Part shown: positions 1 through 64,000 of the stretch, in pieces | How the letters are laid out: each line of letters begins with the position of its first letter | Position numbering within the stretch: position 1 is the stretch's first letter | NCBI RefSeq assembly: GCF_021403115.1 | Contig: NZ_JAJSSH010000002.1 | Span: 434,001-498,000, forward strand | DNA: 64,000 nucleotides | DNA from: Sphingobium sufflavum | GTDB lineage: Bacteria; Pseudomonadota; Alphaproteobacteria; Sphingomonadales; Sphingomonadaceae | Direction: 5' to 3' | Translations under genes and position numbers: made by a program | Notes under the pieces: generated by a model | The model's database searches: none | What the model saw: the letters and a program-made list of their open reading frames with translations, nothing else | What the model was told of the DNA's origin: nothing

Positions 1-1247
1 CAGGTCGTGAAGAGGGACAATTGCGCGGGCGGCTTTGCCGGGACGATCCGCGCCTTCAGGTCCGCGCGGTCGAGCAGACCGACGGGCCGCCAGTCCGCCG
101 CCTCGATAAAGGGGCGGATCGCGCGCAGCGAGCGGCACAGGCGGGCCACATCGTCCAGCCGCAGGCGGCGGTGCCGCCGCGCCGCGATCAGCCGGTCCAC
201 CACCCGCGCGCCCAGCCCCGGCACGCGCAACAGGCTTTCCCGCGGGGCGCGGTTGACGTCCACGGGGAACATCTCGCGCCGCTCGATGGCCCAGGCCAGC
301 TTTGGGTCCATGTCCAGCGCCAGATGGCCGCCCTGCATGGTCGCGCTGATCTCCTCCACCGAAAAGCCATAGAAGCGCAGCAGCCAGTCGGCCTGATACA
401 GACGATGCTCACGCAGCAGGGGCGGCGGCTGGGCCGGCAGGGAGCGGCTGGCGTCGGGGATGGGGGAGAAGGCGGAATAATAGACCCGCCGCAACCCATA
501 GCGTCCATAGAGGGCGCTGCTCGTCCGCAGCATATGGTCGTCGTTGGAGGCGTCCGCGCCGACGATGATCTGCGTGCTCTGCCCGGCGGGGGCGAACACG
601 GGCGCTTTTTTCGAGGTTCGCCGCTCCGCCTTCGCGTCGCCGATGCGGGCGCCCAGATGCGCCATGGTCCGGCGGATGCGCGCGCCATCCTTTTCCGGGG
701 CGAGTGCGGCGATGCCATCGTCGGTGGGCAGTTCGAGGTTGATCGACAGGCGGTCGGCATAGCGGCCCGCCCGCGCGATCAGGTCCGCGTCGCCCTCCGG
801 TATCGTCTTGAGGTGGATATAGCCGCGGAAGCCATGCTCCTCCCGCAGGCGCCGGGCGACCTCCACGATCTGCTCCATCGTGTAGTCGGGGCTGCGCACG
901 ATGCCGGAGGAGAGGAACAGCCCCTCGATATAGTTGCGCTTGTAGAAGTCGAGGGTCAGGTCGACCACCTCCTGCACCGTGAACGCCGCCCGCCGCACGT
1001 TGGAGGAGGAGCGGTTGATGCAATAAGTGCATTCGAACATGCACTGGTTTGTCATCAATATCTTGAGCAGCGAGATGCAGCGGCCGTCCGGCGCATAGCT
1101 GTGGCAGATGCCCATGCCGGTGGTGGAGCCGATGCCGCCGCTGTCCCGTGAATCCCGTTTCGTCGCGCCGCTGGACGCGCAGGACGCGTCATATTTCGCG
1201 GCGTCGGCCAGAATGGCGAGTTTTTCGAGACGGGTGAGTTTGGCCAT
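1..1247 (-). CDS. Putative DNA modification/repair radical SAM protein, cut by the left edge
   Basis: The protein starts MAKLTRLEKL and has a radical-SAM cluster motif CX3CX2C (CMFECTYC) near residue 65, which would bind a 4Fe-4S cluster and SAM. The C-terminal part carries a helix-hairpin-helix-like stretch (LLRVPGLGARVVDRLI), the usual non-specific DNA-binding element. This layout matches the family annotated as putative DNA modification/repair radical SAM protein, which is often next to a UdgX-type uracil-DNA glycosylase gene; that partner would lie to the left of the window. The last readable residues are AQLSLFTT, and the next codon begins TG, so the stop may be at the very edge. The substrate is unknown. 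The assignment is by motif and general resemblance. Confidence 0.85.
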   Translation of the reverse strand, partial: MAKLTRLEKLAILADAAKYDASCASSGATKRDSRDSGGIGSTTGMGICHSYAPDGRCISLLKILMTNQCMFECTYCINRSSSNVRRAAFTVQEVVDLTLDFYKRNYIEGLFLSSGIVRSPDYTMEQIVEVARRLREEHGFRGYIHLKTIPEGDADLIARAGRYADRLSINLELPTDDGIAALAPEKDGARIRRTMAHLGARIGDAKAERRTSKKAPVFAPAGQSTQIIVGADASNDDHMLRTSSALYGRYGLRRVYYSAFSPIPDASRSLPAQPPPLLREHRLYQADWLLRFYGFSVEEISATMQGGHLALDMDPKLAWAIERREMFPVDVNRAPRESLLRVPGLGARVVDRLIAARRHRRLRLDDVARLCRSLRAIRPFIEAADWRPVGLLDRADLKARIVPAKPPAQLSLFTT

Positions 1248-1352
1248 ATGTTCACTGTATGTTCCGAAGAGCGGAGCGTGGCAATGGCGATGCGATGAAC
1301 GGTGTTGGAGGGGAGGGACTATCCGTCGCCGCGTATTGACGGCTGACGCCGG

Positions 1353-1784
1353 TCAGACGAACAGGTCGATGACCTCCGCTTCGGGAAAGGCGCTTTTCAC
1401 CAGCAGGGAGCGGTGACAGCAGGCGGGGCTGCGTTCGAAACAGAGGAGGGCGGTGGGCGCCTCCGCCGCGCGGTCAGCCAGTTGGGCGGCCCGTACGAGG
1501 GCTTCGGGAAGATCGAGTTGCGCGGCATAGATGCGCGACAGGGTGGCGAGGTCGCCCTTGCGCGCGGCCTCTCGTCCGGCGGGGGGCGTGCCGAGCGCCT
1601 TGTAGCCGACATAGTCGATCCCGGCCTCCTTCAGGCCGGCGGCGAGGATATTCTTGGAGAAGCCGGGACGCCGCGACAGCGGAACCGCTCGCACGTCGGC
1701 GAGCAAAGTGACGCCGGCGTGTTGCAACCGTTCGATGAAGGCGGCCTGCGTGACGCCCTCATAGCCGATGGTGAAGATGCGCAT
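1353..1784 (-). CDS. DUF488 family protein
   Basis: This 143-residue cytosolic protein opens with MRIFTIGYEG, the family hallmark, followed by DVRAVPLSRRPGFSK and, near the C-terminus, a Cys-rich CFERSPACCHRSLL segment. These are the three conserved blocks of DUF488. The biochemical role of the family is not established; the conserved Arg, Cys and His residues suggest an enzyme or a nucleic-acid-associated function. The gene lies about 105 bp downstream of the radical SAM start on the same strand and may be transcribed separately from it. Length and ends fit the family. Identification of the family is firm, of function not. Confidence 0.85.
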   Translation of the reverse strand: MRIFTIGYEGVTQAAFIERLQHAGVTLLADVRAVPLSRRPGFSKNILAAGLKEAGIDYVGYKALGTPPAGREAARKGDLATLSRIYAAQLDLPEALVRAAQLADRAAEAPTALLCFERSPACCHRSLLVKSAFPEAEVIDLFV

Positions 1785-1829
1785 GACGCAAAGGCAGGGC
1801 GGATGGACGCCCTACCCGAATCCTGTGAG

Positions 1830-2126
1830 TCAGGCCGCCAGATGCAGCGGGTCGGCCCGCGTCATCAGCGCCTTGGTCGCGCGGATGCACTGCTCAAGGC
1901 TCGGCCCCGCCAGATCATAGCTTGCGCCGTCGGACAGGATCACCCGCAACTCCCACAGCGTATCGCGCGCGATGCAGGAGTCGCGGTCGCGCGGGTCGAG
2001 GAAGAGGGGCGCATCGCCGATCCGTGCGCGGTGCAGCAGATGCTGCTCCACGCTCATATGAAACTCATGATGCGCGTTATGCTGGATCTTGAAGACGGAA
2101 ACATTGTCGGTCAGCCAATTGAGCAT
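1830..2126 (-). CDS. Hypothetical protein, 98 residues
   Basis: I do not recognise a family. The protein is soluble, rich in His in its first third (KIQHNAHHEFH), and contains an acidic-basic patch DPRDRDSCIARDTLWELRV. There is no signal peptide or membrane segment. A GAAG element lies just upstream of the ATG. Codon use matches the neighbouring host genes, which supports it being real. It sits alone between the DUF488 gene and the treY end, on the same strand as both. Confidence 0.55.
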   Translation of the reverse strand: MLNWLTDNVSVFKIQHNAHHEFHMSVEQHLLHRARIGDAPLFLDPRDRDSCIARDTLWELRVILSDGASYDLAGPSLEQCIRATKALMTRADPLHLAA

Positions 2127-2253
2127 CGTACTTCTTCCCGTTCAGACTATCCCGTCCACCCGCTGCCACGGATGCAGGGGACAGGCGTTCGAGGGTTAAA
2201 CATGGCTGACGCCTTTGGGTTTCATTCATTTCGTTCTGATTAATGTCGATCAA

Positions 2254-4803
2254 TCAATTAGTTGCCGTGGAGAGGGCGACATGCACGGTTTTGCGGGCAA
2301 ACAGGGCGCTAGCGGGCTGCGCGCCATCGCCCGTGCCAATCATCGTATCGCCCCACCAGTCGCCGTCCGGCAGGCGAGCGCCCGTGCCGACCAGCGGCGC
2401 GCCCAGATGCAGCGCGGCGGCACAAAATAGCGTCTCATCGCCCTGCGTGCGGGTGAAGGCGATGACATGGGTGGCGCGCGATCCGGTGACGGGGAGGGGG
2501 CGATAGTCGCCCTGCGCGAACAGGCGCGGATGGTCGCGGCGCAGGGCGAGCAACTGGCGGACCAGCGCCAGCTTGGTGGCGTCTCCGGTTCCGGCACCGC
2601 TTTCGCCGGGCGTTTCGCTCTGCGTGGCGAGCAGGGTGCGGCGGGTGGCATAGTCGACCGGATCGCGGTTGCCGGGATCCACCGTGCTATAATCCATCAA
2701 CTCGCACCCCTGATAACAATCGGGCACGCCGGGCACGCTGTAATGCAGCAGCGTCTGGGTGAGGCTGTTGGCGAGGGCGGCGGGCGCGATGCGGGCCATG
2801 AAGGCGACGAAATCCGCGCGAAAGACGCTGCCCTCCGCCAGCAGCGCGGTCGCCATCGCGCGGTAGCGTTCCTCATAGGCTTCGTCGGGCGCTTCCCAGG
2901 AGGAACGCAGCTTGGCCTCGCGCAGCATCTTCTCCTGCCAGCCATGGATGCGGGCGGTGAGGGCGTCGTCCGGTTCGCGCCATGCGCCGACGAGCGCCTG
3001 GAACAACTGGTAGAGGTCGGCGGGGTCGATGCCCTCCGCCTGCGCCTGGACCAGCGCCAGCCAGTCGCGCACCTGCGCCGCCCAGAGCGCGGGGATGGCG
3101 CTGAGCACCGCCAGCCGCGCGCGGGCATCCTCGCCCCGTTTATGGTCATGGGTGGCGGTGGCCAGCATCGCATGGGGATGGGTGGCGGCGCGCGCCTGCA
3201 TCGCGGCATGGAAATCCGCGACGGGGAGGGCGATGCGGGCCGGATCGAAACCGACGTCATTGGCGGAAAGCAGCACGGCCTGACGGTAGAAGGCGGTGTC
3301 CTCCACCCCCTTGGCCGCTATGGGGGCGGACAGTTGCTGGAAGCGGCGCACGGCGTCCGCCGCCAGATCGGGGGCGACAGGCGGGTCGGAATCGGCGTGG
3401 TCGAACGGTGCGCCCGCCAGCCGGTCGAGGATGAAGTCGATCACCGGCCCCTCACCGGGCGGGACCAGCGGGGCGACGGCGCGGCGGGCGGCGTCGCGGA
3501 TCGCGCGATCGCTGGCCGGAGCATCCGTCCCCGTGCCATAGGTGCGATAGACGGGGAATATCCACAGCAGCCGCTCGATCGCCCGGCGCAGCATACCGCC
3601 GGTCATCCACGTCTGCCCCGCCGCGCGGGAGAGGCGGACGAAACTGTCTACGCAGGCGCAAAGCTGTCCCTCGAACTGCCAGCTCAGCAGGTCGCGGCGG
3701 GCGGCCAGCGCCTCTTCCTCGAAATCGGGGGTACGGCCACTGATCCCGGCCCAGAGCGCGCGCAGGGGCGCCTCGCCCGCCGGATCGTGCAGCAGTCCCG
3801 CAACCTCCCGCATGAAATCATAGCCGCTGGTGCCGTCCACGCCCCAGTCGATGGCGAGCGGTTCGTCGGCGGCGAGGATCTTCTCCACCACGATATAGGC
3901 GGGGCGGTCCGGCGCGATGGCGGCGAAGCCCGCGCGCAGGGCGCGGCCATAGGCGGCAGGATCGGCCAGCCCATCGACATGATCGACCCGCACCCCGTCG
4001 ATCAGCCCGTCGCGGAACAGGTCGAAGACCAGCCGGTGGGTGGCGGCGAAGACGGCGGGGTCTTCCACCCGCACGCCCGCGAGCTCGTTGATCGAGAAGA
4101 AGCGCCGCCAGTTGATGTTGTCATGCGCGCCGCGCCAATAGACCAGCCGGTAATGCTGGCGGGCGAGCAGGGAGGAGAGCGCCGCGCGGCCACTCTCGCT
4201 GGCGGGGTCATGGGTGGCGAGCGGGGCCACTTCCTCGAACACAGGATCGTCGGGGCGGATCGGGTAGACGGAACCGCCATGCACCTCGACGCCCAGCCTG
4301 CTGTCCGTCTCCACCAGTCGGACGACGCCGGTCACCAGCGCCTCCGGCAGGGGGACGCCGAGTATGGGGAGGGTGATCGGCTGGTCCTCGCCCCGGTCCA
4401 TGTCGCGCCAGTCGATATCGCCCCAGTCGATATCGAAGGTGGCGGCGTGGATGCTGTCGCGGCCGTTCGCCAGCACGTCCATCCACCAGCGATTTTCGTC
4501 GCCCGCTACGCCCATATGGTTGGGCACGATGTCGATGATGAGCGCCATGCCATGCGCCTTCAGCGTCGCGACCAGCGAGCGCAGGCCGCTCTCCCCACCC
4601 AGTTCCGGGTTGATGCGGGTGGGGTCGATGACGTCATAGCCATGGGTGGAGCCGCTGGCCGCCATGGTGATGGGGGAGGCATAGACATGGCTGATGCCCA
4701 GATCCGCCAGATAGGGGACGATCGCCTCCGCCTCCGCAAAGGGGAAACCGGCGTGGAGTTGCAGCCGATAGGTGGCGCGGGGGATGGTGGAGGGGGTGGT
4801 CAT
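2254..4803 (-). CDS. treY: Malto-oligosyltrehalose synthase
   Basis: GH13 enzyme of 849 residues that isomerises the reducing-end alpha-1,4 bond of maltodextrins to the alpha-1,1 bond of trehalose, giving maltooligosyl-trehalose. Visible family motifs are IPRATYRLQLHAGFPF at the N-terminus, DIVPNHMGV (region I), DGVRVDHVDGL with the nucleophile Asp, YIVVEKIL with the general acid Glu, and KGVEDTAFYR further on. I chose the ATG giving MTTPSTIPRATYR because it overlaps the treZ stop by 4 bp (ATGA at 4800-4803), a translational-coupling arrangement. Length is normal for TreY. It is the last gene of the glgX-treZ-treY operon. The pathway gives trehalose as osmolyte or stress protectant from glycogen. 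Confidence 0.96.
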   Translation of the reverse strand: MTTPSTIPRATYRLQLHAGFPFAEAEAIVPYLADLGISHVYASPITMAASGSTHGYDVIDPTRINPELGGESGLRSLVATLKAHGMALIIDIVPNHMGVAGDENRWWMDVLANGRDSIHAATFDIDWGDIDWRDMDRGEDQPITLPILGVPLPEALVTGVVRLVETDSRLGVEVHGGSVYPIRPDDPVFEEVAPLATHDPASESGRAALSSLLARQHYRLVYWRGAHDNINWRRFFSINELAGVRVEDPAVFAATHRLVFDLFRDGLIDGVRVDHVDGLADPAAYGRALRAGFAAIAPDRPAYIVVEKILAADEPLAIDWGVDGTSGYDFMREVAGLLHDPAGEAPLRALWAGISGRTPDFEEEALAARRDLLSWQFEGQLCACVDSFVRLSRAAGQTWMTGGMLRRAIERLLWIFPVYRTYGTGTDAPASDRAIRDAARRAVAPLVPPGEGPVIDFILDRLAGAPFDHADSDPPVAPDLAADAVRRFQQLSAPIAAKGVEDTAFYRQAVLLSANDVGFDPARIALPVADFHAAMQARAATHPHAMLATATHDHKRGEDARARLAVLSAIPALWAAQVRDWLALVQAQAEGIDPADLYQLFQALVGAWREPDDALTARIHGWQEKMLREAKLRSSWEAPDEAYEERYRAMATALLAEGSVFRADFVAFMARIAPAALANSLTQTLLHYSVPGVPDCYQGCELMDYSTVDPGNRDPVDYATRRTLLATQSETPGESGAGTGDATKLALVRQLLALRRDHPRLFAQGDYRPLPVTGSRATHVIAFTRTQGDETLFCAAALHLGAPLVGTGARLPDGDWWGDTMIGTGDGAQPASALFARKTVHVALSTATN

Positions 4804-6515
4804 GCGGGGCGCAGCCATGCGGCGAAGCTGGCGGGTGCGCCGGGGTCGCCCTCCGTAAACATGGCCTTGCCGGGCGGGGCGGCGAAGGGGACCGGCGTGT
4901 CGCCCAGATTGAGGAGGATGGTCAGGATCGTGCCGTCGCCCATCCGCCAGACCGCGCTGACCGCCCGGTCGCCCAGCGCCTCCCCCCCGATGGCCGTCGC
5001 GCCGCGCAGCCGGGGCATGATATGGCGCGTTCGCAGCGCGATGAGGGTGCGGTACAGCCCCTCCCATTGCGCCGCGTCCGGGCCGGGCTGCGGGAGGGAC
5101 GCGGTGAAGGTCGCCATCGCATTGGGGTCCGGTATCCGGGCGCGGGCATCCTGGTCGCGAAAGGCGTCGAACTTCGCGAATTCGCGGCGGCGGCCCTCCC
5201 GCACGACATCGGCGAGTTCGTCGTGGAAATCGGTGAAGAAGAGGAAGGGGGAATGCGATCCCTGCTCATCGCCCATGAACAGCAGAGGGATGTGTGGGCC
5301 GAGCAGCAGCAGCGCCGTCGCCGCCCGCAGCCGCGCGCTGTCGGTCAGCAGCGGCAGCCGCTCGCCCAGCGCGCGGTTGCCGATCTGGTCATGGTTCTGG
5401 AGGAAGGCGACAAAGGCGGTGGGGGGCAGGTGGCCGCTCGTGGTGCCGCGCGGCTTGCCGTCCTGATTGGGGGAGGGTTCGCCCTGATAGATGAAGCCCT
5501 GGCTCAGGCAACGCGCCAGCCGCTCCGCCGGGCGATCCGCGAAGTCGGCGTAATAGGCGCTCGTTTCGCCGGTCAGCAGGACGTGCAGGACATTGTGGAA
5601 ATCATCATTCCATTGCGCGTCGTACAGGCCGGGGGCGAGGCGGGCCGCATCATTATGCTCATTTTCGAGGATCAGGTGGATGGGTCGCGCGGTCCCCACT
5701 CTCTCCCGGATTTGCGTCGCCATCCGGTCGAGGAAGCCGGGGTCGCCAATCGCGTGCACCGCGTCGAAGCGCAGCCCGTCGAAGCCATAATCCTCCAGCC
5801 ACATCAGGGCGTTCTCGACGAAGAAGGCCGCGACCGGCGGCTGATCCACCGCCACCGCGCCGCCCCATGGCGTCACCGCATCGGCGTGGAAGAAGGCGGG
5901 GGCATAGGCGCCCAGATAATTACCGTCGGGACCGAAGTGATTATAGACCACGTCGAGCAGGATCATCAGGCCCAGTTCGTGCGCGCGGTTGACCAGCGCG
6001 CGGAGGTCGGCGGGTGTGCCATAGCTTTCATGGGGGGCGAAGGGCAGCACCCCGTCATAGCCCCATCCGCGCGTGCCCGCGAAGGCGTTGACCGGCATCA
6101 GTTCGACGGCGGTCACGCCAAGGTCGGCGATGCGCGGCAGATGTTGCAGGAGGCCCCGGAATCCGCCGCAGGCCCCGACATGCACCTCCTGCACGATCGC
6201 CTCCTCCCATGGCCGCCCTTGCCATGGCGTGGCGGAGGGGGCGGGGTGGGCCGTGACGAGGCTCCAGCCATGCACGCCGCCGCGCTGCGCCCGTGATGCG
6301 GGGTCGGGCACGGCCAGCCCGTCGTCCAGCAGGAAGCGATAGGCGGTGCCGGGGCCGGCGTTCGTCACCTCCGCCTCGAACCAGCCGTCGGGGCGGGCGG
6401 TCATGCGGACAGGCGTGCGCCCCTCTACCTCCAGCCGGGGTGCGGCCTGCCCGGGCGCCCAGAGGCGAAAGCGGGTCGCGTCCGGTCCCGCCGATGTCGG
6501 CCCCCAGAAGGTCAT
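4800..6515 (-). CDS. treZ: Malto-oligosyltrehalose trehalohydrolase
   Basis: GH13 enzyme of 571 residues that releases trehalose from maltooligosyl-trehalose made by TreY. It starts MTFWGPTSAGPDATRFRLWAP, a typical N-terminal CBM48-like beta domain. The catalytic triad is seen in GLRFDAVHAIG (Asp nucleophile), LILENEHND (Glu acid) and FLQNHDQIG (Asp). Region I is DVVYNHFGPDG. The start overlaps the glgX stop by 4 bp (ATGA at 6512-6515) and its own stop overlaps the treY start, so the three genes form one tightly coupled unit. Nothing is missing from the family core. Confidence 0.96.
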   Translation of the reverse strand: MTFWGPTSAGPDATRFRLWAPGQAAPRLEVEGRTPVRMTARPDGWFEAEVTNAGPGTAYRFLLDDGLAVPDPASRAQRGGVHGWSLVTAHPAPSATPWQGRPWEEAIVQEVHVGACGGFRGLLQHLPRIADLGVTAVELMPVNAFAGTRGWGYDGVLPFAPHESYGTPADLRALVNRAHELGLMILLDVVYNHFGPDGNYLGAYAPAFFHADAVTPWGGAVAVDQPPVAAFFVENALMWLEDYGFDGLRFDAVHAIGDPGFLDRMATQIRERVGTARPIHLILENEHNDAARLAPGLYDAQWNDDFHNVLHVLLTGETSAYYADFADRPAERLARCLSQGFIYQGEPSPNQDGKPRGTTSGHLPPTAFVAFLQNHDQIGNRALGERLPLLTDSARLRAATALLLLGPHIPLLFMGDEQGSHSPFLFFTDFHDELADVVREGRRREFAKFDAFRDQDARARIPDPNAMATFTASLPQPGPDAAQWEGLYRTLIALRTRHIMPRLRGATAIGGEALGDRAVSAVWRMGDGTILTILLNLGDTPVPFAAPPGKAMFTEGDPGAPASFAAWLRPA

Positions 6516-8617
6516 TCCCCCTCCAGCGCCCAGAGCGAGCGGATCAGCACGGCGCTGTGCGGCTCCAGCGTATAATCGCCCTCCACCGACACATCGACCA
6601 GTTCGGGGCGGGCGCTGTCGACCAGCAGGCTGCGCTCGCTGAACGGGCCGGGCAGGGCGAAATGGATGGCGTCGTCGCTGGCGTTGAGCAGCAGGTTGAT
6701 CGCCTCCACCCGCCCGTCGTCCAGCTTGATCGCGCGGCGCATCGACAGGGCGCGACCATCGGGATTGCCCCAGTCGCCGTCCGACAATTGCTGTCCCCGC
6801 TCGTCCCACCATTCGATGTCGCCGACGCCATGGCCGGGCGAGTCCTGACCATAGAGGAAGGTCGGCGCGCGCAGCACCGGATAGTCGCGGCGCAGGGCGA
6901 TGATGCGGGCGGTGAAATCGGTCAGCGCGGCACCGGCCTCCGTCCCCAGCAGGCTCCAGTCGAGCCAGCTGATCGCATTGTCCTGGCAATAGGCGTTGTT
7001 GTTGCCGCCCTGCGTCCGGCCAAACTCGTCGCCCGCGACCAGCATCGGCGTGCCCAGCGAGGCGAACAGGGTCAGCAGCAGCGACCGCTGCACCCGCGCC
7101 CGCGTCGCCACGATGCCCGGATCGTCGGTCGGCCCCTCCGCGCCCCAGTTGCGCGAGAGGTTATTGTCGTGGCCGTCCCCATTATCCTCGCCATTCGCCT
7201 CATTATGCCGCTCCTCATAGGCGACCATGTCGGCCAGCGTGTAGCCGTCATGGCTGGTCAGGAAATTGACGCTGGCCCATGGCCGCCGCGCCCGCCGGTC
7301 GAACAGGTCGCCGGAGCCGGAGAGGCGGGCGGCGAGATCGCCCCGCTGCCCCGGATCGCCGCGCCAATATTTGCGCACTGTATCGCGATATTTGTCGTTC
7401 CACTCCGCAAAGCCGGGCGGGAAATTGCCGAGCTGATAGCCGCCCATGCCCACATCCCATGGCTCCGTGATGAGTTTCAGCCGACCGAGGATCGGATCCT
7501 GCCGCAGCACGTCGAAGAAACCCGCGCTGGGATCGAAGCCGGTCGGCGTGCGGCCCAGCGTCAGGCCGAGGTCGAAGCGGAAACCGTCGATGCCGAAGCT
7601 GGTCGCCCAGTAGCGCAGCGAGTCCGCCACCATCTGGATCACGCGGGCATGGCCCAGGTTGAAGGTGTTGCCGGTCCCAGTCTCGTTCAGGCAGTAGCGC
7701 CGGTCGTCGGGCAGAAGGCTGTAATAGGTCGCATTGTCGAGGCCGCGCCAGCACAGCGTCGGGCCGAGTTCGCTGCCCTCGCAGCTATGATTATACACCA
7801 CGTCGAGGATCACCTCGATCCCCGCGGCGTGCAGGCGGCGGACGGCGACGCGCAGTTCGTCCTGCGTGTCGCTGGCGAAATAGCTGGGTTCGGGGGTGAA
7901 GAAGTTGAGGCTGTTATAGCCCCAATAATTGCGCAGGCCCTTTTCCTGCAAATAGCGGTCCTGCGTGAAGCTGTGGATCGGCATCAGTTCCAGCGCGGTC
8001 ACGCCCAGCCGGTGCAGATGGTCGATCACGCGGGGATGGGCGAGGCCCGCGAAAGTGCCGCGTTCCTGCGCGGGCACATCCTCCAGCAATTTGGTCAGGC
8101 CCTTGGCGTGCGCCTCGTACAGCACCGTCTTCGACCAGGGTGTGTTGGGCCGCACGTCGCGCGACCAGTCGAAACTGTCATGGGTGACGACCGATTTGGG
8201 CATGGCGGGCGCGCTGTCCCGCTTGTCGAAGCCCAGGTCGGCACGGCGGCCCCGCACCGGATAGCCGTGCAGCGCGTCGGTCCATTTCAGCGCGCCGGAG
8301 AGCTTGCGCGCATAGGGGTCGATCAGCAGCTTGTTCGGGTTGAAGCGGTGGCCGTTCTCCGGCTCATACGGCCCATGGGCGCGATAGCCGTAGAGCAGGC
8401 CCGGCCGGGCGTGGGGCAGGAAGCCGTGCCAGACCTCGTCCGTGCATTCGGGCAGGTCGAAGCGGGCGATCTCCTTGCGGCCGCCGGGGTCGAACAGGCA
8501 CAGCTCGATCCGCGTGGCATTGGCGGAAAAGACCGCGAAATTGACGCCCAGCCCGTCGAAGGAGACGCCAAGGGGGTAGGGGGTTCCGCCGTCAAGGCGC
8601 TCTGGAAGCAGGCTCAA
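6512..8617 (-). CDS. glgX: Glycogen debranching enzyme GlgX/TreX-type isoamylase
   Basis: GH13 debranching enzyme acting on alpha-1,6 branches and supplying linear maltodextrins to TreY/TreZ. Motifs: CBM48-like N-terminus (PLGVSFDGLGVNFAVFSANAT), DVVYNHSCEGSE, GFRFDLGLTLG (nucleophile), KLITEPWDVG (acid) and NFLTSHDGYTL. The start is uncertain: no ATG is suitably placed. A TTG at 8617 has an AAAGGA ribosome-binding site at good distance and gives MSLLPERLDGGTPYPLG, the usual family N-terminus, for 701 residues. An upstream TTG at 8701 would add 28 residues unlike the family. Its position first in a treXZY-type operon suggests trehalose synthesis rather than general glycogen turnover, since no glgABC gene is in view. 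Confidence 0.93.
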   Translation of the reverse strand: MSLLPERLDGGTPYPLGVSFDGLGVNFAVFSANATRIELCLFDPGGRKEIARFDLPECTDEVWHGFLPHARPGLLYGYRAHGPYEPENGHRFNPNKLLIDPYARKLSGALKWTDALHGYPVRGRRADLGFDKRDSAPAMPKSVVTHDSFDWSRDVRPNTPWSKTVLYEAHAKGLTKLLEDVPAQERGTFAGLAHPRVIDHLHRLGVTALELMPIHSFTQDRYLQEKGLRNYWGYNSLNFFTPEPSYFASDTQDELRVAVRRLHAAGIEVILDVVYNHSCEGSELGPTLCWRGLDNATYYSLLPDDRRYCLNETGTGNTFNLGHARVIQMVADSLRYWATSFGIDGFRFDLGLTLGRTPTGFDPSAGFFDVLRQDPILGRLKLITEPWDVGMGGYQLGNFPPGFAEWNDKYRDTVRKYWRGDPGQRGDLAARLSGSGDLFDRRARRPWASVNFLTSHDGYTLADMVAYEERHNEANGEDNGDGHDNNLSRNWGAEGPTDDPGIVATRARVQRSLLLTLFASLGTPMLVAGDEFGRTQGGNNNAYCQDNAISWLDWSLLGTEAGAALTDFTARIIALRRDYPVLRAPTFLYGQDSPGHGVGDIEWWDERGQQLSDGDWGNPDGRALSMRRAIKLDDGRVEAINLLLNASDDAIHFALPGPFSERSLLVDSARPELVDVSVEGDYTLEPHSAVLIRSLWALEGE

Positions 8618-8711
8618 GACCAGTCCTTTATGCAGGAGGGAGGGGCTTATGCAGGCGGGAGGGCAGGCCGGGCGCGGGTGGGATGACGCCCGACGCACCA
8701 AGATGGGCGGA

Positions 8712-8873
8712 TCAGTCCGGCGTTGGGGATTTTGTTGCAGATGCGAAGGCGAGGCTCAGCCGCGGGCGGGCGGGGCGGCCCTCGGCGCTGTGTGACGCAT
8801 GGCGATCCGGCGCGGGTGCGCCTGTATCCCGCGCGTCATCGGGGCGGTGGTCGATAGGGTGGCGGTCGGTCAC
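8712..8873 (-). CDS. Possible small protein of 53 residues upstream of glgX
   Basis: A GTG-started frame of 53 codons preceded by a near-perfect AAGGAG ribosome-binding site 6 nt upstream (8880-8885 on the plus strand). The product begins MTDRHPIDHRPDDARDTG and is charged, Pro/Arg/Ala-rich and probably disordered; no family is recognised. It is on the same strand as glgX and ends about 95 bp before the proposed glgX start, so it could be the first gene, or a leader peptide, of the trehalose operon. Composition in a GC-rich genome makes chance frames common, so the main support is the ribosome-binding site. Confidence 0.35.
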   Translation of the reverse strand: MTDRHPIDHRPDDARDTGAPAPDRHASHSAEGRPARPRLSLAFASATKSPTPD

Positions 8874-9097
8874 GGCAATCTCCTTGCGCCGCAGCATGGG
8901 CATCCCTGTGCAGAATGTTTGCGGAGGCAAATGGATGCAGGGAGATGCGCGCTGGTGTCGAAAAGGGCGCAAGGCCCCGACCGTCGGCAGGCGGCGGGAG
9001 ATTGCGGGGCGATGAAGGGGTTTTTCGTACTGGCGCTCACCACGCACGGTTTGGCGCATCCAGACGGCAGGGGATGCTGCGCTAGGAAACATTCATG

Positions 9098-9113
9098 GCA
9101 CAATATATTGTGC
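9098..9113. promoter_or_regulatory. 16-bp perfect palindrome, candidate operator
   Basis: GCACAATATATTGTGC reads identically on both strands and lies 22 bp before the start codon of the small gene at 9136. It is an AT-rich island in GC-rich surroundings and includes a TATATT that could serve as a -10 element. A dimeric regulator bound here would block that promoter. The regulator is unknown. Confidence 0.45.
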
Positions 9114-9135
9114 AATCGAACCAGTGGAGGATGCG

Positions 9136-9321
9136 ATGGGTCAGGCGTGGAGCTGCGAACATCTTGAGCGCCGGATCGAGCGTTATTATCGGCTCGCGGC
9201 TGCGACGAAATTGCCGGAAATCCGTCAATTCTATATCGACCGCGCGCGGCATTACCGCAAGCTGCTGATCTCCGCCCTCGCCATCAAGCCGCTGGAGCCG
9301 CGCCTGCTGGCGGCCGTTTGA
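9136..9321 (+). CDS. Hypothetical small protein, 61 residues
   Basis: The ATG is chosen because GGAGG lies 5 nt upstream; the product begins MGQAWSCEHLERRIERYYRL. It is a soluble, mostly helical, Arg- and Leu-rich protein with no recognised domain, though short proteins of this look are common in sphingomonads. It stands alone, flanked by genes on the opposite strand, with its own AT-rich palindromic promoter region. Coding is supported by the ribosome-binding site and composition. Confidence 0.6.
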   Translation: MGQAWSCEHLERRIERYYRLAAATKLPEIRQFYIDRARHYRKLLISALAIKPLEPRLLAAV

Positions 9322-9415
9322 GCGGTCAGCCACGCCGCTCCGAGTCGTTTTCGGTCGGCCCAGTTATGGGCACCTAGTTAATAGCCGGGCACCGTCAGAC
9401 GATGATCCCGCCGGG

Positions 9416-11956
9416 TCAGAAAATGATCGTCGAATGGGGTTGCGGATAGGCGAGCAAGAAACCCTGCCCGACCGTGCAGCCATGGTGCAGGAGGATGTCC
9501 TTCTGCCCCAGCGTCTCCACGCCTTCCGCGACCACTTCGATGCCCAGGCTGCTGCCCAGCTTGACGATGGCGTCGACGATCGCTTCGTCGCCCCGGTCCT
9601 GTTCCAGATTGCGCACGAAGCTGCGGTCGATTTTCACCACATCGACCGGATATTGCTTGAGATGGCTGAGTGAGGCGTAACCGGTGCCGAAATCGTCCAG
9701 CGCGATGCGGACGCCCGCACTGGCGAATTGCTCCAGCGCCTTCTCCACATGGGATGCGCCGCGCCCCAGAAAGACGGTTTCAGTGACTTCAATCTCGAAA
9801 TTGCAGGTCGGCACACCCGCGCGGGACAGGGCGTCCAGCACATAGTCGGCGAAATTGCCACGCATGAAATCGGCGGCGGAGGCGTTCATCGCGACCCTCC
9901 CTGGACTTTTGCCCGCGTCCAGCCAGGCGCGGATGTCGCGTGTCACGGCGGCCAGCATGGTCTGCGTCAGGGTAACGCCGATCTCCGCATGGTCGAAGGC
10001 GGCGGCGATGGTGCCGGGCAACTGGATGCCGCGTTCCGGGTGGGTCCAGCGCAGCAGCGCCTCACAGCCCAGCACCCGGCCGGTCCGCATGTCGATGCGC
10101 GGCTGATAATAGGGGATGATGCGGCCATGGTCGATGGCGTCGCGCGCGAGCTGGATCATCGCGCTGCGCTTTTCCGCCTCCATCCGCAGCGCGGGGTGGA
10201 AGAGCGTCAACCGACCCCGGCCCGTGCCCTTCGACGCATAGAGGGCGAGGTCCGCCGCCTTGAGCAATGTCTGCGCGTCCGCGCCATGCTCCCCGAATAC
10301 CGCGCCGCCGATGCTGGCGCTGCATTCTAGCAATTGCCCCTCGAAGGCATAGGGGCGGCGCAGCGCGGCGAGGATGCGGGCGCTGCATTGCTGCAACAGG
10401 CTGCTGTCGGCCAGCGACGGGGCGATGAGGCCAAATTCGTCGCCGCCCAGCCGCCCGACCATGGCGTCGTCCGGCGCGGCGGCGCGCAGGCGGCGGGAGA
10501 AATTGCGGATCAGCGCGTCACCGGCGTCATGGCCTCGCGTGTCATTGGCGCGCTTGAGTTCGTCGATGTCGAGCAGCAGCAGGCCGAAGCTGCCCCCGGT
10601 CCGTGTGGCATCGGTGGCCATGTCGTCCAGCGTCGCCTGCCACAGCGCGCGGTTGGGCAATTTGGTCAGCGGATCATGCGTCGCGGTCCAGCGGATGCGC
10701 TCCTCCGAATCCCGCTCCTTCGTCACGTCGCGGAAGGTGACGAGGATGCGCGCGATGGAATCCGGGTGGGAGCCGGGGAGCGAGGATTTCGCCAGCGCGG
10801 CCTTGGTGGCCCAGCCGACGCTCCTGATCCAGCGCATCTCCCCCGTGTCCGCCCGGTGGATGCGCAGCGTCGCGTCGAAATGGGGCGACATGGCATGGCC
10901 CGTCACCGCCGCCATCATCTCCTGAAGGATGGCGCGGTCGTCGGCATGGACCAGTTGCAGGATGAGGTCTGAGGTGGCCTCCAGATCGGGCGCGATGCCC
11001 AGCATCGTCCTGAACTCGTCGGACCAGATGCGGATACCGGTGACAAGGTCATAGTCCCAGATGCCCAGCCCGGCGGACTGGACGGCCAGCCGCAGGCGCT
11101 CCTCGCTGTCGGTTCGGGCCTGCTGCGTCAGTTCGGCCTCGTGAATATCCTCCAGCGTGCCGTACCAGCGAACGATGGCGCCGTGCCGGTCCCGCCGCGC
11201 CTCGCCGCGCGCGCGCATCCAGCGATAATGGCCGTCGCCGCCGCGTACCCGATAGCGGACATCGACGGGGTCGCCGCTTTCCAGCTTTGCCGCCCATATC
11301 GCGAGCGCCTGAGTCACGTCGTCCGGGTGGAGCGACCGAATCCAGCCGCCGTCCAGCGCATCGTCGCGGGTGGTGCCGGTCAGGCTTTCCCAGCGCGGCC
11401 CGACTTCCTCTATCCGGCCATCGGGCCGGGCGGTCCACGGAACCTGCGGGCTGAGTTCGACGAAGGAACGGTAATGCTCCTCATTCTCCATCGCGACGGC
11501 GCGCAGCGCGCGCATCTCCTCATCGGCATGGTCGTGAATATCCTCGACCGTGCCGTACCAGAAGGGCGCGCCGTCCGCGTCCTGCCCGCGCGCCATGCGC
11601 AGCAGGGCCTGCCGCGTCCGACCGCCGAGGGTCAGGGACAGGCGCAGCGGCTTTGGCCGGTCGGCATGGGCGGCGATGTGGATGACCTGTCGCCGGTCGC
11701 GGGCGGACAGCAAGGCGGCCCAGCCCCGCGCGGCCACCGCCGATTCACATTGCCGGCCAAAGGCGGTCGGGCCGCCCTCCACCTGTCGCAAGCGGCCGCG
11801 CCGGTCCGTGACCCAGCGGACGATGGCCGGGGTCAATGTGTCGAAAAGCGGAGAAAAGGCGATGTTGTTATGGCCAGCGAACCCCTTCGGCCGCGCGGCA
11901 TCTTGCCCCGCTTCCGAATTTCTCTCTCCAAACCGCCGACCGACGAAATAGTCCAC
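9416..11956 (-). CDS. PAS-GGDEF-EAL protein (diguanylate cyclase/phosphodiesterase)
   Basis: Cytosolic 846-residue c-di-GMP turnover protein. Roughly: residues 30-135, 160-280 and 285-415 are PAS-like sensor modules (the second and third followed by PAC-type stretches such as YRWMRARGEARRDRHG), then GGDEF at about 420-585 and EAL at about 595-846. The cyclase motif is intact (GRLGGDEFG). The phosphodiesterase has EALLRW, EVTET, DDFGTGYASL, KIDRSFV and EGVET, so both activities are possible. The inhibitory RxxD site before GGDEF is not conserved (PDDA at that place), so product inhibition may be absent. The start is GTG with AGGA 6 nt upstream. No transmembrane segment is seen, so signals are probably intracellular. 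It appears monocistronic. Confidence 0.92.
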   Translation of the reverse strand: MDYFVGRRFGERNSEAGQDAARPKGFAGHNNIAFSPLFDTLTPAIVRWVTDRRGRLRQVEGGPTAFGRQCESAVAARGWAALLSARDRRQVIHIAAHADRPKPLRLSLTLGGRTRQALLRMARGQDADGAPFWYGTVEDIHDHADEEMRALRAVAMENEEHYRSFVELSPQVPWTARPDGRIEEVGPRWESLTGTTRDDALDGGWIRSLHPDDVTQALAIWAAKLESGDPVDVRYRVRGGDGHYRWMRARGEARRDRHGAIVRWYGTLEDIHEAELTQQARTDSEERLRLAVQSAGLGIWDYDLVTGIRIWSDEFRTMLGIAPDLEATSDLILQLVHADDRAILQEMMAAVTGHAMSPHFDATLRIHRADTGEMRWIRSVGWATKAALAKSSLPGSHPDSIARILVTFRDVTKERDSEERIRWTATHDPLTKLPNRALWQATLDDMATDATRTGGSFGLLLLDIDELKRANDTRGHDAGDALIRNFSRRLRAAAPDDAMVGRLGGDEFGLIAPSLADSSLLQQCSARILAALRRPYAFEGQLLECSASIGGAVFGEHGADAQTLLKAADLALYASKGTGRGRLTLFHPALRMEAEKRSAMIQLARDAIDHGRIIPYYQPRIDMRTGRVLGCEALLRWTHPERGIQLPGTIAAAFDHAEIGVTLTQTMLAAVTRDIRAWLDAGKSPGRVAMNASAADFMRGNFADYVLDALSRAGVPTCNFEIEVTETVFLGRGASHVEKALEQFASAGVRIALDDFGTGYASLSHLKQYPVDVVKIDRSFVRNLEQDRGDEAIVDAIVKLGSSLGIEVVAEGVETLGQKDILLHHGCTVGQGFLLAYPQPHSTIIF

Positions 11957-12038
11957 TGATCGTCCTGACCGATCTATTATTGTGACGTGGGCAACCCTAT
12001 CCAGAAAATACTAAAGAACTACTGCACAGAATCGAAGA

Positions 12039-13160
12039 TCAGGATGCGAGGCGAAAGATACGGACCTGTTCGTCCCGTCGGGCGTGAAGATGGGCCAGTA
12101 ATCGCAGATGGTCGTAGAGGGCGGATGCTTCGCGCAACCCGGCGGGATCGAAGTTGCTGTCGCGGTTTTCGGCCGGGTTTTTGGGCAGCTTGCCAGGCGG
12201 CGCGCTGAACCGGGACGGCTGGCCGGGGGGCAGATCGAGGCGGTCGAGCAGCCGCCGCCAGACCGCCGGATCCGTGCACAGCTCCTCATGGCAGACCAGC
12301 AGCATCCGCCCGTTCGCCTGCCCGACCAGATGCCGATGCACCCTGATCCACATGTCGAGCCAATAGTCGGGCACGTCCGGCGTCAGGTGGGGCGGGGGCG
12401 GGCCGCCGATCAGGAAGGGGCGCTGGCCCAGGCCGAATTCATGATGGGCCAGCCCGTCCATATAGGTGCGGATGAACGGCGAGTGCCGCTGCAACGCCCG
12501 GAAATGGCGATGCTGTCGCCACAGGGACAGGGCATGGTCGGCGGGATGGCGAAAGGGGATGACGAACAGCGCGGCGGGAAACCCCTGCTGCAAGGCGGGC
12601 AGGCGCAGGATATTGTTATTATTCTTGGACAGGTAGCGGGCCTGTCCCGCATCCGGCGACGCCATGATCGCGGCGACATAGCGACGAAACAGCGTCATGA
12701 CATGATCGTCCGGCTGGTGGGGCAGCAGGCCGTGGCGGCGGATATAGTCGCTGCCGGACTGGATGCGCCAGAAGAGTTCCTCCAGCGCCTCCGGGCTGTC
12801 GGCATCGACCGGGATGCCGTCGCCATGCGCGCGTTGCCGGGCGGGAGCATCGGCGGAGCGGCCCTTGCGCCAGCGCGCGGAGACGCGTCGCCACAGGTTG
12901 GGGGCCAGCGGGAAGGGCATATCGCGATAGGTGAGCGAGCGGAACCGGCGGCTGTCATGGAGATGGCGCAGCAGGATGGTGGTGCCCGCCCGCGCCAGCC
13001 CGGTGACGAAGACATGGGGCTGCCCGGCGACCGCGTCCGCCCTGTGCGCCGCACCGCTGGCCCGCTGGTCGAGGTCGAAGCTCAGTTCCGCCAGCGCGGG
13101 CAGGCCCAGCGCCAGCCGATGCAGCAGCCGGTCCATCCGGCCATAGTCATGCCGGACCAT
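12039..13160 (-). CDS. Sulfotransferase family protein
   Basis: A 373-residue protein with the PAPS-binding P-loop equivalent HVFVTGLARAGTTILLR at about residues 50-67 and a later basic segment (FVIPFRHPADHALSLWRQ) matching the 3'-phosphate-binding loop of sulfotransferases. Family members transfer sulfate from PAPS to carbohydrate, lipid or protein acceptors; the acceptor here is unknown. It is the last gene of a four-gene operon whose frames overlap (13147-13160 with the preceding gene). The operon also encodes an arylsulfotransferase-like protein, suggesting a shared role in sulfating an envelope compound. That link is inferred from position. Confidence 0.85.
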   Translation of the reverse strand: MVRHDYGRMDRLLHRLALGLPALAELSFDLDQRASGAAHRADAVAGQPHVFVTGLARAGTTILLRHLHDSRRFRSLTYRDMPFPLAPNLWRRVSARWRKGRSADAPARQRAHGDGIPVDADSPEALEELFWRIQSGSDYIRRHGLLPHQPDDHVMTLFRRYVAAIMASPDAGQARYLSKNNNNILRLPALQQGFPAALFVIPFRHPADHALSLWRQHRHFRALQRHSPFIRTYMDGLAHHEFGLGQRPFLIGGPPPPHLTPDVPDYWLDMWIRVHRHLVGQANGRMLLVCHEELCTDPAVWRRLLDRLDLPPGQPSRFSAPPGKLPKNPAENRDSNFDPAGLREASALYDHLRLLAHLHARRDEQVRIFRLAS

Positions 13161-13518
13161 GATGCCGCCGCGCCATGAGGTAGAGGAGGGAGATCAGGAA
13201 TCCGGCGGCCAGCCCGCGGGCGCTGCCCATGAAGCGGGCCGCATCCGGCATCAGCCTGTCCATCCCCTGCATGGTCGCGGCGGCGAGCAGGGTGAAGGCG
13301 GCGAAATAGGCGGCGAGCATCAGCGATTGCCGCCCCAGCCGCAGGGCATAGGCGGGCATCACCTTCTCCTTCCAATGATCGGAGATGGCGCGGGACAGGA
13401 TGACATGCTGCGCCTGTGCGCAACTGCCCAATGTCCGCCGGGCCTGACGGGCGATGGGCATGTGCAGGAAGAGTTCGGCGGCCAGGCAACTGGCCAGCAG
13501 GGTGGGCAGCCAGATCAT
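13147..13518 (-). CDS. Small membrane protein of the sulfotransferase operon
   Basis: A 123-residue protein with a hydrophobic N-terminus (MIWLPTLLASCLAAELFLHM) and two more hydrophobic stretches (LAAYFAAFTLLAAATM and GLAAGFLISLLYLMA), so probably three membrane segments. No family is recognised. Its ATG overlaps the stop of the upstream 86-residue gene by 4 bp (13515-13518), and its end overlaps the sulfotransferase start by 14 bp, which makes co-translation likely. It may anchor or assist the sulfotransferase at the membrane; this is a guess from context. Confidence 0.7.
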   Translation of the reverse strand: MIWLPTLLASCLAAELFLHMPIARQARRTLGSCAQAQHVILSRAISDHWKEKVMPAYALRLGRQSLMLAAYFAAFTLLAAATMQGMDRLMPDAARFMGSARGLAAGFLISLLYLMARRHHGPA

Positions 13519-13775
13519 GAGAGGCGCTTGCCCCGCGACACGATGCGCGCGCGCGGATGGCGCGTGGCGGGGCGGCGGAACAGCTTCCGGTGCAGCCGCT
13601 TGACCGGATACCAGATGAAGGAGACGAGGCTGAGGATGATCGCGCCGATCAGCCCGAAGACGACGCCCACCGCACCGAGGCTGGAACCGGGACCGACATA
13701 GGCGAAGGCGGGTTCCGCCGCCAGCAGGGTGAGGAACAGGGCTGGGAACAGGGCGGGGAGGGTCAGTCTGCGCAT
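13515..13775 (-). CDS. Small exported/membrane protein with YVGPG N-terminus
   Basis: 86 residues: a signal peptide (MRRLTLPALFPALFLTLLAA, cleavage around AFA), then YVGPGSSLGAVGVVFGLIGA leading into one membrane segment and a strongly basic tail (WYPVKRLHRKLFRRP). The short motif AYxGPG after a signal peptide followed by one helix and VKR is recurrent in small proteins of surface-polysaccharide loci, though their function is unknown. It overlaps its neighbours on both sides (13763-13775 upstream, 13515-13518 downstream), indicating a single translational unit. Confidence 0.7.
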   Translation of the reverse strand: MRRLTLPALFPALFLTLLAAEPAFAYVGPGSSLGAVGVVFGLIGAIILSLVSFIWYPVKRLHRKLFRRPATRHPRARIVSRGKRLS

Positions 13776-15100
13776 GGGCGGGCCTTTTCGAACAGGGGGC
13801 TGGGGGTGGGGAGCAGGAGGGTTTCGGAGATCAGCAGGTTGCGGCCGCTGGTCCGGGGGTCGTGGTTCAGGATGCTGGCGGTGACGCGGCCTTGGCGGTC
13901 GACCTCCAGAACGCGGCCCTGCCCGGAACTGGTGATGAGTGTGCCCCCGTCCGGCAGCGGCTGATGCTTGCCCCGGATGCGCGTGTGGAAGTTCAGGCGC
14001 GCGCCATCGACGATGGTGCGGTGGCCGCCGGTCGCGGGATCGAAGGCGATGATCCGGCTGAATCCCTGCCCCATCCGGTTGTCGAGCAAGCTGATCTCCC
14101 CCATGGGCGACCAGTCGGGATCATGCTGGCGGAAGCTATGGTCGTTGGTGAGCCATTTGATGCGCAACGTCCCCGGATCGACCACCGCGACCAGATTGAT
14201 CGAGCGGAAGCTGAGCAGCAGGTCGCCCGCGCGAAATTGCGGAAAGCGGGTCGCCAGTGCGGCGGGCAGCGGGTCCACGTCGTTGAGATGATAGGGGTCG
14301 GGATGGCTGCCGCGCGCGGATGTGCGGCTGTTCTCCCCCAGTTCGTTGTCGTTGATGCGCAGCATGTCGAGCGCGCTGACATCCGGGTTGGCCCGGCGCA
14401 GCGCCGCCATGTCGATGGTGCGGACGATCCGTCCGGTGGCGATGTCGATCTTCTGGATCGTGTCGCCCGGAGCGACGCCCCAGGCGAAGCGGCCGTCGTC
14501 GGTGGGGGAAATGCTGTGGTTGAGATAGGCGGGGGAGGTCCAGCGCACGTCGCCGCACCACCCGACCCGCACCGTCCGGTAATTGCTGTCGAACCCGGCG
14601 AGGATCGACCCGTCGCGCAGCAGCGCGAAACCATGGGGATAGGGGGCCGGTTCGAACGGCGTGACAGCATCGCCCGACGTGCCGCCGCCGACCATCCAGA
14701 CATGCTCTATGGCGAAGGCAGGCGAGAGGGCGAGGGCGGCATAGGCGGGCGCGCCGTCGATCTGGAAGATGCCATAGAGTATCCGCCAGCCCCGCCGGGG
14801 CGGGTGGGCGGCATCGGTGCGGACGACCAGCCCCTCTATGCGGTGGCGGCTGTGGTTGGCGACGGGGCGATAGCCGGGGATGGCGCCGAACTCGTCCGGC
14901 GTCCGCGACAGGGCAAAGCGGTCGCCGGTCACATTGGCGAGGGTCGCCGCGACGAAGCGCGGGGCGTCGGCCAGCGCCAGCACGGCCTGCGGGACCGCGC
15001 CACCGGGATTGCGGACCGCCCAGACCACGCCCGCCGCGCACAGGGAGGCGGTGCAGGCGAGGACGATGCCGTTGCGGACCAGATGTAGGGGACGGTTCAT
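13763..15100 (-). CDS. Arylsulfotransferase (ASST)-like protein
   Basis: 445 residues with an N-terminal membrane anchor (GIVLACTASLCAAGVVWAV) and a predicted periplasmic beta-propeller. The repeat-like strands PHGFALLRDGSILAGFDSN, and HQPLPDGGTLITSSGQGRV near residue 400, are the recurring pattern of ASST-type proteins. Classical ASST moves sulfate between phenolic compounds without PAPS through a histidine intermediate. Several conserved-looking His residues exist (NHSIS, HDPDW, FHTRIRGKH), but I cannot say which is catalytic. The start was set at the Met before NRPLHLVRN; upstream sequence is unlike the family. It heads the overlapping four-gene operon ending with a PAPS-type sulfotransferase. 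Confidence 0.75.
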   Translation of the reverse strand: MNRPLHLVRNGIVLACTASLCAAGVVWAVRNPGGAVPQAVLALADAPRFVAATLANVTGDRFALSRTPDEFGAIPGYRPVANHSRHRIEGLVVRTDAAHPPRRGWRILYGIFQIDGAPAYAALALSPAFAIEHVWMVGGGTSGDAVTPFEPAPYPHGFALLRDGSILAGFDSNYRTVRVGWCGDVRWTSPAYLNHSISPTDDGRFAWGVAPGDTIQKIDIATGRIVRTIDMAALRRANPDVSALDMLRINDNELGENSRTSARGSHPDPYHLNDVDPLPAALATRFPQFRAGDLLLSFRSINLVAVVDPGTLRIKWLTNDHSFRQHDPDWSPMGEISLLDNRMGQGFSRIIAFDPATGGHRTIVDGARLNFHTRIRGKHQPLPDGGTLITSSGQGRVLEVDRQGRVTASILNHDPRTSGRNLLISETLLLPTPSPLFEKARPCAD

Positions 15101-15149
15101 GCGGCCTCCCGGCCGGGAGGCAGGAGCAGGGGGAAGGGCGGGCGTCCGC

Positions 15150-15353
15150 TCATCCGAACAGCCCCGACCGATACCATTTGCGCGAGGCCAGCGTGCGGAC
15201 CAGATCGCACTCGCAGCGGCGGCAGATCGCGCGATAGACGCCGCCCTCCTCCTGCACCGCTGTCTTGCGGGGGACATGGGTGCAGGTGTGGGCGTGCACA
15301 GGGGCCTGTACAGGGGAGCGGGCGGGCGCTGAGGCAGGGGCAGGCGCGTACAT
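15150..15353 (-). CDS. Small protein with a CxxC pair, 67 residues
   Basis: The product starts MYAPAPASAPARSPVQ, a low-complexity Pro/Ala leader, then has CTHVPRK and YRAICRRCECDLVRT. Three or four Cys with a His could bind a metal ion as in a small zinc ribbon. GAGG lies 8 nt before the ATG. It is 49 bp upstream of the ASST-like gene on the same strand and may be the first gene of that operon. No family is recognised. Confidence 0.5.
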   Translation of the reverse strand: MYAPAPASAPARSPVQAPVHAHTCTHVPRKTAVQEEGGVYRAICRRCECDLVRTLASRKWYRSGLFG

Positions 15354-15470
15354 TCGGACAACCTCGATGAAGGGAGAGTTGAAGAGGAGTGAAGGGGGAG
15401 GGGGATGATGCAGAGGGGGAGGATGGCGGGAGAGGCGGGGTGGATGCCCCGCCTCTCCCCGAACGGCCGG

Positions 15471-16400
15471 TCAGATACTGACCCCGATGGTCGCGGCGCC
15501 GACATAGCCCGCCGCGACGGACCCGGTGATGGTGGGCGTCATCGCCGCGATCTGCGCCGTGCTGTTGTCGCCGAACACATTGTCGTTCGCGGTGGTGACG
15601 CTGGCCAGCCGGCTGCCGCTGCTGCTGTAGGCGCTGGTGGCATAGACGGTGGTGCACACGTCGCGCGGCATCGCCAGTTGCGAGGTCAGCAGTGCATAGC
15701 GGCCCGATGTCGCGGCGGTCAGGCTGCTGAACAGCTCGAAATGCATATGGGGGTAACGGCCGGAATAGCAGGCGGGGAAGATGGTGGTGAACGTCACCTG
15801 CCCGTTGGCGTCCGTCACCTGCACCCCGCGCAGATAGCTTTCGGCGGGTACGCTATAGAGCGAATAATTGCCGTCTATGTCGCAATGCCACAGATAGACG
15901 GCATAGCCCGATAGCGGTGCACAACTGCTGTTGACGTTCACCACGGTCAGCGTGATCGTCAACAGGACGCCGGATGCGACGGTGCCGGACCCCAGGAAAC
16001 TGGACCGTATGTCGCTGCGCACGATGCCGCTCTGGGTCAGGACGTTGCTGGTCGATCCGCTGCTGCTGTTGGTGCCGTCGCCGGGGTAGGGGCCTGCCGT
16101 TTCCGCCGGGTCTGCGATGCAGGTGCCGGATGTGGTGCCCGTTGTTGTGGTGGTGCCCGTCGTGGTCGTGCCGGAACTGGTCGAGGTGCTGCCGGTCGTA
16201 ATGGTCGTGGACGATGTGCTGCCCGACGCCGTGTCGCCCGACCCGCCGCATCCCGTGACCATCGCGGTGACGCCCGCCCCCGCGAACAGCCGCAAGACCC
16301 GCCGCCGTTCCATGATCCGGCCGGAAATCACCGCCAGGTCATGGGCAAGGCCGCGATCATGATCGTCCATGGCGGCGGTATCGGGATGGTGTGATGACAT
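15471..16400 (-). CDS. Secreted intradiol ring-cleavage dioxygenase-like protein
   Basis: 309 residues. The N-terminus has a Tat-like MERRRVLRLF stretch followed by a hydrophobic segment ending in TGCGGSG, which looks like a lipobox, so the protein is probably an exported lipoprotein. A Ser/Thr/Gly linker of about 50 residues follows. The C-terminal domain has ETAGPYPGDG, YAVYLWHCDIDGNYSLYS and SGRYPHMHFEL, which supply the Tyr and His ligands of the non-haem Fe(III) centre of intradiol dioxygenases. Such secreted relatives are widespread; the substrate is unknown and may be a catechol-type compound. The ATG at 16400 has AGGAG 8 nt upstream; an upstream in-frame start is less likely. Confidence 0.8.
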   Translation of the reverse strand: MSSHHPDTAAMDDHDRGLAHDLAVISGRIMERRRVLRLFAGAGVTAMVTGCGGSGDTASGSTSSTTITTGSTSTSSGTTTTGTTTTTGTTSGTCIADPAETAGPYPGDGTNSSSGSTSNVLTQSGIVRSDIRSSFLGSGTVASGVLLTITLTVVNVNSSCAPLSGYAVYLWHCDIDGNYSLYSVPAESYLRGVQVTDANGQVTFTTIFPACYSGRYPHMHFELFSSLTAATSGRYALLTSQLAMPRDVCTTVYATSAYSSSGSRLASVTTANDNVFGDNSTAQIAAMTPTITGSVAAGYVGAATIGVSI

Positions 16401-16558
16401 TCGCTTGGCTCCTCGCTTGTGGATCGCGGAGCCTGTCGATGCGGCGCCGTGTCCCTGCGACAAGGAATGGGCGTGCCGTTTTGCGCTGGAATTTCAGCCG
16501 TCTTGCAGGATGGAAATCTTTGCGCCGGGCGGTGAAATATTCTTCGCTCTATCAGCCC

Positions 16559-17338
16559 CTAGCGCGTCACGGGGGGCACGAAGATATAGCCTTCGTTCCG
16601 GATGGTGCGGATCAGGTCGGCGCTGTCGCCGCCGCCCATCTTGCGGCGCAGGCGGCTGAGCTGCACGTCGATGGCGCGGTCGAAATAGTCCACGTCCTGC
16701 CCGCGCGCATATTCCAGCAACTGGTCGCGGGTCAGCACCCGGCCGGGATGCTCGACAAAGGCGCGCAGCAGGCGGAACTCGCCATCGGACAGATGCACCA
16801 TCGATCCGTCGGGGTCGTGCAGGACGCGCGCCATCACATTGATGCGCCAGCCCGCGAACCGCAGGATGGCGCCGCTATCGTCGTCCTGCGGGGCGGCAAA
16901 GGCGGGAACTGCACCGGGAGCGGCAGGGGTGGGCACCACGGCCGCCGGGGCATTGCGGCGCAATACGGCGCGGATGCGGGCCAGCAGTTCGCGCGGGTTG
17001 CACGGCTTGGCCAGATAATCCTCCGCCCCCATTTCGATACCCACGATCCGGTCGATGTCCGTCCCCACCGCCGACAGTATGATGACCGGCGGCCCGCCGT
17101 CCTTCTGCAACCGGCGCAGCGCGGTCAGGCCGTCCTCCCGCGGCATCATCACGTCCAGCACGATCAGGTCGTAGCGGCCGTTTTCCAGCTTCAGCCGCAT
17201 CGCGTCGGGATCGCCCGCGGTTTCGGTCACAAAGCCATGCTTCTCCAGATAGGAGGAGATGAGGCTGCGGATGCCCTCATCATCGTCGACGATCAGAATG
17301 CGGGTGGCGAGGTCCATGGGATAGTGAATGGCGTTCAT
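16559..17338 (-). CDS. OmpR-family response regulator
   Basis: 259 residues: receiver domain about 12-125 with the acidic pair (LIVDDDEG), phospho-acceptor Asp in LIVLDVMMPREDG, a Ser in place of the usual Thr (ILSAVG) and Lys in AKPCNPREL. A linker rich in Ala/Pro follows, then a winged-helix DNA-binding domain ending in TIRNEGYIFVPP. It is most likely the partner of the histidine kinase on the opposite strand at 17878; the two genes diverge, which is less common than the usual RR-HK operon. A second in-frame Met (MDLATRIL) eight residues in is an alternative start. Target genes are not identified. Confidence 0.92.
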   Translation of the reverse strand: MNAIHYPMDLATRILIVDDDEGIRSLISSYLEKHGFVTETAGDPDAMRLKLENGRYDLIVLDVMMPREDGLTALRRLQKDGGPPVIILSAVGTDIDRIVGIEMGAEDYLAKPCNPRELLARIRAVLRRNAPAAVVPTPAAPGAVPAFAAPQDDDSGAILRFAGWRINVMARVLHDPDGSMVHLSDGEFRLLRAFVEHPGRVLTRDQLLEYARGQDVDYFDRAIDVQLSRLRRKMGGGDSADLIRTIRNEGYIFVPPVTR

Positions 17339-17695
17339 GCCCGCCGATTACCAGCGTAACTTTGCGGCGGTTTTTCTGCGTCGCGCGCTTTGTTGCAGCG
17401 TATTTCAGTCCCGACATGTTCGTGAAATCCGCCTGCAAAGCGCATCGGCGATCCTGCGTCCCTGTCTTAGGGAGGGGCGTGGGATGACATGGAAAGGACA
17501 GGCCCTTCGGGTCGCATCGACAGCCTCCCTCCTTTCGGGCATCCCGCCGTCGCCGGTCCCTGGCAGGGATGGTGCGCGCTCAGGCTCCTTCCCCCCGGAC
17601 GGGATCGGTGGCACCGCCGCCGTCCCGTCCGGGGTCATGCGGTTGGCGCGGGCCAGCACAGGCGCGGCTTTTGCCGATGGCGGGGAGGGCGCGCG
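17339..17695. other. Divergent intergenic region between response regulator and kinase genes
   Basis: About 357 bp that must hold the promoters for both directions of the two-component locus. A plus-strand frame 17484-17708 (about 74 codons, GGGAGG upstream) could be read, but its product is low-complexity Ser/Gly/Pro and I do not call it. No clear operator repeat was found. Confidence 0.4.
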
Positions 17696-17881
17696 ATGGC
17701 GGGCCTGACCCTGCTGGTTGCGGTGCTGATGCTGCTGGCGAGCCATGGCCTGTCGCGGCTGGTCCGCAGGGTGGAGCCATGGCGCGGCACGGGTCATCGC
17801 AGGGCGAAAGATGGTGCGCCTGGCGTCTGCGGCGATAGCGCGCAATCCGGGGCCGATGACGGCGGGCGGGCCAGGCCATGA
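17696..17881 (+). CDS. Possible small single-pass membrane protein coupled to the kinase gene
   Basis: 61 residues beginning MAGLTLLVAVLMLLASHGLS, one clear transmembrane helix, followed by a basic then polar tail. GGGAGG lies 5 nt upstream of the ATG, and the stop codon overlaps the kinase start (ATGA at 17878-17881). That arrangement favours translation and coupling to the kinase. Small membrane proteins that modulate sensor kinases are known elsewhere, but homology here is unrecognised and the tail composition is what a chance GC-rich frame would give. Confidence 0.4.
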   Translation: MAGLTLLVAVLMLLASHGLSRLVRRVEPWRGTGHRRAKDGAPGVCGDSAQSGADDGGRARP

Positions 17882-20223
17882 CCGGCAACAGCATCATGGC
17901 TCCCGCCCCGCCGATATGGCACGATGGCGCGATGACCGACCGCCCCGCACCGCCCGCCTTTCCGCGTATCTGGCGCGGCCCGCCGCTGTTGTTCCAGATA
18001 TTGGCGTTGCTGATCGGCGGCCTGCTGGTCGCGCAGGTCGTGACCCTGTTCTTGACTTTGGTTCTGCCGCCGCCGCCCACGCCCCGCCACCGGCTGGAGG
18101 ATATTGCGATGGCGCTGCGGTCCGGCGCGGCCTCCGCCGACGACCTGCAACGGTCGGTGCAGGTGGCGGCCCCGGCGGTGTCCGGTTCCGGCTGGCTGGT
18201 CCCCGAAACCGCGACCGGCGATCTGGCGAAACTGGTCGACGCGCCGCGCGACCATGTGCGGCTGTTCTTCTATTCCCCTGCGCCCTTTGCACAAGGACCG
18301 CTGGCCCCGGAGGCGCTGTCCGCCGCTTCGCTGCGCGGGCGGGTGGCGAGCCTGTTCGTCGGCCGGGCGGAGGCGCAGCAGGGACCGCCGCCGGGCGGTA
18401 TGCCGGGCGGCGGCGCCATGCCGGGTGGTTGGGGCGCGCCGATGGGTGGGCCGATGCAGCAGGGCATGCCGCGTGGCGATGGATGGGGCGGACAAGGTTG
18501 GGGCGGACAAGGCTGGGGCGGGCAGGGTCAGCGTAGCCAGATGCCGGGGCAGGGACGCCCCGCGCAGGGCCAGTTGCCGCAAGGGCCGTCCTCTAAGGGG
18601 CAATCCTCTCAGGAGCAGGGCCGCTCGCCCCAAGGGGGCGCTACGCAGGGCGTGCCGCAGGGCGGGGCCGGTTCCGCCTTTCCGGCGCAGGGGCAGGACC
18701 GTGCTGTCGCGCCGCGTGACGTGCCAGTCGCCAATGGCCAGAGCGGTCCGCCCGCACCGGGCCGGATAGCCGCCTCGCCGCGCGCCGGTTCTCCATCCCA
18801 GCCCGCGCCGCCCTATGCCGGGCCGTCGATCCTGCCCGGACTGGACGGGTTTCGCATGACGCCACCCTCCACCGAAAGCGCTGTGCGGACGACCCGTTCT
18901 GTCCCGCCGGAACGGGTGGAGGGGGAGCGCGCGTCCGCTCGCTCGTCCGCCGTGGTGGATGCAGGTGGCGCGGATCGGGACAGGCCAGCCGCCGCCGATG
19001 CGCTGCCATCGTCCATTGCGCCCCTGTCCACGCAGGCTCTGTCCACGCAGGCTCTGTCCGCGCAGGATTTGCGCGAACAGGCCGGGTCATCCGCGGCGCC
19101 GGACATACGCTCTATCCCCACCGGCGTGGCGATGGGTGGGCAGGTGGTGGAGCCGGTCGCGCGCGCCACCGGCCTGTTCGGCCTTGCCCCCGCGCCCTAT
19201 GTGCAGGGGAATTTCGTCGCCGGACTGCGGTTGCCCGACGGGCGTTGGTCCGTGGTGCAACTGGCGGCGGAGCCTTTCCCCAACACATGGCAGCGGCGTA
19301 TCCTCCTGTGGTTCCTTTGCGCTCTGGCGCTGGTGACGCCGCTCGGCTGGATTTTCGCGCGGCGGCTGGTGAAACCGCTGATCGGCTTTGCGCAGGCGGC
19401 CGAGCAACTGGGTCGCGATCCCACCGCGCCGGTGCTGGCGCTGGGCGAGGGGCCTGCCGAGGTGGGCCGCGCCGCCCGCGCCTTCAACCAGATGCAGACC
19501 CGGTTGCGCAGTTTTGTGGACGACCGCACGGCCATGGTCGGCGCGATCAGCCATGACCTGCGCACGCCGCTCACCCGGCTGCGCTTCCGCATTGAGGATG
19601 TGGACGACGACGCCACCCGCGATGGCATGATCGCGGAGGTGGAGGAGATGGAGGCGATGATCTCCTCCGTCCTCGAATTCATCCATCAGGGGTCGACGCC
19701 TGCCCCGCGCGAATATGTGGCGCTGCCCGCGCTAGTGGCGGAACTGGCGGATAGCTGGCGCGGAACCGGGGCGGCGGTGAGCGTGGCCGAAGGCGAGAAC
19801 GGGAATGGCCGGGCTGGCGATGGCAGGTCTGGGGATGGCAGGGCCGTGGGCGGCGATATGGTGGTGGATGTCGACCGGCTGGCGGTGCGCCGCCTGATCG
19901 ACAATCTGGTCGAAAATGCGATCAAATATGGTGCGCTTGCAAAAATCCGGGTCTGGAACGACGGGCAGGAAGCCTTTGTCGATGTCGTGGATGCCGGGGC
20001 GGGCGTTGCGCCCGACGAACAGGACCGGGTGTTCGAACCCTTCTACCGCACGGCGGAGGCGCGGGCGTCGGCCAAGGCGGGCAATGGACTGGGGCTGGCG
20101 GTCTGCCGCTCCATCGCGCGGACCCATGGTGGGGATGTGGGGCTGTTGTCCGGCGCGGATGGCTTTACCGCGCGGTTGCGGTTGCCGCTGGCGTTCGAGC
20201 GGGCGGGGAGGCTAGCGGCGTGA
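17878..20223 (+). CDS. Membrane sensor histidine kinase with a long low-complexity extracytoplasmic region
   Basis: 781 residues. TM1 is LLFQILALLIGGLLVAQVV (about 37-60). The extracytoplasmic part reaches to about residue 470, and within it residues about 160-400 are Gly/Pro/Gln/Ser-rich. TM2 is ILLWFLCALALVTPLGWIF (about 474-495). Then come a HAMP domain, HisKA with AISHDLRTPLTRLR (phospho-His about 558), and HATPase with LIDNLVENAIKYG, DAGAGV and GNGLGLAV. Kinases of the EnvZ class normally have a sensor part of about 110-150 residues, so this one is roughly three times longer. Alternative starts are ATG codons at 17896 and 17932; 17878 is kept because of the ATGA overlap with the preceding small frame. 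Probable partner: the divergent response regulator. Confidence 0.88.
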   Translation: MTGNSIMAPAPPIWHDGAMTDRPAPPAFPRIWRGPPLLFQILALLIGGLLVAQVVTLFLTLVLPPPPTPRHRLEDIAMALRSGAASADDLQRSVQVAAPAVSGSGWLVPETATGDLAKLVDAPRDHVRLFFYSPAPFAQGPLAPEALSAASLRGRVASLFVGRAEAQQGPPPGGMPGGGAMPGGWGAPMGGPMQQGMPRGDGWGGQGWGGQGWGGQGQRSQMPGQGRPAQGQLPQGPSSKGQSSQEQGRSPQGGATQGVPQGGAGSAFPAQGQDRAVAPRDVPVANGQSGPPAPGRIAASPRAGSPSQPAPPYAGPSILPGLDGFRMTPPSTESAVRTTRSVPPERVEGERASARSSAVVDAGGADRDRPAAADALPSSIAPLSTQALSTQALSAQDLREQAGSSAAPDIRSIPTGVAMGGQVVEPVARATGLFGLAPAPYVQGNFVAGLRLPDGRWSVVQLAAEPFPNTWQRRILLWFLCALALVTPLGWIFARRLVKPLIGFAQAAEQLGRDPTAPVLALGEGPAEVGRAARAFNQMQTRLRSFVDDRTAMVGAISHDLRTPLTRLRFRIEDVDDDATRDGMIAEVEEMEAMISSVLEFIHQGSTPAPREYVALPALVAELADSWRGTGAAVSVAEGENGNGRAGDGRSGDGRAVGGDMVVDVDRLAVRRLIDNLVENAIKYGALAKIRVWNDGQEAFVDVVDAGAGVAPDEQDRVFEPFYRTAEARASAKAGNGLGLAVCRSIARTHGGDVGLLSGADGFTARLRLPLAFERAGRLAA
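18483..18527 (+). repeat. 15-bp tandem repeat, three copies, coding WGGQG units
   Basis: Three consecutive 15-nt units (two nearly identical, the third with three changes) inside the kinase gene encode repeated W-G-G-Q-G. In-phase repeats of this kind expand and contract by slippage without breaking the frame, which may explain the length of the sensor insert. Confidence 0.8.
19024..19068 (+). repeat. 15-bp tandem repeat, three copies, coding LSTQA units
   Basis: Units starting ctgtccacgcaggct: the first two are identical and the third differs at two positions. They encode LSTQA-LSTQA-LSAQD in the same kinase insert, a second in-phase repeat tract. Confidence 0.8.
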
Positions 20224-20322
20224 TGGGAGGTGGAGAAGGTAAGACACCGCAGTCTGCTGCCGACCACTTGCGGAAGTCGATGGTTGCCGCCATAATGATC
20301 TAAGCTGATAAGTAGGTGCTTT

Positions 20323-20502
20323 ATGGTACATACTAAGTTCTGGCTTACGATCTTAATCATTGGTGTGATCGCATCAACAATAGCCGCAGTTGGACAATGG
20401 CGTGCTGCTAAAAATTCTGGTCGTCGGGAACTTTTGTGCGGAGCTGGCGCATCATTCGCGTCTGCTCTGATCTTTGCTTCTCATCTCATAACTCTCAGTT
20501 AG
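20323..20502 (+). CDS. Small membrane protein, 59 residues
   Basis: The frame starts MVHTKFWLTILIIGVIASTI, a clear membrane helix, continues with a basic turn (RAAKNSGRRE), and ends with a second moderately hydrophobic stretch (GASFASALIFASHLITL). AGG lies upstream of the ATG at a slightly long distance. Base composition is far less GC-rich than the neighbours and codon third positions are not GC-biased, suggesting recent acquisition or relaxed selection. No family is recognised. It fills the gap between the kinase and pckG. Confidence 0.45.
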   Translation: MVHTKFWLTILIIGVIASTIAAVGQWRAAKNSGRRELLCGAGASFASALIFASHLITLS

Positions 20503-20637
20503 CAGCAGTTGACCGTAATTGTTTCAGACAAGCCGACGGTCCCCTTACCATCAAAATCCGCCACCCACAGACAAAACCGCCCGCCGGGCGCAAGTGGCAC
20601 GGCGGGCGGTTCCTATCTCAAAATCCGGGCGGGCGGA

Positions 20638-22458
20638 TCAGACCGTAAGGCGCTCTTCCAGCCTGGCCTGCTGTTCGGCCAGTTCCGCCGGGATCGTGCC
20701 GAGGGCGGCGAGGTCGCGGGCGTTGCCGGCGGCTTCTTCCTTCCACAGTTCGACATCGACGCCCAGCAGTTCGGTGAGCGCCGCCTCGTCCAGGTCCAGT
20801 CCGCCAAGGTCCAGTGCGCCGGGGGCGGGCAGGCGGCCGATCGGGCTGTCGATGGCGTCGGTCTGGCCGGTGGACCGCTCCACCACCCACTTCAGCACGC
20901 GGGCGTTGTCGCCGAAACCGGGCCACAGGAACTTGCCATTGGCATCCTTGCGGAACCAGTTGACCAGAAAGATCTTGGGCAGGTTCGCGCCGCCATTCGG
21001 GGCCTTGCGCGCCGTCTCGATCCAGTGCGCGAAATATTGGCACATGTCATAGCCGCAGAAGGGCAGCATGGCGAAGGGATCGCGACGCAGCGCGCCGACC
21101 TTGCCCTCTGCCGCCGCCGTGCCTTCTGACGCGATGTTGGCGGCAAGGTAGACGCCATGGTTCCAGTCATAGGCTTCGGTGACGAGCGGCACAGCCGTCG
21201 CGCGGCGACCGCCGAACAGGATGGCGGTGATCGGCACGCCGGCCGGATCGTCCCACTCCGCCGCGATGGACGGGCACTGGCTGGCGGGCACGGCGAAGCG
21301 CGCATTGGGGTGCGCGGCGGGCGTGCCATTGGCAGGGTCGAACGGCTTGCCCTGCCAGTCGGTCAGCCCCTCCGGCGCGGTCTTGGTCAGCCCCTCCCAC
21401 CACACGTCGCCGTCGGCGGTGAGCGCCGTGTTGGTGAAGATGGCGTTGGCGTGCAGCGTGTCGACCGCGTTGCGGTTGGTGGACGGGCCGGTGCCCGGCG
21501 CCACGCCAAAGAAGCCCGCTTCCGGGTTGACGGCATAGAGGCGGCCATCCTGCCCGACGCGCATCCACGCGATGTCGTCGCCGATCGTCTCGACCGTCCA
21601 GCCGGGCAGCGCACATTCCAGCATCGCCATGTTGGTCTTGCCGCAGGCGGAGGGGAAGGCGGCGGCGATATTGTGCGATGCGCCGTCGGGACCGGTGATC
21701 TTGAGGATCAGCATATGCTCGGCCAGCCAGCCGTCGTCGCGCGCCATCACGCTGGCGATGCGCAGCGCCAGACATTTCTTGCCGAGCAGCGCATTGCCGC
21801 CATAGCCGGAGCCATAGGACCAGATTTCGCGCGTTTCGGGATAGTGGACGATCCACTTCTCGTCATTGCATGGCCATGCCACATCGGCGACGCCTTCGGT
21901 CAGCGGCATGCCCACCGAATGGATGCAGGGCACGAAGAAGCCGTCATTGCCCAGCATGTCGAGCGCGGGCTTGCCCATGCGCGCCATGATCCGCATCGAC
22001 AGGACGACATAGGGGCTGTCGGTCAGCTCCACGCCGATCACGCTGTTGGGCGAACCCAGCGGACCCATGCAAAAGGGCACGACATACATGGTGCGGCCGG
22101 TCATGCTGCCCGCGAACAGGCGGTTCATATCGGCGCGGGTTTCTGCAGGGTCGCGCCAGTTGTTGGTCGCGCCCGCATCCTCAGCCTTTTCGGAGCAGAT
22201 GAAGGTGCGGCTCTCGACGCGGGCCACATCGCGCGGGTCGGAACGGGCGTAGAAACTGTTGGGACGCTTGTCCGCGGCCAGCCGGACCAGCGTGCCGGCA
22301 TCGACCAGTTGCTGCGACAGGCGGTGCCATTCGGCTTCCGATCCATCGCACCACTGGATGTCACGCGGCGTGGTGAGGGTGGCAATATCGTCTACCCAGG
22401 CGAGCAAAGCTGCGTGTCGTGTCGGATGTGCCGTTTCGGATGGGTGCATATCTGCCAT
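20638..22458 (-). CDS. pckG: Phosphoenolpyruvate carboxykinase (GTP)
   Basis: 606-residue cytosolic enzyme converting oxaloacetate and GTP to PEP, GDP and CO2, the entry step of gluconeogenesis. Diagnostic is [13 protein letters not shown] (about residues 277-289), the kinase-1a loop with the reactive Cys that distinguishes the GTP-dependent class from ATP-type PckA. Other family blocks are [29 protein letters not shown]-like [14 protein letters not shown], and [17 protein letters not shown]. Length matches the family. The gene is monocistronic, facing away from the long intergenic region at its 5' side. Confidence 0.96.
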
Positions 22459-22909
22459 GGGAACGGTCCTTCGATCTGTCTTTTAGCATGGCGCTGTGCG
22501 CGCCCGACCGCCCGCGGATCGCAGGGGACAGGAGCACCTAGGCCGATTGCGCGCTTCTGGCGTGAGCCAAGCCGCTTTTCAATGGCGCTAAGAGTCTTTC
22601 TTGCAACTTTTGCAATCGTTACGGCGTGTTGCGTCGGTATTTGGGACAGGTTGGACATGGGTTCATCATGACTTTCCGCCCGCGACTCCGTCGCAATTCC
22701 AAGAAATACAATGTTCTGGAGAGGGTCGAAAGACCATTGGCGGGAATGGCGGCACCTTGAGGGTCAGCGGCTCTCCAAAAGGTTACGCGCAGGTCATGGT
22801 AGCGCCCAACAGGTAAAGTGATGGGTGATAAACCGAATCACCTGTATCTGGTCAATCAGATAGGTATGACCAATATCGTACAGCTATTGGTCCAATATTC
22901 GCGATACGA
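22459..22909. other. Intergenic region upstream of pckG
   Basis: About 450 bp without a convincing gene. It should contain the pckG promoter near its left end. The right half is AT-richer and includes an imperfect inverted repeat GACCAAT...ATTGGTC (about 22867-22891). I see no RNA gene that I can name. Confidence 0.4.
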
Positions 22910-22942
22910 AAAAGACTTCGCCTGATGAAGGCGAAGTCTTTT
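22910..22942 (-). terminator. Intrinsic terminator after the EcfG-like gene
   Basis: A 13-bp perfect stem, AAAAGACTTCGCC pairing with GGCGAAGTCTTTT, around a 7-nt loop. On the minus strand it ends in a T-run and lies 26 bp past the sigma-factor stop. It could also act on plus-strand transcription. Confidence 0.85.
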
Positions 22943-22967
22943 CAGATAGCTATAGTCTGGTGGCTGG

Positions 22968-23633
22968 TCAGGCGGCGATGGCCGTCAGCTCCTGATGACC
23001 GATCCGGGCCATGGCAGCGCGGCTGGCCTGAATCCGGTCGAGATAGGCAAAGATGCTGACCACCGGATCGCCGTCGTCGGCAAAATCGCTGCGCGCGGTG
23101 TCGAGCTGGCCGCTGTCCATGATCGCCTCCAGCGCCATGCGGGCGCGGGCCACGCGGCTCTTGACCGTGCCGACAGCGACGCCGGTGATCTCGGCGGTTT
23201 CCTCATAGGAGATGCCGCCCGCGCCGACGAGGATCAGCGCCTCGCGCTGGGGGGCGGGAAGCTGTTGCAGGGCGCGCATTAGGTCGCGCATCTCCACCGT
23301 CTTGTCCTGACTGGCGGGGGCGGCAAGGATGCGGTCGGCGGTCAGCTCGTCCCATTCGCCGACGAAGCGCAGGCGGCGGGTCTGGCTGAAATAATGGTTG
23401 CGCAGGATGGTGAAGGCCCATGCCTTGAAATTCGTGCCCGCCTCGAATCGTTCGCGCGCGGCCCATGCCTTCAGCATGGTGTCCTGCACGAGGTCGTCGG
23501 CGGTGTCCCGGTTGCCGCACAGGCTGCGGGCGAAGGCGCGCAGTTGCGGGATGACCGAAGCCAGCTTTGCCTTGAACTCCTTGTCCGACAGGATGGCGGG
23601 CTGAAGTGCGGGCGGGTTGCTGTCGTCGCTCAT
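22968..23633 (-). CDS. EcfG-like ECF sigma factor (general stress response type)
   Basis: 221 residues with sigma region 2 (DTADDLVQDTMLKAWAARER, then NFKAWAFTILRNHYFSQTRR) and region 4 (LPAPQREALILVGAGGISYE, then GVAVGTVKSRVARAR). The region 2 and GAGG-SYEE signatures are those of alphaproteobacterial EcfG sigma factors, which direct the general stress response and are released by the PhyR/NepR partner switch. No phyR or nepR is adjacent, so this may be a paralogue, or the main EcfG with partners elsewhere. A GGAAC-N16-TGTT promoter lies just upstream, predicting self-activation. A 45-residue tail beyond region 4 is longer than typical. Confidence 0.85.
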   Translation of the reverse strand: MSDDSNPPALQPAILSDKEFKAKLASVIPQLRAFARSLCGNRDTADDLVQDTMLKAWAARERFEAGTNFKAWAFTILRNHYFSQTRRLRFVGEWDELTADRILAAPASQDKTVEMRDLMRALQQLPAPQREALILVGAGGISYEETAEITGVAVGTVKSRVARARMALEAIMDSGQLDTARSDFADDGDPVVSIFAYLDRIQASRAAMARIGHQELTAIAA

Positions 23634-23665
23634 GCTGGTCCCCTTGCTGTAGCGTTTGGGGATAG

Positions 23666-23690
23666 AACATGTCGGGACGGTATCGGTTCC
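23666..23690 (-). promoter_or_regulatory. Predicted EcfG-type promoter
   Basis: On the minus strand, GGAAC, 16 nt, then TGTT, close to the GGAAC-N16/17-CGTT consensus known for EcfG sigma factors, about 32 bp before the start codon of the EcfG-like gene. Only one -10 base differs. This fits positive autoregulation. Confidence 0.65.
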
Positions 23691-23713
23691 CCGGACGCAG
23701 GGTTTACAATGGA

Positions 23714-23749
23714 AAAGCCCTTCGCCGGGGGATGTCGGCGAAGGGCTTT
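23714..23749 (-). terminator. Intrinsic terminator after the ThuA gene
   Basis: A 14-bp perfect stem (AAAGCCCTTCGCCG with its complement) and 8-nt loop, followed on the minus strand by a short T-run. It lies 28 bp past the end of the seven-gene catabolic operon, between that operon and the EcfG-like gene's promoter. Confidence 0.85.
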
Positions 23750-23777
23750 CTGTCCACGCGATTCTGCAAGGGACGGA

Positions 23778-24926
23778 TTATCGCGCGGCGGGCGCCGGGC
23801 AGGGCTGGCGCTTGTCCGCCGCCCATGTGATCGCCGATTCCAGCAGCGCCAGATGTTGCGGCTGGGCGTAGGATTCGGCGCGGTGGCCGATGGCGGAGTA
23901 GAAGATGCGGCCCTTGCCCGCGCATTTGGTCCACGCCAGCGGATGGTCGCCCATCGTCAGCGCGGTGCCGGGCTTGTAGCTCTTTTCGTCCAGCGTCAGG
24001 AGGACCGTGGCGCCCGATGTGCGGGGGTTATCGCTGAACGAATACCATTCGTCGGTCATCGTCCATTCGGCGGGCAATCCCTTTGCGACGGGATGGGTGG
24101 GGGCCTCCACGACGACGCGGGCGTCCTGGAACTGCGGAGCCATCGGATGGCCCTTGAACTGCGCGCCCAGCACGTCATGGGCGTACCAGTCCCAGAAATA
24201 GCTGCTGTCCCCGCCCGCGCCATGGATGGCGACGAAGCCGCCGCCGCGCTCGACGAAGTCGCGCACAGCCTTGCGCTGGCTGACCGTCAGCACGTCGCCG
24301 CTGTTGTTGTTCCAGATGACGGCATCGAACCGGCGCAGGTTCTGCGCGGTGATCGCCCCGCCCTTGTCCGTGGCGGCGATGGCCCAGCCCTTGCGCTTTG
24401 CCATGGCGATGAAGGCGTCGTGCGCGGCGGGGATCGCCTCCTTGTGATAGAAGCCGTTGACCTTCTCGAACAGCAGGATGCGGGGTTTGCCCTGTGTGAT
24501 GAGGGGCAGCGGCGTCGCGTCATTGTCGTAGCGGGTGCAGCGGGCCACCTTGTCCGCCTCCGTCACCGGCAGCGCGCGCAGTTGCGGGTCGAGCGCGGCA
24601 ACGGCGTCCGGTGTCAGGCCGGTGAAGGCCGACGCCTGACGCAGGGTCATCAGCGCCGCAAAGGTCGGCGCCTGCGTGCCCGCGAACTGCGGCGGCAGCT
24701 TGGCGAGCCGTCCGTTCGCCGCCTTGTCCACGATGGCGCGGGCGGCGGGGCTGAGCAATATGTCGACCAGCGGGCTTTCGACGGAGAAGGGCGCGTCGCG
24801 CAGGGCGCAGTCCACCGGCTTGGCCGCCGCCCTGGGAGCGGCGAGGGCGGGTGAGGCCACCGCCAGCGCCAGCACCGCCGGCACCAGCGTTCGCAGTGCA
24901 CGGGTCATCAGGGGGGCAACCCGCAT
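23778..24926 (-). CDS. ThuA domain-containing exported protein
   Basis: 382 residues with a signal peptide (ALRTLVPAVLALAVASPALA). The first ~140 mature residues are an unrecognised domain. The ThuA (trehalose-utilisation-like) fold runs from RILLFEKVNGFYHKEAIPA to the end, with NNNSGDVLTVSQRKAVRDFV, FVAIHGAGGDSSYFWDWY and a C-terminal HLALLESAITWA. ThuA proteins have a glutamine-amidotransferase-like fold and occur in disaccharide catabolic loci where 3-keto sugars are formed; their reaction is not settled. The ATG overlaps the GMC stop (TGATG), so the two are translationally coupled. It is the last gene of the operon, followed by a strong terminator. Confidence 0.88.
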   Translation of the reverse strand: MRVAPLMTRALRTLVPAVLALAVASPALAAPRAAAKPVDCALRDAPFSVESPLVDILLSPAARAIVDKAANGRLAKLPPQFAGTQAPTFAALMTLRQASAFTGLTPDAVAALDPQLRALPVTEADKVARCTRYDNDATPLPLITQGKPRILLFEKVNGFYHKEAIPAAHDAFIAMAKRKGWAIAATDKGGAITAQNLRRFDAVIWNNNSGDVLTVSQRKAVRDFVERGGGFVAIHGAGGDSSYFWDWYAHDVLGAQFKGHPMAPQFQDARVVVEAPTHPVAKGLPAEWTMTDEWYSFSDNPRTSGATVLLTLDEKSYKPGTALTMGDHPLAWTKCAGKGRIFYSAIGHRAESYAQPQHLALLESAITWAADKRQPCPAPAAR

Positions 24927-26620
24927 CACAACTGGCCCTCCTTCAGCAGCTTGGCCGCATGGTCCGCCGCGCGAGCGGAGAGGGCCATATAGGTGAGCGA
25001 CGGGTTCTGGCAGCCGCTCGACGCCATGGCCGACCCGTCGGTGATGAACAGGTTGGGCACATCGTGCGTCTGGTTCCACTTGTTGAGCACGGACGTCTTG
25101 GGATCCTTGCCCATGCGCGCGGTGCCCATTTCGTGGATGCCGAGACCGGGCACGCCGGGTTCGGCGCTCACGTTCATCACCATGCCGCCGACGGCCTGCA
25201 CCATCGCCTTGCCATCCTCGATGATGCGAGCGGCCATCTTATATTCGTTGTCGCCCAGCGCACAGTCGATATGCGGCGTCGCGATGCCCCATTTGTCCTT
25301 CTGATTGGCGTTCAGCGTCACGCGGTTGTTGGGATTGGGCAGCATCTCGCCAAAGCCGGAGATGTACACCATCCACGGGCCGAGCTTGCGCGCACGATCC
25401 TTCAGCTCCGCGCCGACGCCGGGCAGGCCCAGCGCGGTGGAGCGCCAGCCCATGCGGGATACGCCGCCCTGATACCCGAAGCCCCGCACGAAGTCGTTGC
25501 CCTCGCCCGCGGGGTTCAGGTTGCGATAGCGCGGGATGTAGAGGCCGGTCGGCCGCCGTCCATGATAATAGGTGTCCGGTCCCTTGGGCAGCAGGCCGAC
25601 GACCGACAGGGCATAGAGATGGTCCATCAGGTTGCGACCGACCATGTCGGAACTGTTGGCCAGGCCGTTGGGCATCGCGTCGGTCGCGCTGTTGAGCAGC
25701 AGCTGCGTGGTGCCGATGGTGGACGCGCAGGAGAAGATGATCTTCGCCTCATAGGTGCGGCCGACCTTGCTGTTGGCGTCGATGATCCGCACGCCGGTCG
25801 CCCGGCCCGTCTTGGGGTCGTGGACGATGCTGTGCACGATGGCGTCGGTCACGATGGTCAGGTTGCCGGTGCGCTCGGCGGCGGGCAGGGAGGAGCTGAG
25901 GCTGGAGTGATAAGCGCCATAGCTGCACCCGCGCTCGCAGAAGGAGCGGTTCTGGCAGCTGTTGCGGCCCAGTTCCTCATGATGCGGCTGCGCCTTGGAC
26001 AGGTTGGCGACGCGACCGGGGATCACCTTGCGGCCGGGGAACTTGCCCTCCACCGCGCTCTTGAACTGAAGCTCCGCATCGTTGAGGCCGAACGGCGGCA
26101 GGAATTCGCCGTCGGGCAACTGGGGCAGGCCCTCCTTCGACCCGGCCACGCCGATGAACTTCTCGATATGGTCGTACCAGGGGGCGATGTCTTCGTACCG
26201 GATCGGCCAGTCGGCGCCATGGCCGTCGCGCGCGTTCGCCTCGAAATCCATGGCGGACAGGCGATAGGACTGGCGGCCCCACATGATCGAGCGGCCACCC
26301 AGATGATTGCCGCGAATCCAGGAGAAAGGCTTGTCCGCCGGGGTGGTGTAGGGGCTTTCCGAGTCCTTCACCCAATATTGCTGCGTGGCGGAGGTCATGG
26401 CGTAGCACTGGCTCTGGATCGGATAGTCGCGCGCCAGCTCCTCCTCCGGCACCATGCCTGCATTGGGCAGCTCCCACGGCTGCATCCAGTCGGTGTAGGA
26501 CGCGCCATGCTCCAGCTTGCGGCCGCGCTCGATGACGAGCGTCTTGAGGCCACGCTCGCACAGTTCCTTTGCGGCAATGCCGCCGCTCATCCCTGAGCCG
26601 ATTACGATTGCATCAAACAT
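24926..26620 (-). CDS. GMC-family FAD-dependent oxidoreductase (large subunit type)
   Basis: 564 residues. The FAD-binding motif is AIVIGSGMSGGIAAKEL at the N-terminus followed by TLVIERG. The C-terminal GMC signature is GTARMGKDPKTSVLNKW ... NLFITDGSAMASSGCQNPS. A Cys-rich segment (NRSFCERGCSYGAYHSS) is typical of the gluconate-2-dehydrogenase/sorbitol-dehydrogenase branch, which pairs with a small Tat-exported subunit; that subunit is the next gene upstream (26636-27262). By analogy with Caulobacter LacA and other glucoside 3-dehydrogenases, a likely reaction is oxidation of the C3 hydroxyl of a glycoside. No signal peptide of its own is seen, as expected if it is co-exported with the small subunit. 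Confidence 0.92.
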   Translation of the reverse strand: MFDAIVIGSGMSGGIAAKELCERGLKTLVIERGRKLEHGASYTDWMQPWELPNAGMVPEEELARDYPIQSQCYAMTSATQQYWVKDSESPYTTPADKPFSWIRGNHLGGRSIMWGRQSYRLSAMDFEANARDGHGADWPIRYEDIAPWYDHIEKFIGVAGSKEGLPQLPDGEFLPPFGLNDAELQFKSAVEGKFPGRKVIPGRVANLSKAQPHHEELGRNSCQNRSFCERGCSYGAYHSSLSSSLPAAERTGNLTIVTDAIVHSIVHDPKTGRATGVRIIDANSKVGRTYEAKIIFSCASTIGTTQLLLNSATDAMPNGLANSSDMVGRNLMDHLYALSVVGLLPKGPDTYYHGRRPTGLYIPRYRNLNPAGEGNDFVRGFGYQGGVSRMGWRSTALGLPGVGAELKDRARKLGPWMVYISGFGEMLPNPNNRVTLNANQKDKWGIATPHIDCALGDNEYKMAARIIEDGKAMVQAVGGMVMNVSAEPGVPGLGIHEMGTARMGKDPKTSVLNKWNQTHDVPNLFITDGSAMASSGCQNPSLTYMALSARAADHAAKLLKEGQL

Positions 26621-26635
26621 TGCTGGTTCCTCGGA

Positions 26636-27262
26636 TCAGAAGGCGCCGCCGGCGGCGGGACGGGTGTCGGGCGTGACGGGGATGGAGGGCTTCCATTCGC
26701 CGGGGGCGTGTTCATAGCTCAGCTCCTGCGTCAGGGCTGGCTCGGACAGATAATAGAGTGTGACGAGCAACTGCTTGAGCTTGCTGTAACTGGGGTTGGC
26801 GGTCGGCGGCCCGGACATCAGCGCCGACAGGGCGTTTTTCGTTGCCCCGGTCACCGGCACGACCTTCGATGCGGCGGCGTCATAGGGTGTCAGGAAGGCC
26901 AGCCGCGCCTCCGGCGACAGGGCGGCAAAGCCCTTGCCCTGTTGGGTGCGCGCCTGCTGGTCGATGTCCAGCAGCGCCCCCTTCAACAAGGTGCGGGTGG
27001 CGGGCGATGCCCAGTTGAGGAGCAGCGCGTCGAACGTGGCCGGAACGCCCGCGTCCACCGCTCCGGCGGTCTTGGTGCGCGGTACGATGGTGTCCGCCAC
27101 CGCGCTCAGCACGGTGAAGTTGGGGGCGTCGAGGAACCGCTTCGGACCCGCCGCGACCTTGGCAAGGGCGGAGCCGCTGAGCCCGGCGGTGGCGGTCGCG
27201 CCGACCAGCAGCAGCGCCTGGCTCAGCAGCGACCGGCGATCAAGATGCAATAGTTCTGACAT
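26636..27262 (-). CDS. Gluconate 2-dehydrogenase subunit 3-like Tat-exported small subunit
   Basis: 208 residues with a twin-arginine signal: DRRSLLSQALLLVGATATAG then ALA. The mature part has FTVLSAVADTIVPRTKTAGA, characteristic of the gluconate 2-dehydrogenase subunit 3 family. These small subunits carry the paired GMC large subunit through the Tat pore to the periplasm. The ATG at 27262 has AAGGA 9 nt upstream; an ATG two codons earlier is possible. The stop is 15 bp before the GMC start. The third, cytochrome c subunit of classic three-subunit dehydrogenases is not present in the window, so the electron acceptor must be encoded elsewhere. Confidence 0.88.
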   Translation of the reverse strand: MSELLHLDRRSLLSQALLLVGATATAGLSGSALAKVAAGPKRFLDAPNFTVLSAVADTIVPRTKTAGAVDAGVPATFDALLLNWASPATRTLLKGALLDIDQQARTQQGKGFAALSPEARLAFLTPYDAAASKVVPVTGATKNALSALMSGPPTANPSYSKLKQLLVTLYYLSEPALTQELSYEHAPGEWKPSIPVTPDTRPAAGGAF

Positions 27263-27335
27263 GGGCATCAATCCTTGGAGGGGATCGCTGGATGCGATCC
27301 GTTCGGGGATGGGGTGGATGGGTAAGACAGGGCGG

Positions 27336-28196
27336 TCATGCGGCTGCGTCCCAGCAGTCGCGGATATAGGCATGGCCCTCGGTGTAGACTTCCTCCGGAC
27401 TGGTGAAGAAATCGCGCCAGACGCGGGTGGCGGCGGCCAGTTCGGGCAGGCCGCGTCCGAACGCCTCGATGGTCATCCAGCCGTCATAGCCCAGCGCCCG
27501 GAGCGCCGCGATCGTCTCCCGGATCTGCGCATGGCCGCGCCCCGGCGTGCCGCGATCATTCTCCGAGATATGGACATGGCCGAGCCAGCCCGACGCATGC
27601 AGGGCGCGCAGCGCGGCGATCGGATCCTTCTCCTCGATATTCGCGTGGAACGTGTCGTAGAGGATGCCGAAGCCCGGCTGGCCGACGCGGTCGCCATAGG
27701 CAATCGCCTGCTCACAGGTGTTGAGCAGATAGGCCTCGAAACGGTTGAGCGGCTCCAGCCCGCAGGTCAGGCCCGCCGCCAGCGCGATGGGCACGATCTG
27801 GCGATGGACTTCGGCGCAACGCTCCAGCTCCGTCTCGGTCGGGTTCGCGCCGCTGAACACGCCCAGCGGCTGGAACCATGGCCCCGCCAATATCTGGCCG
27901 CCGACCGCGTGGGAGCAGTCGATCACGCGCTGGAGATGCTCGACCGCCCCGGCGCGGTGCGCGGCGTCGGGCGAGATGGGGGAATGGGCTTCGTCGGGGA
28001 TCAGCGCGACGATGGTCCGCTCCAGCCCGATGTCGTCCAGAACGCCGCCCAGCCAGCGATAATGAGCCGGGTCGCTGGTGTCGAACACGGGCACTTCGAT
28101 CCCGTCGAAACCGGTGTCCTTCAGCGCGCGCAGCACGGGGATATGGTCGGCCGTCAGATGGCCGGTCCATAGCAGCATGTTCATGCCGATCTTCAT
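27336..28196 (-). CDS. Sugar phosphate isomerase/epimerase family (TIM barrel), hydroxypyruvate-isomerase-like
   Basis: 286 residues forming a xylose-isomerase-like TIM barrel. Metal-binding residues are visible in GLEPLNRFE (Glu), FGILYDTFHANIEE (Asp/His), HVHISENDRGTPGRG (His, with the Arg-Gly loop) and MTIEAFGRG (Glu). This pattern is that of ketose 3-epimerases and of the related 3-keto-glycoside lyases. In this operon a role on a 3-keto sugar is more likely than on hydroxypyruvate, but this is inferred from neighbours. The start is 5 bp from the MFS stop. Confidence 0.85.
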   Translation of the reverse strand: MKIGMNMLLWTGHLTADHIPVLRALKDTGFDGIEVPVFDTSDPAHYRWLGGVLDDIGLERTIVALIPDEAHSPISPDAAHRAGAVEHLQRVIDCSHAVGGQILAGPWFQPLGVFSGANPTETELERCAEVHRQIVPIALAAGLTCGLEPLNRFEAYLLNTCEQAIAYGDRVGQPGFGILYDTFHANIEEKDPIAALRALHASGWLGHVHISENDRGTPGRGHAQIRETIAALRALGYDGWMTIEAFGRGLPELAAATRVWRDFFTSPEEVYTEGHAYIRDCWDAAA

Positions 28197-28201
28197 GCGG
28201 T

Positions 28202-29491
28202 TCAGCCCTTGCGCTTGCGTTCGACCAGCCAGACGCCGCCGAAGATGAAGAAGAGGATGATCGGGATCACCGCAATCGCCTGGAACGACTGTTCAGCGGC
28301 GAAGGACAGGACCGATTTCAGTTCGGGACCGGGCTGGAGCGCGGCAAAGGCTGCCTCGCCGCCGGCCTTCTCCAGCTTGGCCGCGTCATAGATCTTGCCC
28401 ATTTGCGGCAGGACGAAATAGATCGCCATCGCACCGGCAAAGCCGACGATGCCGATAGACCATGGCCCGCCGCGCGGATAGCGCCGCGCCGATGCGGCCA
28501 GCATGGTGGGCCACATGAAGCACACGCCGAACGCCCAGAGCGTCGCCGCGACCAGCGCGGTGACCGGCGAGGAGGCGAGGCTGAGACCATAGAGGCCGAT
28601 GCCCGCCGGGATGGTGCAGAACCACAGCAACCCCATGTCGGAGAAGCGATGCTCCAGCGCGCCCGCGAAATGGCGCATGACGAACATGATGGCGGAGACA
28701 TAGACGAGGACGAGGATGCCCGGCATGCCCGCCGTCTGGGTCAGCGCCACATCGACCCACGAACCGGGGGCCAGTTCCGCCGAGGTCGTCAGGAACATGA
28801 TGATCGGGAAGATCCAGAAGCCGGGCCGCTTGAACGGTTCCGCGATCATCTCGCCAAAGGGCACGCCCAGCGTGGCGCTTTCCGTCTTGGGAAAGGTCTG
28901 CGTCATGGCCCACAGGCCGAAGATCGCGCCCGGCACCGCGATCAGCGCGACCAGCACCTGCCAGCCGAGATGCAGTTGCTCGAAGAACAGGATGCTGGTG
29001 AGTCCGCCGACGACGATGCCCATCGGCCACCATGCGTGGAGGAGGTTGAGCCGCCCCGTCTTGTCATTGGGATAGAGGGCGGTGGTGACGGGATTGATCG
29101 ACGCCTCCGTCGCGCCCCAGCCCAGCCCGCAGACCACCATGCCGATGGTCAGCAGGCGGTACACCGCGTCGATCCCGGTCACGGAGGGGGAGAGCAGGAT
29201 CAGCACGGGGCCGACGATGAAGCAGGCGGAGGCGAACAGTATCGCCCGCTTGGCCCCGATGATGTCGAGCAGGGGGCTGACAATCAGCAGACTGATCGCA
29301 AAGCCCAGGAAGCTGTTGCCCAGCGCGGCCGCGATCATCTCGCCCGAATGGAGGGGCACGGTGGAATCGAGCAGCGCCGCCTTGATCGCCCCCGACGCGC
29401 CGGTGCGGATCGAGAAGGACAGGGCGGCGGTGAACAGCGCCAGCACGCAGATCCAGAAGATCGCGCGCCGATTATGGGTTTCGTTTTGCAT
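28202..29491 (-). CDS. MFS transporter
   Basis: 429 residues with about twelve hydrophobic segments, starting MQNETHNRRAIFWICVLALF after a GGAGGGAGAGGC ribosome-binding region. The inter-domain loop (YPNDKTGRLNLLHAWWPMG, then ALWAFGVCFMWPTMLAASAR in the C-terminal half) resembles the FucP/NagP-type sugar permeases of the family. It probably imports the sugar or keto-sugar product across the inner membrane after periplasmic oxidation. It sits between the two TIM-barrel genes with gaps of 5 and 17 bp. Confidence 0.9.
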   Translation of the reverse strand: MQNETHNRRAIFWICVLALFTAALSFSIRTGASGAIKAALLDSTVPLHSGEMIAAALGNSFLGFAISLLIVSPLLDIIGAKRAILFASACFIVGPVLILLSPSVTGIDAVYRLLTIGMVVCGLGWGATEASINPVTTALYPNDKTGRLNLLHAWWPMGIVVGGLTSILFFEQLHLGWQVLVALIAVPGAIFGLWAMTQTFPKTESATLGVPFGEMIAEPFKRPGFWIFPIIMFLTTSAELAPGSWVDVALTQTAGMPGILVLVYVSAIMFVMRHFAGALEHRFSDMGLLWFCTIPAGIGLYGLSLASSPVTALVAATLWAFGVCFMWPTMLAASARRYPRGGPWSIGIVGFAGAMAIYFVLPQMGKIYDAAKLEKAGGEAAFAALQPGPELKSVLSFAAEQSFQAIAVIPIILFFIFGGVWLVERKRKG

Positions 29492-29508
29492 TGCCTCTCC
29501 CTCCGCGC

Positions 29509-30555
29509 TCAATCGAGGCCCAGCACGGACCGAAGCAGCGCCGTGTCCGCGCCCGTCCCGGCAAAATCGTCGAAGGCTTTCTCCGCCCGGCGGATCATGT
29601 GCCGCGCGATGAAGGGCGCACCCTCGGCCGCGCCCTGTTCGGGATGCTTGAGGGCGCACTCCCATTCGAGAACCGCCCAGCCGTCATAGCCATATTGGGT
29701 CAGCTTGGAGAAGATCGCGCCAAAGTCGATCTGGCCATCGCCCAGCGAGCGGAAACGGCCCGGCCGGTCCACCCATCCCGAATAGGAGCCATAGACGCCC
29801 GCACGGCCATTGGGGCGGAACTCCGCATCCTTGACGTGGAACGCCTTGATCCGTTCATGATAGATGTCGATGAACGCCAGATAGTCGAGCTGTTGCAACA
29901 GGAAATGCGACGGGTCGTAGAGGATGTTGGCGCGCGGATGGCCGTCCACCGCATCCAGAAACCGTTCGAAGGTCACGCCGTCGTGCAGGTCTTCGCCCGG
30001 ATGCAGTTCGTAGCAGGCGTTGACGCCATTATCCTCGAACACGTCGAGGATCGGCTTCCACCGGCGGCCCAGTTCGGCAAAGCCCTCCTCGACCAGCCCC
30101 GCGGGCCGCTGCGGCCAGGGATAGACCATGTGCCACAGCAGCGCGCCGGAGAAAGTGGCGTGCGCGGTGAGGCCGAAGCGGCGGCTGGCGCGGGCGGCCA
30201 GCTTCACCTGCTCCACGGCCCATGCCTGTCGCGCGGCGGGGTTGCCATGCAGTTCGGCGGGCGCAAAGCCGTCGAAGGCCGCATCATAGGCGGGGTGGGC
30301 GGCGACAAGCTGGCCCTGCAAATGGGTCGACAATTCGGTGATCGCGATGCCGTTCGCGGCGCAGATGCCCTGCACCTCGTCCACATAATCCTGGCTCTCG
30401 GCCGCGCGTTTCAGGTCGAACAGGCGCGCATCCCATGTCGGGATCTGAACGCCCTTATAGCCAAGGCTGGCCGCCCAGCGGGTGATGCTGTCCAGGGAGT
30501 TGAACGGCGCCTCGTCGCTGGCGAACTGGGCGAGGAAGATGGCGGGGCCCTTCAT
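29509..30555 (-). CDS. Sugar phosphate isomerase/epimerase family (TIM barrel), larger paralogue
   Basis: 348 residues with xylose-isomerase-like fold: MKGPAIFLAQFASDEAPFNS, ACYELHPGEDLHDGVTFERF (Glu/His), NILYDPSHFLLQQLDY (Asp/His), KAFHVKDAEFRPNGRAGVYG and AVLEWECALKHPEQG. These blocks are usual in proteins encoded beside Gfo/Idh oxidoreductases, and some are shown to act on 3-keto-glycosides or inosose-type compounds. It differs clearly from the 286-residue paralogue in the same operon, so the two probably catalyse different steps. The gap to the upstream oxidoreductase gene is 11 bp. Confidence 0.87.
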   Translation of the reverse strand: MKGPAIFLAQFASDEAPFNSLDSITRWAASLGYKGVQIPTWDARLFDLKRAAESQDYVDEVQGICAANGIAITELSTHLQGQLVAAHPAYDAAFDGFAPAELHGNPAARQAWAVEQVKLAARASRRFGLTAHATFSGALLWHMVYPWPQRPAGLVEEGFAELGRRWKPILDVFEDNGVNACYELHPGEDLHDGVTFERFLDAVDGHPRANILYDPSHFLLQQLDYLAFIDIYHERIKAFHVKDAEFRPNGRAGVYGSYSGWVDRPGRFRSLGDGQIDFGAIFSKLTQYGYDGWAVLEWECALKHPEQGAAEGAPFIARHMIRRAEKAFDDFAGTGADTALLRSVLGLD

Positions 30556-30566
30556 GGGAAACTCCT

Positions 30567-31718
30567 TCAGGCGATCTGGCTAAGGTCGATCCAGGCAGCG
30601 TTCTGGCTGCTGGATTGCAGGCTGGCGCGGATGAAGCGCATGCCGGACAGGGCATCCTCCATCGTCGCGTAACCGGGTTCGTCACCCGCTTGCGCCTCGC
30701 CTCGGATGGCGGCGCCGAACGCGGCGTAGATGTTGGCGAAGGCTTCCAGATAGCCCTCCGGGTGGCCGCCGGGCGTGCGCTGGATCGCCAATATGTCGCT
30801 GGCCAGATAGGCGCGGTTGGCGCCCGCGTGCCAGATTTCGGTCGGCCGGTCGCGATAGCCGACGCGCAGGCTGTTCGGCTCCTCCTGCCGCCAGTGCAGC
30901 CCGGCTTCCGCGCAATAGACGGAGATGGCGAGGTCGTTGATGTCACCGACGCAAATCTGGCTGGCGGTCAGCGTGCCCTTGCCACCGCCCGCGAGGCGGA
31001 ACATGGCCGCGCCGTCATCGTCGATGCGCCGTCCGTCCAGCATGGTCAGTTCCGCGCTGATCGACGCGATGCGCTCGCCCGTGATGAACTCGACCAGATT
31101 GGCGGCATGGGTGCCGATGTCGCCGAACGCGCCCGCATCGCCTGACTGGGCGGGGTCGACGCGCCATGCGGCCTGCTTGTTATTTTCCAGGTCGGCGGCG
31201 CGCGACAGCCAGTCCTGCGTATATTTCACCATCACCCGGCGGACGGGACCATAGTCGCCCGCGGCGATCAGGCGGCGGGCCTGCTTCACCAGCGGATAAC
31301 CGGTGTAGGTGTGGGTGACCGCGATGCGGCGACCGGTGCGCGCGGCGGCTTCCGCGATGGCGTGGGCGTTGGCCAGGCTGTCGGCCAGCGGCTTGTCGAT
31401 GATGACGTCGAATCCGGCCTCCAGCGCGGCGATGGCGGGCGGTGCATGCTGGTGGTTGGGTGTGACGATGGCCACCGCCTCGATCCGCTCGTCGGCGGGC
31501 AGGGCGCTTTCCCGCTCCAGCATTTCAGCCCAGCTGCCATAGATGCGGTCGGCGGGCAGGCCGAGCGCCTCACCGGATTCGCGCGCCCGCTCCGGGGTGG
31601 AGGACAGTGCGCCGGCAACCAGTCGCCAATTGCCGGCAATCGCCGCAGCCGTACGATGGACGCCGCCGATGAAGGCGCCCTTGCCGCCGCCGATCATGCC
31701 ATAGCGTATGGGTTTCAT
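30567..31718 (-). CDS. Gfo/Idh/MocA family oxidoreductase
   Basis: 383 residues with an N-terminal Rossmann fold (IRYGMIGGGKGAFIGGVHR), the family motif VIIDKPLADSLANA (the Lys of the EKP-like motif), and THTYTGYPLVKQARRLI, followed by the C-terminal beta-sheet domain (DIGTHAANLVEFITGERI). NAD(P)-dependent enzymes of this family reduce or oxidise keto sugars; here a plausible role is interconversion of a 3-keto sugar with the parent sugar in the cytoplasm. It is the first gene of the operon, with about 450 bp of upstream regulatory DNA. Confidence 0.9.
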   Translation of the reverse strand: MKPIRYGMIGGGKGAFIGGVHRTAAAIAGNWRLVAGALSSTPERARESGEALGLPADRIYGSWAEMLERESALPADERIEAVAIVTPNHQHAPPAIAALEAGFDVIIDKPLADSLANAHAIAEAAARTGRRIAVTHTYTGYPLVKQARRLIAAGDYGPVRRVMVKYTQDWLSRAADLENNKQAAWRVDPAQSGDAGAFGDIGTHAANLVEFITGERIASISAELTMLDGRRIDDDGAAMFRLAGGGKGTLTASQICVGDINDLAISVYCAEAGLHWRQEEPNSLRVGYRDRPTEIWHAGANRAYLASDILAIQRTPGGHPEGYLEAFANIYAAFGAAIRGEAQAGDEPGYATMEDALSGMRFIRASLQSSSQNAAWIDLSQIA

Positions 31719-32171
31719 TGCAATATCGGTCCTTGGTTTCGCACAAAAGGAGAAGGGAGAGGGGCCGGGAAACGGCGAGCCATGCAGCGGATGGACACAG
31801 GCCGGGTATCACGGCCGGGATATGAGGCTGAGCGGTAGCGTTACCAGTTCAGCGCGGACCCACGCATCGGGAGCGGCTTTGGGTCGCGGAACAATCTCGT
31901 CTCAGCATAGACCTTCCTCTCCTACATGCCCGTGCGCCCTTTTCTCGTGGAGGGGTTGTGAGCCGGTTTGCCGTTCATTTATTTGTATGAGTAAAATATT
32001 TCAAGGGCAGGGTCAATGCGCCAAAAAGCGGAAAATCGAACCTTTGCCGTCAACTATTCCTCTCTCTTTTCATTAGTTCATAAAATCAACTTTCTAAATG
32101 GCGAAATCGCGGGATGGGTTGCGGATGGTCGATGCCGCGGCCGTCTCGCCAAGCGGAGTTTCCCTGCGCCA
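31719..32171. other. Regulatory region of the catabolic operon
   Basis: About 450 bp between the operon's first gene and the end of the TetR gene. It contains the near-palindrome at 31834-31845 and, at about 32030-32105, an AT-rich block. No gene was identified. The operon promoter must lie here, reading leftward. Confidence 0.5.
31834..31845. promoter_or_regulatory. LacI-type operator-like palindrome
   Basis: GGTAGCGTTACC, where the two halves match at 5 of 6 positions (GGTARC-GYTACC), about 115 bp before the operon start. The pattern is that of LacI/GalR-family operators with a central CG. No lacI gene is in the window, so either a distant regulator or the adjacent TetR protein may bind. 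Confidence 0.35.
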
Positions 32172-32777
32172 TCAGGATGGGGGTGGCAGAATCTTGCTGA
32201 TCGCGCTGTCCCATTCGGCCACCAGGTCGAAGATGCGGCTTTCCCGGAGCCATTGCATTTCCAGCCCGCCGATCAGGGCCAATATCTGGCGCGCGGTCGA
32301 CAGCGGGTCGGGCACGAGGTCCGACACCATGTCCCGAAACACGTTGAGGACAGCCATCTCGCGCGTGCGAAAGAAGGTGAAGGCGGGATGGTCCGGCACC
32401 ACCGCCTCTGTCCGCAATATCGCATAGAGACGGATGATTTCCGGTTGTTCGGCGTTGCGCGCCATGATGGCGCGCAGGGTCGTCAGGCAACTGTCCCGCG
32501 TGGAGGGGACACGACGGTCCTCCGGCGCCAGCAAGGGGAGGATGGCCTGCTGGTCGAGCCGGTCGCGCATGTCGAGCAGGGCGATCAGCAAGCCCTGCTT
32601 GGACCCGAAATGGTGCAGGATGCCCGCCGTCGTCAGCCCGCATCGCCGCGCCAGCTCGTTGATGCTGAAGCCATGATAGCCCTTTTCGCTCAGCGCGCGG
32701 ATGGCCTCCGTCAATATGGCCTCGCGCCGCAGATCCTTGTTCATGCGGGAGCGGGGGGCGGTCTCGACGTCTAGCAA
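32172..32777 (-). CDS. TetR/AcrR family transcriptional regulator
   Basis: 201 residues with a TetR HTH at about 15-60: REAILTEAIRALSEKGYHGF, SINELARRCGLTTAGILHHF, then GSKQGLL. The C-terminal ligand domain is ordinary. I prefer the TTG start at 32777 because GGAGG lies 9 nt upstream; the ATG at 32744, 11 codons later, has no ribosome-binding site. It lies between the TonB receptor and the catabolic operon, all on the minus strand, so it probably controls one or both in response to the sugar or a derivative. Confidence 0.88.
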   Translation of the reverse strand: MLDVETAPRSRMNKDLRREAILTEAIRALSEKGYHGFSINELARRCGLTTAGILHHFGSKQGLLIALLDMRDRLDQQAILPLLAPEDRRVPSTRDSCLTTLRAIMARNAEQPEIIRLYAILRTEAVVPDHPAFTFFRTREMAVLNVFRDMVSDLVPDPLSTARQILALIGGLEMQWLRESRIFDLVAEWDSAISKILPPPS

Positions 32778-32939
32778 GCGGTTTCGCCTCCCGGCAATAT
32801 AGGGGTTGGCGCTGGGCCGGATGATCTGGGCGTCATGATAGGGGTGAGGGGGGCGTCGCCGTCAAGGGCGAAGCGGGCTGTACCTCTGACCGGCGGATAG
32901 GAATGTTCGGCAGGCAGGGAGATTCGGGACATAAGAAAA

Positions 32940-32966
32940 TGGCCGGTCGGGATTACCGACCGGCCA
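32940..32966 (-). terminator. Intrinsic terminator downstream of the TonB receptor gene
   Basis: An 11-bp stem, TGGCCGGTCGG with its exact complement, 5-nt loop, followed on the minus strand by ATTTTCTT. It ends the receptor transcript. A second hairpin (33061-33090, 9-bp stem GGGAGCGTT/AACGCTCCC) lies 10 bp after the receptor stop without a T-run. The rest of 32778-33099 holds no gene. Confidence 0.8.
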
Positions 32967-33099
32967 GTGTGACGCTAGCTCAGGGAGACCAAGTTAGCGT
33001 TATAGACTATTCGGACCGGTCCGTTCGCCGCCAATGGCGCGCAAGCGGGGGCCGGGAGATGGGAGCGTTCCCCGATGCGAAAACGCTCCCGTGCCCGAT

Positions 33100-35499
33100 T
33101 TACCGCGAACCGAAGGCGTAGCGGAGGCTGACGCCGAACTCGCGCGGGGCGGTGTAGGTGATGCCGCGATAGTTGGACGTGCCGGTCACGCCGGTCGCAC
33201 CGATGTTGTAACCGGTGGTGTTGGCGCTGGCGTTGCGGCTCAGGACGCGCTTCGTCTCGGTGATGTTCTTGCCGTAGAAGCTGAGTTCCCATGCCCCGCT
33301 GGGGTCGCGGACACCGGCATAGAGGTTGAGAAGAGCGTAGTTCTTCACATCGTCGATGCTGTTGGCCGGGTCGTTCTGCGAATTGCCATAGAGGTTCAGC
33401 AGGCCGCGCAGATAGCCATCCGCCTTGTCGCTCAGCGGAACGCTATATTCCGAGGAGACGGTGGCGGACACCAGCGGGGCGAAGCTGGAGCGATAGCTCA
33501 CGCGGCAGCCGGCAACCACATCGCCATTGGGCAGGCGCCCGTTGGTGACGGTGGGCACGGTCGCATTGGCGTCGGGGATGCCGTCGACATTGGCGTCGTT
33601 GCACGGGATCAGGCCGTTTTGCACCTTGCCCAGCGCATAGCTGCCCGAAGCGTTGATGCTCCAGTGCGGGGTCACACGGAACGATGTCTCCACCTCGACG
33701 CCATCCACCTTGACCGGCACCGCGCCGACGAAGTTGAACACGTCGGCAAAGGCCGCGCCACGGCTGGTGTTGACGTAGAACACGCCGCTGCCGCCGACAC
33801 GATAGGGATAATTCTCGAAGTCCTGATGGAAGGCGGAGACGTTGAACGTCACGCGCTTGTTCAGCCAGTTGGACTTCACGCCGATTTCATAGGATTTTGA
33901 TTCTTCCGGGGCGAGGCGGATGAAGCTCTGCTCCAGCGCGGTGCGCGTGGGGTTGAAGTCACCCACCACGTTGATGCCCGGACGCCAGGACGAACCGAAG
34001 CTCGCATAGACCATCAGATTGTCGCTGAAACGATATTTCGCGTTCGCCGAGTAGATCCAGGCGTTGAAATTATCATTCTCGTTGGCGGCCGCGACGGTTG
34101 CGCCGCTGACGACCAGCGAACCGATCGCCTTGTAGTTGATGTAGCGTACGCCGCCGGAAATTTCAGCCGCGTCGCCCAGATGCAGGGTGACGTTGCCGAA
34201 CAGCGAACGCTCGATGCTGCGACCACGGCGGGAAATTGGCGTGGTGACGGCGGTGCTGCCGGTGGTGGGCGACGGCAGGCCGAAGAACACCAGCGTCTGA
34301 CGGGTCAGGTCGCTGGGCGACTCCAGCCGGTTGACGAACGCGCCGCCGACATAGTCCAGAACACCGAACAGCGGCGTTTCGGACGACAGGCGCAGTTCAT
34401 GCGATTCCTGATGCGCTTCGGTGTAGGTGTTGCTGCCGGTCGTGCTGGGCGCGGCGGTCGTGCCGAAAGCAGGACCGAAGAAGTCGCCGCCGTCGAGCAT
34501 GTTGCTTACGCGCAGCGTCTGGTCGCTCTTGGACCCGACATAGTTCAGCTTCTGGCCCGCGAAATGATATTCGCCGGCCCAGTTGTAGATGTTGAACAGC
34601 TGGCGAATGGCGGTCGGCGTTTCCGCCACGGCGCGGCGGTCGGCGGCGGTGATCGGCGTGGTGGTGCCGAGCGGTGCGGTGATGACGCCGGTCGATTCCA
34701 CCTGATCGAACTGGCGCGAGCGGCTGATCATATGCTGGTAGGTCGCGCTGAACGACAGGTTGTCGGTCGCCTGGAGCAGGGCGGACACGCGCAGGCCGCC
34801 GGTGCGGGAATAGGGCTTGGTCGTCGGGTTGTTGACGCTGCGGACCCGGTTGCCCTCATTCTCTTCCAGGATGCCGGCGACGCGGATGGCGAACACATCC
34901 TTGATGACCGGCAGGTTGAACGCGCCGTTGACGTTGCCGCCCTGGAGGGTGGTGGCGGTGCCCTGTGCATAGCCGCCAATCTCGTGCAGGTTGGGGCGAC
35001 GGCTGGTGATGGTGATCGAGCCGGACGGCGATGCGCGACCGCGCAGCGTGCCCTGCGGCCCGCGCAACACTTCGATCTGGCCGACGTCATACATGTTCTG
35101 GAACAGGAAGCCCGACGAGATCGGGGCGTCGTTCATGTAGAATTCGATGGTGCCGTTGTTGCCGCTCGACTTCACGTCATAGTTGACGCCGCGCATGGAC
35201 GACGAGGTGCCGATACCGTCGGCGTTCGACGACAGGGTCAGGCCGGGCACGACGGACGTGATGTCCTCGAACTTGCGGATGTTGAGCTTGGCGATGCTCT
35301 CGGACGTCACGGCGTTCACGACGAGCGGAACGTCCTGCGATGTTTCGTCCTTGCGGCGAGCCTGCACGATGATGTCGGCTTCGGCATTGGCGACGGTGCT
35401 GTTGTCGGAAGCGGTCTGCGCCTGAACGCTGGCGCCCGACAGGATGAGCGCGGCAAAGCTGACGCCCTTGAGGAAATTCCCTGACTGCAATGTTTTCAT
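33100..35499 (-). CDS. TonB-dependent outer-membrane receptor
   Basis: 799 residues. A signal peptide (MKTLQSGNFLKGVSFAALIL, cleaved near VQAQ) precedes the plug domain: ADIIVQARRKDETSQDVPLV (TonB-box region), DITSVVPGLTLSS, and VLRGPQGTLRGRASPSGSIT. The 22-strand barrel ends in VSLRYAFGSR, with the terminal aromatic-rich strand typical of outer-membrane proteins. The ATG at 35499 has GGGGAG 8 nt upstream. The substrate is not readable from the sequence; position next to a TetR gene and the glycoside operon suggests uptake of that glycoside across the outer membrane. An own terminator and the intervening tetR gene make it a separate transcript. Confidence 0.92.
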   Translation of the reverse strand: MKTLQSGNFLKGVSFAALILSGASVQAQTASDNSTVANAEADIIVQARRKDETSQDVPLVVNAVTSESIAKLNIRKFEDITSVVPGLTLSSNADGIGTSSSMRGVNYDVKSSGNNGTIEFYMNDAPISSGFLFQNMYDVGQIEVLRGPQGTLRGRASPSGSITITSRRPNLHEIGGYAQGTATTLQGGNVNGAFNLPVIKDVFAIRVAGILEENEGNRVRSVNNPTTKPYSRTGGLRVSALLQATDNLSFSATYQHMISRSRQFDQVESTGVITAPLGTTTPITAADRRAVAETPTAIRQLFNIYNWAGEYHFAGQKLNYVGSKSDQTLRVSNMLDGGDFFGPAFGTTAAPSTTGSNTYTEAHQESHELRLSSETPLFGVLDYVGGAFVNRLESPSDLTRQTLVFFGLPSPTTGSTAVTTPISRRGRSIERSLFGNVTLHLGDAAEISGGVRYINYKAIGSLVVSGATVAAANENDNFNAWIYSANAKYRFSDNLMVYASFGSSWRPGINVVGDFNPTRTALEQSFIRLAPEESKSYEIGVKSNWLNKRVTFNVSAFHQDFENYPYRVGGSGVFYVNTSRGAAFADVFNFVGAVPVKVDGVEVETSFRVTPHWSINASGSYALGKVQNGLIPCNDANVDGIPDANATVPTVTNGRLPNGDVVAGCRVSYRSSFAPLVSATVSSEYSVPLSDKADGYLRGLLNLYGNSQNDPANSIDDVKNYALLNLYAGVRDPSGAWELSFYGKNITETKRVLSRNASANTTGYNIGATGVTGTSNYRGITYTAPREFGVSLRYAFGSR

Positions 35500-36263
35500 T
35501 GTGATGACTCCCCTTGAGTTTGAACGATGTTCCGGGTGCCCCAGCCGAACGCGGCTTATGTTCTTCACGCGGTTCCAGGGAATGGCCTCCCGGTCGCCGC
35601 ATGATCTGCCGATGGTCGTGATGGGGAATGGGCTGTTGGCGACGGTCGTCCGTAAATTAACCGCCTATGCCCGCGCAGATCAGTGCCAGCCTCTCCCATT
35701 GAGCCGATCTCATTCCCGTCGGCTTGTTAGGGAAATAGTAGGAGTTTAAATGGTGAGTCAAGTGGCCCATAAAATTGGTCAGGCCATATGATGTATTTAT
35801 GTGACGGTTTGGCAAGAGTGGGATTCGGATGAAACTTTGCTCTGTATCATGAAATATAAGGATATTTTTTTGGATTCCGGTGCGCCTCCGCAATATGGCC
35901 GACCGAGTGATATTTGAAGGCGGAGCCGAGTGGCAATTTTACTTACTGATGGGTTGGTTGGTAAATTGTCGGATCAACGGGTAAATACGCCCTCATCCGC
36001 GATCATGCGGTGGCCTGTCAGATTATGTGCAGTCGGGCAGGGAGGGTTGGCGACCGCCCATGATCGGGGCGATATCCCATGGGATCGGTCGTCGCGGCGT
36101 TTGGCCGCGCCAGCGTGGCGTGCTTTTGTCTCTGGATTTGGCGGGATGGCCCCTGCGCGGTGGGCGATGTGGCGCGCACCTCATGCCCAGATCGGCGGCA
36201 CCGGCGGCGCATCGCCTAGTCCGCTACCGATCAGTTAGTGGCAGAGGATGGGGGTAAGTCGGT
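35500..36263. other. Long AT-rich intergenic region upstream of the TonB receptor
   Basis: About 760 bp without a convincing gene. The stretch 35740-35990 is clearly AT-rich for this genome and probably carries the receptor promoter and its control sites. Frames on either strand here have unusual starts and no recognisable product. Confidence 0.5.
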
Positions 36264-36686
36264 TTAGCGGCACAGGGCGCGAAAGCGGGACACGTCCGGC
36301 GGCATCAAGGGCGCGCGCCATTCGGCACAACGTTTTCCGCGCCCGTCGAGCATCACCGCATAGGGTAGTCCCGCGGCATCGCCCGCCATCTCCTCCAGCA
36401 ACTGTTGCGCGCGGTCCTGCTCGACCAGTTCGACATTGGCCGGGTGCACAGACACCAGCCGCCGGGCCGCACCGTCGGTCCAGGCGATGACCAGCCGGTC
36501 GGGTGCCGCCGCCGCCGCCAGCTTGGGCAGGTTGCGCAGTTCGACCAGGCAGGGCGCGCACCAGCTTGCGCCAAAGAGGATGATGGTGCGATTATCCGCC
36601 GATGACTGGGGCGTTACTGCAAATGCTCCATATCCACTCAATATCGCGCCGAAAAGCGCCAGTGGAATCATGGACAAGCGTGGCAT
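36264..36686 (-). CDS. Thioredoxin-like exported protein
   Basis: 140 residues: a signal or anchor segment (MPRLSMIPLALFGAILSGYG), then a thioredoxin fold with the redox motif in LFGASWCAPCLVELRNL and the cis-Pro loop in GLPYAVMLDGRGKR. It lacks the longer TlpA/ResA insert, so it is a minimal thioredoxin-like protein that would act in the periplasm on disulfides. The gene diverges from the plus-strand gene at 36734 with only 47 bp between starts, so the promoters overlap and the two may be co-regulated. Confidence 0.8.
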   Translation of the reverse strand: MPRLSMIPLALFGAILSGYGAFAVTPQSSADNRTIILFGASWCAPCLVELRNLPKLAAAAAPDRLVIAWTDGAARRLVSVHPANVELVEQDRAQQLLEEMAGDAAGLPYAVMLDGRGKRCAEWRAPLMPPDVSRFRALCR

Positions 36687-36733
36687 GTCTTCATAATAGT
36701 CCGTGCAACGGGAATGGACAGGGGAATAGAGGC

Positions 36734-38698
36734 ATGGCCGCAGCATTGATCTTCCTGCTGGCAGCGGCAGTTCCCGGCGCGGTGGCGGCGTCACCGGAAA
36801 CACTACCTTCCCAACAACTGTTCGATCAGGCCAGTGCTGCCGCCGAAAAGGGGGATTGCCGGACGGCGGCCAGCCTGTTCGACGCGCTGGAAAAACGCAA
36901 GGTGCTGAAGCCCGATTCAATCCCGGAGGCGGTCGTTTCCGTGCGCAGGGGTGGCTGCCTTGTCCGCGTCCGTCGCATCGCGGAGGGAGAGCGGGCGATC
37001 CAGAAGGGCCTGCCCGTGCTGGAGAAAGCCGGGCCCGACTATGTCAACGACGTGGTGAACGCGACCGAGGCGCTGGGCGATGTGGCCATCCGCTATCATG
37101 ACCATGACCGGGGGATCGCGCAGTATCAGCGCGTCCTGGGCATGGTCAAAGGTCTCTCCCGCCTGCGCGTGCTGGCGGAACTGGCGAAGGCGACGGCGTT
37201 CGACGGGGGCACGACCTCCCTCGCCTATTCGGAGGAGGGTATCGCCCTGATCTCCGCCCTGCCGCCGAAGGACCAGAATAAGGACAGCCTTGCCGTCTTC
37301 CATTCCCTCCACGCGCGCACCCTGCTCAATCAGGGTAAGACGCAGGAAGGCTATGCGGAACTGAAGCAGGCGCTCAAGCTGAGCGGCGGCCTGACCGCCC
37401 GCACGACGACGAACGAAGTGTCGATGCGGTCGGACCTTGGCATGGCGGCGGCGCTGGTCGGGCGCAAGGAGGATGCGCGGCTGTACCTCGCCTATACCGG
37501 GGCCGGTCGGATCGCGGGCGGCGCCCGTTTCACGCGCGGCATGTCGATGGACCCGCCCCTGTGCGGGGAGGAAACCGGCCTGCGTCCCGACGATGTCGCC
37601 GTGGTGGAATTCAGCATCAACGAGGATGGATCGGTCGCGGGTGCGAATACGGTCTATTCGCGCGGCAATCGCGCGGTTGCGACCGCCTTTGCCCGTGCGG
37701 TGGACGATTGGTACTGGTCGCCCGACAGCATCAAGGCGATCCCGCTCTTCTATCGCACCGGCATGCGGGTGGAGATGCGGTGCAGCACGGCGGGCGGGGA
37801 TGCGCCGTCCATCCTGTCGCCGGCGAATGCGCGTTTCTGGACATGGGCTAGCAGTCGCCTGCCTGCCCTGCGTACCGAGGAGTCGGGGCAGAAGAAGGTG
37901 GAGGCGGTGCGTCTGGCGCTGGCGCAGGATCGGTTTGCGGCGGGGTCGGCCGAGCGGGCGGCGGCGCTGGGCGTTGTGGCGGCGTTGAGCGTCTCTTCTT
38001 CTGAGGCGCGCAGTGAGGATACCGTGCGCGCGATGGCCGCCGCGACGGAGGCAAAGGCCCCGCCGGAGGTGGTCAACTGGCTGCGGATCAATTCGGTTCT
38101 GAGCGGGGAAACGGGGAAGGATCGCAAGGCGCGCCTGGCGTTGCAGGCCATGGCCGCTGAACCATCCTTTGCCGCCGATCCCTTGTCTTCGGCGACCGCG
38201 CTCCTCCTCGCATCCGCCAAATATCGCGGTAGCCGCCTGCCGGAAGCGCCCGCCATGCTCCAGCAGGTGGCGGACGATGGCCGCCTGCCCGACCGTCACC
38301 CCCTGCGTCAGGCCGCGCGCATAACGCTGGCCAACCTCGCGGCGGCGGCGGGCGATGGTGCGGCGGCGCAGCGGTTCTTCGCCAGCACGGGCCTGACCGA
38401 GCAGCAATGCGCGCTGATCGGCGTGCGACCAGCCTTGCGGAGCAGCGGCGCGGACAGCAACGACTATCCGATGGAAGCTATGCGGATGGGGTTCGAGGGG
38501 TGGGTCAACCTGGAATTCGACGTGACCGCCGATGGCCGCACCGCGACCGCGCGCCCCATCGTCGCCTATCCGCCGCTGATCTTCGTCGATGCCGCCGCAG
38601 GTATGGCGAAAGGCTTCCGCTACGAGGCGAGCTATCGCCCCGGTGGCGGCGCGGCCTGCACGGCGAACCGGGAGACGGTCAGCTTCATCCTGCCCTGA
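36734..38698 (+). CDS. Exported protein with two TonB_C-like domains and helical repeats
   Basis: 654 residues with a signal peptide (MAAALIFLLAAAVPGAVAAS). Residues about 20-260 are helical and TPR-like. A first TonB C-terminal-like domain covers about 275-355 (VAVVEFSINEDGSVAGANTV, then AFARAVDDWYWSP). A second lies at the C-terminus (GFEGWVNLEFDVTADGRTAT, then AAGMAKGFRYEASYRPGG). True TonB has an N-terminal membrane anchor and one such domain; here there is only a cleavable-looking signal, so this is not an energy transducer. Proteins of this look are frequent in sphingomonads and their function is unknown. The start has a weak AGGGGA upstream. Confidence 0.75.
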   Translation: MAAALIFLLAAAVPGAVAASPETLPSQQLFDQASAAAEKGDCRTAASLFDALEKRKVLKPDSIPEAVVSVRRGGCLVRVRRIAEGERAIQKGLPVLEKAGPDYVNDVVNATEALGDVAIRYHDHDRGIAQYQRVLGMVKGLSRLRVLAELAKATAFDGGTTSLAYSEEGIALISALPPKDQNKDSLAVFHSLHARTLLNQGKTQEGYAELKQALKLSGGLTARTTTNEVSMRSDLGMAAALVGRKEDARLYLAYTGAGRIAGGARFTRGMSMDPPLCGEETGLRPDDVAVVEFSINEDGSVAGANTVYSRGNRAVATAFARAVDDWYWSPDSIKAIPLFYRTGMRVEMRCSTAGGDAPSILSPANARFWTWASSRLPALRTEESGQKKVEAVRLALAQDRFAAGSAERAAALGVVAALSVSSSEARSEDTVRAMAAATEAKAPPEVVNWLRINSVLSGETGKDRKARLALQAMAAEPSFAADPLSSATALLLASAKYRGSRLPEAPAMLQQVADDGRLPDRHPLRQAARITLANLAAAAGDGAAAQRFFASTGLTEQQCALIGVRPALRSSGADSNDYPMEAMRMGFEGWVNLEFDVTADGRTATARPIVAYPPLIFVDAAAGMAKGFRYEASYRPGGGAACTANRETVSFILP

Positions 38699-38786
38699 CG
38701 GTTTTGTCCCCGGTGGCTGGCGGTGTGAGGGGTTGCCCCTCCTCGGCGATGAGGCATGTGCCGGATTTCGGCGCGGATGGCCTGCG

Positions 38787-39113
38787 TCAGCCGATGATGC
38801 GCGGTTGAAACATAATCAGCCCCATGCCCGCCAGCGCCACCGCTACTCCGGCGATGTCCCATGCTGTCGGGCGAATCCCGTCGACCGCCCACAGCCACAG
38901 GATGGCGGCGCCGATATAGACGCCCCCATAGGCGGCATAGACACGGCCCGCCGCAGTTCCATGCAGGGTGAGAAGCCATGCGAACAGCGCGAGCGATACG
39001 GCAGCCGGGACGAGCAGCCAGACCGACCGGCCCTCCCGCAGCCAGAGATAGGGCAGGTAGCAACCGATGATCTCGGCCAGTGCGGTTGCCACATAGAGCA
39101 GGAAGCTTTTCAT
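38787..39113 (-). CDS. YnfA family (UPF0060) membrane protein
   Basis: 108 residues, the exact family length, with four transmembrane helices. Family signatures are [35 protein letters not shown] and [19 protein letters not shown]. The family resembles small multidrug-resistance transporters, and drug or cation export is suspected but not proven. I start at [15 protein letters not shown]; upstream in-frame sequence is not family-like. It is isolated, at the edge of the accessory region. Confidence 0.93.
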
Positions 39114-39231
39114 CGGCCCGCCATAGCAGATGCCGGGTCGGGCGTGCCAGTGGAGGGGTGGATGGCGGAGAGGTCGGACGGCAGGGTCCGACCAACCCGG
39201 ATCGAACCCTGCCCTTCTGATTCTGTATTGT

Positions 39232-39277
39232 CGCATTTTCCGGGCCGGCAGATGACGCCATCTGCTCCGAAAATGCG
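39232..39277 (-). terminator. Bipartite hairpin after the sufS remnant
   Basis: Outer stem CGCATTTTC/GAAAATGCG (9 bp) and inner stem GCAGATG/CATCTGC (7 bp) separated by short internal loops, directly abutting the stop of the sufS remnant. Probably its terminator, or a mobile palindromic unit. A second 8-bp hairpin (GGTCGGAC/GTCCGACC) is at 39172-39193. Confidence 0.6.
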
Positions 39278-39966
39278 TTACAGCGCCCTGACCACCCGGA
39301 TCAGCGCATCCACATCCTCCATGACATTATAAAGGCCGAAGGACGGGCGCACCGTCGCCTCCACGCCCATGCGCCGCAGGATCGGCTGGGCGCAATGATG
39401 CCCGGCCCGCACGGCGATGCCTTCCCGTGCCAGGGCCTGACCGATGGCGGGGACGGTGCATTTGTCCATAACGAAGGACACGACGCCCGCCCGCTCCATG
39501 GGATCGCCGATGATGCGGACACCGGCTATCTGGCGAAGCGGATGCTCCGTATAGCTGATGAGCTGATGAGCATATGCTCATGCGCGCAGATCGCGGGGCG
39601 TCCGATTGCCTCCACATAGTCGAGCGCGGCGCCAAGGCCCACGGCGTCGGCGATGTTACCGGTGCCCGCCTCGAACTTCATGGGCGCACCATGGTAACGG
39701 ATATGCTCGAAGGTCACGTCCTCGATCATGTTGCCGCCGCCCTGCCATGGCTCCATCGCGTCCAGCACCGACTGCCGACCATAGAGCACGCCGATGCCGG
39801 TGGGGCCGTAGATCTTGTGCCCGGAGAAGACGAAGAAGTCGGGGTCCAGCGCCCGCATGTCCACCGGCATGTGCGACACGCTCTGTGCGCCGTCCAAGAG
39901 GACGAGGGCACCGGCCGCATGGGCGAGTTCGATCATCAGCTTGACGGGCGTCACCGTGCGGATCGG
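39278..39966 (-). pseudogene. sufS: Truncated, frameshifted cysteine desulfurase (SufS-type)
   Basis: The right part reads TVTPVKLMIELAHAAGALVL, then DGAQSVSHMPVD and FFVFSGHKIYGPTGIGVLYG with the PLP lysine. The left part, in another frame, reads ERAGVVSFVMDKCTVPAIGQ and RAGHHCAQPILRRMGVEATV with the catalytic Cys. The frames switch at 39554-39569, where GCTGATGA is present twice in tandem; removing one 8-bp copy restores a continuous SufS reading (LISYTEHPLRQIAGVRIIGD). In addition, everything before TVTPVK, about half of a normal SufS of roughly 410 residues, is missing and replaced by unrelated DNA. The gene is therefore dead. Its breakpoint at about 39966 marks the left border of acquired DNA. 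Confidence 0.88.
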
Positions 39967-40037
39967 GAACCGACATGGGCGTACGTCCTGATGGAATGAG
40001 AAGGGAATGGGCGCGGCATGGCGCCGCGCCCATCGGC

Positions 40038-40295
40038 TCAGTGACTGGGCTTCATCATGCCGTCGCCCTTCATCATGTCGGGGTGCATCTTCGACATCTT
40101 CATGCAGCCGGCATTCTTCATCATCTTTTCGTGTGGCATCGCCTGGCACTTCTTCATCATCTTCATATCGGCCGTCGACATTTTCATCATCTTGTCGGAC
40201 TTCATGCCGCCTTGCATCATGGCGTCCTGCGCGAGGGCAGGTGTGGCGGCAGTGATCGATAAAGCCGAGATGGCGACGAGGGTGAGGATACGCAT
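40038..40295 (-). CDS. Methionine- and lysine-rich small exported protein (MXKDX-like)
   Basis: 85 residues: a signal peptide (MRILTLVAISALSITAATPA, cleaved near LAQ), then a short mature chain very rich in Met and Lys (MMQGGMKSDKMMKMS and MKGDGMMKPSH) with two Cys. It resembles the pentapeptide-MXKDX repeat proteins often found with DUF1223 proteins and ECF sigma factors. Met-rich periplasmic peptides can bind Cu(I) or protect against oxidants; this is an inference. AAGGAG lies 6 nt before the ATG. It is 62 bp downstream of the DUF1223 gene and likely in the same transcript. Confidence 0.8.
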   Translation of the reverse strand: MRILTLVAISALSITAATPALAQDAMMQGGMKSDKMMKMSTADMKMMKKCQAMPHEKMMKNAGCMKMSKMHPDMMKGDGMMKPSH

Positions 40296-40357
40296 GATGT
40301 TCTCCTTGATGGCATCGTTTGAAGGGGTAGCGGGCCGCGATGCCACGGCCGGAAATG

Positions 40358-41095
40358 TCAAAGTTTGCGCGCCGCGATGATCGGCCCGCCAACCCCGCGC
40401 TGGACGAGGATGGCAGATGACAATCCCCGCTCGTTCGCCTGAGGGAGGGCGTAGGATGTCGATGGCCCAGTCCATTCGCCGAGCTTGACCAACTCGCGCA
40501 CAATGTCGCGATGCGGGAGGGTGTGACCGCCATTCTCGCCAGCGCGGATCGGAACATTGCGCGATCGGGGATCATAGCGAACCAGCCAAACCGTCGAGGG
40601 CTTACCTGCCATTGCGCTGCCCAGCCGAAGGGAGGTGCCATCGAGCATGATCGCCGGGCCGCCGCGCGGGGGGCCCGCCTTCGCAATCGTCATGTCGAAC
40701 GCGCGCTTGTCGCTGCCGACCACGGCGTGGCTGCCGTTGACGATCACCTCGGGCGTTGCGACCTGTCCCTGGCCGGCGGCGGCATAGTCCTGCTGCCGTT
40801 CGGTGAAACGAGGGGAGCCGAATATATCCTTCCATCCGAGCCGGTCCCAATAGGTGACGGCAAATGAGAGCGCGAGGATGCCGGGACGGTCGGCTATCGC
40901 GTTCACATAAGCGTTAGCCGGCGGGCATGACGAGCATCCCTGGCTCTGGAACAGTTCGACAACGATCGGATTTTGAGCGGAATCGGCCACAGTGCGGTCG
41001 TTCTGTGCCGTCCGCGCCTGCGCGATGCCACAGCCAGCCAACAGCGCGGCGGCTGAGGCCGTGAAAAACGCCAGTGCTGATCGTTGGCTGGGCAT
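40358..41095 (-). CDS. DUF1223 family exported thioredoxin-like protein
   Basis: 245 residues with a lipoprotein-like signal (FFTASAAALLAGCGIAQA). The family opens with VVELFQSQGCSSCPPANAYV, a thioredoxin-like start with a CSSC motif, and continues with LSFAVTYWDRLGWKDIFGSP, then RFTERQQDYA and QGQVATPEVIVNGSHAVVG. Its role is unknown but it is commonly found beside sigma-F-type regulators, implying redox or metal stress. A promoter-like TGTAACC-N16-CGTATG lies at 41148-41176 in its orientation, the same pattern as upstream of the divergent sigma gene. Confidence 0.88.
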   Translation of the reverse strand: MPSQRSALAFFTASAAALLAGCGIAQARTAQNDRTVADSAQNPIVVELFQSQGCSSCPPANAYVNAIADRPGILALSFAVTYWDRLGWKDIFGSPRFTERQQDYAAAGQGQVATPEVIVNGSHAVVGSDKRAFDMTIAKAGPPRGGPAIMLDGTSLRLGSAMAGKPSTVWLVRYDPRSRNVPIRAGENGGHTLPHRDIVRELVKLGEWTGPSTSYALPQANERGLSSAILVQRGVGGPIIAARKL

Positions 41096-41147
41096 GGGGG
41101 TCTGCCTCTCGCTTGGGACCCGGCAGAACCGCCAGGCTGACAATCCC

Positions 41148-41176
41148 CATACGTTGGCGCCCACAGGTTGGTTACA
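41148..41176 (-). promoter_or_regulatory. Predicted sigma-F-type promoter for the DUF1223/MXKDX genes
   Basis: On the minus strand: TGTAACC, 16 nt, CGTATG. It shares TGTAAC and CG(A/T)ATG with the plus-strand site at 41271-41299 at identical spacing, and resembles the GTAAC-type promoter described for Caulobacter sigma-F. Expected transcript start is about 45 nt before the DUF1223 ATG. Confidence 0.6.
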
Positions 41177-41270
41177 GGCCCAGAAATATAAAATCCGTGT
41201 GGGTGCCACGACGGCTATTGAACGGTTGTGGATCGAGTTGCTCGCCGACGTCGGAAAAACGACTGCGGTT

Positions 41271-41299
41271 TGTAACGATCTCGCTGTTTCACGCGAATG
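41271..41299 (+). promoter_or_regulatory. Predicted sigma-F-type autoregulatory promoter
   Basis: TGTAACG, 16 nt, CGAATG, ending 17 bp before the sigma-factor ATG. The 5' leader would be only about 12 nt but still includes the AGGA ribosome-binding site. Pairs with the divergent site at 41148-41176. Confidence 0.6.
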
Positions 41300-41316
41300 G
41301 ACTTGCAGGAGCGTGC

Positions 41317-41853
41317 ATGCGGGTAACCGAAGACCAGCTCAAGAAATGGATGTTGGAGGGGCTCGACGGTGATGCGTCGTCGCACGCCAGGCTGTTGCGC
41401 GAGCTCGTCCCGATATTGCGGGGATTTTACAAACGAACCATGACCGACGGCCACGCCATCGAAGACCTTGTGCAGGAAACGCTGATCGCCGTGCATACGC
41501 GCCGTATGAGCTTCGATCGGACCCGGCTGTTCAAGGCGTGGCTCTTTGCCGTCGCGCGCTACAAGATGATCGATCACTTCCGACGGGAGCGGCAGACCTG
41601 CCCCATTGATGATCTGGAAGACCTACTGGCCTCGGAATCTTTCGAGGATGCCGCAAACGCGCGCATGGATGTCGACCGGCTCCTGGCAGACCTACCCGAC
41701 AAGCAGTCCTTGCTGATCCGCAAGACTCGCATGGAAGGACAGAGCGTCGCTGAGGTTGCCGGGGAGACAGGGTTCGGAGAATCCGATGTGAAGGTTTCGG
41801 TCCACCTTGGCCTGAAAGCGCTGGCCGCGCGTATCCTGGGGGAACGGCGATGA
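41317..41853 (+). CDS. ECF sigma factor, SigF-like
   Basis: 178 residues. Region 2: HAIEDLVQETLIAVHTRRMS, then FDRTRLFKAWLFAVARYKMIDHFRRE; region 4: LPDKQSLLIRKTRMEGQSVA, then EVAGETGFGESDVKVSVHLG. This VHTRR/KVSVHRG-like pattern is that of sigma factors paired with DUF1109 (NrsF) membrane anti-sigma factors, and the next gene encodes exactly that, with a 4-bp ATGA overlap. In Caulobacter the SigF/NrsF pair responds to heavy-metal and oxidative stress. AGGA precedes the ATG by 7 nt. Confidence 0.9.
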   Translation: MRVTEDQLKKWMLEGLDGDASSHARLLRELVPILRGFYKRTMTDGHAIEDLVQETLIAVHTRRMSFDRTRLFKAWLFAVARYKMIDHFRRERQTCPIDDLEDLLASESFEDAANARMDVDRLLADLPDKQSLLIRKTRMEGQSVAEVAGETGFGESDVKVSVHLGLKALAARILGERR

Positions 41854-42491
41854 ACTTCGATACGCTCATCGATTCCCTGGCCAGCGACTTGAAGCCCGTC
41901 CCGCGTCATGCGGTCGGACGACGATTGTTGTTGGGCATGGCCGGCGGTGGGGCCGTCACGCTCCTGCTGATTTCCATCATCCTGGGGGTCCGCAGCGATC
42001 TCGGACTTGCCATGCGCGGTTTCGCCTTCTGGATGAAGTGGGCCTATACGATCTCGCTCGGCATCGGTGCAGTCGCACTTGTGGCGCGTCTCGCAAGACC
42101 CGAACCCATAAGGCTGATCGGCTTCTGGCCGGTCACGATTCCGTTCGCTTTACTGGCGGCTCTCGCCGTCACTGAATTGGCGCATGTCCCGTCCAGCGAC
42201 TGGTTTGCAATGTGGCTGGGCGCTAGCTGGAAGAAGTGCCCATGGCTGGTGCTGATGCTGTCGGCCCCGATCTTCGCTGGATTGCTGTGGTCTTTCAGGC
42301 GTCTTGCTCCGACGCGTTTACGGGTGGCTGGCGCCGCTGCAGGACTGTCGGCGGGCGCCTGGGCCGCTACCCTCTATTGCCTGCACTGCCCTGAGGTGTC
42401 CGCGCTGTTCGTGTTGACCTGGTATACGCTGGGAATACTCCTTGCGGCAGGAGCAGGGGCATGGATCGGCCCGCGGCTGCTTCGCTGGTGA
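41850..42491 (+). CDS. nrsF: NrsF-like DUF1109 membrane anti-sigma factor
   Basis: 213 residues: a short cytoplasmic N-terminus (MNFDTLIDSLASDLKPVPRH) and six hydrophobic segments. Cysteines sit in SWKKCPWLVLM and LYCLHCPEVSALF, matching the periplasm-facing Cys of NrsF that sense thiol-reactive metals and oxidants. It would hold the sigma factor at the membrane until these are modified. The overlap with the sigma gene ensures balanced synthesis. Confidence 0.9.
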   Translation: MNFDTLIDSLASDLKPVPRHAVGRRLLLGMAGGGAVTLLLISIILGVRSDLGLAMRGFAFWMKWAYTISLGIGAVALVARLARPEPIRLIGFWPVTIPFALLAALAVTELAHVPSSDWFAMWLGASWKKCPWLVLMLSAPIFAGLLWSFRRLAPTRLRVAGAAAGLSAGAWAATLYCLHCPEVSALFVLTWYTLGILLAAGAGAWIGPRLLRW

Positions 42492-42839
42492 CGCGTCTCG
42501 CCAATTATTTTCCATTTCAACCGTCCCGCAGATCGCGGCGGGGAAAAAAGCGGACGGACCGCTGCTGAGAACCCAGTGAATGTCGTGAAAAGGTCGGCGG
42601 CGGTCGGGCAGGGGTTGGGACAAACCCGACATTCCCGCGCTGGCCGGCAGGCGTCAGCTAATACCTAAACCTGCCAATCCGAGACGGGCGTGAGAAAAGC
42701 TTCCTTGCTTTCCGACCCGAGTTAACAGCCTGCAGCCTCGTGCGGGTGACGATCCTATCCCAGCGAGAAACCGTCGGCCCAATATACCAGAGCAAGGAGT
42801 GAGGCGGCAAATGCAAGCCAGCTGATGATATCTCCGTAA
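42492..42839. other. Intergenic region between nrsF and nhaA
   Basis: About 350 bp between two convergent genes. No gene, clear terminator or repeat identified; a minus-strand frame at 42658-42843 has a non-family-like Ser/Arg-rich product and is not called. Confidence 0.4.
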
Positions 42840-44054
42840 TCAATGGGCTTTTTCAATCGCTGCCTTTAGGTCCAGATTATCCCGGTTAGGCGTGGTAAAG
42901 AGTATGACGTATCCCGCAGCAGCCGAAATGATCGAGGCCAGCAGAACGCCCAACTTAGCGGCATCATTCTGGTGCGAGCCCTCTCCGAATGCTAGGCCGC
43001 CAATGAAAAGGCTCATCGTGAACCCGATGCCGCACAAGAGTGCGACCCCGTAAATCTGCCGCCATCCAGCGTCTCGCGGCCGCTCCGCCCAGCCTGCACG
43101 GACGAGCAGCCAGACGGCGGTAAAAATCCCGATCTGCTTACCAAGGAAAAGGCCGAGCGAAACACCGAGTGGTACGGATGCAAGGGCGTCGGTCGGTGCG
43201 AAGCCTGCCAGTGACACACCGGCATTAGCAAAGCCAAAGATGGGTACGATAAGGAAAGCGACCCACGGGTGCAGGCCATGCTCCAGTCTGTAGAGAGGTG
43301 AATTCTGATCGTCAGGCTTTCCCGGTGTTCGGGTAAGTGGCACGGTCATGGCAACCGCGACGCCGGCCAGCGTCGCGTGGATGCCCGACTGGAGAACACA
43401 CAGCCAGATTGCACTACCGATAATCAGGTAGGGCCAGAGCGACCGCACGCCAAAACGATTGCACAGAACCAGGATGCCGAGCCCCATCCCGGCGCCTGCG
43501 AGTGGGACGAGATTGAGATCGGCGGTATAGAAAAACGCGATGATCAGGACGGCGATCAGATCATCGATGATCGCGACCGCCGTTAAGAAGATTTTGAGCG
43601 ACGATGGTACACGGCTCCCTAGCAGCGCCAGCACACCAAGGGCAAAGGCGATATCCGTAGCGGCGGGTATCGCCCATCCGCGAAGGCCGGCTGCATCGTT
43701 TCGGTTGACCAGCACATAGATCAATGCCGGAGCCACGACGCCCGCCGCTGCTGCAGCACCGGGGAGCACCCGATCGGACCATCGGGAAAGCTGCCCGTCC
43801 AACACCTCCCGCTTTATCTCCAACCCTACGACAAGGAAAAACAAGGCCATCAGACCATCATTGATCCAGTGCAGCAGACTGAGGCCGCCCAAATGGTAGT
43901 GGAGCGCCTCAACATATATCTGCGACAAGGCAGAGTTTGCCACGATCATCGCAAAGACGGCTGAGACGATCAGGATCATGCCCCCCGCCGCTTCGGTCGC
44001 AAGAAAGGCGCGCATCATAGAAAAGGGGCGCATGGCGATATCGGGAGCGTTCAT
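42840..44054 (-). CDS. nhaA: Na+/H+ antiporter NhaA
   Basis: 404 residues with about twelve membrane helices. The Asp pair of the transport site is in [18 protein letters not shown]; other blocks are [40 protein letters not shown] and [15 protein letters not shown]. It exchanges protons for Na+ in pH and salt homeostasis. The ATG at 44054 gives a normal family N-terminus; a GTG at 44090 would add 12 residues. GC content is visibly lower than in the left half of the window, in keeping with acquired DNA. Confidence 0.94.
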
Positions 44055-44261
44055 AAACTGCTGGTACCCGAGCCGGGCAGATGCTTCCACCCCTGCAGCC
44101 GTATCGCCGCTCGGCTCGCCGACGAATGGACCATATAGGTCCGACCGTTTCCTTGCATCATTGCTACTGACAGAGGGTATGACCCCGGGAGGTGTTCATG
44201 GCAGCGCTCGACGTCTGGTGGCACGGGCGTGAACCGAGGATGCGCCATATCTGTAGCCATC

Positions 44262-45596
44262 CTAATTTTCCTCACGTGCCCGAGACGGGTTCGGTTGAGG
44301 GTTGTCATTAACGATAAAGCGCTTCGAGAGCCCGTGGTACAGCCGCTCCTTGCAAACGAGCTGTGCTGCGAAATCTGCGATCAGTGCTGACGCCAGTAAC
44401 GGCATCATCAGGCCCCGGCTTGCGGTGGTTTCCGAAATGATGATGACGGCGGTGAGCGGCGCTCTTACGACCCCCGTGAAATAAGCAACCATGCCGAGCA
44501 GGACGATGGCCCCGGACGGGTATTCAGGAAATACGCTGCGCAGCATATCGCCTATTCCTGCGCCTACGGAGAGGGAAGGTGCGAAAATGCCGCCAGGCAA
44601 ACCCGAAACCGCTGTTGCCAAGGTCGTCACGAATTTGGTGGCCCCGAACCAGATCGGGACGTCGGATCCCGCGATGACCGCGTTGGCTGTCTGATAGCCT
44701 GTTCCCCATGTCAAACCCGTCGAAACGCCGAGCGCCGCGACGGCCAGCCCGCACAGGGCGGCAAAGCGGACGGGTCGTGCCCGCACCCAGGCCATTGGGG
44801 TATAGGCACTCGTGCCAGCAGCCAGCATGAGCCTCGAGAACAGGCCCCCAGCAAGGCCGCCAAGCAGCCCTGCAACCGGCGCGGCGTGAAGGGCCGCACT
44901 AAAGCTCAGGGTCTGCCGCATCACGCCAAAATAGACATAGTCACCGGCGAGACCGAGGCTCACCATGCCCGCGATCAGCACTGCCGCCATGACGAGCAGT
45001 GTCATGCGCTGCTCATAGGCGGCAGCCAATTCCTCAATCGCGAAGGCAACCCCCGCCAGCGGCGTATTGAATGCGGCCGCCACGCCCGCAGCGCCCCCGG
45101 CTATATAAACAGAGGCACTCAGCGGTATCGCCATGAGCCGATGAGCATATCCCATAATCGAGGCGGCGATCTGCACTGTTGGCCCCTCGCGCCCGACCGA
45201 CGCGCCAAACAGCAGAGCGCCGATGGTGAGGAAGAATTTCGTGGTCACAGTTCGTGCCGAAACAAGCGCCTTCATACCTGCCTCGGGCTCGCGCGATGCG
45301 GCTATCACTTGTGGAATGCCAGAACCGCTCGCAAGTGGGGCCAGGCGGCGTGTCAGCCAGACGATACCTGCAAAGCCGGCAGGCGTAGCGAGTAATGGCA
45401 ACCACCACCAGCGGTGTGCGCCGGACAGGAACACCTCACCGGCCCAGTCGGACAGGCGCGCAAATAGTAAAGCAAGAAGGCCGACAAGGATCGCACCGCC
45501 CAGTATCGCGATACGCCGCCGCCAGATGAGAGCTTCGGGGCCGTGGCGGCGCAGCAATGTGCGAATGTGACGGAGAGTGGGGAGACTGCGGCGCAT
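44262..45596 (-). CDS. ClC-type chloride channel/antiporter
   Basis: 444 residues. The three anion-selectivity motifs are present: GSGIPQV, GREGPTVQI (gating Glu) and GIFAPSLSVGAG, and the internal proton Glu is in AGVAFAIEEL. Members either leak chloride or exchange 2 Cl- for 1 H+ and help in acid resistance; the gating and internal Glu suggest an exchanger. The ATG at 45596 has AAGG 6 nt upstream; another ATG at 45602 overlaps the stop of the preceding gene. There are no CBS domains. Confidence 0.9.
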   Translation of the reverse strand: MRRSLPTLRHIRTLLRRHGPEALIWRRRIAILGGAILVGLLALLFARLSDWAGEVFLSGAHRWWWLPLLATPAGFAGIVWLTRRLAPLASGSGIPQVIAASREPEAGMKALVSARTVTTKFFLTIGALLFGASVGREGPTVQIAASIMGYAHRLMAIPLSASVYIAGGAAGVAAAFNTPLAGVAFAIEELAAAYEQRMTLLVMAAVLIAGMVSLGLAGDYVYFGVMRQTLSFSAALHAAPVAGLLGGLAGGLFSRLMLAAGTSAYTPMAWVRARPVRFAALCGLAVAALGVSTGLTWGTGYQTANAVIAGSDVPIWFGATKFVTTLATAVSGLPGGIFAPSLSVGAGIGDMLRSVFPEYPSGAIVLLGMVAYFTGVVRAPLTAVIIISETTASRGLMMPLLASALIADFAAQLVCKERLYHGLSKRFIVNDNPQPNPSRAREEN

Positions 45597-45598
45597 GA

Positions 45599-46810
45599 TC
45601 ATCCTTCTGCGGGCGCGCCCACAAGGGCGGCAACAATGCAAATGAGACCGACTATTATGAACCCGGCTCGCTGGAGGGGGCTGGCGACACCGGTCTTGCG
45701 CGCAACGACGAAAGCGAGGACGCATTGCAGGGCATAAAAAAGTGCGAAGGCCCGTGAAGAGATGGCTACCACCTGAAAGGGGTCGGTCAGCCAGACGACG
45801 GCAACAGCCAGAGCGCCAGCAAGGGCAAAGGCGGCCTGAAGGGAAAGCTTGCCGCGTGTGACCTCGTTCATCAGCCCCCCTGAGCCGATGGAATCGGCGA
45901 CAGCTGCGCTGAGCTGGCTAGACAAGGCTCCCACCAGCACGAATATCCCCAGCGCCGGTGCGACCAGCGTCATGATATCGAGGATTCCGGCGACCCCTTC
46001 CGTTTGTGCCGCACGGCCGAGGAATGGAGTCAGCAAGGCCAAAAAGGCCAGATATATAGCCGACGCGATCCATTGAGCGTGACGCATGGTGCGAATCCGG
46101 AGCTCTTGACTGTAGCTCTCTCCCAGATAGCGGGAGGTCTCGAAGCCCTGCACAGTAATGACTAGGCCCAGCAGCAGCGGAATGCTTCCCCAGCTTATGC
46201 TCGCAGGCGGCAAGGGATAGGCAGCTGCATTGGTGAGCCACCAGCAGGCAAGCCCTGCCAGGAGACCGGCAATGATCCCGATCTTCAGAGATACCGTACC
46301 GTGGGCCAGATGCTCCACGCGGCGCAGGCCCTTGCCAAAAGCGAGCGCGATGATTCCGAGGAGGATCAGCGTGACGATCGCGTTGGAGGCAAGGCTGTGC
46401 CAGGCCGGATCGGTGGCTAAAGGTTTCAGGAGAAATTCCGCAAGGAGCTTGAGATAATAGGCCACGGAAATGGCGTAGGCGAGTGCCAGAACCCCTTGCG
46501 TGATGCGCGCAAGCCACGAGACCGGGTCGTTTACCGCTGCTCGGCCGAGATAATTCTCCACGTGAATGATATTGAAGCGGATCACTGCGCCCGCCGCATA
46601 AGCGATCACCAGCAACGCCGCTTCGGCGATGATAGCGGCGCGCCCAAATTCGCGCGCGAGTATGGGGCCGCAAATCAGGAACCCGCTGCCGATAATGGAG
46701 GCTAGCGGCGTGACAGTTGCCCGCCAGGCCTCGGAGCGCGCAAACCGTCCGAACGTCAGGAAAGCGGTGACGGCTAGGGCACAGGCAAGTGCTACCAAGG
46801 TTATCAGCAT
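45599..46810 (-). CDS. Multi-spanning membrane transporter, APC-superfamily-like
   Basis: 403 residues with eleven or so hydrophobic segments and almost no long loops. The first segment pair ASIIGSGFLICGPILAREFG has the GSGF signature of the broken first helix of amino-acid/Nramp-type (LeuT-fold) carriers. The substrate is unknown. It is followed immediately by the ClC gene (its stop overlaps the first candidate ClC start), so both are co-translated. No closer family assigned. Confidence 0.75.
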   Translation of the reverse strand: MLITLVALACALAVTAFLTFGRFARSEAWRATVTPLASIIGSGFLICGPILAREFGRAAIIAEAALLVIAYAAGAVIRFNIIHVENYLGRAAVNDPVSWLARITQGVLALAYAISVAYYLKLLAEFLLKPLATDPAWHSLASNAIVTLILLGIIALAFGKGLRRVEHLAHGTVSLKIGIIAGLLAGLACWWLTNAAAYPLPPASISWGSIPLLLGLVITVQGFETSRYLGESYSQELRIRTMRHAQWIASAIYLAFLALLTPFLGRAAQTEGVAGILDIMTLVAPALGIFVLVGALSSQLSAAVADSIGSGGLMNEVTRGKLSLQAAFALAGALAVAVVWLTDPFQVVAISSRAFALFYALQCVLAFVVARKTGVASPLQRAGFIIVGLICIVAALVGAPAEG

Positions 46811-46886
46811 GGGTTTCGTCCTGTTCCGTTACAGGCCAGTGACACCGATGCTCGGTGTTTGCCTATCTGTAAGAAGCGCGCCATCA

Positions 46887-48598
46887 TCAGCGATAGAGGA
46901 GCGTCAGTGTGACGGCTGTGGTCGCAATGACCAGTACAACCAGCATGCCCCCCATCCGCGCATAGTCGGTGAAACGATAGCCGCCAGGCCCCATCACAAG
47001 CAGGTTATTCTGATGACCTATAGGGGTGAGAAAATCCGAGGATGCACCGATCAGGACGGCGAGGAGCGCCGCGTCAGGAGAAACGCCAGCAGCCGCGCGA
47101 CATCGATAGCAAGCGGCCCCATAATCACGGCCGTCGCCACGTTGTTGAGGAATATCGACAGCAGCATGGTGACAGCGCAGAGCGCCGCGAGGACTATGCC
47201 TAGCGGCAATCCTTGAAGCGCTTGGCCCAGCCATTGTGCCACTATCGCCGCCGCCCCGCTTTCGTCGAAGCTTTGGCCCACCGGGATCATGGCTGCGAGC
47301 AGTACGACCACTGTCCAGTCGATCGAACGATAGATTTCGTCTGCAGGAAGGAGGCGCAGAGCTGCCAAGGCTGCGGCGGAACCCAGAAATGCGATGGCCG
47401 GGGATAGTCCCGCCAGCACGATTGACGCGATGGATGTGCCGAAAATAGCCAGGATCATTAAAGCTCGGCTATGGGCAACCGGCATCGGATCGAGCCGATC
47501 AATCTCAAGAAGGCGTGCGCGAGCAATGAAGCGGGCCAGATCAGGTGTAGCGTCGCGCAGATAGAGCTGGTCGCCCGCCCGAACGCGCATCCTGACAAGG
47601 GGCTGCCTCTCCCGCGCAACACGCGGACCAACCGCAACCACTTCGAGGCGGTCCTCGCTTTGTGTTCGCACCTCGTCATAGCCAAGCCCGATCAAGATCG
47701 AGCCATGCGCGACCGCGACCCGGGCCGTGACCGCGTCCGCCGAAGCAGCCAGATGGGCGGCGGTCTCCAGACCAGTCTTTTCCGCTATCGTCCATTGGTT
47801 AGCGCGTGAGAGCACCAGCAAGCGATCACCAGTCCTGATGCTATCGAAGACCTGTCGCCCTTCCCTGAAACGGGCAAGCAGCCTGGCTTTTGCGCTGCGC
47901 AATCCCTGAAGGAGATCGTCGCCATCGCACGTCTGTGGCACGTCCAGTTCGAATACCCGCCAGGGCGGCCGCTTCTGCTGTTCAGCGCTCTGTCTGACGG
48001 GAAGAAATCGCCAACCGAACGCAGCCAAATAGACCAGCCCTAGCAGCGCGACAGCAACGCCGACCGGCGTCATGGTGAAGAAGCCAAAGGGCTCCCCGAG
48101 TTCGGTTTCGCGGACGGAGGACAGGATGAGATTGGCTGGCGTGCCAATGAGCGTGGTCATCCCACCAAGGATCGTCGCAAATGCCAGTGGCATCAGCGTC
48201 GCTGTTGGCGGACGCCGTGAGTCGCGCGCGATCTCCGTTGCGATCGGCATGGTGATGACCAGAGCCGCAATATTGTTCATGAAGGCCGACAGGAGCATGG
48301 CGACGGCAAGAAGTGTCGTCAGTCGGAACAGGAAGCCGGCGCGCTCGGGGATGAGCCATTTCGCAATGACCGAGGCAATTCCTGACAATTCCACCGCACG
48401 TCCGACGACAAGGATTGCCGCCACGGCAAGGACCGCGGGATCGGCAAACCCAAGAAACGCTCTGGCTGGCGTGACGAGTCCGAGGGCGATACAAGCAAAA
48501 AGGGCAATGAGCGCCACGAGGTCGTGCCGAACCTTCTCGCTGACGAACAGGATCAAGGCCCCGCCAAGAATGATGCCGCTGAGCGCCGCCGGACTCAT
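46887..48598 (-). pseudogene. SLC13-family permease with two TrkA-C/RCK domains, frameshifted near the 3' end
   Basis: The N-terminal frame covers helices (VRHDLVALIALFACIALGLV, AFMNNIAALVITMPIATEIA), two TrkA-C-like cytosolic domains in the middle, and a second permease half (SIDWTVVVLLAAMIPVGQSF, LSIFLNNVATAVIMGPLAID). It then runs into a stop at 47051. The expected end (SPDAALLAVLIGASSDFLTP, IGHQNNLLVMGPGGYRF) is encoded in the next frame down to 46887. One base is missing at about 47070-47085; adding it joins the frames to about 570 residues, the usual length. The last membrane helices are thus lost unless the shift is a sequencing error. Members transport dicarboxylates, sulfate or similar anions with Na+. 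Confidence 0.82.
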
Positions 48599-48614
48599 GC
48601 TAAGTCCCGACTGC

Positions 48615-50183
48615 TCATCGAGTGCTTATCTCCGCAGATGGTGAGAGGCGGAAGGACTGACCGGCGGCGGGTGCCGTTACAGCCTCCATGCCGACGCCGC
48701 GCAGGATTGCGGCAATACCAAGTGCGCGGCGCTGGGTCAGATTTGGCTTTTCGGGTGGAATTGCGGGCAAACCCGGAACCTCAAGCGTGCGCACATTCCA
48801 GCGTCGCGCTGCCCAGGCTGATGTGAGAACCGCCTCGCGTGCCGCGCTATCCAGCGTGTCTCTATTATCTCCGAAACTGACGAGCGGTAGCGGGGCTTGG
48901 GGGGGTATAAGGGTGACGTCCCAGTCGCCCACATCCTGATGCGTCCGCTGTTCAAGCGCGCGATAGGTGGACAGTGTTGCGCCGGGCAGAGGAGCAGCGG
49001 CCGCGCTCGCGCGGCGATGATCCCGGTCAATCGTGACGGCATCAGGCGAAATACCGGCAGTGAGGGCCAGCATCCTGGAAAGCGCCGCGATGCGGGCGGT
49101 CTCGGCGGCGGCGGCGTCACCGGCCTGTCGCAACTCTTCGCGCTGCGCGTCCAGCGGACCTGCGCCCGCTTCAAGAAGCACTTGGTCAAGCTGCAGCCTG
49201 ATGGGTTCCCCAAGCTTTTGCTCCAGCTCTGCTTGAAGGGACGTCGAACGCTGCATGCGTCGGCGCGGGGTGATCACGACTGAACGTACTGCAACAGGCG
49301 AGGCATCGAAATCGACATCGAGCTGCGTCACTCGGGAGTCGGCCCCGAAGCGCTCGGACAGCAGCGAACGAACCTTGGTGACGGTGACCGCTTCTGTCGC
49401 GATGCGCTTCAATGAAAAACCAAGCGGAATGGCCATTGCCACGAAAACGAACAGCAGGATGATTGTCTGAGTCCAGCTTTGCTGGCTGGAAAGGAAGTGG
49501 CCGAACCCGTAGAAACGCGCCATGACTGTCGCAGAGAGGGCGATCGTGACGAAATTGGTGACGAAAAGCGCAAATGCGCCTCCAAGCACGGCAAGGTTCC
49601 ACGTGGCAAGGCCATAGCCGACGACGGCGAGTGGCGGCATCAACGCCGTTGCGATCGCGACACCCACGACTGTGTCGCCGCGGCCCCGGATGATCGCAAA
49701 GGTTCCGGCTAGCGCGGCAAAAAGGGCGACAGCCAGATCGAACAAATTGGGGCGCGTGCGGGCAATGATTTCCGCTGTGGGCGCCTGCAAGGGCGACAAG
49801 GTGACGATCAGGGCGGTGAACATAACGGCGCAGGCTGATCCTGCCCCAAGTGCAATCAAGGCGCGGCGCATCTCGGAGAAATCGAATAGCGCAAGGCTGA
49901 AACCCAGACCGAGGATCGGATTCATAAGGGGAGAAATCAGCATCGCACCGATCACCACCGCAGGCGAGGACAATAGCAGGCCCAGAACGGCGATACCTGC
50001 TGACATCATGGTCATGAACAGGTAGCGGGGTGACCATCCGCTTTCACCAATGATCTTCTCGATCACCTCCCCATGGTCGACGCTACCCGCGACCTTGCTG
50101 CGCCACCATCGATAGAGCGCCACGCGATCCAGTTGGTCGTGGACCGCGGTACTTAGGCCATATAATTGTGTTTGCTCCGCCAT
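48615..50183 (-). CDS. DUF389 domain-containing membrane protein
   Basis: 522 residues. DUF389 covers about 40-290: RYLFMTMMSAGIAVLGLLLS, SPAVVIGAMLISPLMNPILG, GRGDTVVGVAIATALMPPLA and VTNFVTIALSATVMARFYGF. These form five or six helices. The remaining ~220 residues are a soluble region ending in an OmpA-like motif-poor tail (DNRDTLDSAAREAVLTSAWA). AAGGAGG precedes the ATG at 50183. Function of DUF389 is unknown; it recurs in ion/pH stress islands. It is 17 bp from the SLC13 gene and heads the leftward transport operon. Confidence 0.88.
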   Translation of the reverse strand: MAEQTQLYGLSTAVHDQLDRVALYRWWRSKVAGSVDHGEVIEKIIGESGWSPRYLFMTMMSAGIAVLGLLLSSPAVVIGAMLISPLMNPILGLGFSLALFDFSEMRRALIALGAGSACAVMFTALIVTLSPLQAPTAEIIARTRPNLFDLAVALFAALAGTFAIIRGRGDTVVGVAIATALMPPLAVVGYGLATWNLAVLGGAFALFVTNFVTIALSATVMARFYGFGHFLSSQQSWTQTIILLFVFVAMAIPLGFSLKRIATEAVTVTKVRSLLSERFGADSRVTQLDVDFDASPVAVRSVVITPRRRMQRSTSLQAELEQKLGEPIRLQLDQVLLEAGAGPLDAQREELRQAGDAAAAETARIAALSRMLALTAGISPDAVTIDRDHRRASAAAAPLPGATLSTYRALEQRTHQDVGDWDVTLIPPQAPLPLVSFGDNRDTLDSAAREAVLTSAWAARRWNVRTLEVPGLPAIPPEKPNLTQRRALGIAAILRGVGMEAVTAPAAGQSFRLSPSAEISTR

Positions 50184-50537
50184 ACGGCCTCCTTGACCGC
50201 GAAGCGGTAATTTCTGGTGTCGGTTCGGCGGTACTCGCCCCTGTGACTTGCCGACCAAGATGCGTCTCATCCGCTGCAAGTCGCACCATTACGATAGGCG
50301 AGGTCGTCGCGCAGAGAAAGTGGATTGCAGCGTCGCGTGCCTCACCCACGCCTTCGACGTGCGGGAGGCCGGGCCGTGGGTCTTTGCCCATTTATCGTGC
50401 GGTGTTTGCGCCGAAGCCGCCCTGAGGCGCTTCTAAACGCTGCGGCATCCTCCGGGGGAATGGTCGGAGATCGATCGACCGTCGTTTGCCTTTCACATGC
50501 CTTGCGGGCGTGCCACCATATCGAGACAAGCAAAACG
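50184..50537. other. Junction region between the transport block and conjugation remnant
   Basis: About 350 bp with no recognisable gene. It must contain the leftward promoter for DUF389 and the breakpoint where the trbI gene lost its first part. No direct repeats that would mark an insertion were seen. Confidence 0.4.
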
Positions 50538-50804
50538 ATGGCTGCGCTTACATGGGCGCTCATCAAGGGCGTCGGTATCGCAACGCTTCTGGGCGTCGGG
50601 GCTGAACTCCAGTTCACCAGCGGCAACGACCTCGTGCAGGCGATCCGTCAGTCGACCCAGACCAATGTCGCGCGGGCCGGTGATCAGATCACCGCCCGCA
50701 ATCTTGACGTCCAGCCGAGCATCACGGTGCGTCCTGGCGCGCCCGTTCGCCTGCTGGTGCAGAAGGATATCAGCCTCCCGCCCTGGACTGTGGAAAGGGA
50801 ATGA
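50538..50804 (+). pseudogene. trbI: C-terminal remnant of conjugal transfer gene trbI
   Basis: 88 codons: LIKGVGIATLLGVGAELQFT, DLVQAIRQSTQTNVARAGDQ, then ITARNLDVQPSITVRPGAPV and RLLVQKDISLPPW. This is the conserved C-terminal end of TrbI/VirB10-type proteins, which line the conjugative type IV channel. A full TrbI has about 400 residues or more; the first three quarters are absent and no other trb gene precedes it. The fragment is followed directly by DUF2274, as at the end of intact trb operons. Confidence 0.8.
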
Positions 50805-50805
50805 C

Positions 50806-51024
50806 ATGACGGATATCAAGCTTGCGCGGTTGCCCGACCGCACACCCGTCAAACTGACGATCGCCATTTCCCCAGACCTCGCCGATGCCCTGGGCGTCTA
50901 TGCCGCGCTCTATCGGGACGCCTATGGTCGCGACGAGCCGGTAACCGAGCTCGTTCCCGCGATGCTGACGAGCTTTCTCGAAAGCGACCGCGCCTTCCAG
51001 AAGGCACGGCGGGAGCGGACATGA
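50806..51024 (+). CDS. DUF2274 protein
   Basis: 72 residues starting MTDIKLARLPDRTPVKLTIA, with ISPDLADALGVYAALYRDAY and TELVPAMLTSFLESDRAFQK. This short family is found right after trbI in conjugative elements of proteobacteria. It resembles a ribbon-helix-helix-type protein, so DNA binding is possible. It starts 1 nt after the trbI stop. Confidence 0.85.
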   Translation: MTDIKLARLPDRTPVKLTIAISPDLADALGVYAALYRDAYGRDEPVTELVPAMLTSFLESDRAFQKARRERT

Positions 51025-51028
51025 CCGC

Positions 51029-51370
51029 GTGGAGGAGCGCGAGCCTTTCCTGAGCCTCAAAGAGGCGGCTGACCTCCTCGGGGTCCATCCCAACACCCTG
51101 CGTGCCTATGTGCGGCAGGGCATCGTTCGCGGCGCCAAGCTGGGGCGATCCTGGCGCTTCCGACATGTCGACCTTGTTGCGGACGTCCGCGAGCGGTATT
51201 CTACCCTCGCACGGATGCAGATGAGTGCCGACGGACAGGAGGCAATATGGCACTCTGGAAACGTGCAGGTATCTACACTGTTGACATCACAGCCCCGGAC
51301 GGAAGCCGAATTAGACGATCTACTGGCACCACCGACCGGGAAAAAGCGAAGGAATACCACGACAGGCTGA
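51029..51370 (+). CDS. Helix-turn-helix protein, excisionase-like
   Basis: 113 residues from a GTG. FLSLKEAADLLGVHPNTLRA then YVRQGIVRGAKLGRSWRF is the MerR-like winged-helix of excisionase-type proteins. The C-terminal half is polar. It is directly upstream of, and overlaps by over 100 bp, an integrase gene, the usual xis-int order. It would direct excision of the element, but the integrase is broken. Confidence 0.75.
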   Translation: MEEREPFLSLKEAADLLGVHPNTLRAYVRQGIVRGAKLGRSWRFRHVDLVADVRERYSTLARMQMSADGQEAIWHSGNVQVSTLLTSQPRTEAELDDLLAPPTGKKRRNTTTG

Positions 51371-52314
51371 AGGCCGAATTGTGGGATCAGGCGCGATTGA
51401 AGCTGAAGCCCAAGCGTAGCTGGGACGAGGCGGCAGTCCGCTGGCTCAAGGAGAAGGCGGACAAGAATTCTTATAGGGACGATGTCCAACGGATCCGATA
51501 GTGGACTGGTCATTTGCGGGGCAAGACCCTCGACCAGATCGACCGGAGCCTGATCGACGGGTTGGTGACGAAGCATGTCCATGCCTCGGATCGCACGAAG
51601 GATCTCTATGTGGCGCTCATCCGCGCCATGTTCCGGCGGGCGATGCGGGAATGGGAATGGATCGATCATGTGCCCGCGTTCAAGACCTACAATAAAGGTG
51701 GGCAGGTCCGCGTACGCTGGATCACCGAGGAGCAGGCCGAAAAGCTGCTTCGCGAACTGCCCGACCATCAGCGTGAGGTGGTCGTGTTTGCGCTTTCCAC
51801 TGGTCTGCGCCAGGGAAATGTCCTTGACCTCACATGGGACCGGGTCCAGTTGGCCCGGCGCATGACCAGGATCGAGCATGGCGATACGAAGAACGGGAAT
51901 GCCTTAGGGGTTCCCCTCAACGATCTCGCCATGGCCGTCTTGCAGCGGCAAAAGGGCAAACACGAAACGCATGTGTTCACCTACAGGGGCGAACCGCTCC
52001 GGTCGGCGAACACAAGGGCGTGGCGCAAGGCACTGGCGAGATGCGGGATCACCAATTTTCGCTGGCATGATTTGCGGCACACCTGGGCGAGTTGGCTCAG
52101 GCAGAACGACGTGCCCACCTGGGTGCTTCAGGAACTGGGCGGCTGGAAATCGGAAACGATGGTGCGGCGTTATGCCCATCTGTCGGTGAAGCATTTGCAG
52201 CCCTATGCCGACCAGCTGATTTTTGCGCCGAAAATCCGGCCCCCGGAGAGGCGCAGGAAACTGCGGAAGGCGATGACACAAAATCACCCACACAGGCGCC
52301 CGAAAAGGGCCTGA
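51247..52314 (+). pseudogene. Tyrosine integrase interrupted by one in-frame amber codon
   Basis: AGGAGG precedes the ATG by 4 nt and the first 84 codons (MALWKRAGIYTVDITAPDGS...) form the usual N-terminal arm-binding part. Codon 85 is TAG at 51499-51501, followed in the same frame by TGG ACT GGT CAT TTG and the rest: core-binding domain, then catalytic domain with TGLRQGNVLDL (Arg), HDLRHTWAS (His-x-x-Arg) and LGGWKSETMVRRYAHL (nucleophile Tyr). Apart from this one codon, which was probably TGG (two Trp in a row), the 355-codon gene is intact. Reinitiation could give a catalytic fragment without the arm-binding domain. It ends 50 bp from the tRNA-Lys fragment it would have used as att site. 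Confidence 0.88.
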
Positions 52315-52363
52315 GGGTGGTCACTCGCAACGGCGTAAGATGTTGAATATAAAAGGAAGTTTT

Positions 52364-52413
52364 TGGTGGACGCACTTGGGCTCGAACCAAGGACCCGCTG
52401 ATTAAGAGTCAGC
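52364..52413 (-). repeat. tRNA-Lys(CTT) 3' fragment, attachment-site core
   Basis: Read on the minus strand: a 5-bp anticodon stem (GCTGA/TCAGC) with loop containing CTT, then variable region, T-stem CTTGG/CCAAG with TTCGAGC loop, acceptor strand TGCGTCC, discriminator A and encoded CCA. No D-arm or 5' acceptor strand is found beyond 52413, so it is not a complete tRNA gene. It lies between two integrase genes and is best read as the att core left by site-specific integration into a tRNA-Lys gene, whose complete copy should be at the far end of the right-hand element. Confidence 0.8.
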
Positions 52414-52570
52414 CAAAGCAGTCCACGGCCAGACCCCGCCTGACCACGAAACCGATTGTCTTGCAACGATTTATTGGGCACTACGAGGCGTGGCCGGGGT
52501 TGGCCACGCTGACCTCGGGACCGTCTTAACCGTCTTAATTCCCGTCCTTGACGGGTGAGGGAGCCGACCG

Positions 52571-53758
52571 ATGCCCGAAGTGACTGAGCTGACCGACAAG
52601 TATGTGAAGGGCCTACCGCCTGCGACCGGCGGGCAATATGTGGTGCGCGACACGCTCGCCGGTTTCTTCGTCGTGGTGGGCAAGCGCACCAAGACGTTCA
52701 CCGTGCAGTGCGACGTGAAGGACGACCTTGAACGCCGCCGGACCAAGAAGGTGGCGCTGGGGCAGGTTGGCGAGCTTTCCGTCGCACAGGCCCGCGCCAA
52801 GGCGAAGGCTACGCTGGGCGCATTGCAGGTCGCCGGCAAGTTCGAGGAGCGCCGGAAGGAATGGACGCTGGGGGAGGCATGGGACCACATGCGCGACTTC
52901 GACCTCCCGGCGAAGGGATCGCGCCCGCGCACGGTGGACGGCTACGAAAAGACCATCCGCCGCCTCATGGGCGATTGGCTGACCGTCCCGCTGCACAAGT
53001 TCGCGGACAAGCCACACCTCGTTACGGAGCGCCACCGGACCATCACCCGCGAAAACGGACCCTATGCCGCCAACCACTTCGGGCGCGCCTTCCGGCGGCT
53101 CTACAATTACGCTCAGGCCAAGCTGGACCGGACCTTGCCCGTCACGGCATGGTCAAAGGTCATCAGCTTCAACCGGGAACATCGCCGCAATACGGGCATG
53201 GGCGATAACGACCTTGGGCAATGGTTCGCCCAGCTTGCGGCCATCCCGAACGGAGTGCGTCGCGAGTTCCACCTCCTCACGTTGCTATCTGGGTCACGCC
53301 CCGACGCGCTGAGCAAGGCCGAATGGAAGCACCTCAACGTGAAGCGCCGGGCGCTGCATATTCCCGCGCCTAAGGGTGGCGAAGATCGCGCGTTCGACAT
53401 CCCGCTTTCCCGGCCCATGCTCGCGTCGCTCGCCCGCGCCCGTCGGGCGGGATGCAAGCTCGCCCCGCGCCAGAGCGAGACGTTCATCTTCCCCGCCGCC
53501 AAGAGCAAGAGCGGCCACATTGTCGAATGGAAGGAGGATCGGGCCGAGCTTTGCAAGTGGGGCGTCGATCTTCGCCAGTCCTACGCCATCGCCGCTGAAA
53601 CGCTGGACGTGTCGGAGCGCACCGTGAAGCGGTTGCTGAACCATGCGACGCAGGACGTGACGATGGGCTATGGTGATCGTGACCGTATGTGGCCCCGGCT
53701 TATTGCCGAACAGGAACGCATTTCCGCGCATTTCATGTCGCAGGCGAAGCGCAGTTAG
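52571..53758 (+). CDS. Tyrosine-type integrase
   Basis: 395 residues: an N-terminal DUF4102-like arm-binding domain (TGGQYVVRDTLAGFFVVVGK), core-binding domain at about 95-185, then catalytic domain with LLSGSRPDALSKAEWKHL (first Arg), DLRQSYAIAAETLDVS (second Arg), RLLNHATQDVTMGYG (His and nucleophile Tyr). The usual His of H-x-x-R is Val here (VDLR), seen in some active relatives. GGGAG lies 7 nt before the ATG. About 160 bp from the tRNA-Lys fragment, it presumably integrated this element there. Confidence 0.92.
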   Translation: MPEVTELTDKYVKGLPPATGGQYVVRDTLAGFFVVVGKRTKTFTVQCDVKDDLERRRTKKVALGQVGELSVAQARAKAKATLGALQVAGKFEERRKEWTLGEAWDHMRDFDLPAKGSRPRTVDGYEKTIRRLMGDWLTVPLHKFADKPHLVTERHRTITRENGPYAANHFGRAFRRLYNYAQAKLDRTLPVTAWSKVISFNREHRRNTGMGDNDLGQWFAQLAAIPNGVRREFHLLTLLSGSRPDALSKAEWKHLNVKRRALHIPAPKGGEDRAFDIPLSRPMLASLARARRAGCKLAPRQSETFIFPAAKSKSGHIVEWKEDRAELCKWGVDLRQSYAIAAETLDVSERTVKRLLNHATQDVTMGYGDRDRMWPRLIAEQERISAHFMSQAKRS

Positions 53759-53986
53759 TCAGTTTTCACACTGCACGACGTCTGACCTCGTTAAACTGCT
53801 TGCCGTGCTTGGCGTGGGTCCGTAAATGTTGAGTTGTCGCTGGCGCTCTGCGTCGCACACGGTTGCCGGATAGAATTGCCTGCGGGGGTTCGTTTCGTAC
53901 CGACAGAAAAGGAGACCGGTAGAGCTTCGCTCCCGGATGTCTGCACGGACGAACAGGGTCCGGGCGTCTGTCGGGTTAGAAGCGCC

Positions 53987-54259
53987 GTGTCTGAATTAGA
54001 TCAATCTTGGAGCCAGCTTGCCGAGCGTGTCGCGGGTATCGTGACGCGCCACTTGGCTGACCTCCCGCCCCGCCGCGTATCGCCGTGGTTTACTCCCGAT
54101 GACGCCGCCGATTACCTCCGGCTGACGCGCCGGGGCCTTGAGGACATGCGGGCGAAGGCCAGCGGTCCCCGCTATCACAAGGTCAACGACCGGGTTGTGC
54201 GCTACCATGTGCGCGACCTCGACGCTTGGCTTCTGAGCGAGGGAGGCGAGCGTGGATAA
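53987..54259 (+). CDS. Helix-turn-helix domain protein (AlpA/excisionase-like)
   Basis: About 90 residues from a GTG (MSELDQSWSQLAERVAGIVT). FTPDDAADYLRLTRRGLEDM then RYHKVNDRVVRYHVRDLDAW is the AlpA/MerR-like fold of phage excisionases and regulators. The frame is open upstream to 53834, but that part is unlike any family and the ribosome-binding site is weak at either start. It probably controls integrase or excision. Confidence 0.7.
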   Translation: MSELDQSWSQLAERVAGIVTRHLADLPPRRVSPWFTPDDAADYLRLTRRGLEDMRAKASGPRYHKVNDRVVRYHVRDLDAWLLSEGGERG

Positions 54260-54572
54260 CGCAAATACGCCCGCCCCGTGCAGGGGGGCGGGCGAGGGCG
54301 CTACTTACCGAGCCGCAGCCCTCTCTACTTCCCCGGAAATGGGCCAGCGCGAAATCAGCGAATTGCCTTTCGCTGTCGAATACTACGCCGAACGCGCGGT
54401 GCAGTTCGCCAATACCGTGTTCGATCTCGACCGGGAAGCTGAGGGCCTGGACTGGGCAAGCCGGGTGCAGGCTCGATGCGACGTTGCTCCGGCAGACCTT
54501 TTTCCTTGTTTGCCGCCGGGCATGATCGACGTTCTTCGGAGCCGAGCCGAAAGGATGCTCGTGCATGGCTGA
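54252..54572 (+). CDS. Hypothetical phage protein, 106 residues
   Basis: Starts with GTG overlapping the preceding stop by 8 bp and overlaps the primase start by 8 bp, so it is part of a packed early operon. The first 30 residues are low-complexity; then GQREISELPFAVEYYAERAV and a helical C-terminus. No family recognised. Confidence 0.6.
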   Translation: MDNANTPAPCRGAGEGATYRAAALSTSPEMGQREISELPFAVEYYAERAVQFANTVFDLDREAEGLDWASRVQARCDVAPADLFPCLPPGMIDVLRSRAERMLVHG

Positions 54573-56964
54573 CGCGGACCCGCGCCCGGCGCAGATGATC
54601 GACGCCGCGATGGCATACATTCGCGGCGGCTTCCGCCTTGTGCAGCTAAAGCCGGGCGGCAAGCAGCCTGTCAGTGAGAAGGGCTGGCAGAACGCCAGCC
54701 CGGCGGGCCGCGACTTTGAGGGAGGGAAGAATATCGGGGTGCAGCTTGGCGCAAAGTCGGGCCACCTTGTCGATATTGATCTCGATTGCGAGGAAGCGCG
54801 GCATCTGGCGGGGCTGGAATGCTTCTTCGGGCATCTCCCGGCCTTCCGCCGCGCCAGCCTCCCGGCCCATGCCCCCGGCCATCGCCTCGTGGTTTGCCGC
54901 GATGCGCCAGACGAGTTTGTGCAATTCGGCTTCAAGGGGAAAGGCGAGGAAGAAGCCATCGCCGGACTGGGCTTGGCCAAGACGATGATTTTGGAGGTGC
55001 GGGCGGGCAAGTGCTACACCGTGTTTCCGCCGTCCGTAATCGCGGGCGACCCGCTAATCTGGAACGCCCGCGCCAACCCCGATGTGCCGTCGATGGATTG
55101 GGACGAGCTACGGTTGAAGGCGGGCCTGTTGGCATTCGCGTCGTTCGCCGCCGCCAACTACCCGGCGGAAGGCGGACGCGACAATTTCTGTATGCACCTT
55201 GCCGGGGCGCTGGTGCATCTTGGCGTAGATCCCGAAACCGCCGAGGACATTATCGCGGCAATCGTCGCCATGAAGGGCGACAATCCGCGTGACCGCCGGG
55301 GGAAGGCCATTGCATCGGCGGCGAAGCGCGAAGCAGGTGAGGCTGTAACAGGCGTCCCGGCCTTCCTTGACCATATCGGTATGAAGGCCTGCGAGAAGCG
55401 GGTGCGTGATTGGCTGGGGCAGGTTGCGCCCGACGCTGGCGACCCTGTGCCGCCCGACGCCATCATGCTTGGTCGTCCCGACCTCCACGCGGTCCTCGGC
55501 GAGATTGAGGCCATGCTTATTGCGAATAGTGGGCGGGTGTTCCGGCGGCACTCCGAACTTGCCCGTGTCAGCACCCTCGAAGAAGTGACCCTTGAGGACG
55601 GTATTGCACGCAAGGCCGGGCTGGTTGAATTGCGCGTTGCTTCCCCGGCATGGCTCGCAGTCGAGGCGAGCCGCGTCGGCACCTTTGCACAGCGCAACGG
55701 CGCAAAGGTGTCGCTGGTGCAGCCGCCGACCGCGCTGATGGGGATGCTTGGGGCGGTTGCCGACGAAAGCCGCTTCCCGCCAATTCGCGGCTTGTCGATG
55801 ACGCCGACGCTGTTGTGCGAACGACCCGGCTACGACCCCGAAAGCAAGCTGTTCCTCGCCTTCCCAGAAGGGATGTTCCCGCCTGGCAATATGTCACCAA
55901 CGCGCACGGATGCGGAAGCTGCCCTTGCACGGCTGGCGCATCCGCTGCGCGCCTTCCCGTTCGTGGACGAAGCATCCCGGTCGGTGATGCTCTCCGGGAT
56001 GATTGCCGCCGTGATCCGGGGGGAGCTTCGCACCTGCCCCATGCACATCTTTGACGCCCCGGCGGCAGGGACGGGCAAGACAATGCTGGCTGACATTATC
56101 GGCATTATGGGCACGGGTGTTTCGCCTTCGGGCGTGACGCACAGCGCGGACAGCGACGAAAACGAAAAGCGGTTGGTCTCCATCCTGCGGACTGGCGACC
56201 CGGTCGTGCTGTTGGACAACGTGACGACCGAGCTTGAGGGCGACTTCCTTTGCGGGATGCTCACCGCAGAAACCGTGCAGGCGCGCATTCTCGGACAGAG
56301 CGAACGGGTTAGGCTGAGCACTCGCGTCCTGATGCTGGCGACGGGTAACAACATCCGGGCGCGGGGGGACATGGCGCGGCGCGTCGTGAAGTGCCGACTT
56401 GATGCTCGGATGGCCAACCCCGACGAACGGGATTTCGACTTCAACGCCGCCGATGATGTGCGCGCGGATCGGCCCGCCTTGGTCATCGACGCGCTGACCG
56501 TCGTGCGCGCCTATATCGGGGCGGGAAAGCCCATCGCCCTCTCTCCATTCGGCAGTTTCGGTGATTGGGATTTGGTGCGTGGCGCGTTGGTATGGCTCGG
56601 CCATGCTGATCCCGCCGATACCCGCGCGGCGGTGAAGGACGACAACGCTGAGACTGAGGAGAAGGTCGAGCTTCTCCGGCTGCTATACGAGCATGTCGGT
56701 GTTGGCCGCCGCTTCACGACCTCTGAAGTCGGTTCGCGGGCCAACCTTGAACCATTGCGTATCGCCCTTGGTCGTATGCTGCATCGGGGCGAGTGGGACG
56801 GGCGGAGCGCCGGGCACCTCCTGCGGAGCAGCAAGGATTTCCCGCTACTGGGCCTTACGCTGCGGTCGAAGCTGAATGCCGCGAAGGCGCAGGCATGGTG
56901 GCTGGAAGGCGAGCCGGATGCGGCGTTGCTCGATGACCGGGAGGATGACTCATGCCCCTTCTAG
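54565..56964 (+). CDS. Bifunctional DNA primase/polymerase with helicase-type ATPase domain
   Basis: 799 residues. The N-terminal prim-pol domain (about 1-215) has GFRLVQLKPGGKQPVSEKGW, the metal-binding Asp pair in HLVDIDLDCEEA, APGHRLVVCRD and TMILEVRAGKCYTVFPPS. The C-terminal ATPase has Walker A in FDAPAAGTGKTMLADIIG, a B-like VVLLDNVTTELEGD and LMLATGNNIRARGDMARR as sensor and arginine-finger region. Such fusions start and unwind replication in P4-like satellites and plasmids, acting without host DnaG. It implies that the element replicates autonomously after excision. Confidence 0.9.
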   Translation: MADADPRPAQMIDAAMAYIRGGFRLVQLKPGGKQPVSEKGWQNASPAGRDFEGGKNIGVQLGAKSGHLVDIDLDCEEARHLAGLECFFGHLPAFRRASLPAHAPGHRLVVCRDAPDEFVQFGFKGKGEEEAIAGLGLAKTMILEVRAGKCYTVFPPSVIAGDPLIWNARANPDVPSMDWDELRLKAGLLAFASFAAANYPAEGGRDNFCMHLAGALVHLGVDPETAEDIIAAIVAMKGDNPRDRRGKAIASAAKREAGEAVTGVPAFLDHIGMKACEKRVRDWLGQVAPDAGDPVPPDAIMLGRPDLHAVLGEIEAMLIANSGRVFRRHSELARVSTLEEVTLEDGIARKAGLVELRVASPAWLAVEASRVGTFAQRNGAKVSLVQPPTALMGMLGAVADESRFPPIRGLSMTPTLLCERPGYDPESKLFLAFPEGMFPPGNMSPTRTDAEAALARLAHPLRAFPFVDEASRSVMLSGMIAAVIRGELRTCPMHIFDAPAAGTGKTMLADIIGIMGTGVSPSGVTHSADSDENEKRLVSILRTGDPVVLLDNVTTELEGDFLCGMLTAETVQARILGQSERVRLSTRVLMLATGNNIRARGDMARRVVKCRLDARMANPDERDFDFNAADDVRADRPALVIDALTVVRAYIGAGKPIALSPFGSFGDWDLVRGALVWLGHADPADTRAAVKDDNAETEEKVELLRLLYEHVGVGRRFTTSEVGSRANLEPLRIALGRMLHRGEWDGRSAGHLLRSSKDFPLLGLTLRSKLNAAKAQAWWLEGEPDAALLDDREDDSCPF

Positions 56965-57287
56965 ACCTGCTGCACGCATTCTTGATCTTACAGGGTTTCC
57001 CGGGTTTTCCGGGTTCTCTCCTAGCCCCAATCCGGTTTGGGTATGTTTCTGTTGTTGTTAACAACAACAAGAATAGGCGCGCGGGAGTAGAGGGTGGCGA
57101 GCCTCCCCGGGAAACCCGCGAAACCCTGCCTCCAGCGGCGGTAGCTCCGCCGATCGCGCCCTCGTGCGCGCTAAAAAAGGCACCTGCTGACCATCAATCA
57201 GCATCCCCACGCGCGCAAAGCTCCGTGCTGCCAGCGCTTCTTGGGCGGTGGCCACAATTAAGACGGCGAAACGGACGGTGATGACGC
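56965..57287. other. Non-coding gap after the primase gene, candidate replication origin
   Basis: About 320 bp. It begins with three closely spaced GGGTTTTCC-like units (56994-57016) and holds a 20-bp perfect palindrome. A plus-strand frame at 56952-57281 is open but its product is low-complexity and it is not called. The features would suit an origin or a transcription block between replication and packaging genes. Confidence 0.45.
57050..57069. repeat. 20-bp perfect palindrome
   Basis: TGTTGTTGTTAACAACAACA, two 10-bp arms with no spacer, in a locally AT-rich spot 86 bp after the primase stop. Candidate operator or initiator site. Confidence 0.7.
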
Positions 57288-57752
57288 ATGGAAACGGCTA
57301 TGGAACATAACATGAACAATGATGCAGCCTCTCCCGGCAACCTCCCTACGACGCGCGGCCATGACGGCGCGGTGACGGTCCACGCGCCCGGCCTCGCGAT
57401 CATCACTGACATGGCGCGGGGCGGGCATCCCACCAGCAGCATTGCCGCCGCGCTGGGCATGTCGGCCCGCGTCTTCCGCGAGTGCCGCAAGCGCCAGCCC
57501 GAGGTCGAGGAAGCCTTCGCCGTAGGGTTGGGGGGCCTCGAACACGAGCTTGTCCATACCCTGCTAGCGCAGGCCCGGAAGGGCAACGTCGTCGCCGCCA
57601 TGTTCCTGCTCAAGTGCCGCCACGGCTACCGCGAGACGGGCCAGACCGACAGCGCCCCGAAGATCGCGGTGCAGATCAACCTCCCCGGCGCGCTGGACGA
57701 ACGCGCCTACGCCAACCTCATCGCCTCGGAGGCCCGCCATGACGACGCCTAA
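57288..57752 (+). CDS. Terminase small subunit-like protein
   Basis: 154 residues. A helix-turn-helix is visible in HPTSSIAAALGMSARVFREC, followed by a helical core (EVEEAFAVGLGGLEHELVHT, AAMFLLKCRHGYRETGQ), the layout of phage TerS proteins, which recognise the packaging site. It overlaps the TerL start by 14 bp. The first of three closely spaced Met was taken as start; the ribosome-binding site is not obvious. Confidence 0.78.
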   Translation: METAMEHNMNNDAASPGNLPTTRGHDGAVTVHAPGLAIITDMARGGHPTSSIAAALGMSARVFRECRKRQPEVEEAFAVGLGGLEHELVHTLLAQARKGNVVAAMFLLKCRHGYRETGQTDSAPKIAVQINLPGALDERAYANLIASEARHDDA

Positions 57753-59124
57753 GCTCAGCCACCCTACGCCTTGGCAGGAACGGGTGCTGGCAGTGCCCGA
57801 AGACCTCAACCTTGCCCTGTTGGGCGGGCGCGGGTCGGGCAAGACGACGGCCCTCGCGCTGTTGGTCCTGCGCCACTGCGTCCAGTATGAGGACAAGGCC
57901 CGCGTCCTGATCCTTCGCGCGACCTACAAGTCCCTCGCCAACCTGTGGGATGAGCTTGAGGCGCTGTTCCGCGACGCCTTCCCCGGCGGCATCACCTCCA
58001 ACCGGGCCGACTTCGTAATCCGCTGCCCCAACGGAGCGGTCGTCACGCTGGGCAACCTGTCCGGGCAGAAGGACGTGGCGAAGTGGCAGGGGCAGGAAGC
58101 GAACCTGTTGGCGGTCGATGAGATCACCAACTTCACGACCTTGCGCCATATCAACATGCTCCGCGCCAACCTTCGCGGCCCGGCTGGCATCCCGACGCGC
58201 ATGATCGTGCTAGGCAACCCCGGCGGGCCGCTTCATGCGACCATCGCACGGATGCACGTCACGGGGCGCATCCCTTGGCGGCCCTATGAATTGGCCGATG
58301 GCTCGCGCTGGGTATATGGCCCGTCGACCTACATCGACAATCCGACCATCGACACCGAGCGCTATGCCCGGTCGATCATCGCATCGTCCGGTGGCGACCG
58401 CGCGCTGGCGGAAGCATGGCTGAACAACAACTGGTCGGACCTTGCGGGAGCGTTTTTTGCCGATGTGTTCGGCGATCATTGCATCATCCCGGACGATCCC
58501 GGTTTCCGGGTGCCGAGGGGCAAGGGGCATGGCTGGTATAGCTGTGTTGCGCTCGATTGGGGCTGGTCCGCGCCAACCGCCGCCGTGCTTGCCGTTCATG
58601 CTCGCAGGCCCGGTCTGATTGGTCCCGCCGGGCGGGCTTATCCGCAGGGATCGTGGATCATCGTGGACGAGGTGCATAGCGCTCGCACCGACGACCCTTC
58701 GCTGGGCAAGGGCTGGCCTCCCCAGATGGTTGCCGAGGAGGTGCTTGCCGCCTGCGAGCGGTGGGGCGTTCGTCCGCAGGGCGTTGGCGACGATGCGCGT
58801 GGATTGCAGAACGATACGCTGCTGGAACAGCTTGGCCGTCACGGCCTGCACCTCGTCAAGCCGCGCAAGGATCGCATCAGCGGCTGGGTGAAGGTGAAGT
58901 CCCTCATGGCCGCCGCCCGCGATGGCGACCCCGAAACCCCCGGCCTTTGGCTTTCCGAACGCTGCAAGTTCGGCCTCGAAACGCTCCCCCTTCTGCCGCG
59001 TGACGACGTGCGGATGGAGGACGTGGACACGTCTGCGAACGACCACTTCGCGGATGCCGTCCGATACCTCGTCAACTCTGACCCCCGCATCGTCACCTAC
59101 GGCCGAACGGTCGGCCATTACTGA
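57739..59124 (+). CDS. Terminase large subunit
   Basis: 461 residues. The packaging ATPase has Walker A in LALLGGRGSGKTTALALLV, Walker B in ANLLAVDEITNF and motif III GNPGG. The RNase H-like nuclease has Asp in VALDWGWSAPTAAVLAVH, GVGDDARGLQND and ANDHFADAVRYL. All catalytic residues expected are present, so it should cut and pump DNA. In a satellite with its own TerS/TerL, packaging would use helper capsids but its own pac or cos choice. Confidence 0.92.
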   Translation: MTTPKLSHPTPWQERVLAVPEDLNLALLGGRGSGKTTALALLVLRHCVQYEDKARVLILRATYKSLANLWDELEALFRDAFPGGITSNRADFVIRCPNGAVVTLGNLSGQKDVAKWQGQEANLLAVDEITNFTTLRHINMLRANLRGPAGIPTRMIVLGNPGGPLHATIARMHVTGRIPWRPYELADGSRWVYGPSTYIDNPTIDTERYARSIIASSGGDRALAEAWLNNNWSDLAGAFFADVFGDHCIIPDDPGFRVPRGKGHGWYSCVALDWGWSAPTAAVLAVHARRPGLIGPAGRAYPQGSWIIVDEVHSARTDDPSLGKGWPPQMVAEEVLAACERWGVRPQGVGDDARGLQNDTLLEQLGRHGLHLVKPRKDRISGWVKVKSLMAAARDGDPETPGLWLSERCKFGLETLPLLPRDDVRMEDVDTSANDHFADAVRYLVNSDPRIVTYGRTVGHY

Positions 59125-59136
59125 GAAGGACCACCC

Positions 59137-59949
59137 ATGCTTGACGAAATGACCCCTGTTCGCGCGGATGTCCCGCTCGATTATCACCCGGACAGCCTCT
59201 TGGGCGTCGCATCGGCACTCAACCAGCCCGATACGCTGGGCTTGTCCGCACTGTCGTCCGCCCGTGAGGCGCTGCGCCTTTGTTATGACAATTTCGGACG
59301 GCTGAACGATGCCGAGCGGGATTTGCAGGCGGCGGCGGAACCTGCCGTCCGTCGCCAGCATCCCGTCGCAGGATCGGCGCATACCGACGTCACTGACAAT
59401 GTCCGCATGGTGCGCGGCAAGCCGACGCGGATCGTGGACGCCGAAGAGTTCATCGACGCCGCTGACCGGGCATTCCAGCGCATTGCCCCGGCGGTGGATC
59501 GGCGCGTTACCGAGTTGAAGGGCTACCGCACGACGCTGGAAGGCCGCGTAGCGGCGGCCATCGACAACCCTTCCCGGAAGTCCCCGGAAGGACTGTCGCT
59601 GGCGAGTGAGGTCCGCGCACACCTCAAGGCCATGAAGCGCCCGGATCAGCGGACGCAGTTCGTGGCGGCGGCGCTGGCGCAGGGCGACAAGGCAACTGTG
59701 GCGGCAGTCATTCATGCCCCCGCGTTCCTCTCCGGCATGACCGACGAAACTCACGCCGCAATCCGCAAGGCTGCGACGGAAAAGTTCGCGCCGGTCGATA
59801 GTGCCCAGCTTGCCGCGACCGACGCCGCACTGGTGAAGGTCATGGCGGCGGGCAGTGCGGTGACGCGCCGCTTTGCGGATGTGCTGGCCATGCGGCAGTC
59901 ACCGCTGATCCGCGCGGGCCGCAGTCTCAACGCATTGCGGGAGGGCTGA
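59137..59949 (+). CDS. Hypothetical phage protein, 270 residues
   Basis: Begins MLDEMTPVRADVPLDYHPDS, 12 bp after the terL stop with GAAGGA upstream. Mostly helical and Ala-rich; long stretches (SLASEVRAHLKAMKRPDQRT, DAALVKVMAAGSAVTRRFAD) suggest helical bundles. A portal protein is expected in this place in many phages, but this protein is too short and lacks portal-like features. Role unknown. Confidence 0.75.
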   Translation: MLDEMTPVRADVPLDYHPDSLLGVASALNQPDTLGLSALSSAREALRLCYDNFGRLNDAERDLQAAAEPAVRRQHPVAGSAHTDVTDNVRMVRGKPTRIVDAEEFIDAADRAFQRIAPAVDRRVTELKGYRTTLEGRVAAAIDNPSRKSPEGLSLASEVRAHLKAMKRPDQRTQFVAAALAQGDKATVAAVIHAPAFLSGMTDETHAAIRKAATEKFAPVDSAQLAATDAALVKVMAAGSAVTRRFADVLAMRQSPLIRAGRSLNALREG

Positions 59950-59952
59950 CCG

Positions 59953-60183
59953 ATGGCATGGCCATACACCTACACCAAGATCAACACGTTCCGGCGGGGC
60001 GTCCTGATCGCCTACACCGTCAAGGACGGCGTCCCCACCAAGGGCGAGGTCGAGCAGTATATCGACCGGACGTGGATTGGCAGCTTCCTCCGCAAGAAGA
60101 AGTATTGGCGGGCGAAGCGCCCCAGCGGGAAGGTCGTCGCTATCCGCGCGTGGACCAAGGAAAGCGCGGCGAGGAAGCTATGA
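59953..60183 (+). CDS. Hypothetical small basic phage protein, 76 residues
   Basis: MAWPYTYTKINTFRRGVLIA opens a strongly basic, aromatic-rich chain ending in WTKESAARKL. It follows the previous gene by 3 bp and overlaps the next start (ATGA). Unknown role, perhaps nucleic-acid binding. Confidence 0.65.
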   Translation: MAWPYTYTKINTFRRGVLIAYTVKDGVPTKGEVEQYIDRTWIGSFLRKKKYWRAKRPSGKVVAIRAWTKESAARKL

Positions 60184-60374
60184 GCGCGACCTATGCCGCC
60201 CTCAATCGGGTTGCCCGGAAGCAGGCAGGGGAGCGCCAGCGGGCGGAAGCGCGCCGCCTTGCTGGGCTTGCCGTCCGGGGAGCCTATGAGCCGCCGCGAT
60301 GGGTTCTCTCGCGGCTGACCCATGCCGACCGCATGGAATACGAGGCGGCGCGGGACGAGGCCCGGCGGCGATGA
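60180..60374 (+). CDS. Hypothetical small phage protein, 64 residues
   Basis: MSATYAALNRVARKQAGERQ; highly charged and helical. Both ends overlap neighbours by 4 bp (ATGA), supporting translation as part of a packed operon. No family recognised. Confidence 0.6.
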   Translation: MSATYAALNRVARKQAGERQRAEARRLAGLAVRGAYEPPRWVLSRLTHADRMEYEAARDEARRR

Positions 60375-60541
60375 GCAAGGGCGCGAACCCAAGGCGAGGG
60401 CGCTTCGTCAAGGGAGGCCCGCCCGGCTCGATTGTCCGCCCCTGCCTGCGTTGCCGCAGGCCGTTCGCCAGCGAGGGACCGCACAACCGAATGTGCGGCC
60501 CCTGCCGGGTTGCGTCGGTCAGTCCGTTTGAGCCGGGGTGA
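60371..60541 (+). CDS. Small zinc-ribbon phage protein, 56 residues
   Basis: MSKGANPRRGRFVKGGPPGS, then CLRCRRPFASEGPHNRMCGP with a further C: two CxxC pairs about 14 residues apart that would hold one zinc ion. Such short zinc-ribbon proteins are frequent in phage accessory regions. ATGA overlap with the preceding gene. Confidence 0.65.
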   Translation: MSKGANPRRGRFVKGGPPGSIVRPCLRCRRPFASEGPHNRMCGPCRVASVSPFEPG

Positions 60542-60546
60542 AGCAG

Positions 60547-60744
60547 CTAGTCGAGGCGGACAGATTCCACGGCGTCGTTCAACATCCGCGCAACGGCCTT
60601 CGCTTCCTCAAGGCCGGTGCCTTCGGGCAGGTTGAGCGTTACCCACTTGTCGCGCGGCAAGCCAACATCGCCATGCAATTCAAGAGCGACATAGCACGGC
60701 TGACCGACTTCCCGTTCCTTCACGGTTGCGGTGAAATTCCTCAT
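60547..60744 (-). CDS. Hypothetical protein, 65 residues
   Basis: MRNFTATVKEREVGQPCYVA; AGGAGG lies 6 nt upstream of the ATG. A small alpha-beta protein with LEEAKAVARMLNDAVESVRL at its end. It faces the plus-strand packaging operon and is co-translated with the gene to its right (ATGA overlap 60741-60744). Unknown function. Confidence 0.65.
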   Translation of the reverse strand: MRNFTATVKEREVGQPCYVALELHGDVGLPRDKWVTLNLPEGTGLEEAKAVARMLNDAVESVRLD

Positions 60745-61019
60745 ACTTCCTCCTGTTCGCACTCATCTGGGAAGTGCAGGCCTTCGATAAGCTCCGAATA
60801 GTCATTCGGGATGCCGAGGATCAGCCCTTCGAGGTTGCCACCATTATGCAGGTCGCATGCTTCCACAACCATTACGATCGCATCTGCAACGTCGCAGGTG
60901 TCCCAGTGCTCATAAGTTACAGTTTCCCACAACGCTTCGATTGCATCGCAGGCCCGTTCCCGCCTTGCGTCAATGACGGCAATCTCACGCCGTTCCTGCA
61001 AATTTACGACGATACCCAT
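60741..61019 (-). CDS. Hypothetical acidic protein, 92 residues
   Basis: MGIVVNLQERREIAVIDARR, then CDAIEALWETVTYEHWDTCD and an acidic tail ending DECEQEEV. GGAGG is 8 nt before the ATG. Strongly acidic small phage proteins sometimes mimic DNA and block restriction or other host enzymes; here this is only a possibility raised by the charge and by the nearby restriction genes. Confidence 0.65.
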   Translation of the reverse strand: MGIVVNLQERREIAVIDARRERACDAIEALWETVTYEHWDTCDVADAIVMVVEACDLHNGGNLEGLILGIPNDYSELIEGLHFPDECEQEEV

Positions 61020-61288
61020 AGCCGCTACCTCCATTTTCAAAGGCGCTGCCCCCGGCGGAACACAAATGACGCAATTATGCCGACGGCCAGCGCACAGGTT
61101 GCTGTGGTTTGGTTTCGTCGGCTCGCAGGGGCCACGCGGCACAGAGGGTCGCCCTGGGCCTGCAACGCGAATGAAGGGCTTGTAGTGTCGCCCACCGGCT
61201 CAGGTTGCCCCGAACGAATCAATCCTACCGGGGGTGGCACGGTGCGTTCAAGCAGTTTTAACGATACAGCCCGGTTGCGTAAGTCGCC

Positions 61289-62374
61289 CTAGACGGCGGC
61301 CAATGCGGCTCGGCAGTGCGTGATGGTGCCTTCCTTGGCGCGCATCAGGGCTAGATGCTTATTCAGCAATTCCGTGATTTCCGCCCAAGACACGCTGGGA
61401 GCAAGAGCAACGATACCGTCCGCGAATGCGGCGGATGAAACAAACGTCAGGTCAAAGCCCTTCGCTTCATACTCAGTGACGATAGACGGCAGGTTTTCAG
61501 TCGTCCGTGCGTTCGGGCCATAAATGAACATCATCGTTGAATGGCCACTTTCAGCGACCTTCCCGGCGGCGTGGTCGATATCCGCTCGCGTGAATGGTTT
61601 GTCTTTTGCCTCGCAGCAATAGCGCGCCGTTTTGCCATCAGCCTCGAATACGTCGATGTCCGAAATCTCGTTCGAGGACGCGCCGCTCTGGTTGGCGGGA
61701 TGCGACGCAACATGCAAATCGCCGCCTTGGGTTTTGGCAAGAAGCTCGAAAAGTAGTGCCACGCTCAGGGCAAGGCTTTCTCCTTCGCACGATTGCGCCA
61801 TGAGGCTTTCCAGCAATGACAAAATTGCGCGCTTGCTGGCGACCGCATCAAACCGGCCTTCCGCGAAGGTGACCACGCGGCTTTCGAGCCGAAGAATGTG
61901 CGCCAGAACGGCGACGAGCGCCTCATCCGCATTACCTTGGGCGTTCGCCATTTCACCTACGGCGATAAGGCGTTCCAGCGTCTCGCGATCCTTCCCCCGG
62001 CGCACGGCGTTCTCAGTGCTCAAATGTGGGAAGCGGGCGGGCTTGTTTAAGAATGGCTCGTTCGAGCCGCCAAGGCGTTTCTCCAGGACCGTCTGCTCGA
62101 ACGGGACCACCACCGAATGGCATAGGGACCGGGCATCGAAAGCACCTTCCAACGGCGAACCTGCCTGTAGCACCAATGGGTTGGCCGCCGGGTTGGTCGC
62201 CTTGGCAAGCATCCCGTTGAGCAGCACATATTTGTAGGTGAGGTGGGTATGATTAATGATTTGTTCGATCTTTGTTTCCATCGGCGCAGGGACGCGGTAT
62301 GCGTTCTGCCTAGCGCGTTCGGTGGCTTCCGCTAAGATCGTCCGGGCGCGTGCGCTATCAACGGAAATTGTCAC
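61289..62374 (-). CDS. Type II restriction endonuclease, SacI family
   Basis: 361 residues. The start RARTILAEATERARQNAYRV and central GNADEALVAVLAHILRLESR resemble the SacI-type endonuclease family. A PD-(D/E)xK-like site is visible: EISDIDVFEADGKTARYCCE with AK following (Asp, then Glu-x-Lys). Such enzymes cut unmodified DNA, SacI itself at GAGCTC; the specificity of this one is predicted, not shown. The start is GTG with AGGG 6 nt upstream, weaker than the ATG of the methyltransferase 13 bp away on the other strand, so methylase may be made first or in excess. Confidence 0.8.
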   Translation of the reverse strand: MTISVDSARARTILAEATERARQNAYRVPAPMETKIEQIINHTHLTYKYVLLNGMLAKATNPAANPLVLQAGSPLEGAFDARSLCHSVVVPFEQTVLEKRLGGSNEPFLNKPARFPHLSTENAVRRGKDRETLERLIAVGEMANAQGNADEALVAVLAHILRLESRVVTFAEGRFDAVASKRAILSLLESLMAQSCEGESLALSVALLFELLAKTQGGDLHVASHPANQSGASSNEISDIDVFEADGKTARYCCEAKDKPFTRADIDHAAGKVAESGHSTMMFIYGPNARTTENLPSIVTEYEAKGFDLTFVSSAAFADGIVALAPSVSWAEITELLNKHLALMRAKEGTITHCRAALAAV

Positions 62375-62387
62375 TCAAGGCCCTACT

Positions 62388-63539
62388 ATGAACTCAGTTA
62401 TCCAGATCGCCGACGCTATGAGCCAATCGCGCAGAGTTCAAGAGGACCTGTCCGCTGTTTCACTGTTCTCCGGCGCTGGCGGGATGGACATAGGGTTTCG
62501 CCGTGCTGGGTTTCAAATTGAGTGGGCGAACGATTTCGATAAAGCGGCAGTAGAAACTTACCGCCGTAACATTGGCGATCATATCGTTCATGGAGACGTG
62601 AATGATTACATTGACAATCTTCGCCAATTTAGTGGCGTTGATTGCCTTTTTGGTGGACCGCCATGCCAAGGGTTTTCGGTGGCTGGCAAAATGGCACTTG
62701 ATGATCCCCGCAGCCAGCTCGTGAAATCTTACATGCGGGCCGTCGAAGTCGTCCGCCCCCGTGCCTTCGTCATGGAAAACGTCAAGGCGTTAGGCACCCT
62801 CACCAAGTTCAAGCAAGTCCGGGACGAGCTGCGTTCCTATGCCAACAGGATAGGCTACCAAACGGAGTTGGTGATTTTCAACGCCAAGCACTTTGGTGTC
62901 CCTCAGGCGCGGGAGCGCGTATTCTTTGTGGGCTTCCAGAAAGCAGGTCGGATCGAATTTGACCAACGCGCCAAGCGGTATTTCCGGCGGGAAGTTTCGA
63001 CTTTGGAGGCTATCCGCCATTTGGGGGTGCAGGGGACCGACGCAAACCCGAAGACCTGCAACGCTGTGGTCACGATTGCCGAGCGCCCGGTGCTTCGGAA
63101 AAGCCCGTATGCCGGGATGATGTTCAACGGCCTTGGTCGTCCGTTGAACCCGAACGTGCCCTGCGCCACTCTCCCGGCATCAATGGGCGGCAACAAGACG
63201 CCCATCATCGACGAACGCCACTACTATGGTGACGGTGAGAGTTGGGTTGAGGCGTATCACGCGCATCTGATGCAGGGCGGCAAATCGTATGGGATGAACG
63301 ACACTCCGCCGCACATCCGACGATTGACGCTGGAAGAGGCGCGTATCCTCCACACTTTCCCAGAGGGGTATGACTTTGCCGGGGGCAAGTCCGCCACCTA
63401 CCGCCAGATTGGTAATGCCGTCCCATGCGACCTAGCGTTCGCAGTAGCGCAAATAGCAATCGACGTGTTGAGCGACGCGGCGATTGACGACGCGGCCATG
63501 CCGCAACTTGCGTTGCAGCTTGCCGCCACTGCCCGCTAA
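62388..63539 (+). CDS. DNA (cytosine-5-)-methyltransferase
   Basis: 383 residues. Motifs in order: SLFSGAGGMDIGFRRAGFQI (I, SAM), CLFGGPPCQGFSVAGK (IV, catalytic Cys), AFVMENVKAL (VI), FGVPQARERVFFVGF (VIII), then a variable target-recognition region, and YRQIGNAVPCDLAFAVAQI (X). All elements needed for C5 methylation are present. It is divergent from the SacI-like endonuclease with 13 bp between start codons, so each promoter must lie inside the other gene. It protects the host and stabilises the element. Confidence 0.95.
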   Translation: MNSVIQIADAMSQSRRVQEDLSAVSLFSGAGGMDIGFRRAGFQIEWANDFDKAAVETYRRNIGDHIVHGDVNDYIDNLRQFSGVDCLFGGPPCQGFSVAGKMALDDPRSQLVKSYMRAVEVVRPRAFVMENVKALGTLTKFKQVRDELRSYANRIGYQTELVIFNAKHFGVPQARERVFFVGFQKAGRIEFDQRAKRYFRREVSTLEAIRHLGVQGTDANPKTCNAVVTIAERPVLRKSPYAGMMFNGLGRPLNPNVPCATLPASMGGNKTPIIDERHYYGDGESWVEAYHAHLMQGGKSYGMNDTPPHIRRLTLEEARILHTFPEGYDFAGGKSATYRQIGNAVPCDLAFAVAQIAIDVLSDAAIDDAAMPQLALQLAATAR

Positions 63540-63548
63540 CGCGGCCTT

Positions 63549-64000
63549 GTGACCAAGGCCGACCAAATCCGCAGCCTTGCCGCCGAAGGCCTATCCGTTT
63601 CCGACATCGCGGCGAAGGTCGGCATTCGCTACCAGCACGCATACAATGTGTTGAAGCGTAGCGGCACGGTCGCCACCCCGCGCCCAGCCAAGACCCCCAT
63701 TGCCAGCAAGCCGCCGCTCGACGTGCAGACATTGCTCGACGCGGGCTTTCGCCGTGCATCCGAATGGAGCCTAGACGACGCGGGGTTGCTGGTCCTCACC
63801 GAGGCGCTGCCCAAGGAGGTGGGGGTTTATGCGTTCGCGAGGGACGGGATCGTTCTGTATGTGGGCGTGGCGACGATGGGGCTGGCAAAGCGCATCTATT
63901 TCTATGCCAAGCCGGGCGTGTCTCAGCGGACGAGCCTGCGGCTTAACGACACCATCCGGCGCGAGCTTCAAGCCGCCGCCCGGATCGAGGTGTTGATCGC
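63549..64000 (+). CDS. HTH plus GIY-YIG nuclease domain protein, cut by the right edge
   Basis: GTG start 9 bp after the methyltransferase stop. Residues about 1-40 form an HTH (RSLAAEGLSVSDIAAKVGIR, then YQHAYNVLKRSG). From about residue 93 a GIY-YIG nuclease begins: KEVGVYAFARDGIVLYVGVA, then GLAKRIYFYA and RLNDTIRREL. The rest is outside the window. GIY-YIG domains occur in homing nucleases, repair UvrC and some restriction enzymes; location suggests it belongs to the restriction-modification module. Confidence 0.78.
   Translation, partial: MTKADQIRSLAAEGLSVSDIAAKVGIRYQHAYNVLKRSGTVATPRPAKTPIASKPPLDVQTLLDAGFRRASEWSLDDAGLLVLTEALPKEVGVYAFARDGIVLYVGVATMGLAKRIYFYAKPGVSQRTSLRLNDTIRRELQAAARIEVLI

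Follow-up and report, generated by a model that had tools for sequence, protein, structure and literature searches.

The locus described here raises the question of how the 3′ half of a tRNA gene, lacking its 5′ half, came to be located between two integrase genes. It was analysed within a window of 64,000 nucleotides of the Sphingobium sufflavum genome (C23:434001-498000; the genome comprises 4.43 Mb in 37 contigs). Judging from parts that are backed by the sequence, i.e. a direct repeat, a complete tRNA gene, the gene content, the relatives, the ICE affiliation of the left piece and the missing third repeat copy, two different mobile elements have very probably used the same tRNA-Lys(CTT) 3′ half, with an ICE probably arriving first and an apparently intact 11.8-kb phage-satellite-like element arriving next.

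The tRNA-Lys(CTT) fragment and its complete counterpart

Read on the minus strand from 52410 to 52364, the DNA comprises the anticodon loop (CTT), the T-arm, the acceptor 3′ strand and CCA of a tRNA-Lys. A 50-bp 3′ part of this tRNA without 5′ half had been described in the first-pass annotation, which was borne out; the exact repeat is slightly longer with 52 bp (52362..52413, minus strand) and extends from the anticodon stem to slightly beyond the CCA. Searching with a 47-base core pattern and up to 3 mismatches gave one occurrence in the window and none in 100 shuffles. No tRNA was called by ARAGORN over the whole window, and with the Rfam tRNA model of Infernal the stretch 52367-52430 reached 27 bits, compared with a gathering score of 29, and had a shortened D-arm region. 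The site at 52362-52413 is therefore no complete tRNA gene, and the covariance-model check that had been proposed for an overlapping complete tRNA gave none.

The second copy of the core is positioned at C23:498184-498235 (window equivalent 64184-64235), just past the window edge, and sits in a complete tRNA-Lys(CTT) gene on the minus strand (C23:498187-498262; window equivalent 64187-64262; L003:1187-1262). The repeat-to-repeat distance is 11,822 bp, and the complete tRNA with identical 3′ half that was expected to close the right element was accordingly found 11.8 kb rightward. Past this tRNA the DNA is conserved within the genus; the gene there is presumably rodA, and one scanned frame past the tRNA had no Pfam match. 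The stretch 52362..52413 can be read as the common core of both elements, namely as the left end of the satellite and the former right end of the ICE.

Only two core copies were found genome-wide, which supports the explanation given above. Pattern searches of the genome with 20 bases (up to 2 mismatches) or 25 bases (up to 3 mismatches) yielded no further copy, and the other matches from a 101-base BLAST search of the genome were weaker and started within the tRNA. A possible third copy marking the left end of the older element, as considered in the first-pass annotation, was absent from these searches as well as from an ungapped scan of 66 kb leftward, in which the best match was 26 of 46 and 20 shuffles gave 24-29. 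The missing third copy is counted against the same explanation, due to the fact that the left border and the size of the older element are not fixed by a repeat.

The elements on both sides of the fragment

The features assigned to the left of the fragment are all encoded on the plus strand. A C-terminal stub of trbI (50550..50804, the start being that of the similarity; PF03743, model positions 103-188) is followed by a DUF2274 gene (50806..51024, with the listed ORF starting at 50497; PF10038, 2.7e-24), by a gene for an excisionase-like HTH_17 protein (51029..51370, the listed ORF overlapping the integrase gene start; PF12728) and by a gene for an ICE-type tyrosine recombinase (51247..52314), which was assigned from its translation, a PF00589 match after the stop and relatives at tRNA-Lys. 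This is the amber-broken integrase that had been reported: an in-frame TAG is present at 51499-51501 and the frame stops at 52312-52314, which is 47 bp short of the 52-bp repeat instead of 50 bp. The trbI stub and the DUF2274 gene are the only conjugation genes of the left element inside the window.

The sequence 50563-52413 aligns as a single piece, with 77% DNA identity, to another genome of the genus (G070), in which the end of the match is a complete tRNA-Lys. Just upstream, G070 encodes a full TrbI (418 aa) together with a coupling protein, a TrbB-type ATPase and a TrbE-type protein, and a second core copy is located 107 kb off (C1:116493 and C1:223711). Because of this match, the trb neighbours and the second core 107 kb away, the left piece is interpreted as the probable right end of a trb-type ICE. 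Among 94 genomes of the genus, 11 had a match to the ICE integrase, i.e. 10 besides the present genome; the gene adjoins a complete tRNA-Lys in five of these 10 (G070, G090, G025, G116 and G079), a 3′-half fragment in two (G105 and G017) and a different, partial tRNA-like match in three (G097, G032 and G030), so that tRNA-Lys can be taken as the proper site of the left integrase. Since the frames in G070 (366 aa) and G025 (363 aa) are open, the ICE integrase has intact relatives. In G025 the same integrase type is located beside TrwC- and TrwB-type genes without trb association; due to this company, which is counted against the best explanation, the integrase alone cannot tell the ICE type, which is told here by the trbI stub, and conjugative elements of different kinds are served by this integrase type.

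The older element is best described as a putative truncated ICE remnant, which has kept at least its last 1.8 kb and has lost its far end; the missing third copy fits such a truncation. Because the integrase is broken and the far end is missing, the remnant should not be able to excise alone any more. A second trbI-type gene was observed on another contig of 106.7 kb (G000:C5:79217-79729), perhaps a plasmid or a further ICE.

The similarity to G070 ends left of about 50,550, where it gives way to opposite-strand genes. The minus-strand block formed by them (42840-50279) consists of NhaA, a CLC channel, a 403-aa ORF without Pfam match, CitMHS and DUF389, and its G+C of 0.608 (42.8-50.3 kb) is the same as that of the ICE remnant. 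The part from 46900 to 50500 was matched in 36 of the 94 genomes, the present one included, and G090 and G028 have the DUF389-CitMHS part at another place, near a NhaA match. The NhaA-DUF389 block may be ICE cargo or a later neighbour. In the search for the lost left border via relatives, blastn of 20 of their stretches against this region gave one match only left of the remnant (L043), and no match there was obtained with the G070 DNA from the far ICE end; tblastx of the region versus L055 yielded mostly noise, and the integrase part alone was used, through blastn. The match in L043 (14118-14333; genome G001) comprises 217 bp at 72%, corresponds to DNA 11.5 kb beyond the left window edge and is located about 5 kb from the tRNA-Lys of G001. 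Additionally, the DNA of L003 at window equivalent 69218-70191 was found to match, in inverted orientation, the DNA left of tRNA-Lys in L044, L045 and L052 and also matches the far ICE end of G070, indicating a rearranged neighbourhood or two paralogues.

To the right of the fragment, the body of the satellite-like element occupies 52414..64000 of the window and continues to the complete tRNA-Lys. The intact integrase noted 157 bp to the right was confirmed at this distance from the core end (52571..53758, plus strand; 395 aa, uninterrupted) and is of the Arm-DNA-bind_3 type (PF13356; phrog_1, integrase). The general Phage_integrase model of Pfam was not matched, though PHROGs assign the protein as integrase, and this is counted against the best explanation. 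On the same strand follow genes for an excisionase- or regulator-like HTH_17 protein (53987..54259, with the listed ORF starting at 53834; PF12728 and phrog_66; present in seven of nine loci), orf106 without assigned function (54252..54572; tblastn match in five of nine loci), a primase-polymerase (Prim-Pol) of 799 aa (54565..56964; PF09250 and PHROGs primase families), the terminase small subunit TerS (57288..57752; phrog_309; nine of nine loci), the terminase large subunit TerL (57739..59124; PF03237 and phrog_2), the helical orf270 (59137..59949; after TerL in eight of nine loci) and the weakly conserved orf138 (59958..60374; tblastn match in three of nine loci). A SacI-like type II restriction endonuclease is encoded on the minus strand (61289..62374; PF09566, 1.2e-73) and a C5-cytosine DNA methyltransferase on the plus strand (62388..63539, with the listed ORF starting at 62256; PF00145, and TIGR00675 above cut-off). 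The ORFs between the repeats include some without family (56952-57281 and 60774-61292) and orf187, which adjoins the complete tRNA and has a weak match, far under cut-off, to an excinuclease UvrC model. The principal frames of the satellite are open.

Families of capsid, portal, protease or tail proteins were not found in 14 ORFs scanned with Pfam, ten of which were also scanned with PHROGs. The element thereby combines a size between the repeats within 7-20 kb, an integrase, a regulator, a replication gene and no structural genes found, the features given for phage satellites in general in excerpts of PMC13376191. For orf270 a fold of long, mostly confident helices was predicted (mean pLDDT 82). 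The best fold search hits had E 0.087 in the PDB and 0.044 among viral models, with nothing below E 0.04; the PDB list was led by long-helix proteins with TM-scores of at most 0.4, which were read as chance helix matches, and an assignment of function from the fold was rejected. When the two integrases were compared, the best local match was 24% over 130 aa (E 4e-4); with an ICE end on one side and a satellite-like element on the other, the claim of two unrelated elements on one tRNA site was upheld, the integrases being only distantly alike.

Relatives of the satellite-like element and comparison with known systems

When 33 candidate stretches from the genome collection and five from the viral collection were compared, seven of the former (L107-L113) and one of the latter (L114) had TerL relatives at 73-88%, and the closest named TerL records are from Alphaproteobacteria, mostly of Sphingomonadales type. 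In 397 genomes drawn from the family, TerL was matched in 10, at 86% or more in four (the present one included) and at 40-44% in six. Comparison with 50,697 phage records gave 518 matches for TerL, all below 60% and the best-ranked at 29%, as well as 10 matches for the satellite integrase of at most 27%. Megablast of the in-window satellite part versus phages and plasmids gave nothing, and the remaining 93 genomes of the genus contained no close relative of the satellite integrase (E 1e-40), which is counted against the best explanation.

All seven named records contain the trio TerS-TerL-orf270 and an integrase gene at the same end, the latter at 75-85% to the present one in three records and at 28% in two; Pfam recognises the integrase of the relatives in L110 and L111 only. 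The HTH protein was matched in five of the seven. A clear match to the present primase was found only in L108, and a DUF5906 protein is encoded at its place in L107 and L110, from which an exchange of the primase module is deduced. As complete tRNA, the far end carries tRNA-Lys(CTT) in L107 and L113, so that the family is found at this gene elsewhere too, tRNA-Arg(TCT) in L108 and L112, tRNA-Gly(GCC) in L110 and tRNA-Thr(GGT) in L111. Direct repeats of tRNA sequence flank both sides in five of the seven records, with lengths of 24 bp in L107, 45 bp in L110, 47 bp in L111, 18 bp in L109 and, with one mismatch in between, 25 and 27 bp in L113. On the integrase side, L108 has only a 12-bp match to the tRNA and L112 none of 11 bp or more, which is counted against the best explanation. 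From repeat to repeat, the six elements with repeats, the present one included, measure 10.0-12.0 kb, and the inner border is located at tRNA position 27 here and at about 31-32 in several relatives. In L109 (Croceicoccus estronivorus) the far end consists only of a 47-nt 3′ half of tRNA-Lys (15842-15888), a hint that another element may lie past it.

The stretch between orf270/orf138 and the tRNA is variable. Genes of restriction-modification (R-M) type are present in six of eight elements, and the set differs each time: SacI and C5 in the present window, SmaI and C5 in L107, an Eco57I-type methylase in L108, an N6_N4 methylase in L109, a C5-methylase with HNH in L111 and a D12 methylase in L113. 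The slot ORFs scanned in L110 (two) and L112 (three) had no family match. A tentative reading, to which we give somewhat less than even weight, is that the right element belongs to an undescribed alphaproteobacterial satellite family which encodes both terminase subunits without capsid and exchanges whole type II R-M sets in one tRNA-side slot, in addition to its primase. If this holds true, the element would bring its own packaging motor to helper procapsids.

The satellite is the less ordinary part of the tandem, with relatives recurring at tRNA-Lys, tRNA-Arg, tRNA-Gly and tRNA-Thr. The fragment fixes the exact borders of a small element with relatives in various Alphaproteobacteria, and most relatives examined carry a different restriction-modification set. 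Should they be satellites, they would act as mobile cassettes for defence, and their two-part terminase would make it possible to test directly how a packaging motor is supplied without capsid genes.

The hallmarks of P4-like satellites, psu, sid, delta and the P4 alpha primase, were absent among the matches at E 0.001 from the general Pfam and PHROGs scans. Further comparisons with described satellites were based on excerpts of the cited articles. A P4-like trait is the occupation of one place by a different system in each element, type II R-M included (PMC9122126). For packaging of P4 DNA, the terminase comes from the helper P2 (PMC10690885), whereas TerS and TerL are encoded here. According to the same excerpts, a PICI takes the large terminase from its helper and has at most its own TerS, from which the present element differs in encoding TerL, and a cf-PICI resembles it in possessing its own large and small subunits but also encodes capsid, maturation protease, portal and connectors (PMC10690885), none of which was found in the 14 ORFs scanned. 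The PICMI of Vibrionaceae share with the present element the int gene, an AlpA/HTH_17 protein, a primase, the lack of capsid-remodelling genes and defence genes near one end (PMC10803314), and the relatives L107 and L110 additionally share the DUF5906 protein. It was proposed that defence in one place of the PICMI varies per element (PMC10803314). PICMI are located at fis, have a DUF3987/DUF5906 primase and are described in a text that does not contain the word terminase (PMC10803314), in contrast to tRNA-Lys and both terminase subunits here; int and HTH_17 are present, and the primase matched Prim-Pol only. Among the open-licence papers listed, none dealt by title or abstract start with alphaproteobacterial satellites that have two own terminase subunits but no capsid, nor was this type found described with packaging genes and a variable defence slot. 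The comparison covered P4-like satellites, PICI, cf-PICI and PICMI, and the satellite is therefore only a candidate for a new type; marine families such as tycheposons and VEIMEs are named in an excerpt of PMC11389934.

Order of arrival and use of tRNA-Lys in the genus

Concerning arrival order, excision, helper use and defence, we infer the following course of events. A trb-type ICE with its integrase gene at the right end was probably the first arrival; it would then have lost its body and far end and acquired the amber codon in its integrase. The satellite would have recombined within the tRNA-Lys 3′ half, the crossover taking place somewhere in the shared stretch with its inner border in the anticodon arm, so that its own copy restored a complete tRNA at its right end and the displaced 3′ half supplied by the ICE stayed behind as a 52-bp fragment that borders it on the left. 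Its predicted excision kit, which comprises the identical 52-bp ends, the open integrase and the excisionase-like protein, would have been kept. Replication would be carried out by the Prim-Pol, TerS and TerL would choose satellite DNA for packaging, capsid and tail would be borrowed from a helper phage, and the type II R-M pair could protect the host.

An arrival of the ICE before the satellite is likely, because the ICE end is decayed (amber codon, truncated trbI, far end gone) whereas the satellite has its main frames open, as would suit the more recent arrival; moreover, nothing lies between ICE integrase and tRNA in the five of 10 other genomes mentioned above. The junction alone is mute on the order because the fragment has the whole 3′ half and is itself a possible target. 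Had the satellite taken the intact tRNA-Lys first and the ICE later entered the left-hand fragment, the final order would be identical. Such arrays do grow, as is seen from G105 with its three fragments along one contig, and yet the decay on the ICE side makes this sequence of events unlikely. In G105 the ICE integrase adjoins a fragment that has a short Arm-DNA-bind_3 frame and a transposase frame on its other side, and the complete tRNA sits on another contig; a further tandem is likely there. From the earlier statement that both elements used the same tRNA one after the other, the shared site was retained, and for the order we infer ICE first.

A different account would have both integrase modules arriving jointly as a single composite island that used its outer ends. 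Tandem composites are able to move as one unit (excerpts of PMC5704250), and in G017 an ICE-type integrase, a fragment, a satellite-like element with R-M and, 14.3 kb on, a complete tRNA-Lys are arranged in the same order as here, the interval encoding an Arm-DNA-bind_3 integrase, a Prim-Pol with PriCT_2 and DUF5906, a C5-methylase, an MvaI/BcnI-type endonuclease and a TerS-like stretch (39% over 84 aa). However, the G017 element is distant kin only (integrase 25%, no TerL match), so that a single composite inherited by both genomes does not account for the two cases, and the ICE-integrase match is absent from the 20-21 kb around TerL in all seven named records, which makes a joint arrival very improbable. 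Very little probability is likewise assigned to the right element being a decayed prophage. TerS and TerL are present as in prophages, and no capsid or tail genes were found, but a similar short gene set of 10.0-12.0 kb with TerL at 73-88% recurs in seven records at four tRNA types, for which independent decay is hardly the cause, and no full-length phage with a close TerL was found among the matching phage records. The reading of two separate elements, with the satellite-like one entering beside an ICE remnant, is preferred.

The tandem is another example of a known accretion process, and since tandem use of one tRNA is already known, the fragment itself is ordinary. Tandems of integrative elements at one site (CIME, ICE and IME) are described in excerpts of PMC5704250, in which prophages and satellite prophages are also named as tandem partners. 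From the features of accretion, a tRNA 3′ end directly repeated between the elements, a complete tRNA at the outer end and the occurrence of each element kind at tRNA-Lys elsewhere (relatives of the ICE integrase; L107 and L113) were observed here, and a third core copy closing the other element on its far side was missing. The closest likeness in these excerpts is IME_Sag2603_tRNAlys beside a decayed ICE in Streptococcus agalactiae, which shares a decayed ICE, a shared chimeric half-site, a second element, the tRNA-Lys 3′ end and integrases less than 30% identical with the present tandem (PMC5704250); the second element is an IME there, whereas it resembles a phage satellite here. Unlike in CIME tandems, the ICE is without its far end here and therefore is not a two-ended, cis-mobilisable element. 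The accretion of AICEs at tRNA-Arg in Streptomyces, as given in excerpts of PMC9513070, is similar in having several elements, different integrases and the trace of an ancient element, but AICEs are actinobacterial conjugative elements.

Throughout the genus, the tRNA-Lys region was matched in 93 of 94 genomes (E 1e-10), and 3′-half fragments, defined as matches starting at most 5 nt from the CCA end and stopping before the D-arm, were present among the matches listed in at least 26 of the 94 genomes, a by-eye union of 16, 13 and 5 genomes. Distances from fragment to complete tRNA on the same contig include 6.9 kb in G068, 8.2 kb in G089, 8.9 kb in G033, 14.3 kb in G017, 14.9 kb in G098 and 107 kb in G070. 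In the 8.9-kb stretch of G033 (L039:9924-18933), genes for Fic, a Mu-type transposase, a Ser/Thr kinase and a PP2C phosphatase were observed, and no tyrosine integrase was found in the four ORFs scanned; the contents of tRNA-Lys intervals thus vary widely. Where a spare tRNA-Lys copy exists, integration into one of the copies could be safe. Paired complete tRNA-Lys(CTT) genes, 113-135 bp from start to start, were observed in L037, L038, L047, L049 and L054, and four full-length tRNA matches are positioned consecutively at G024:C78:5547-5965.
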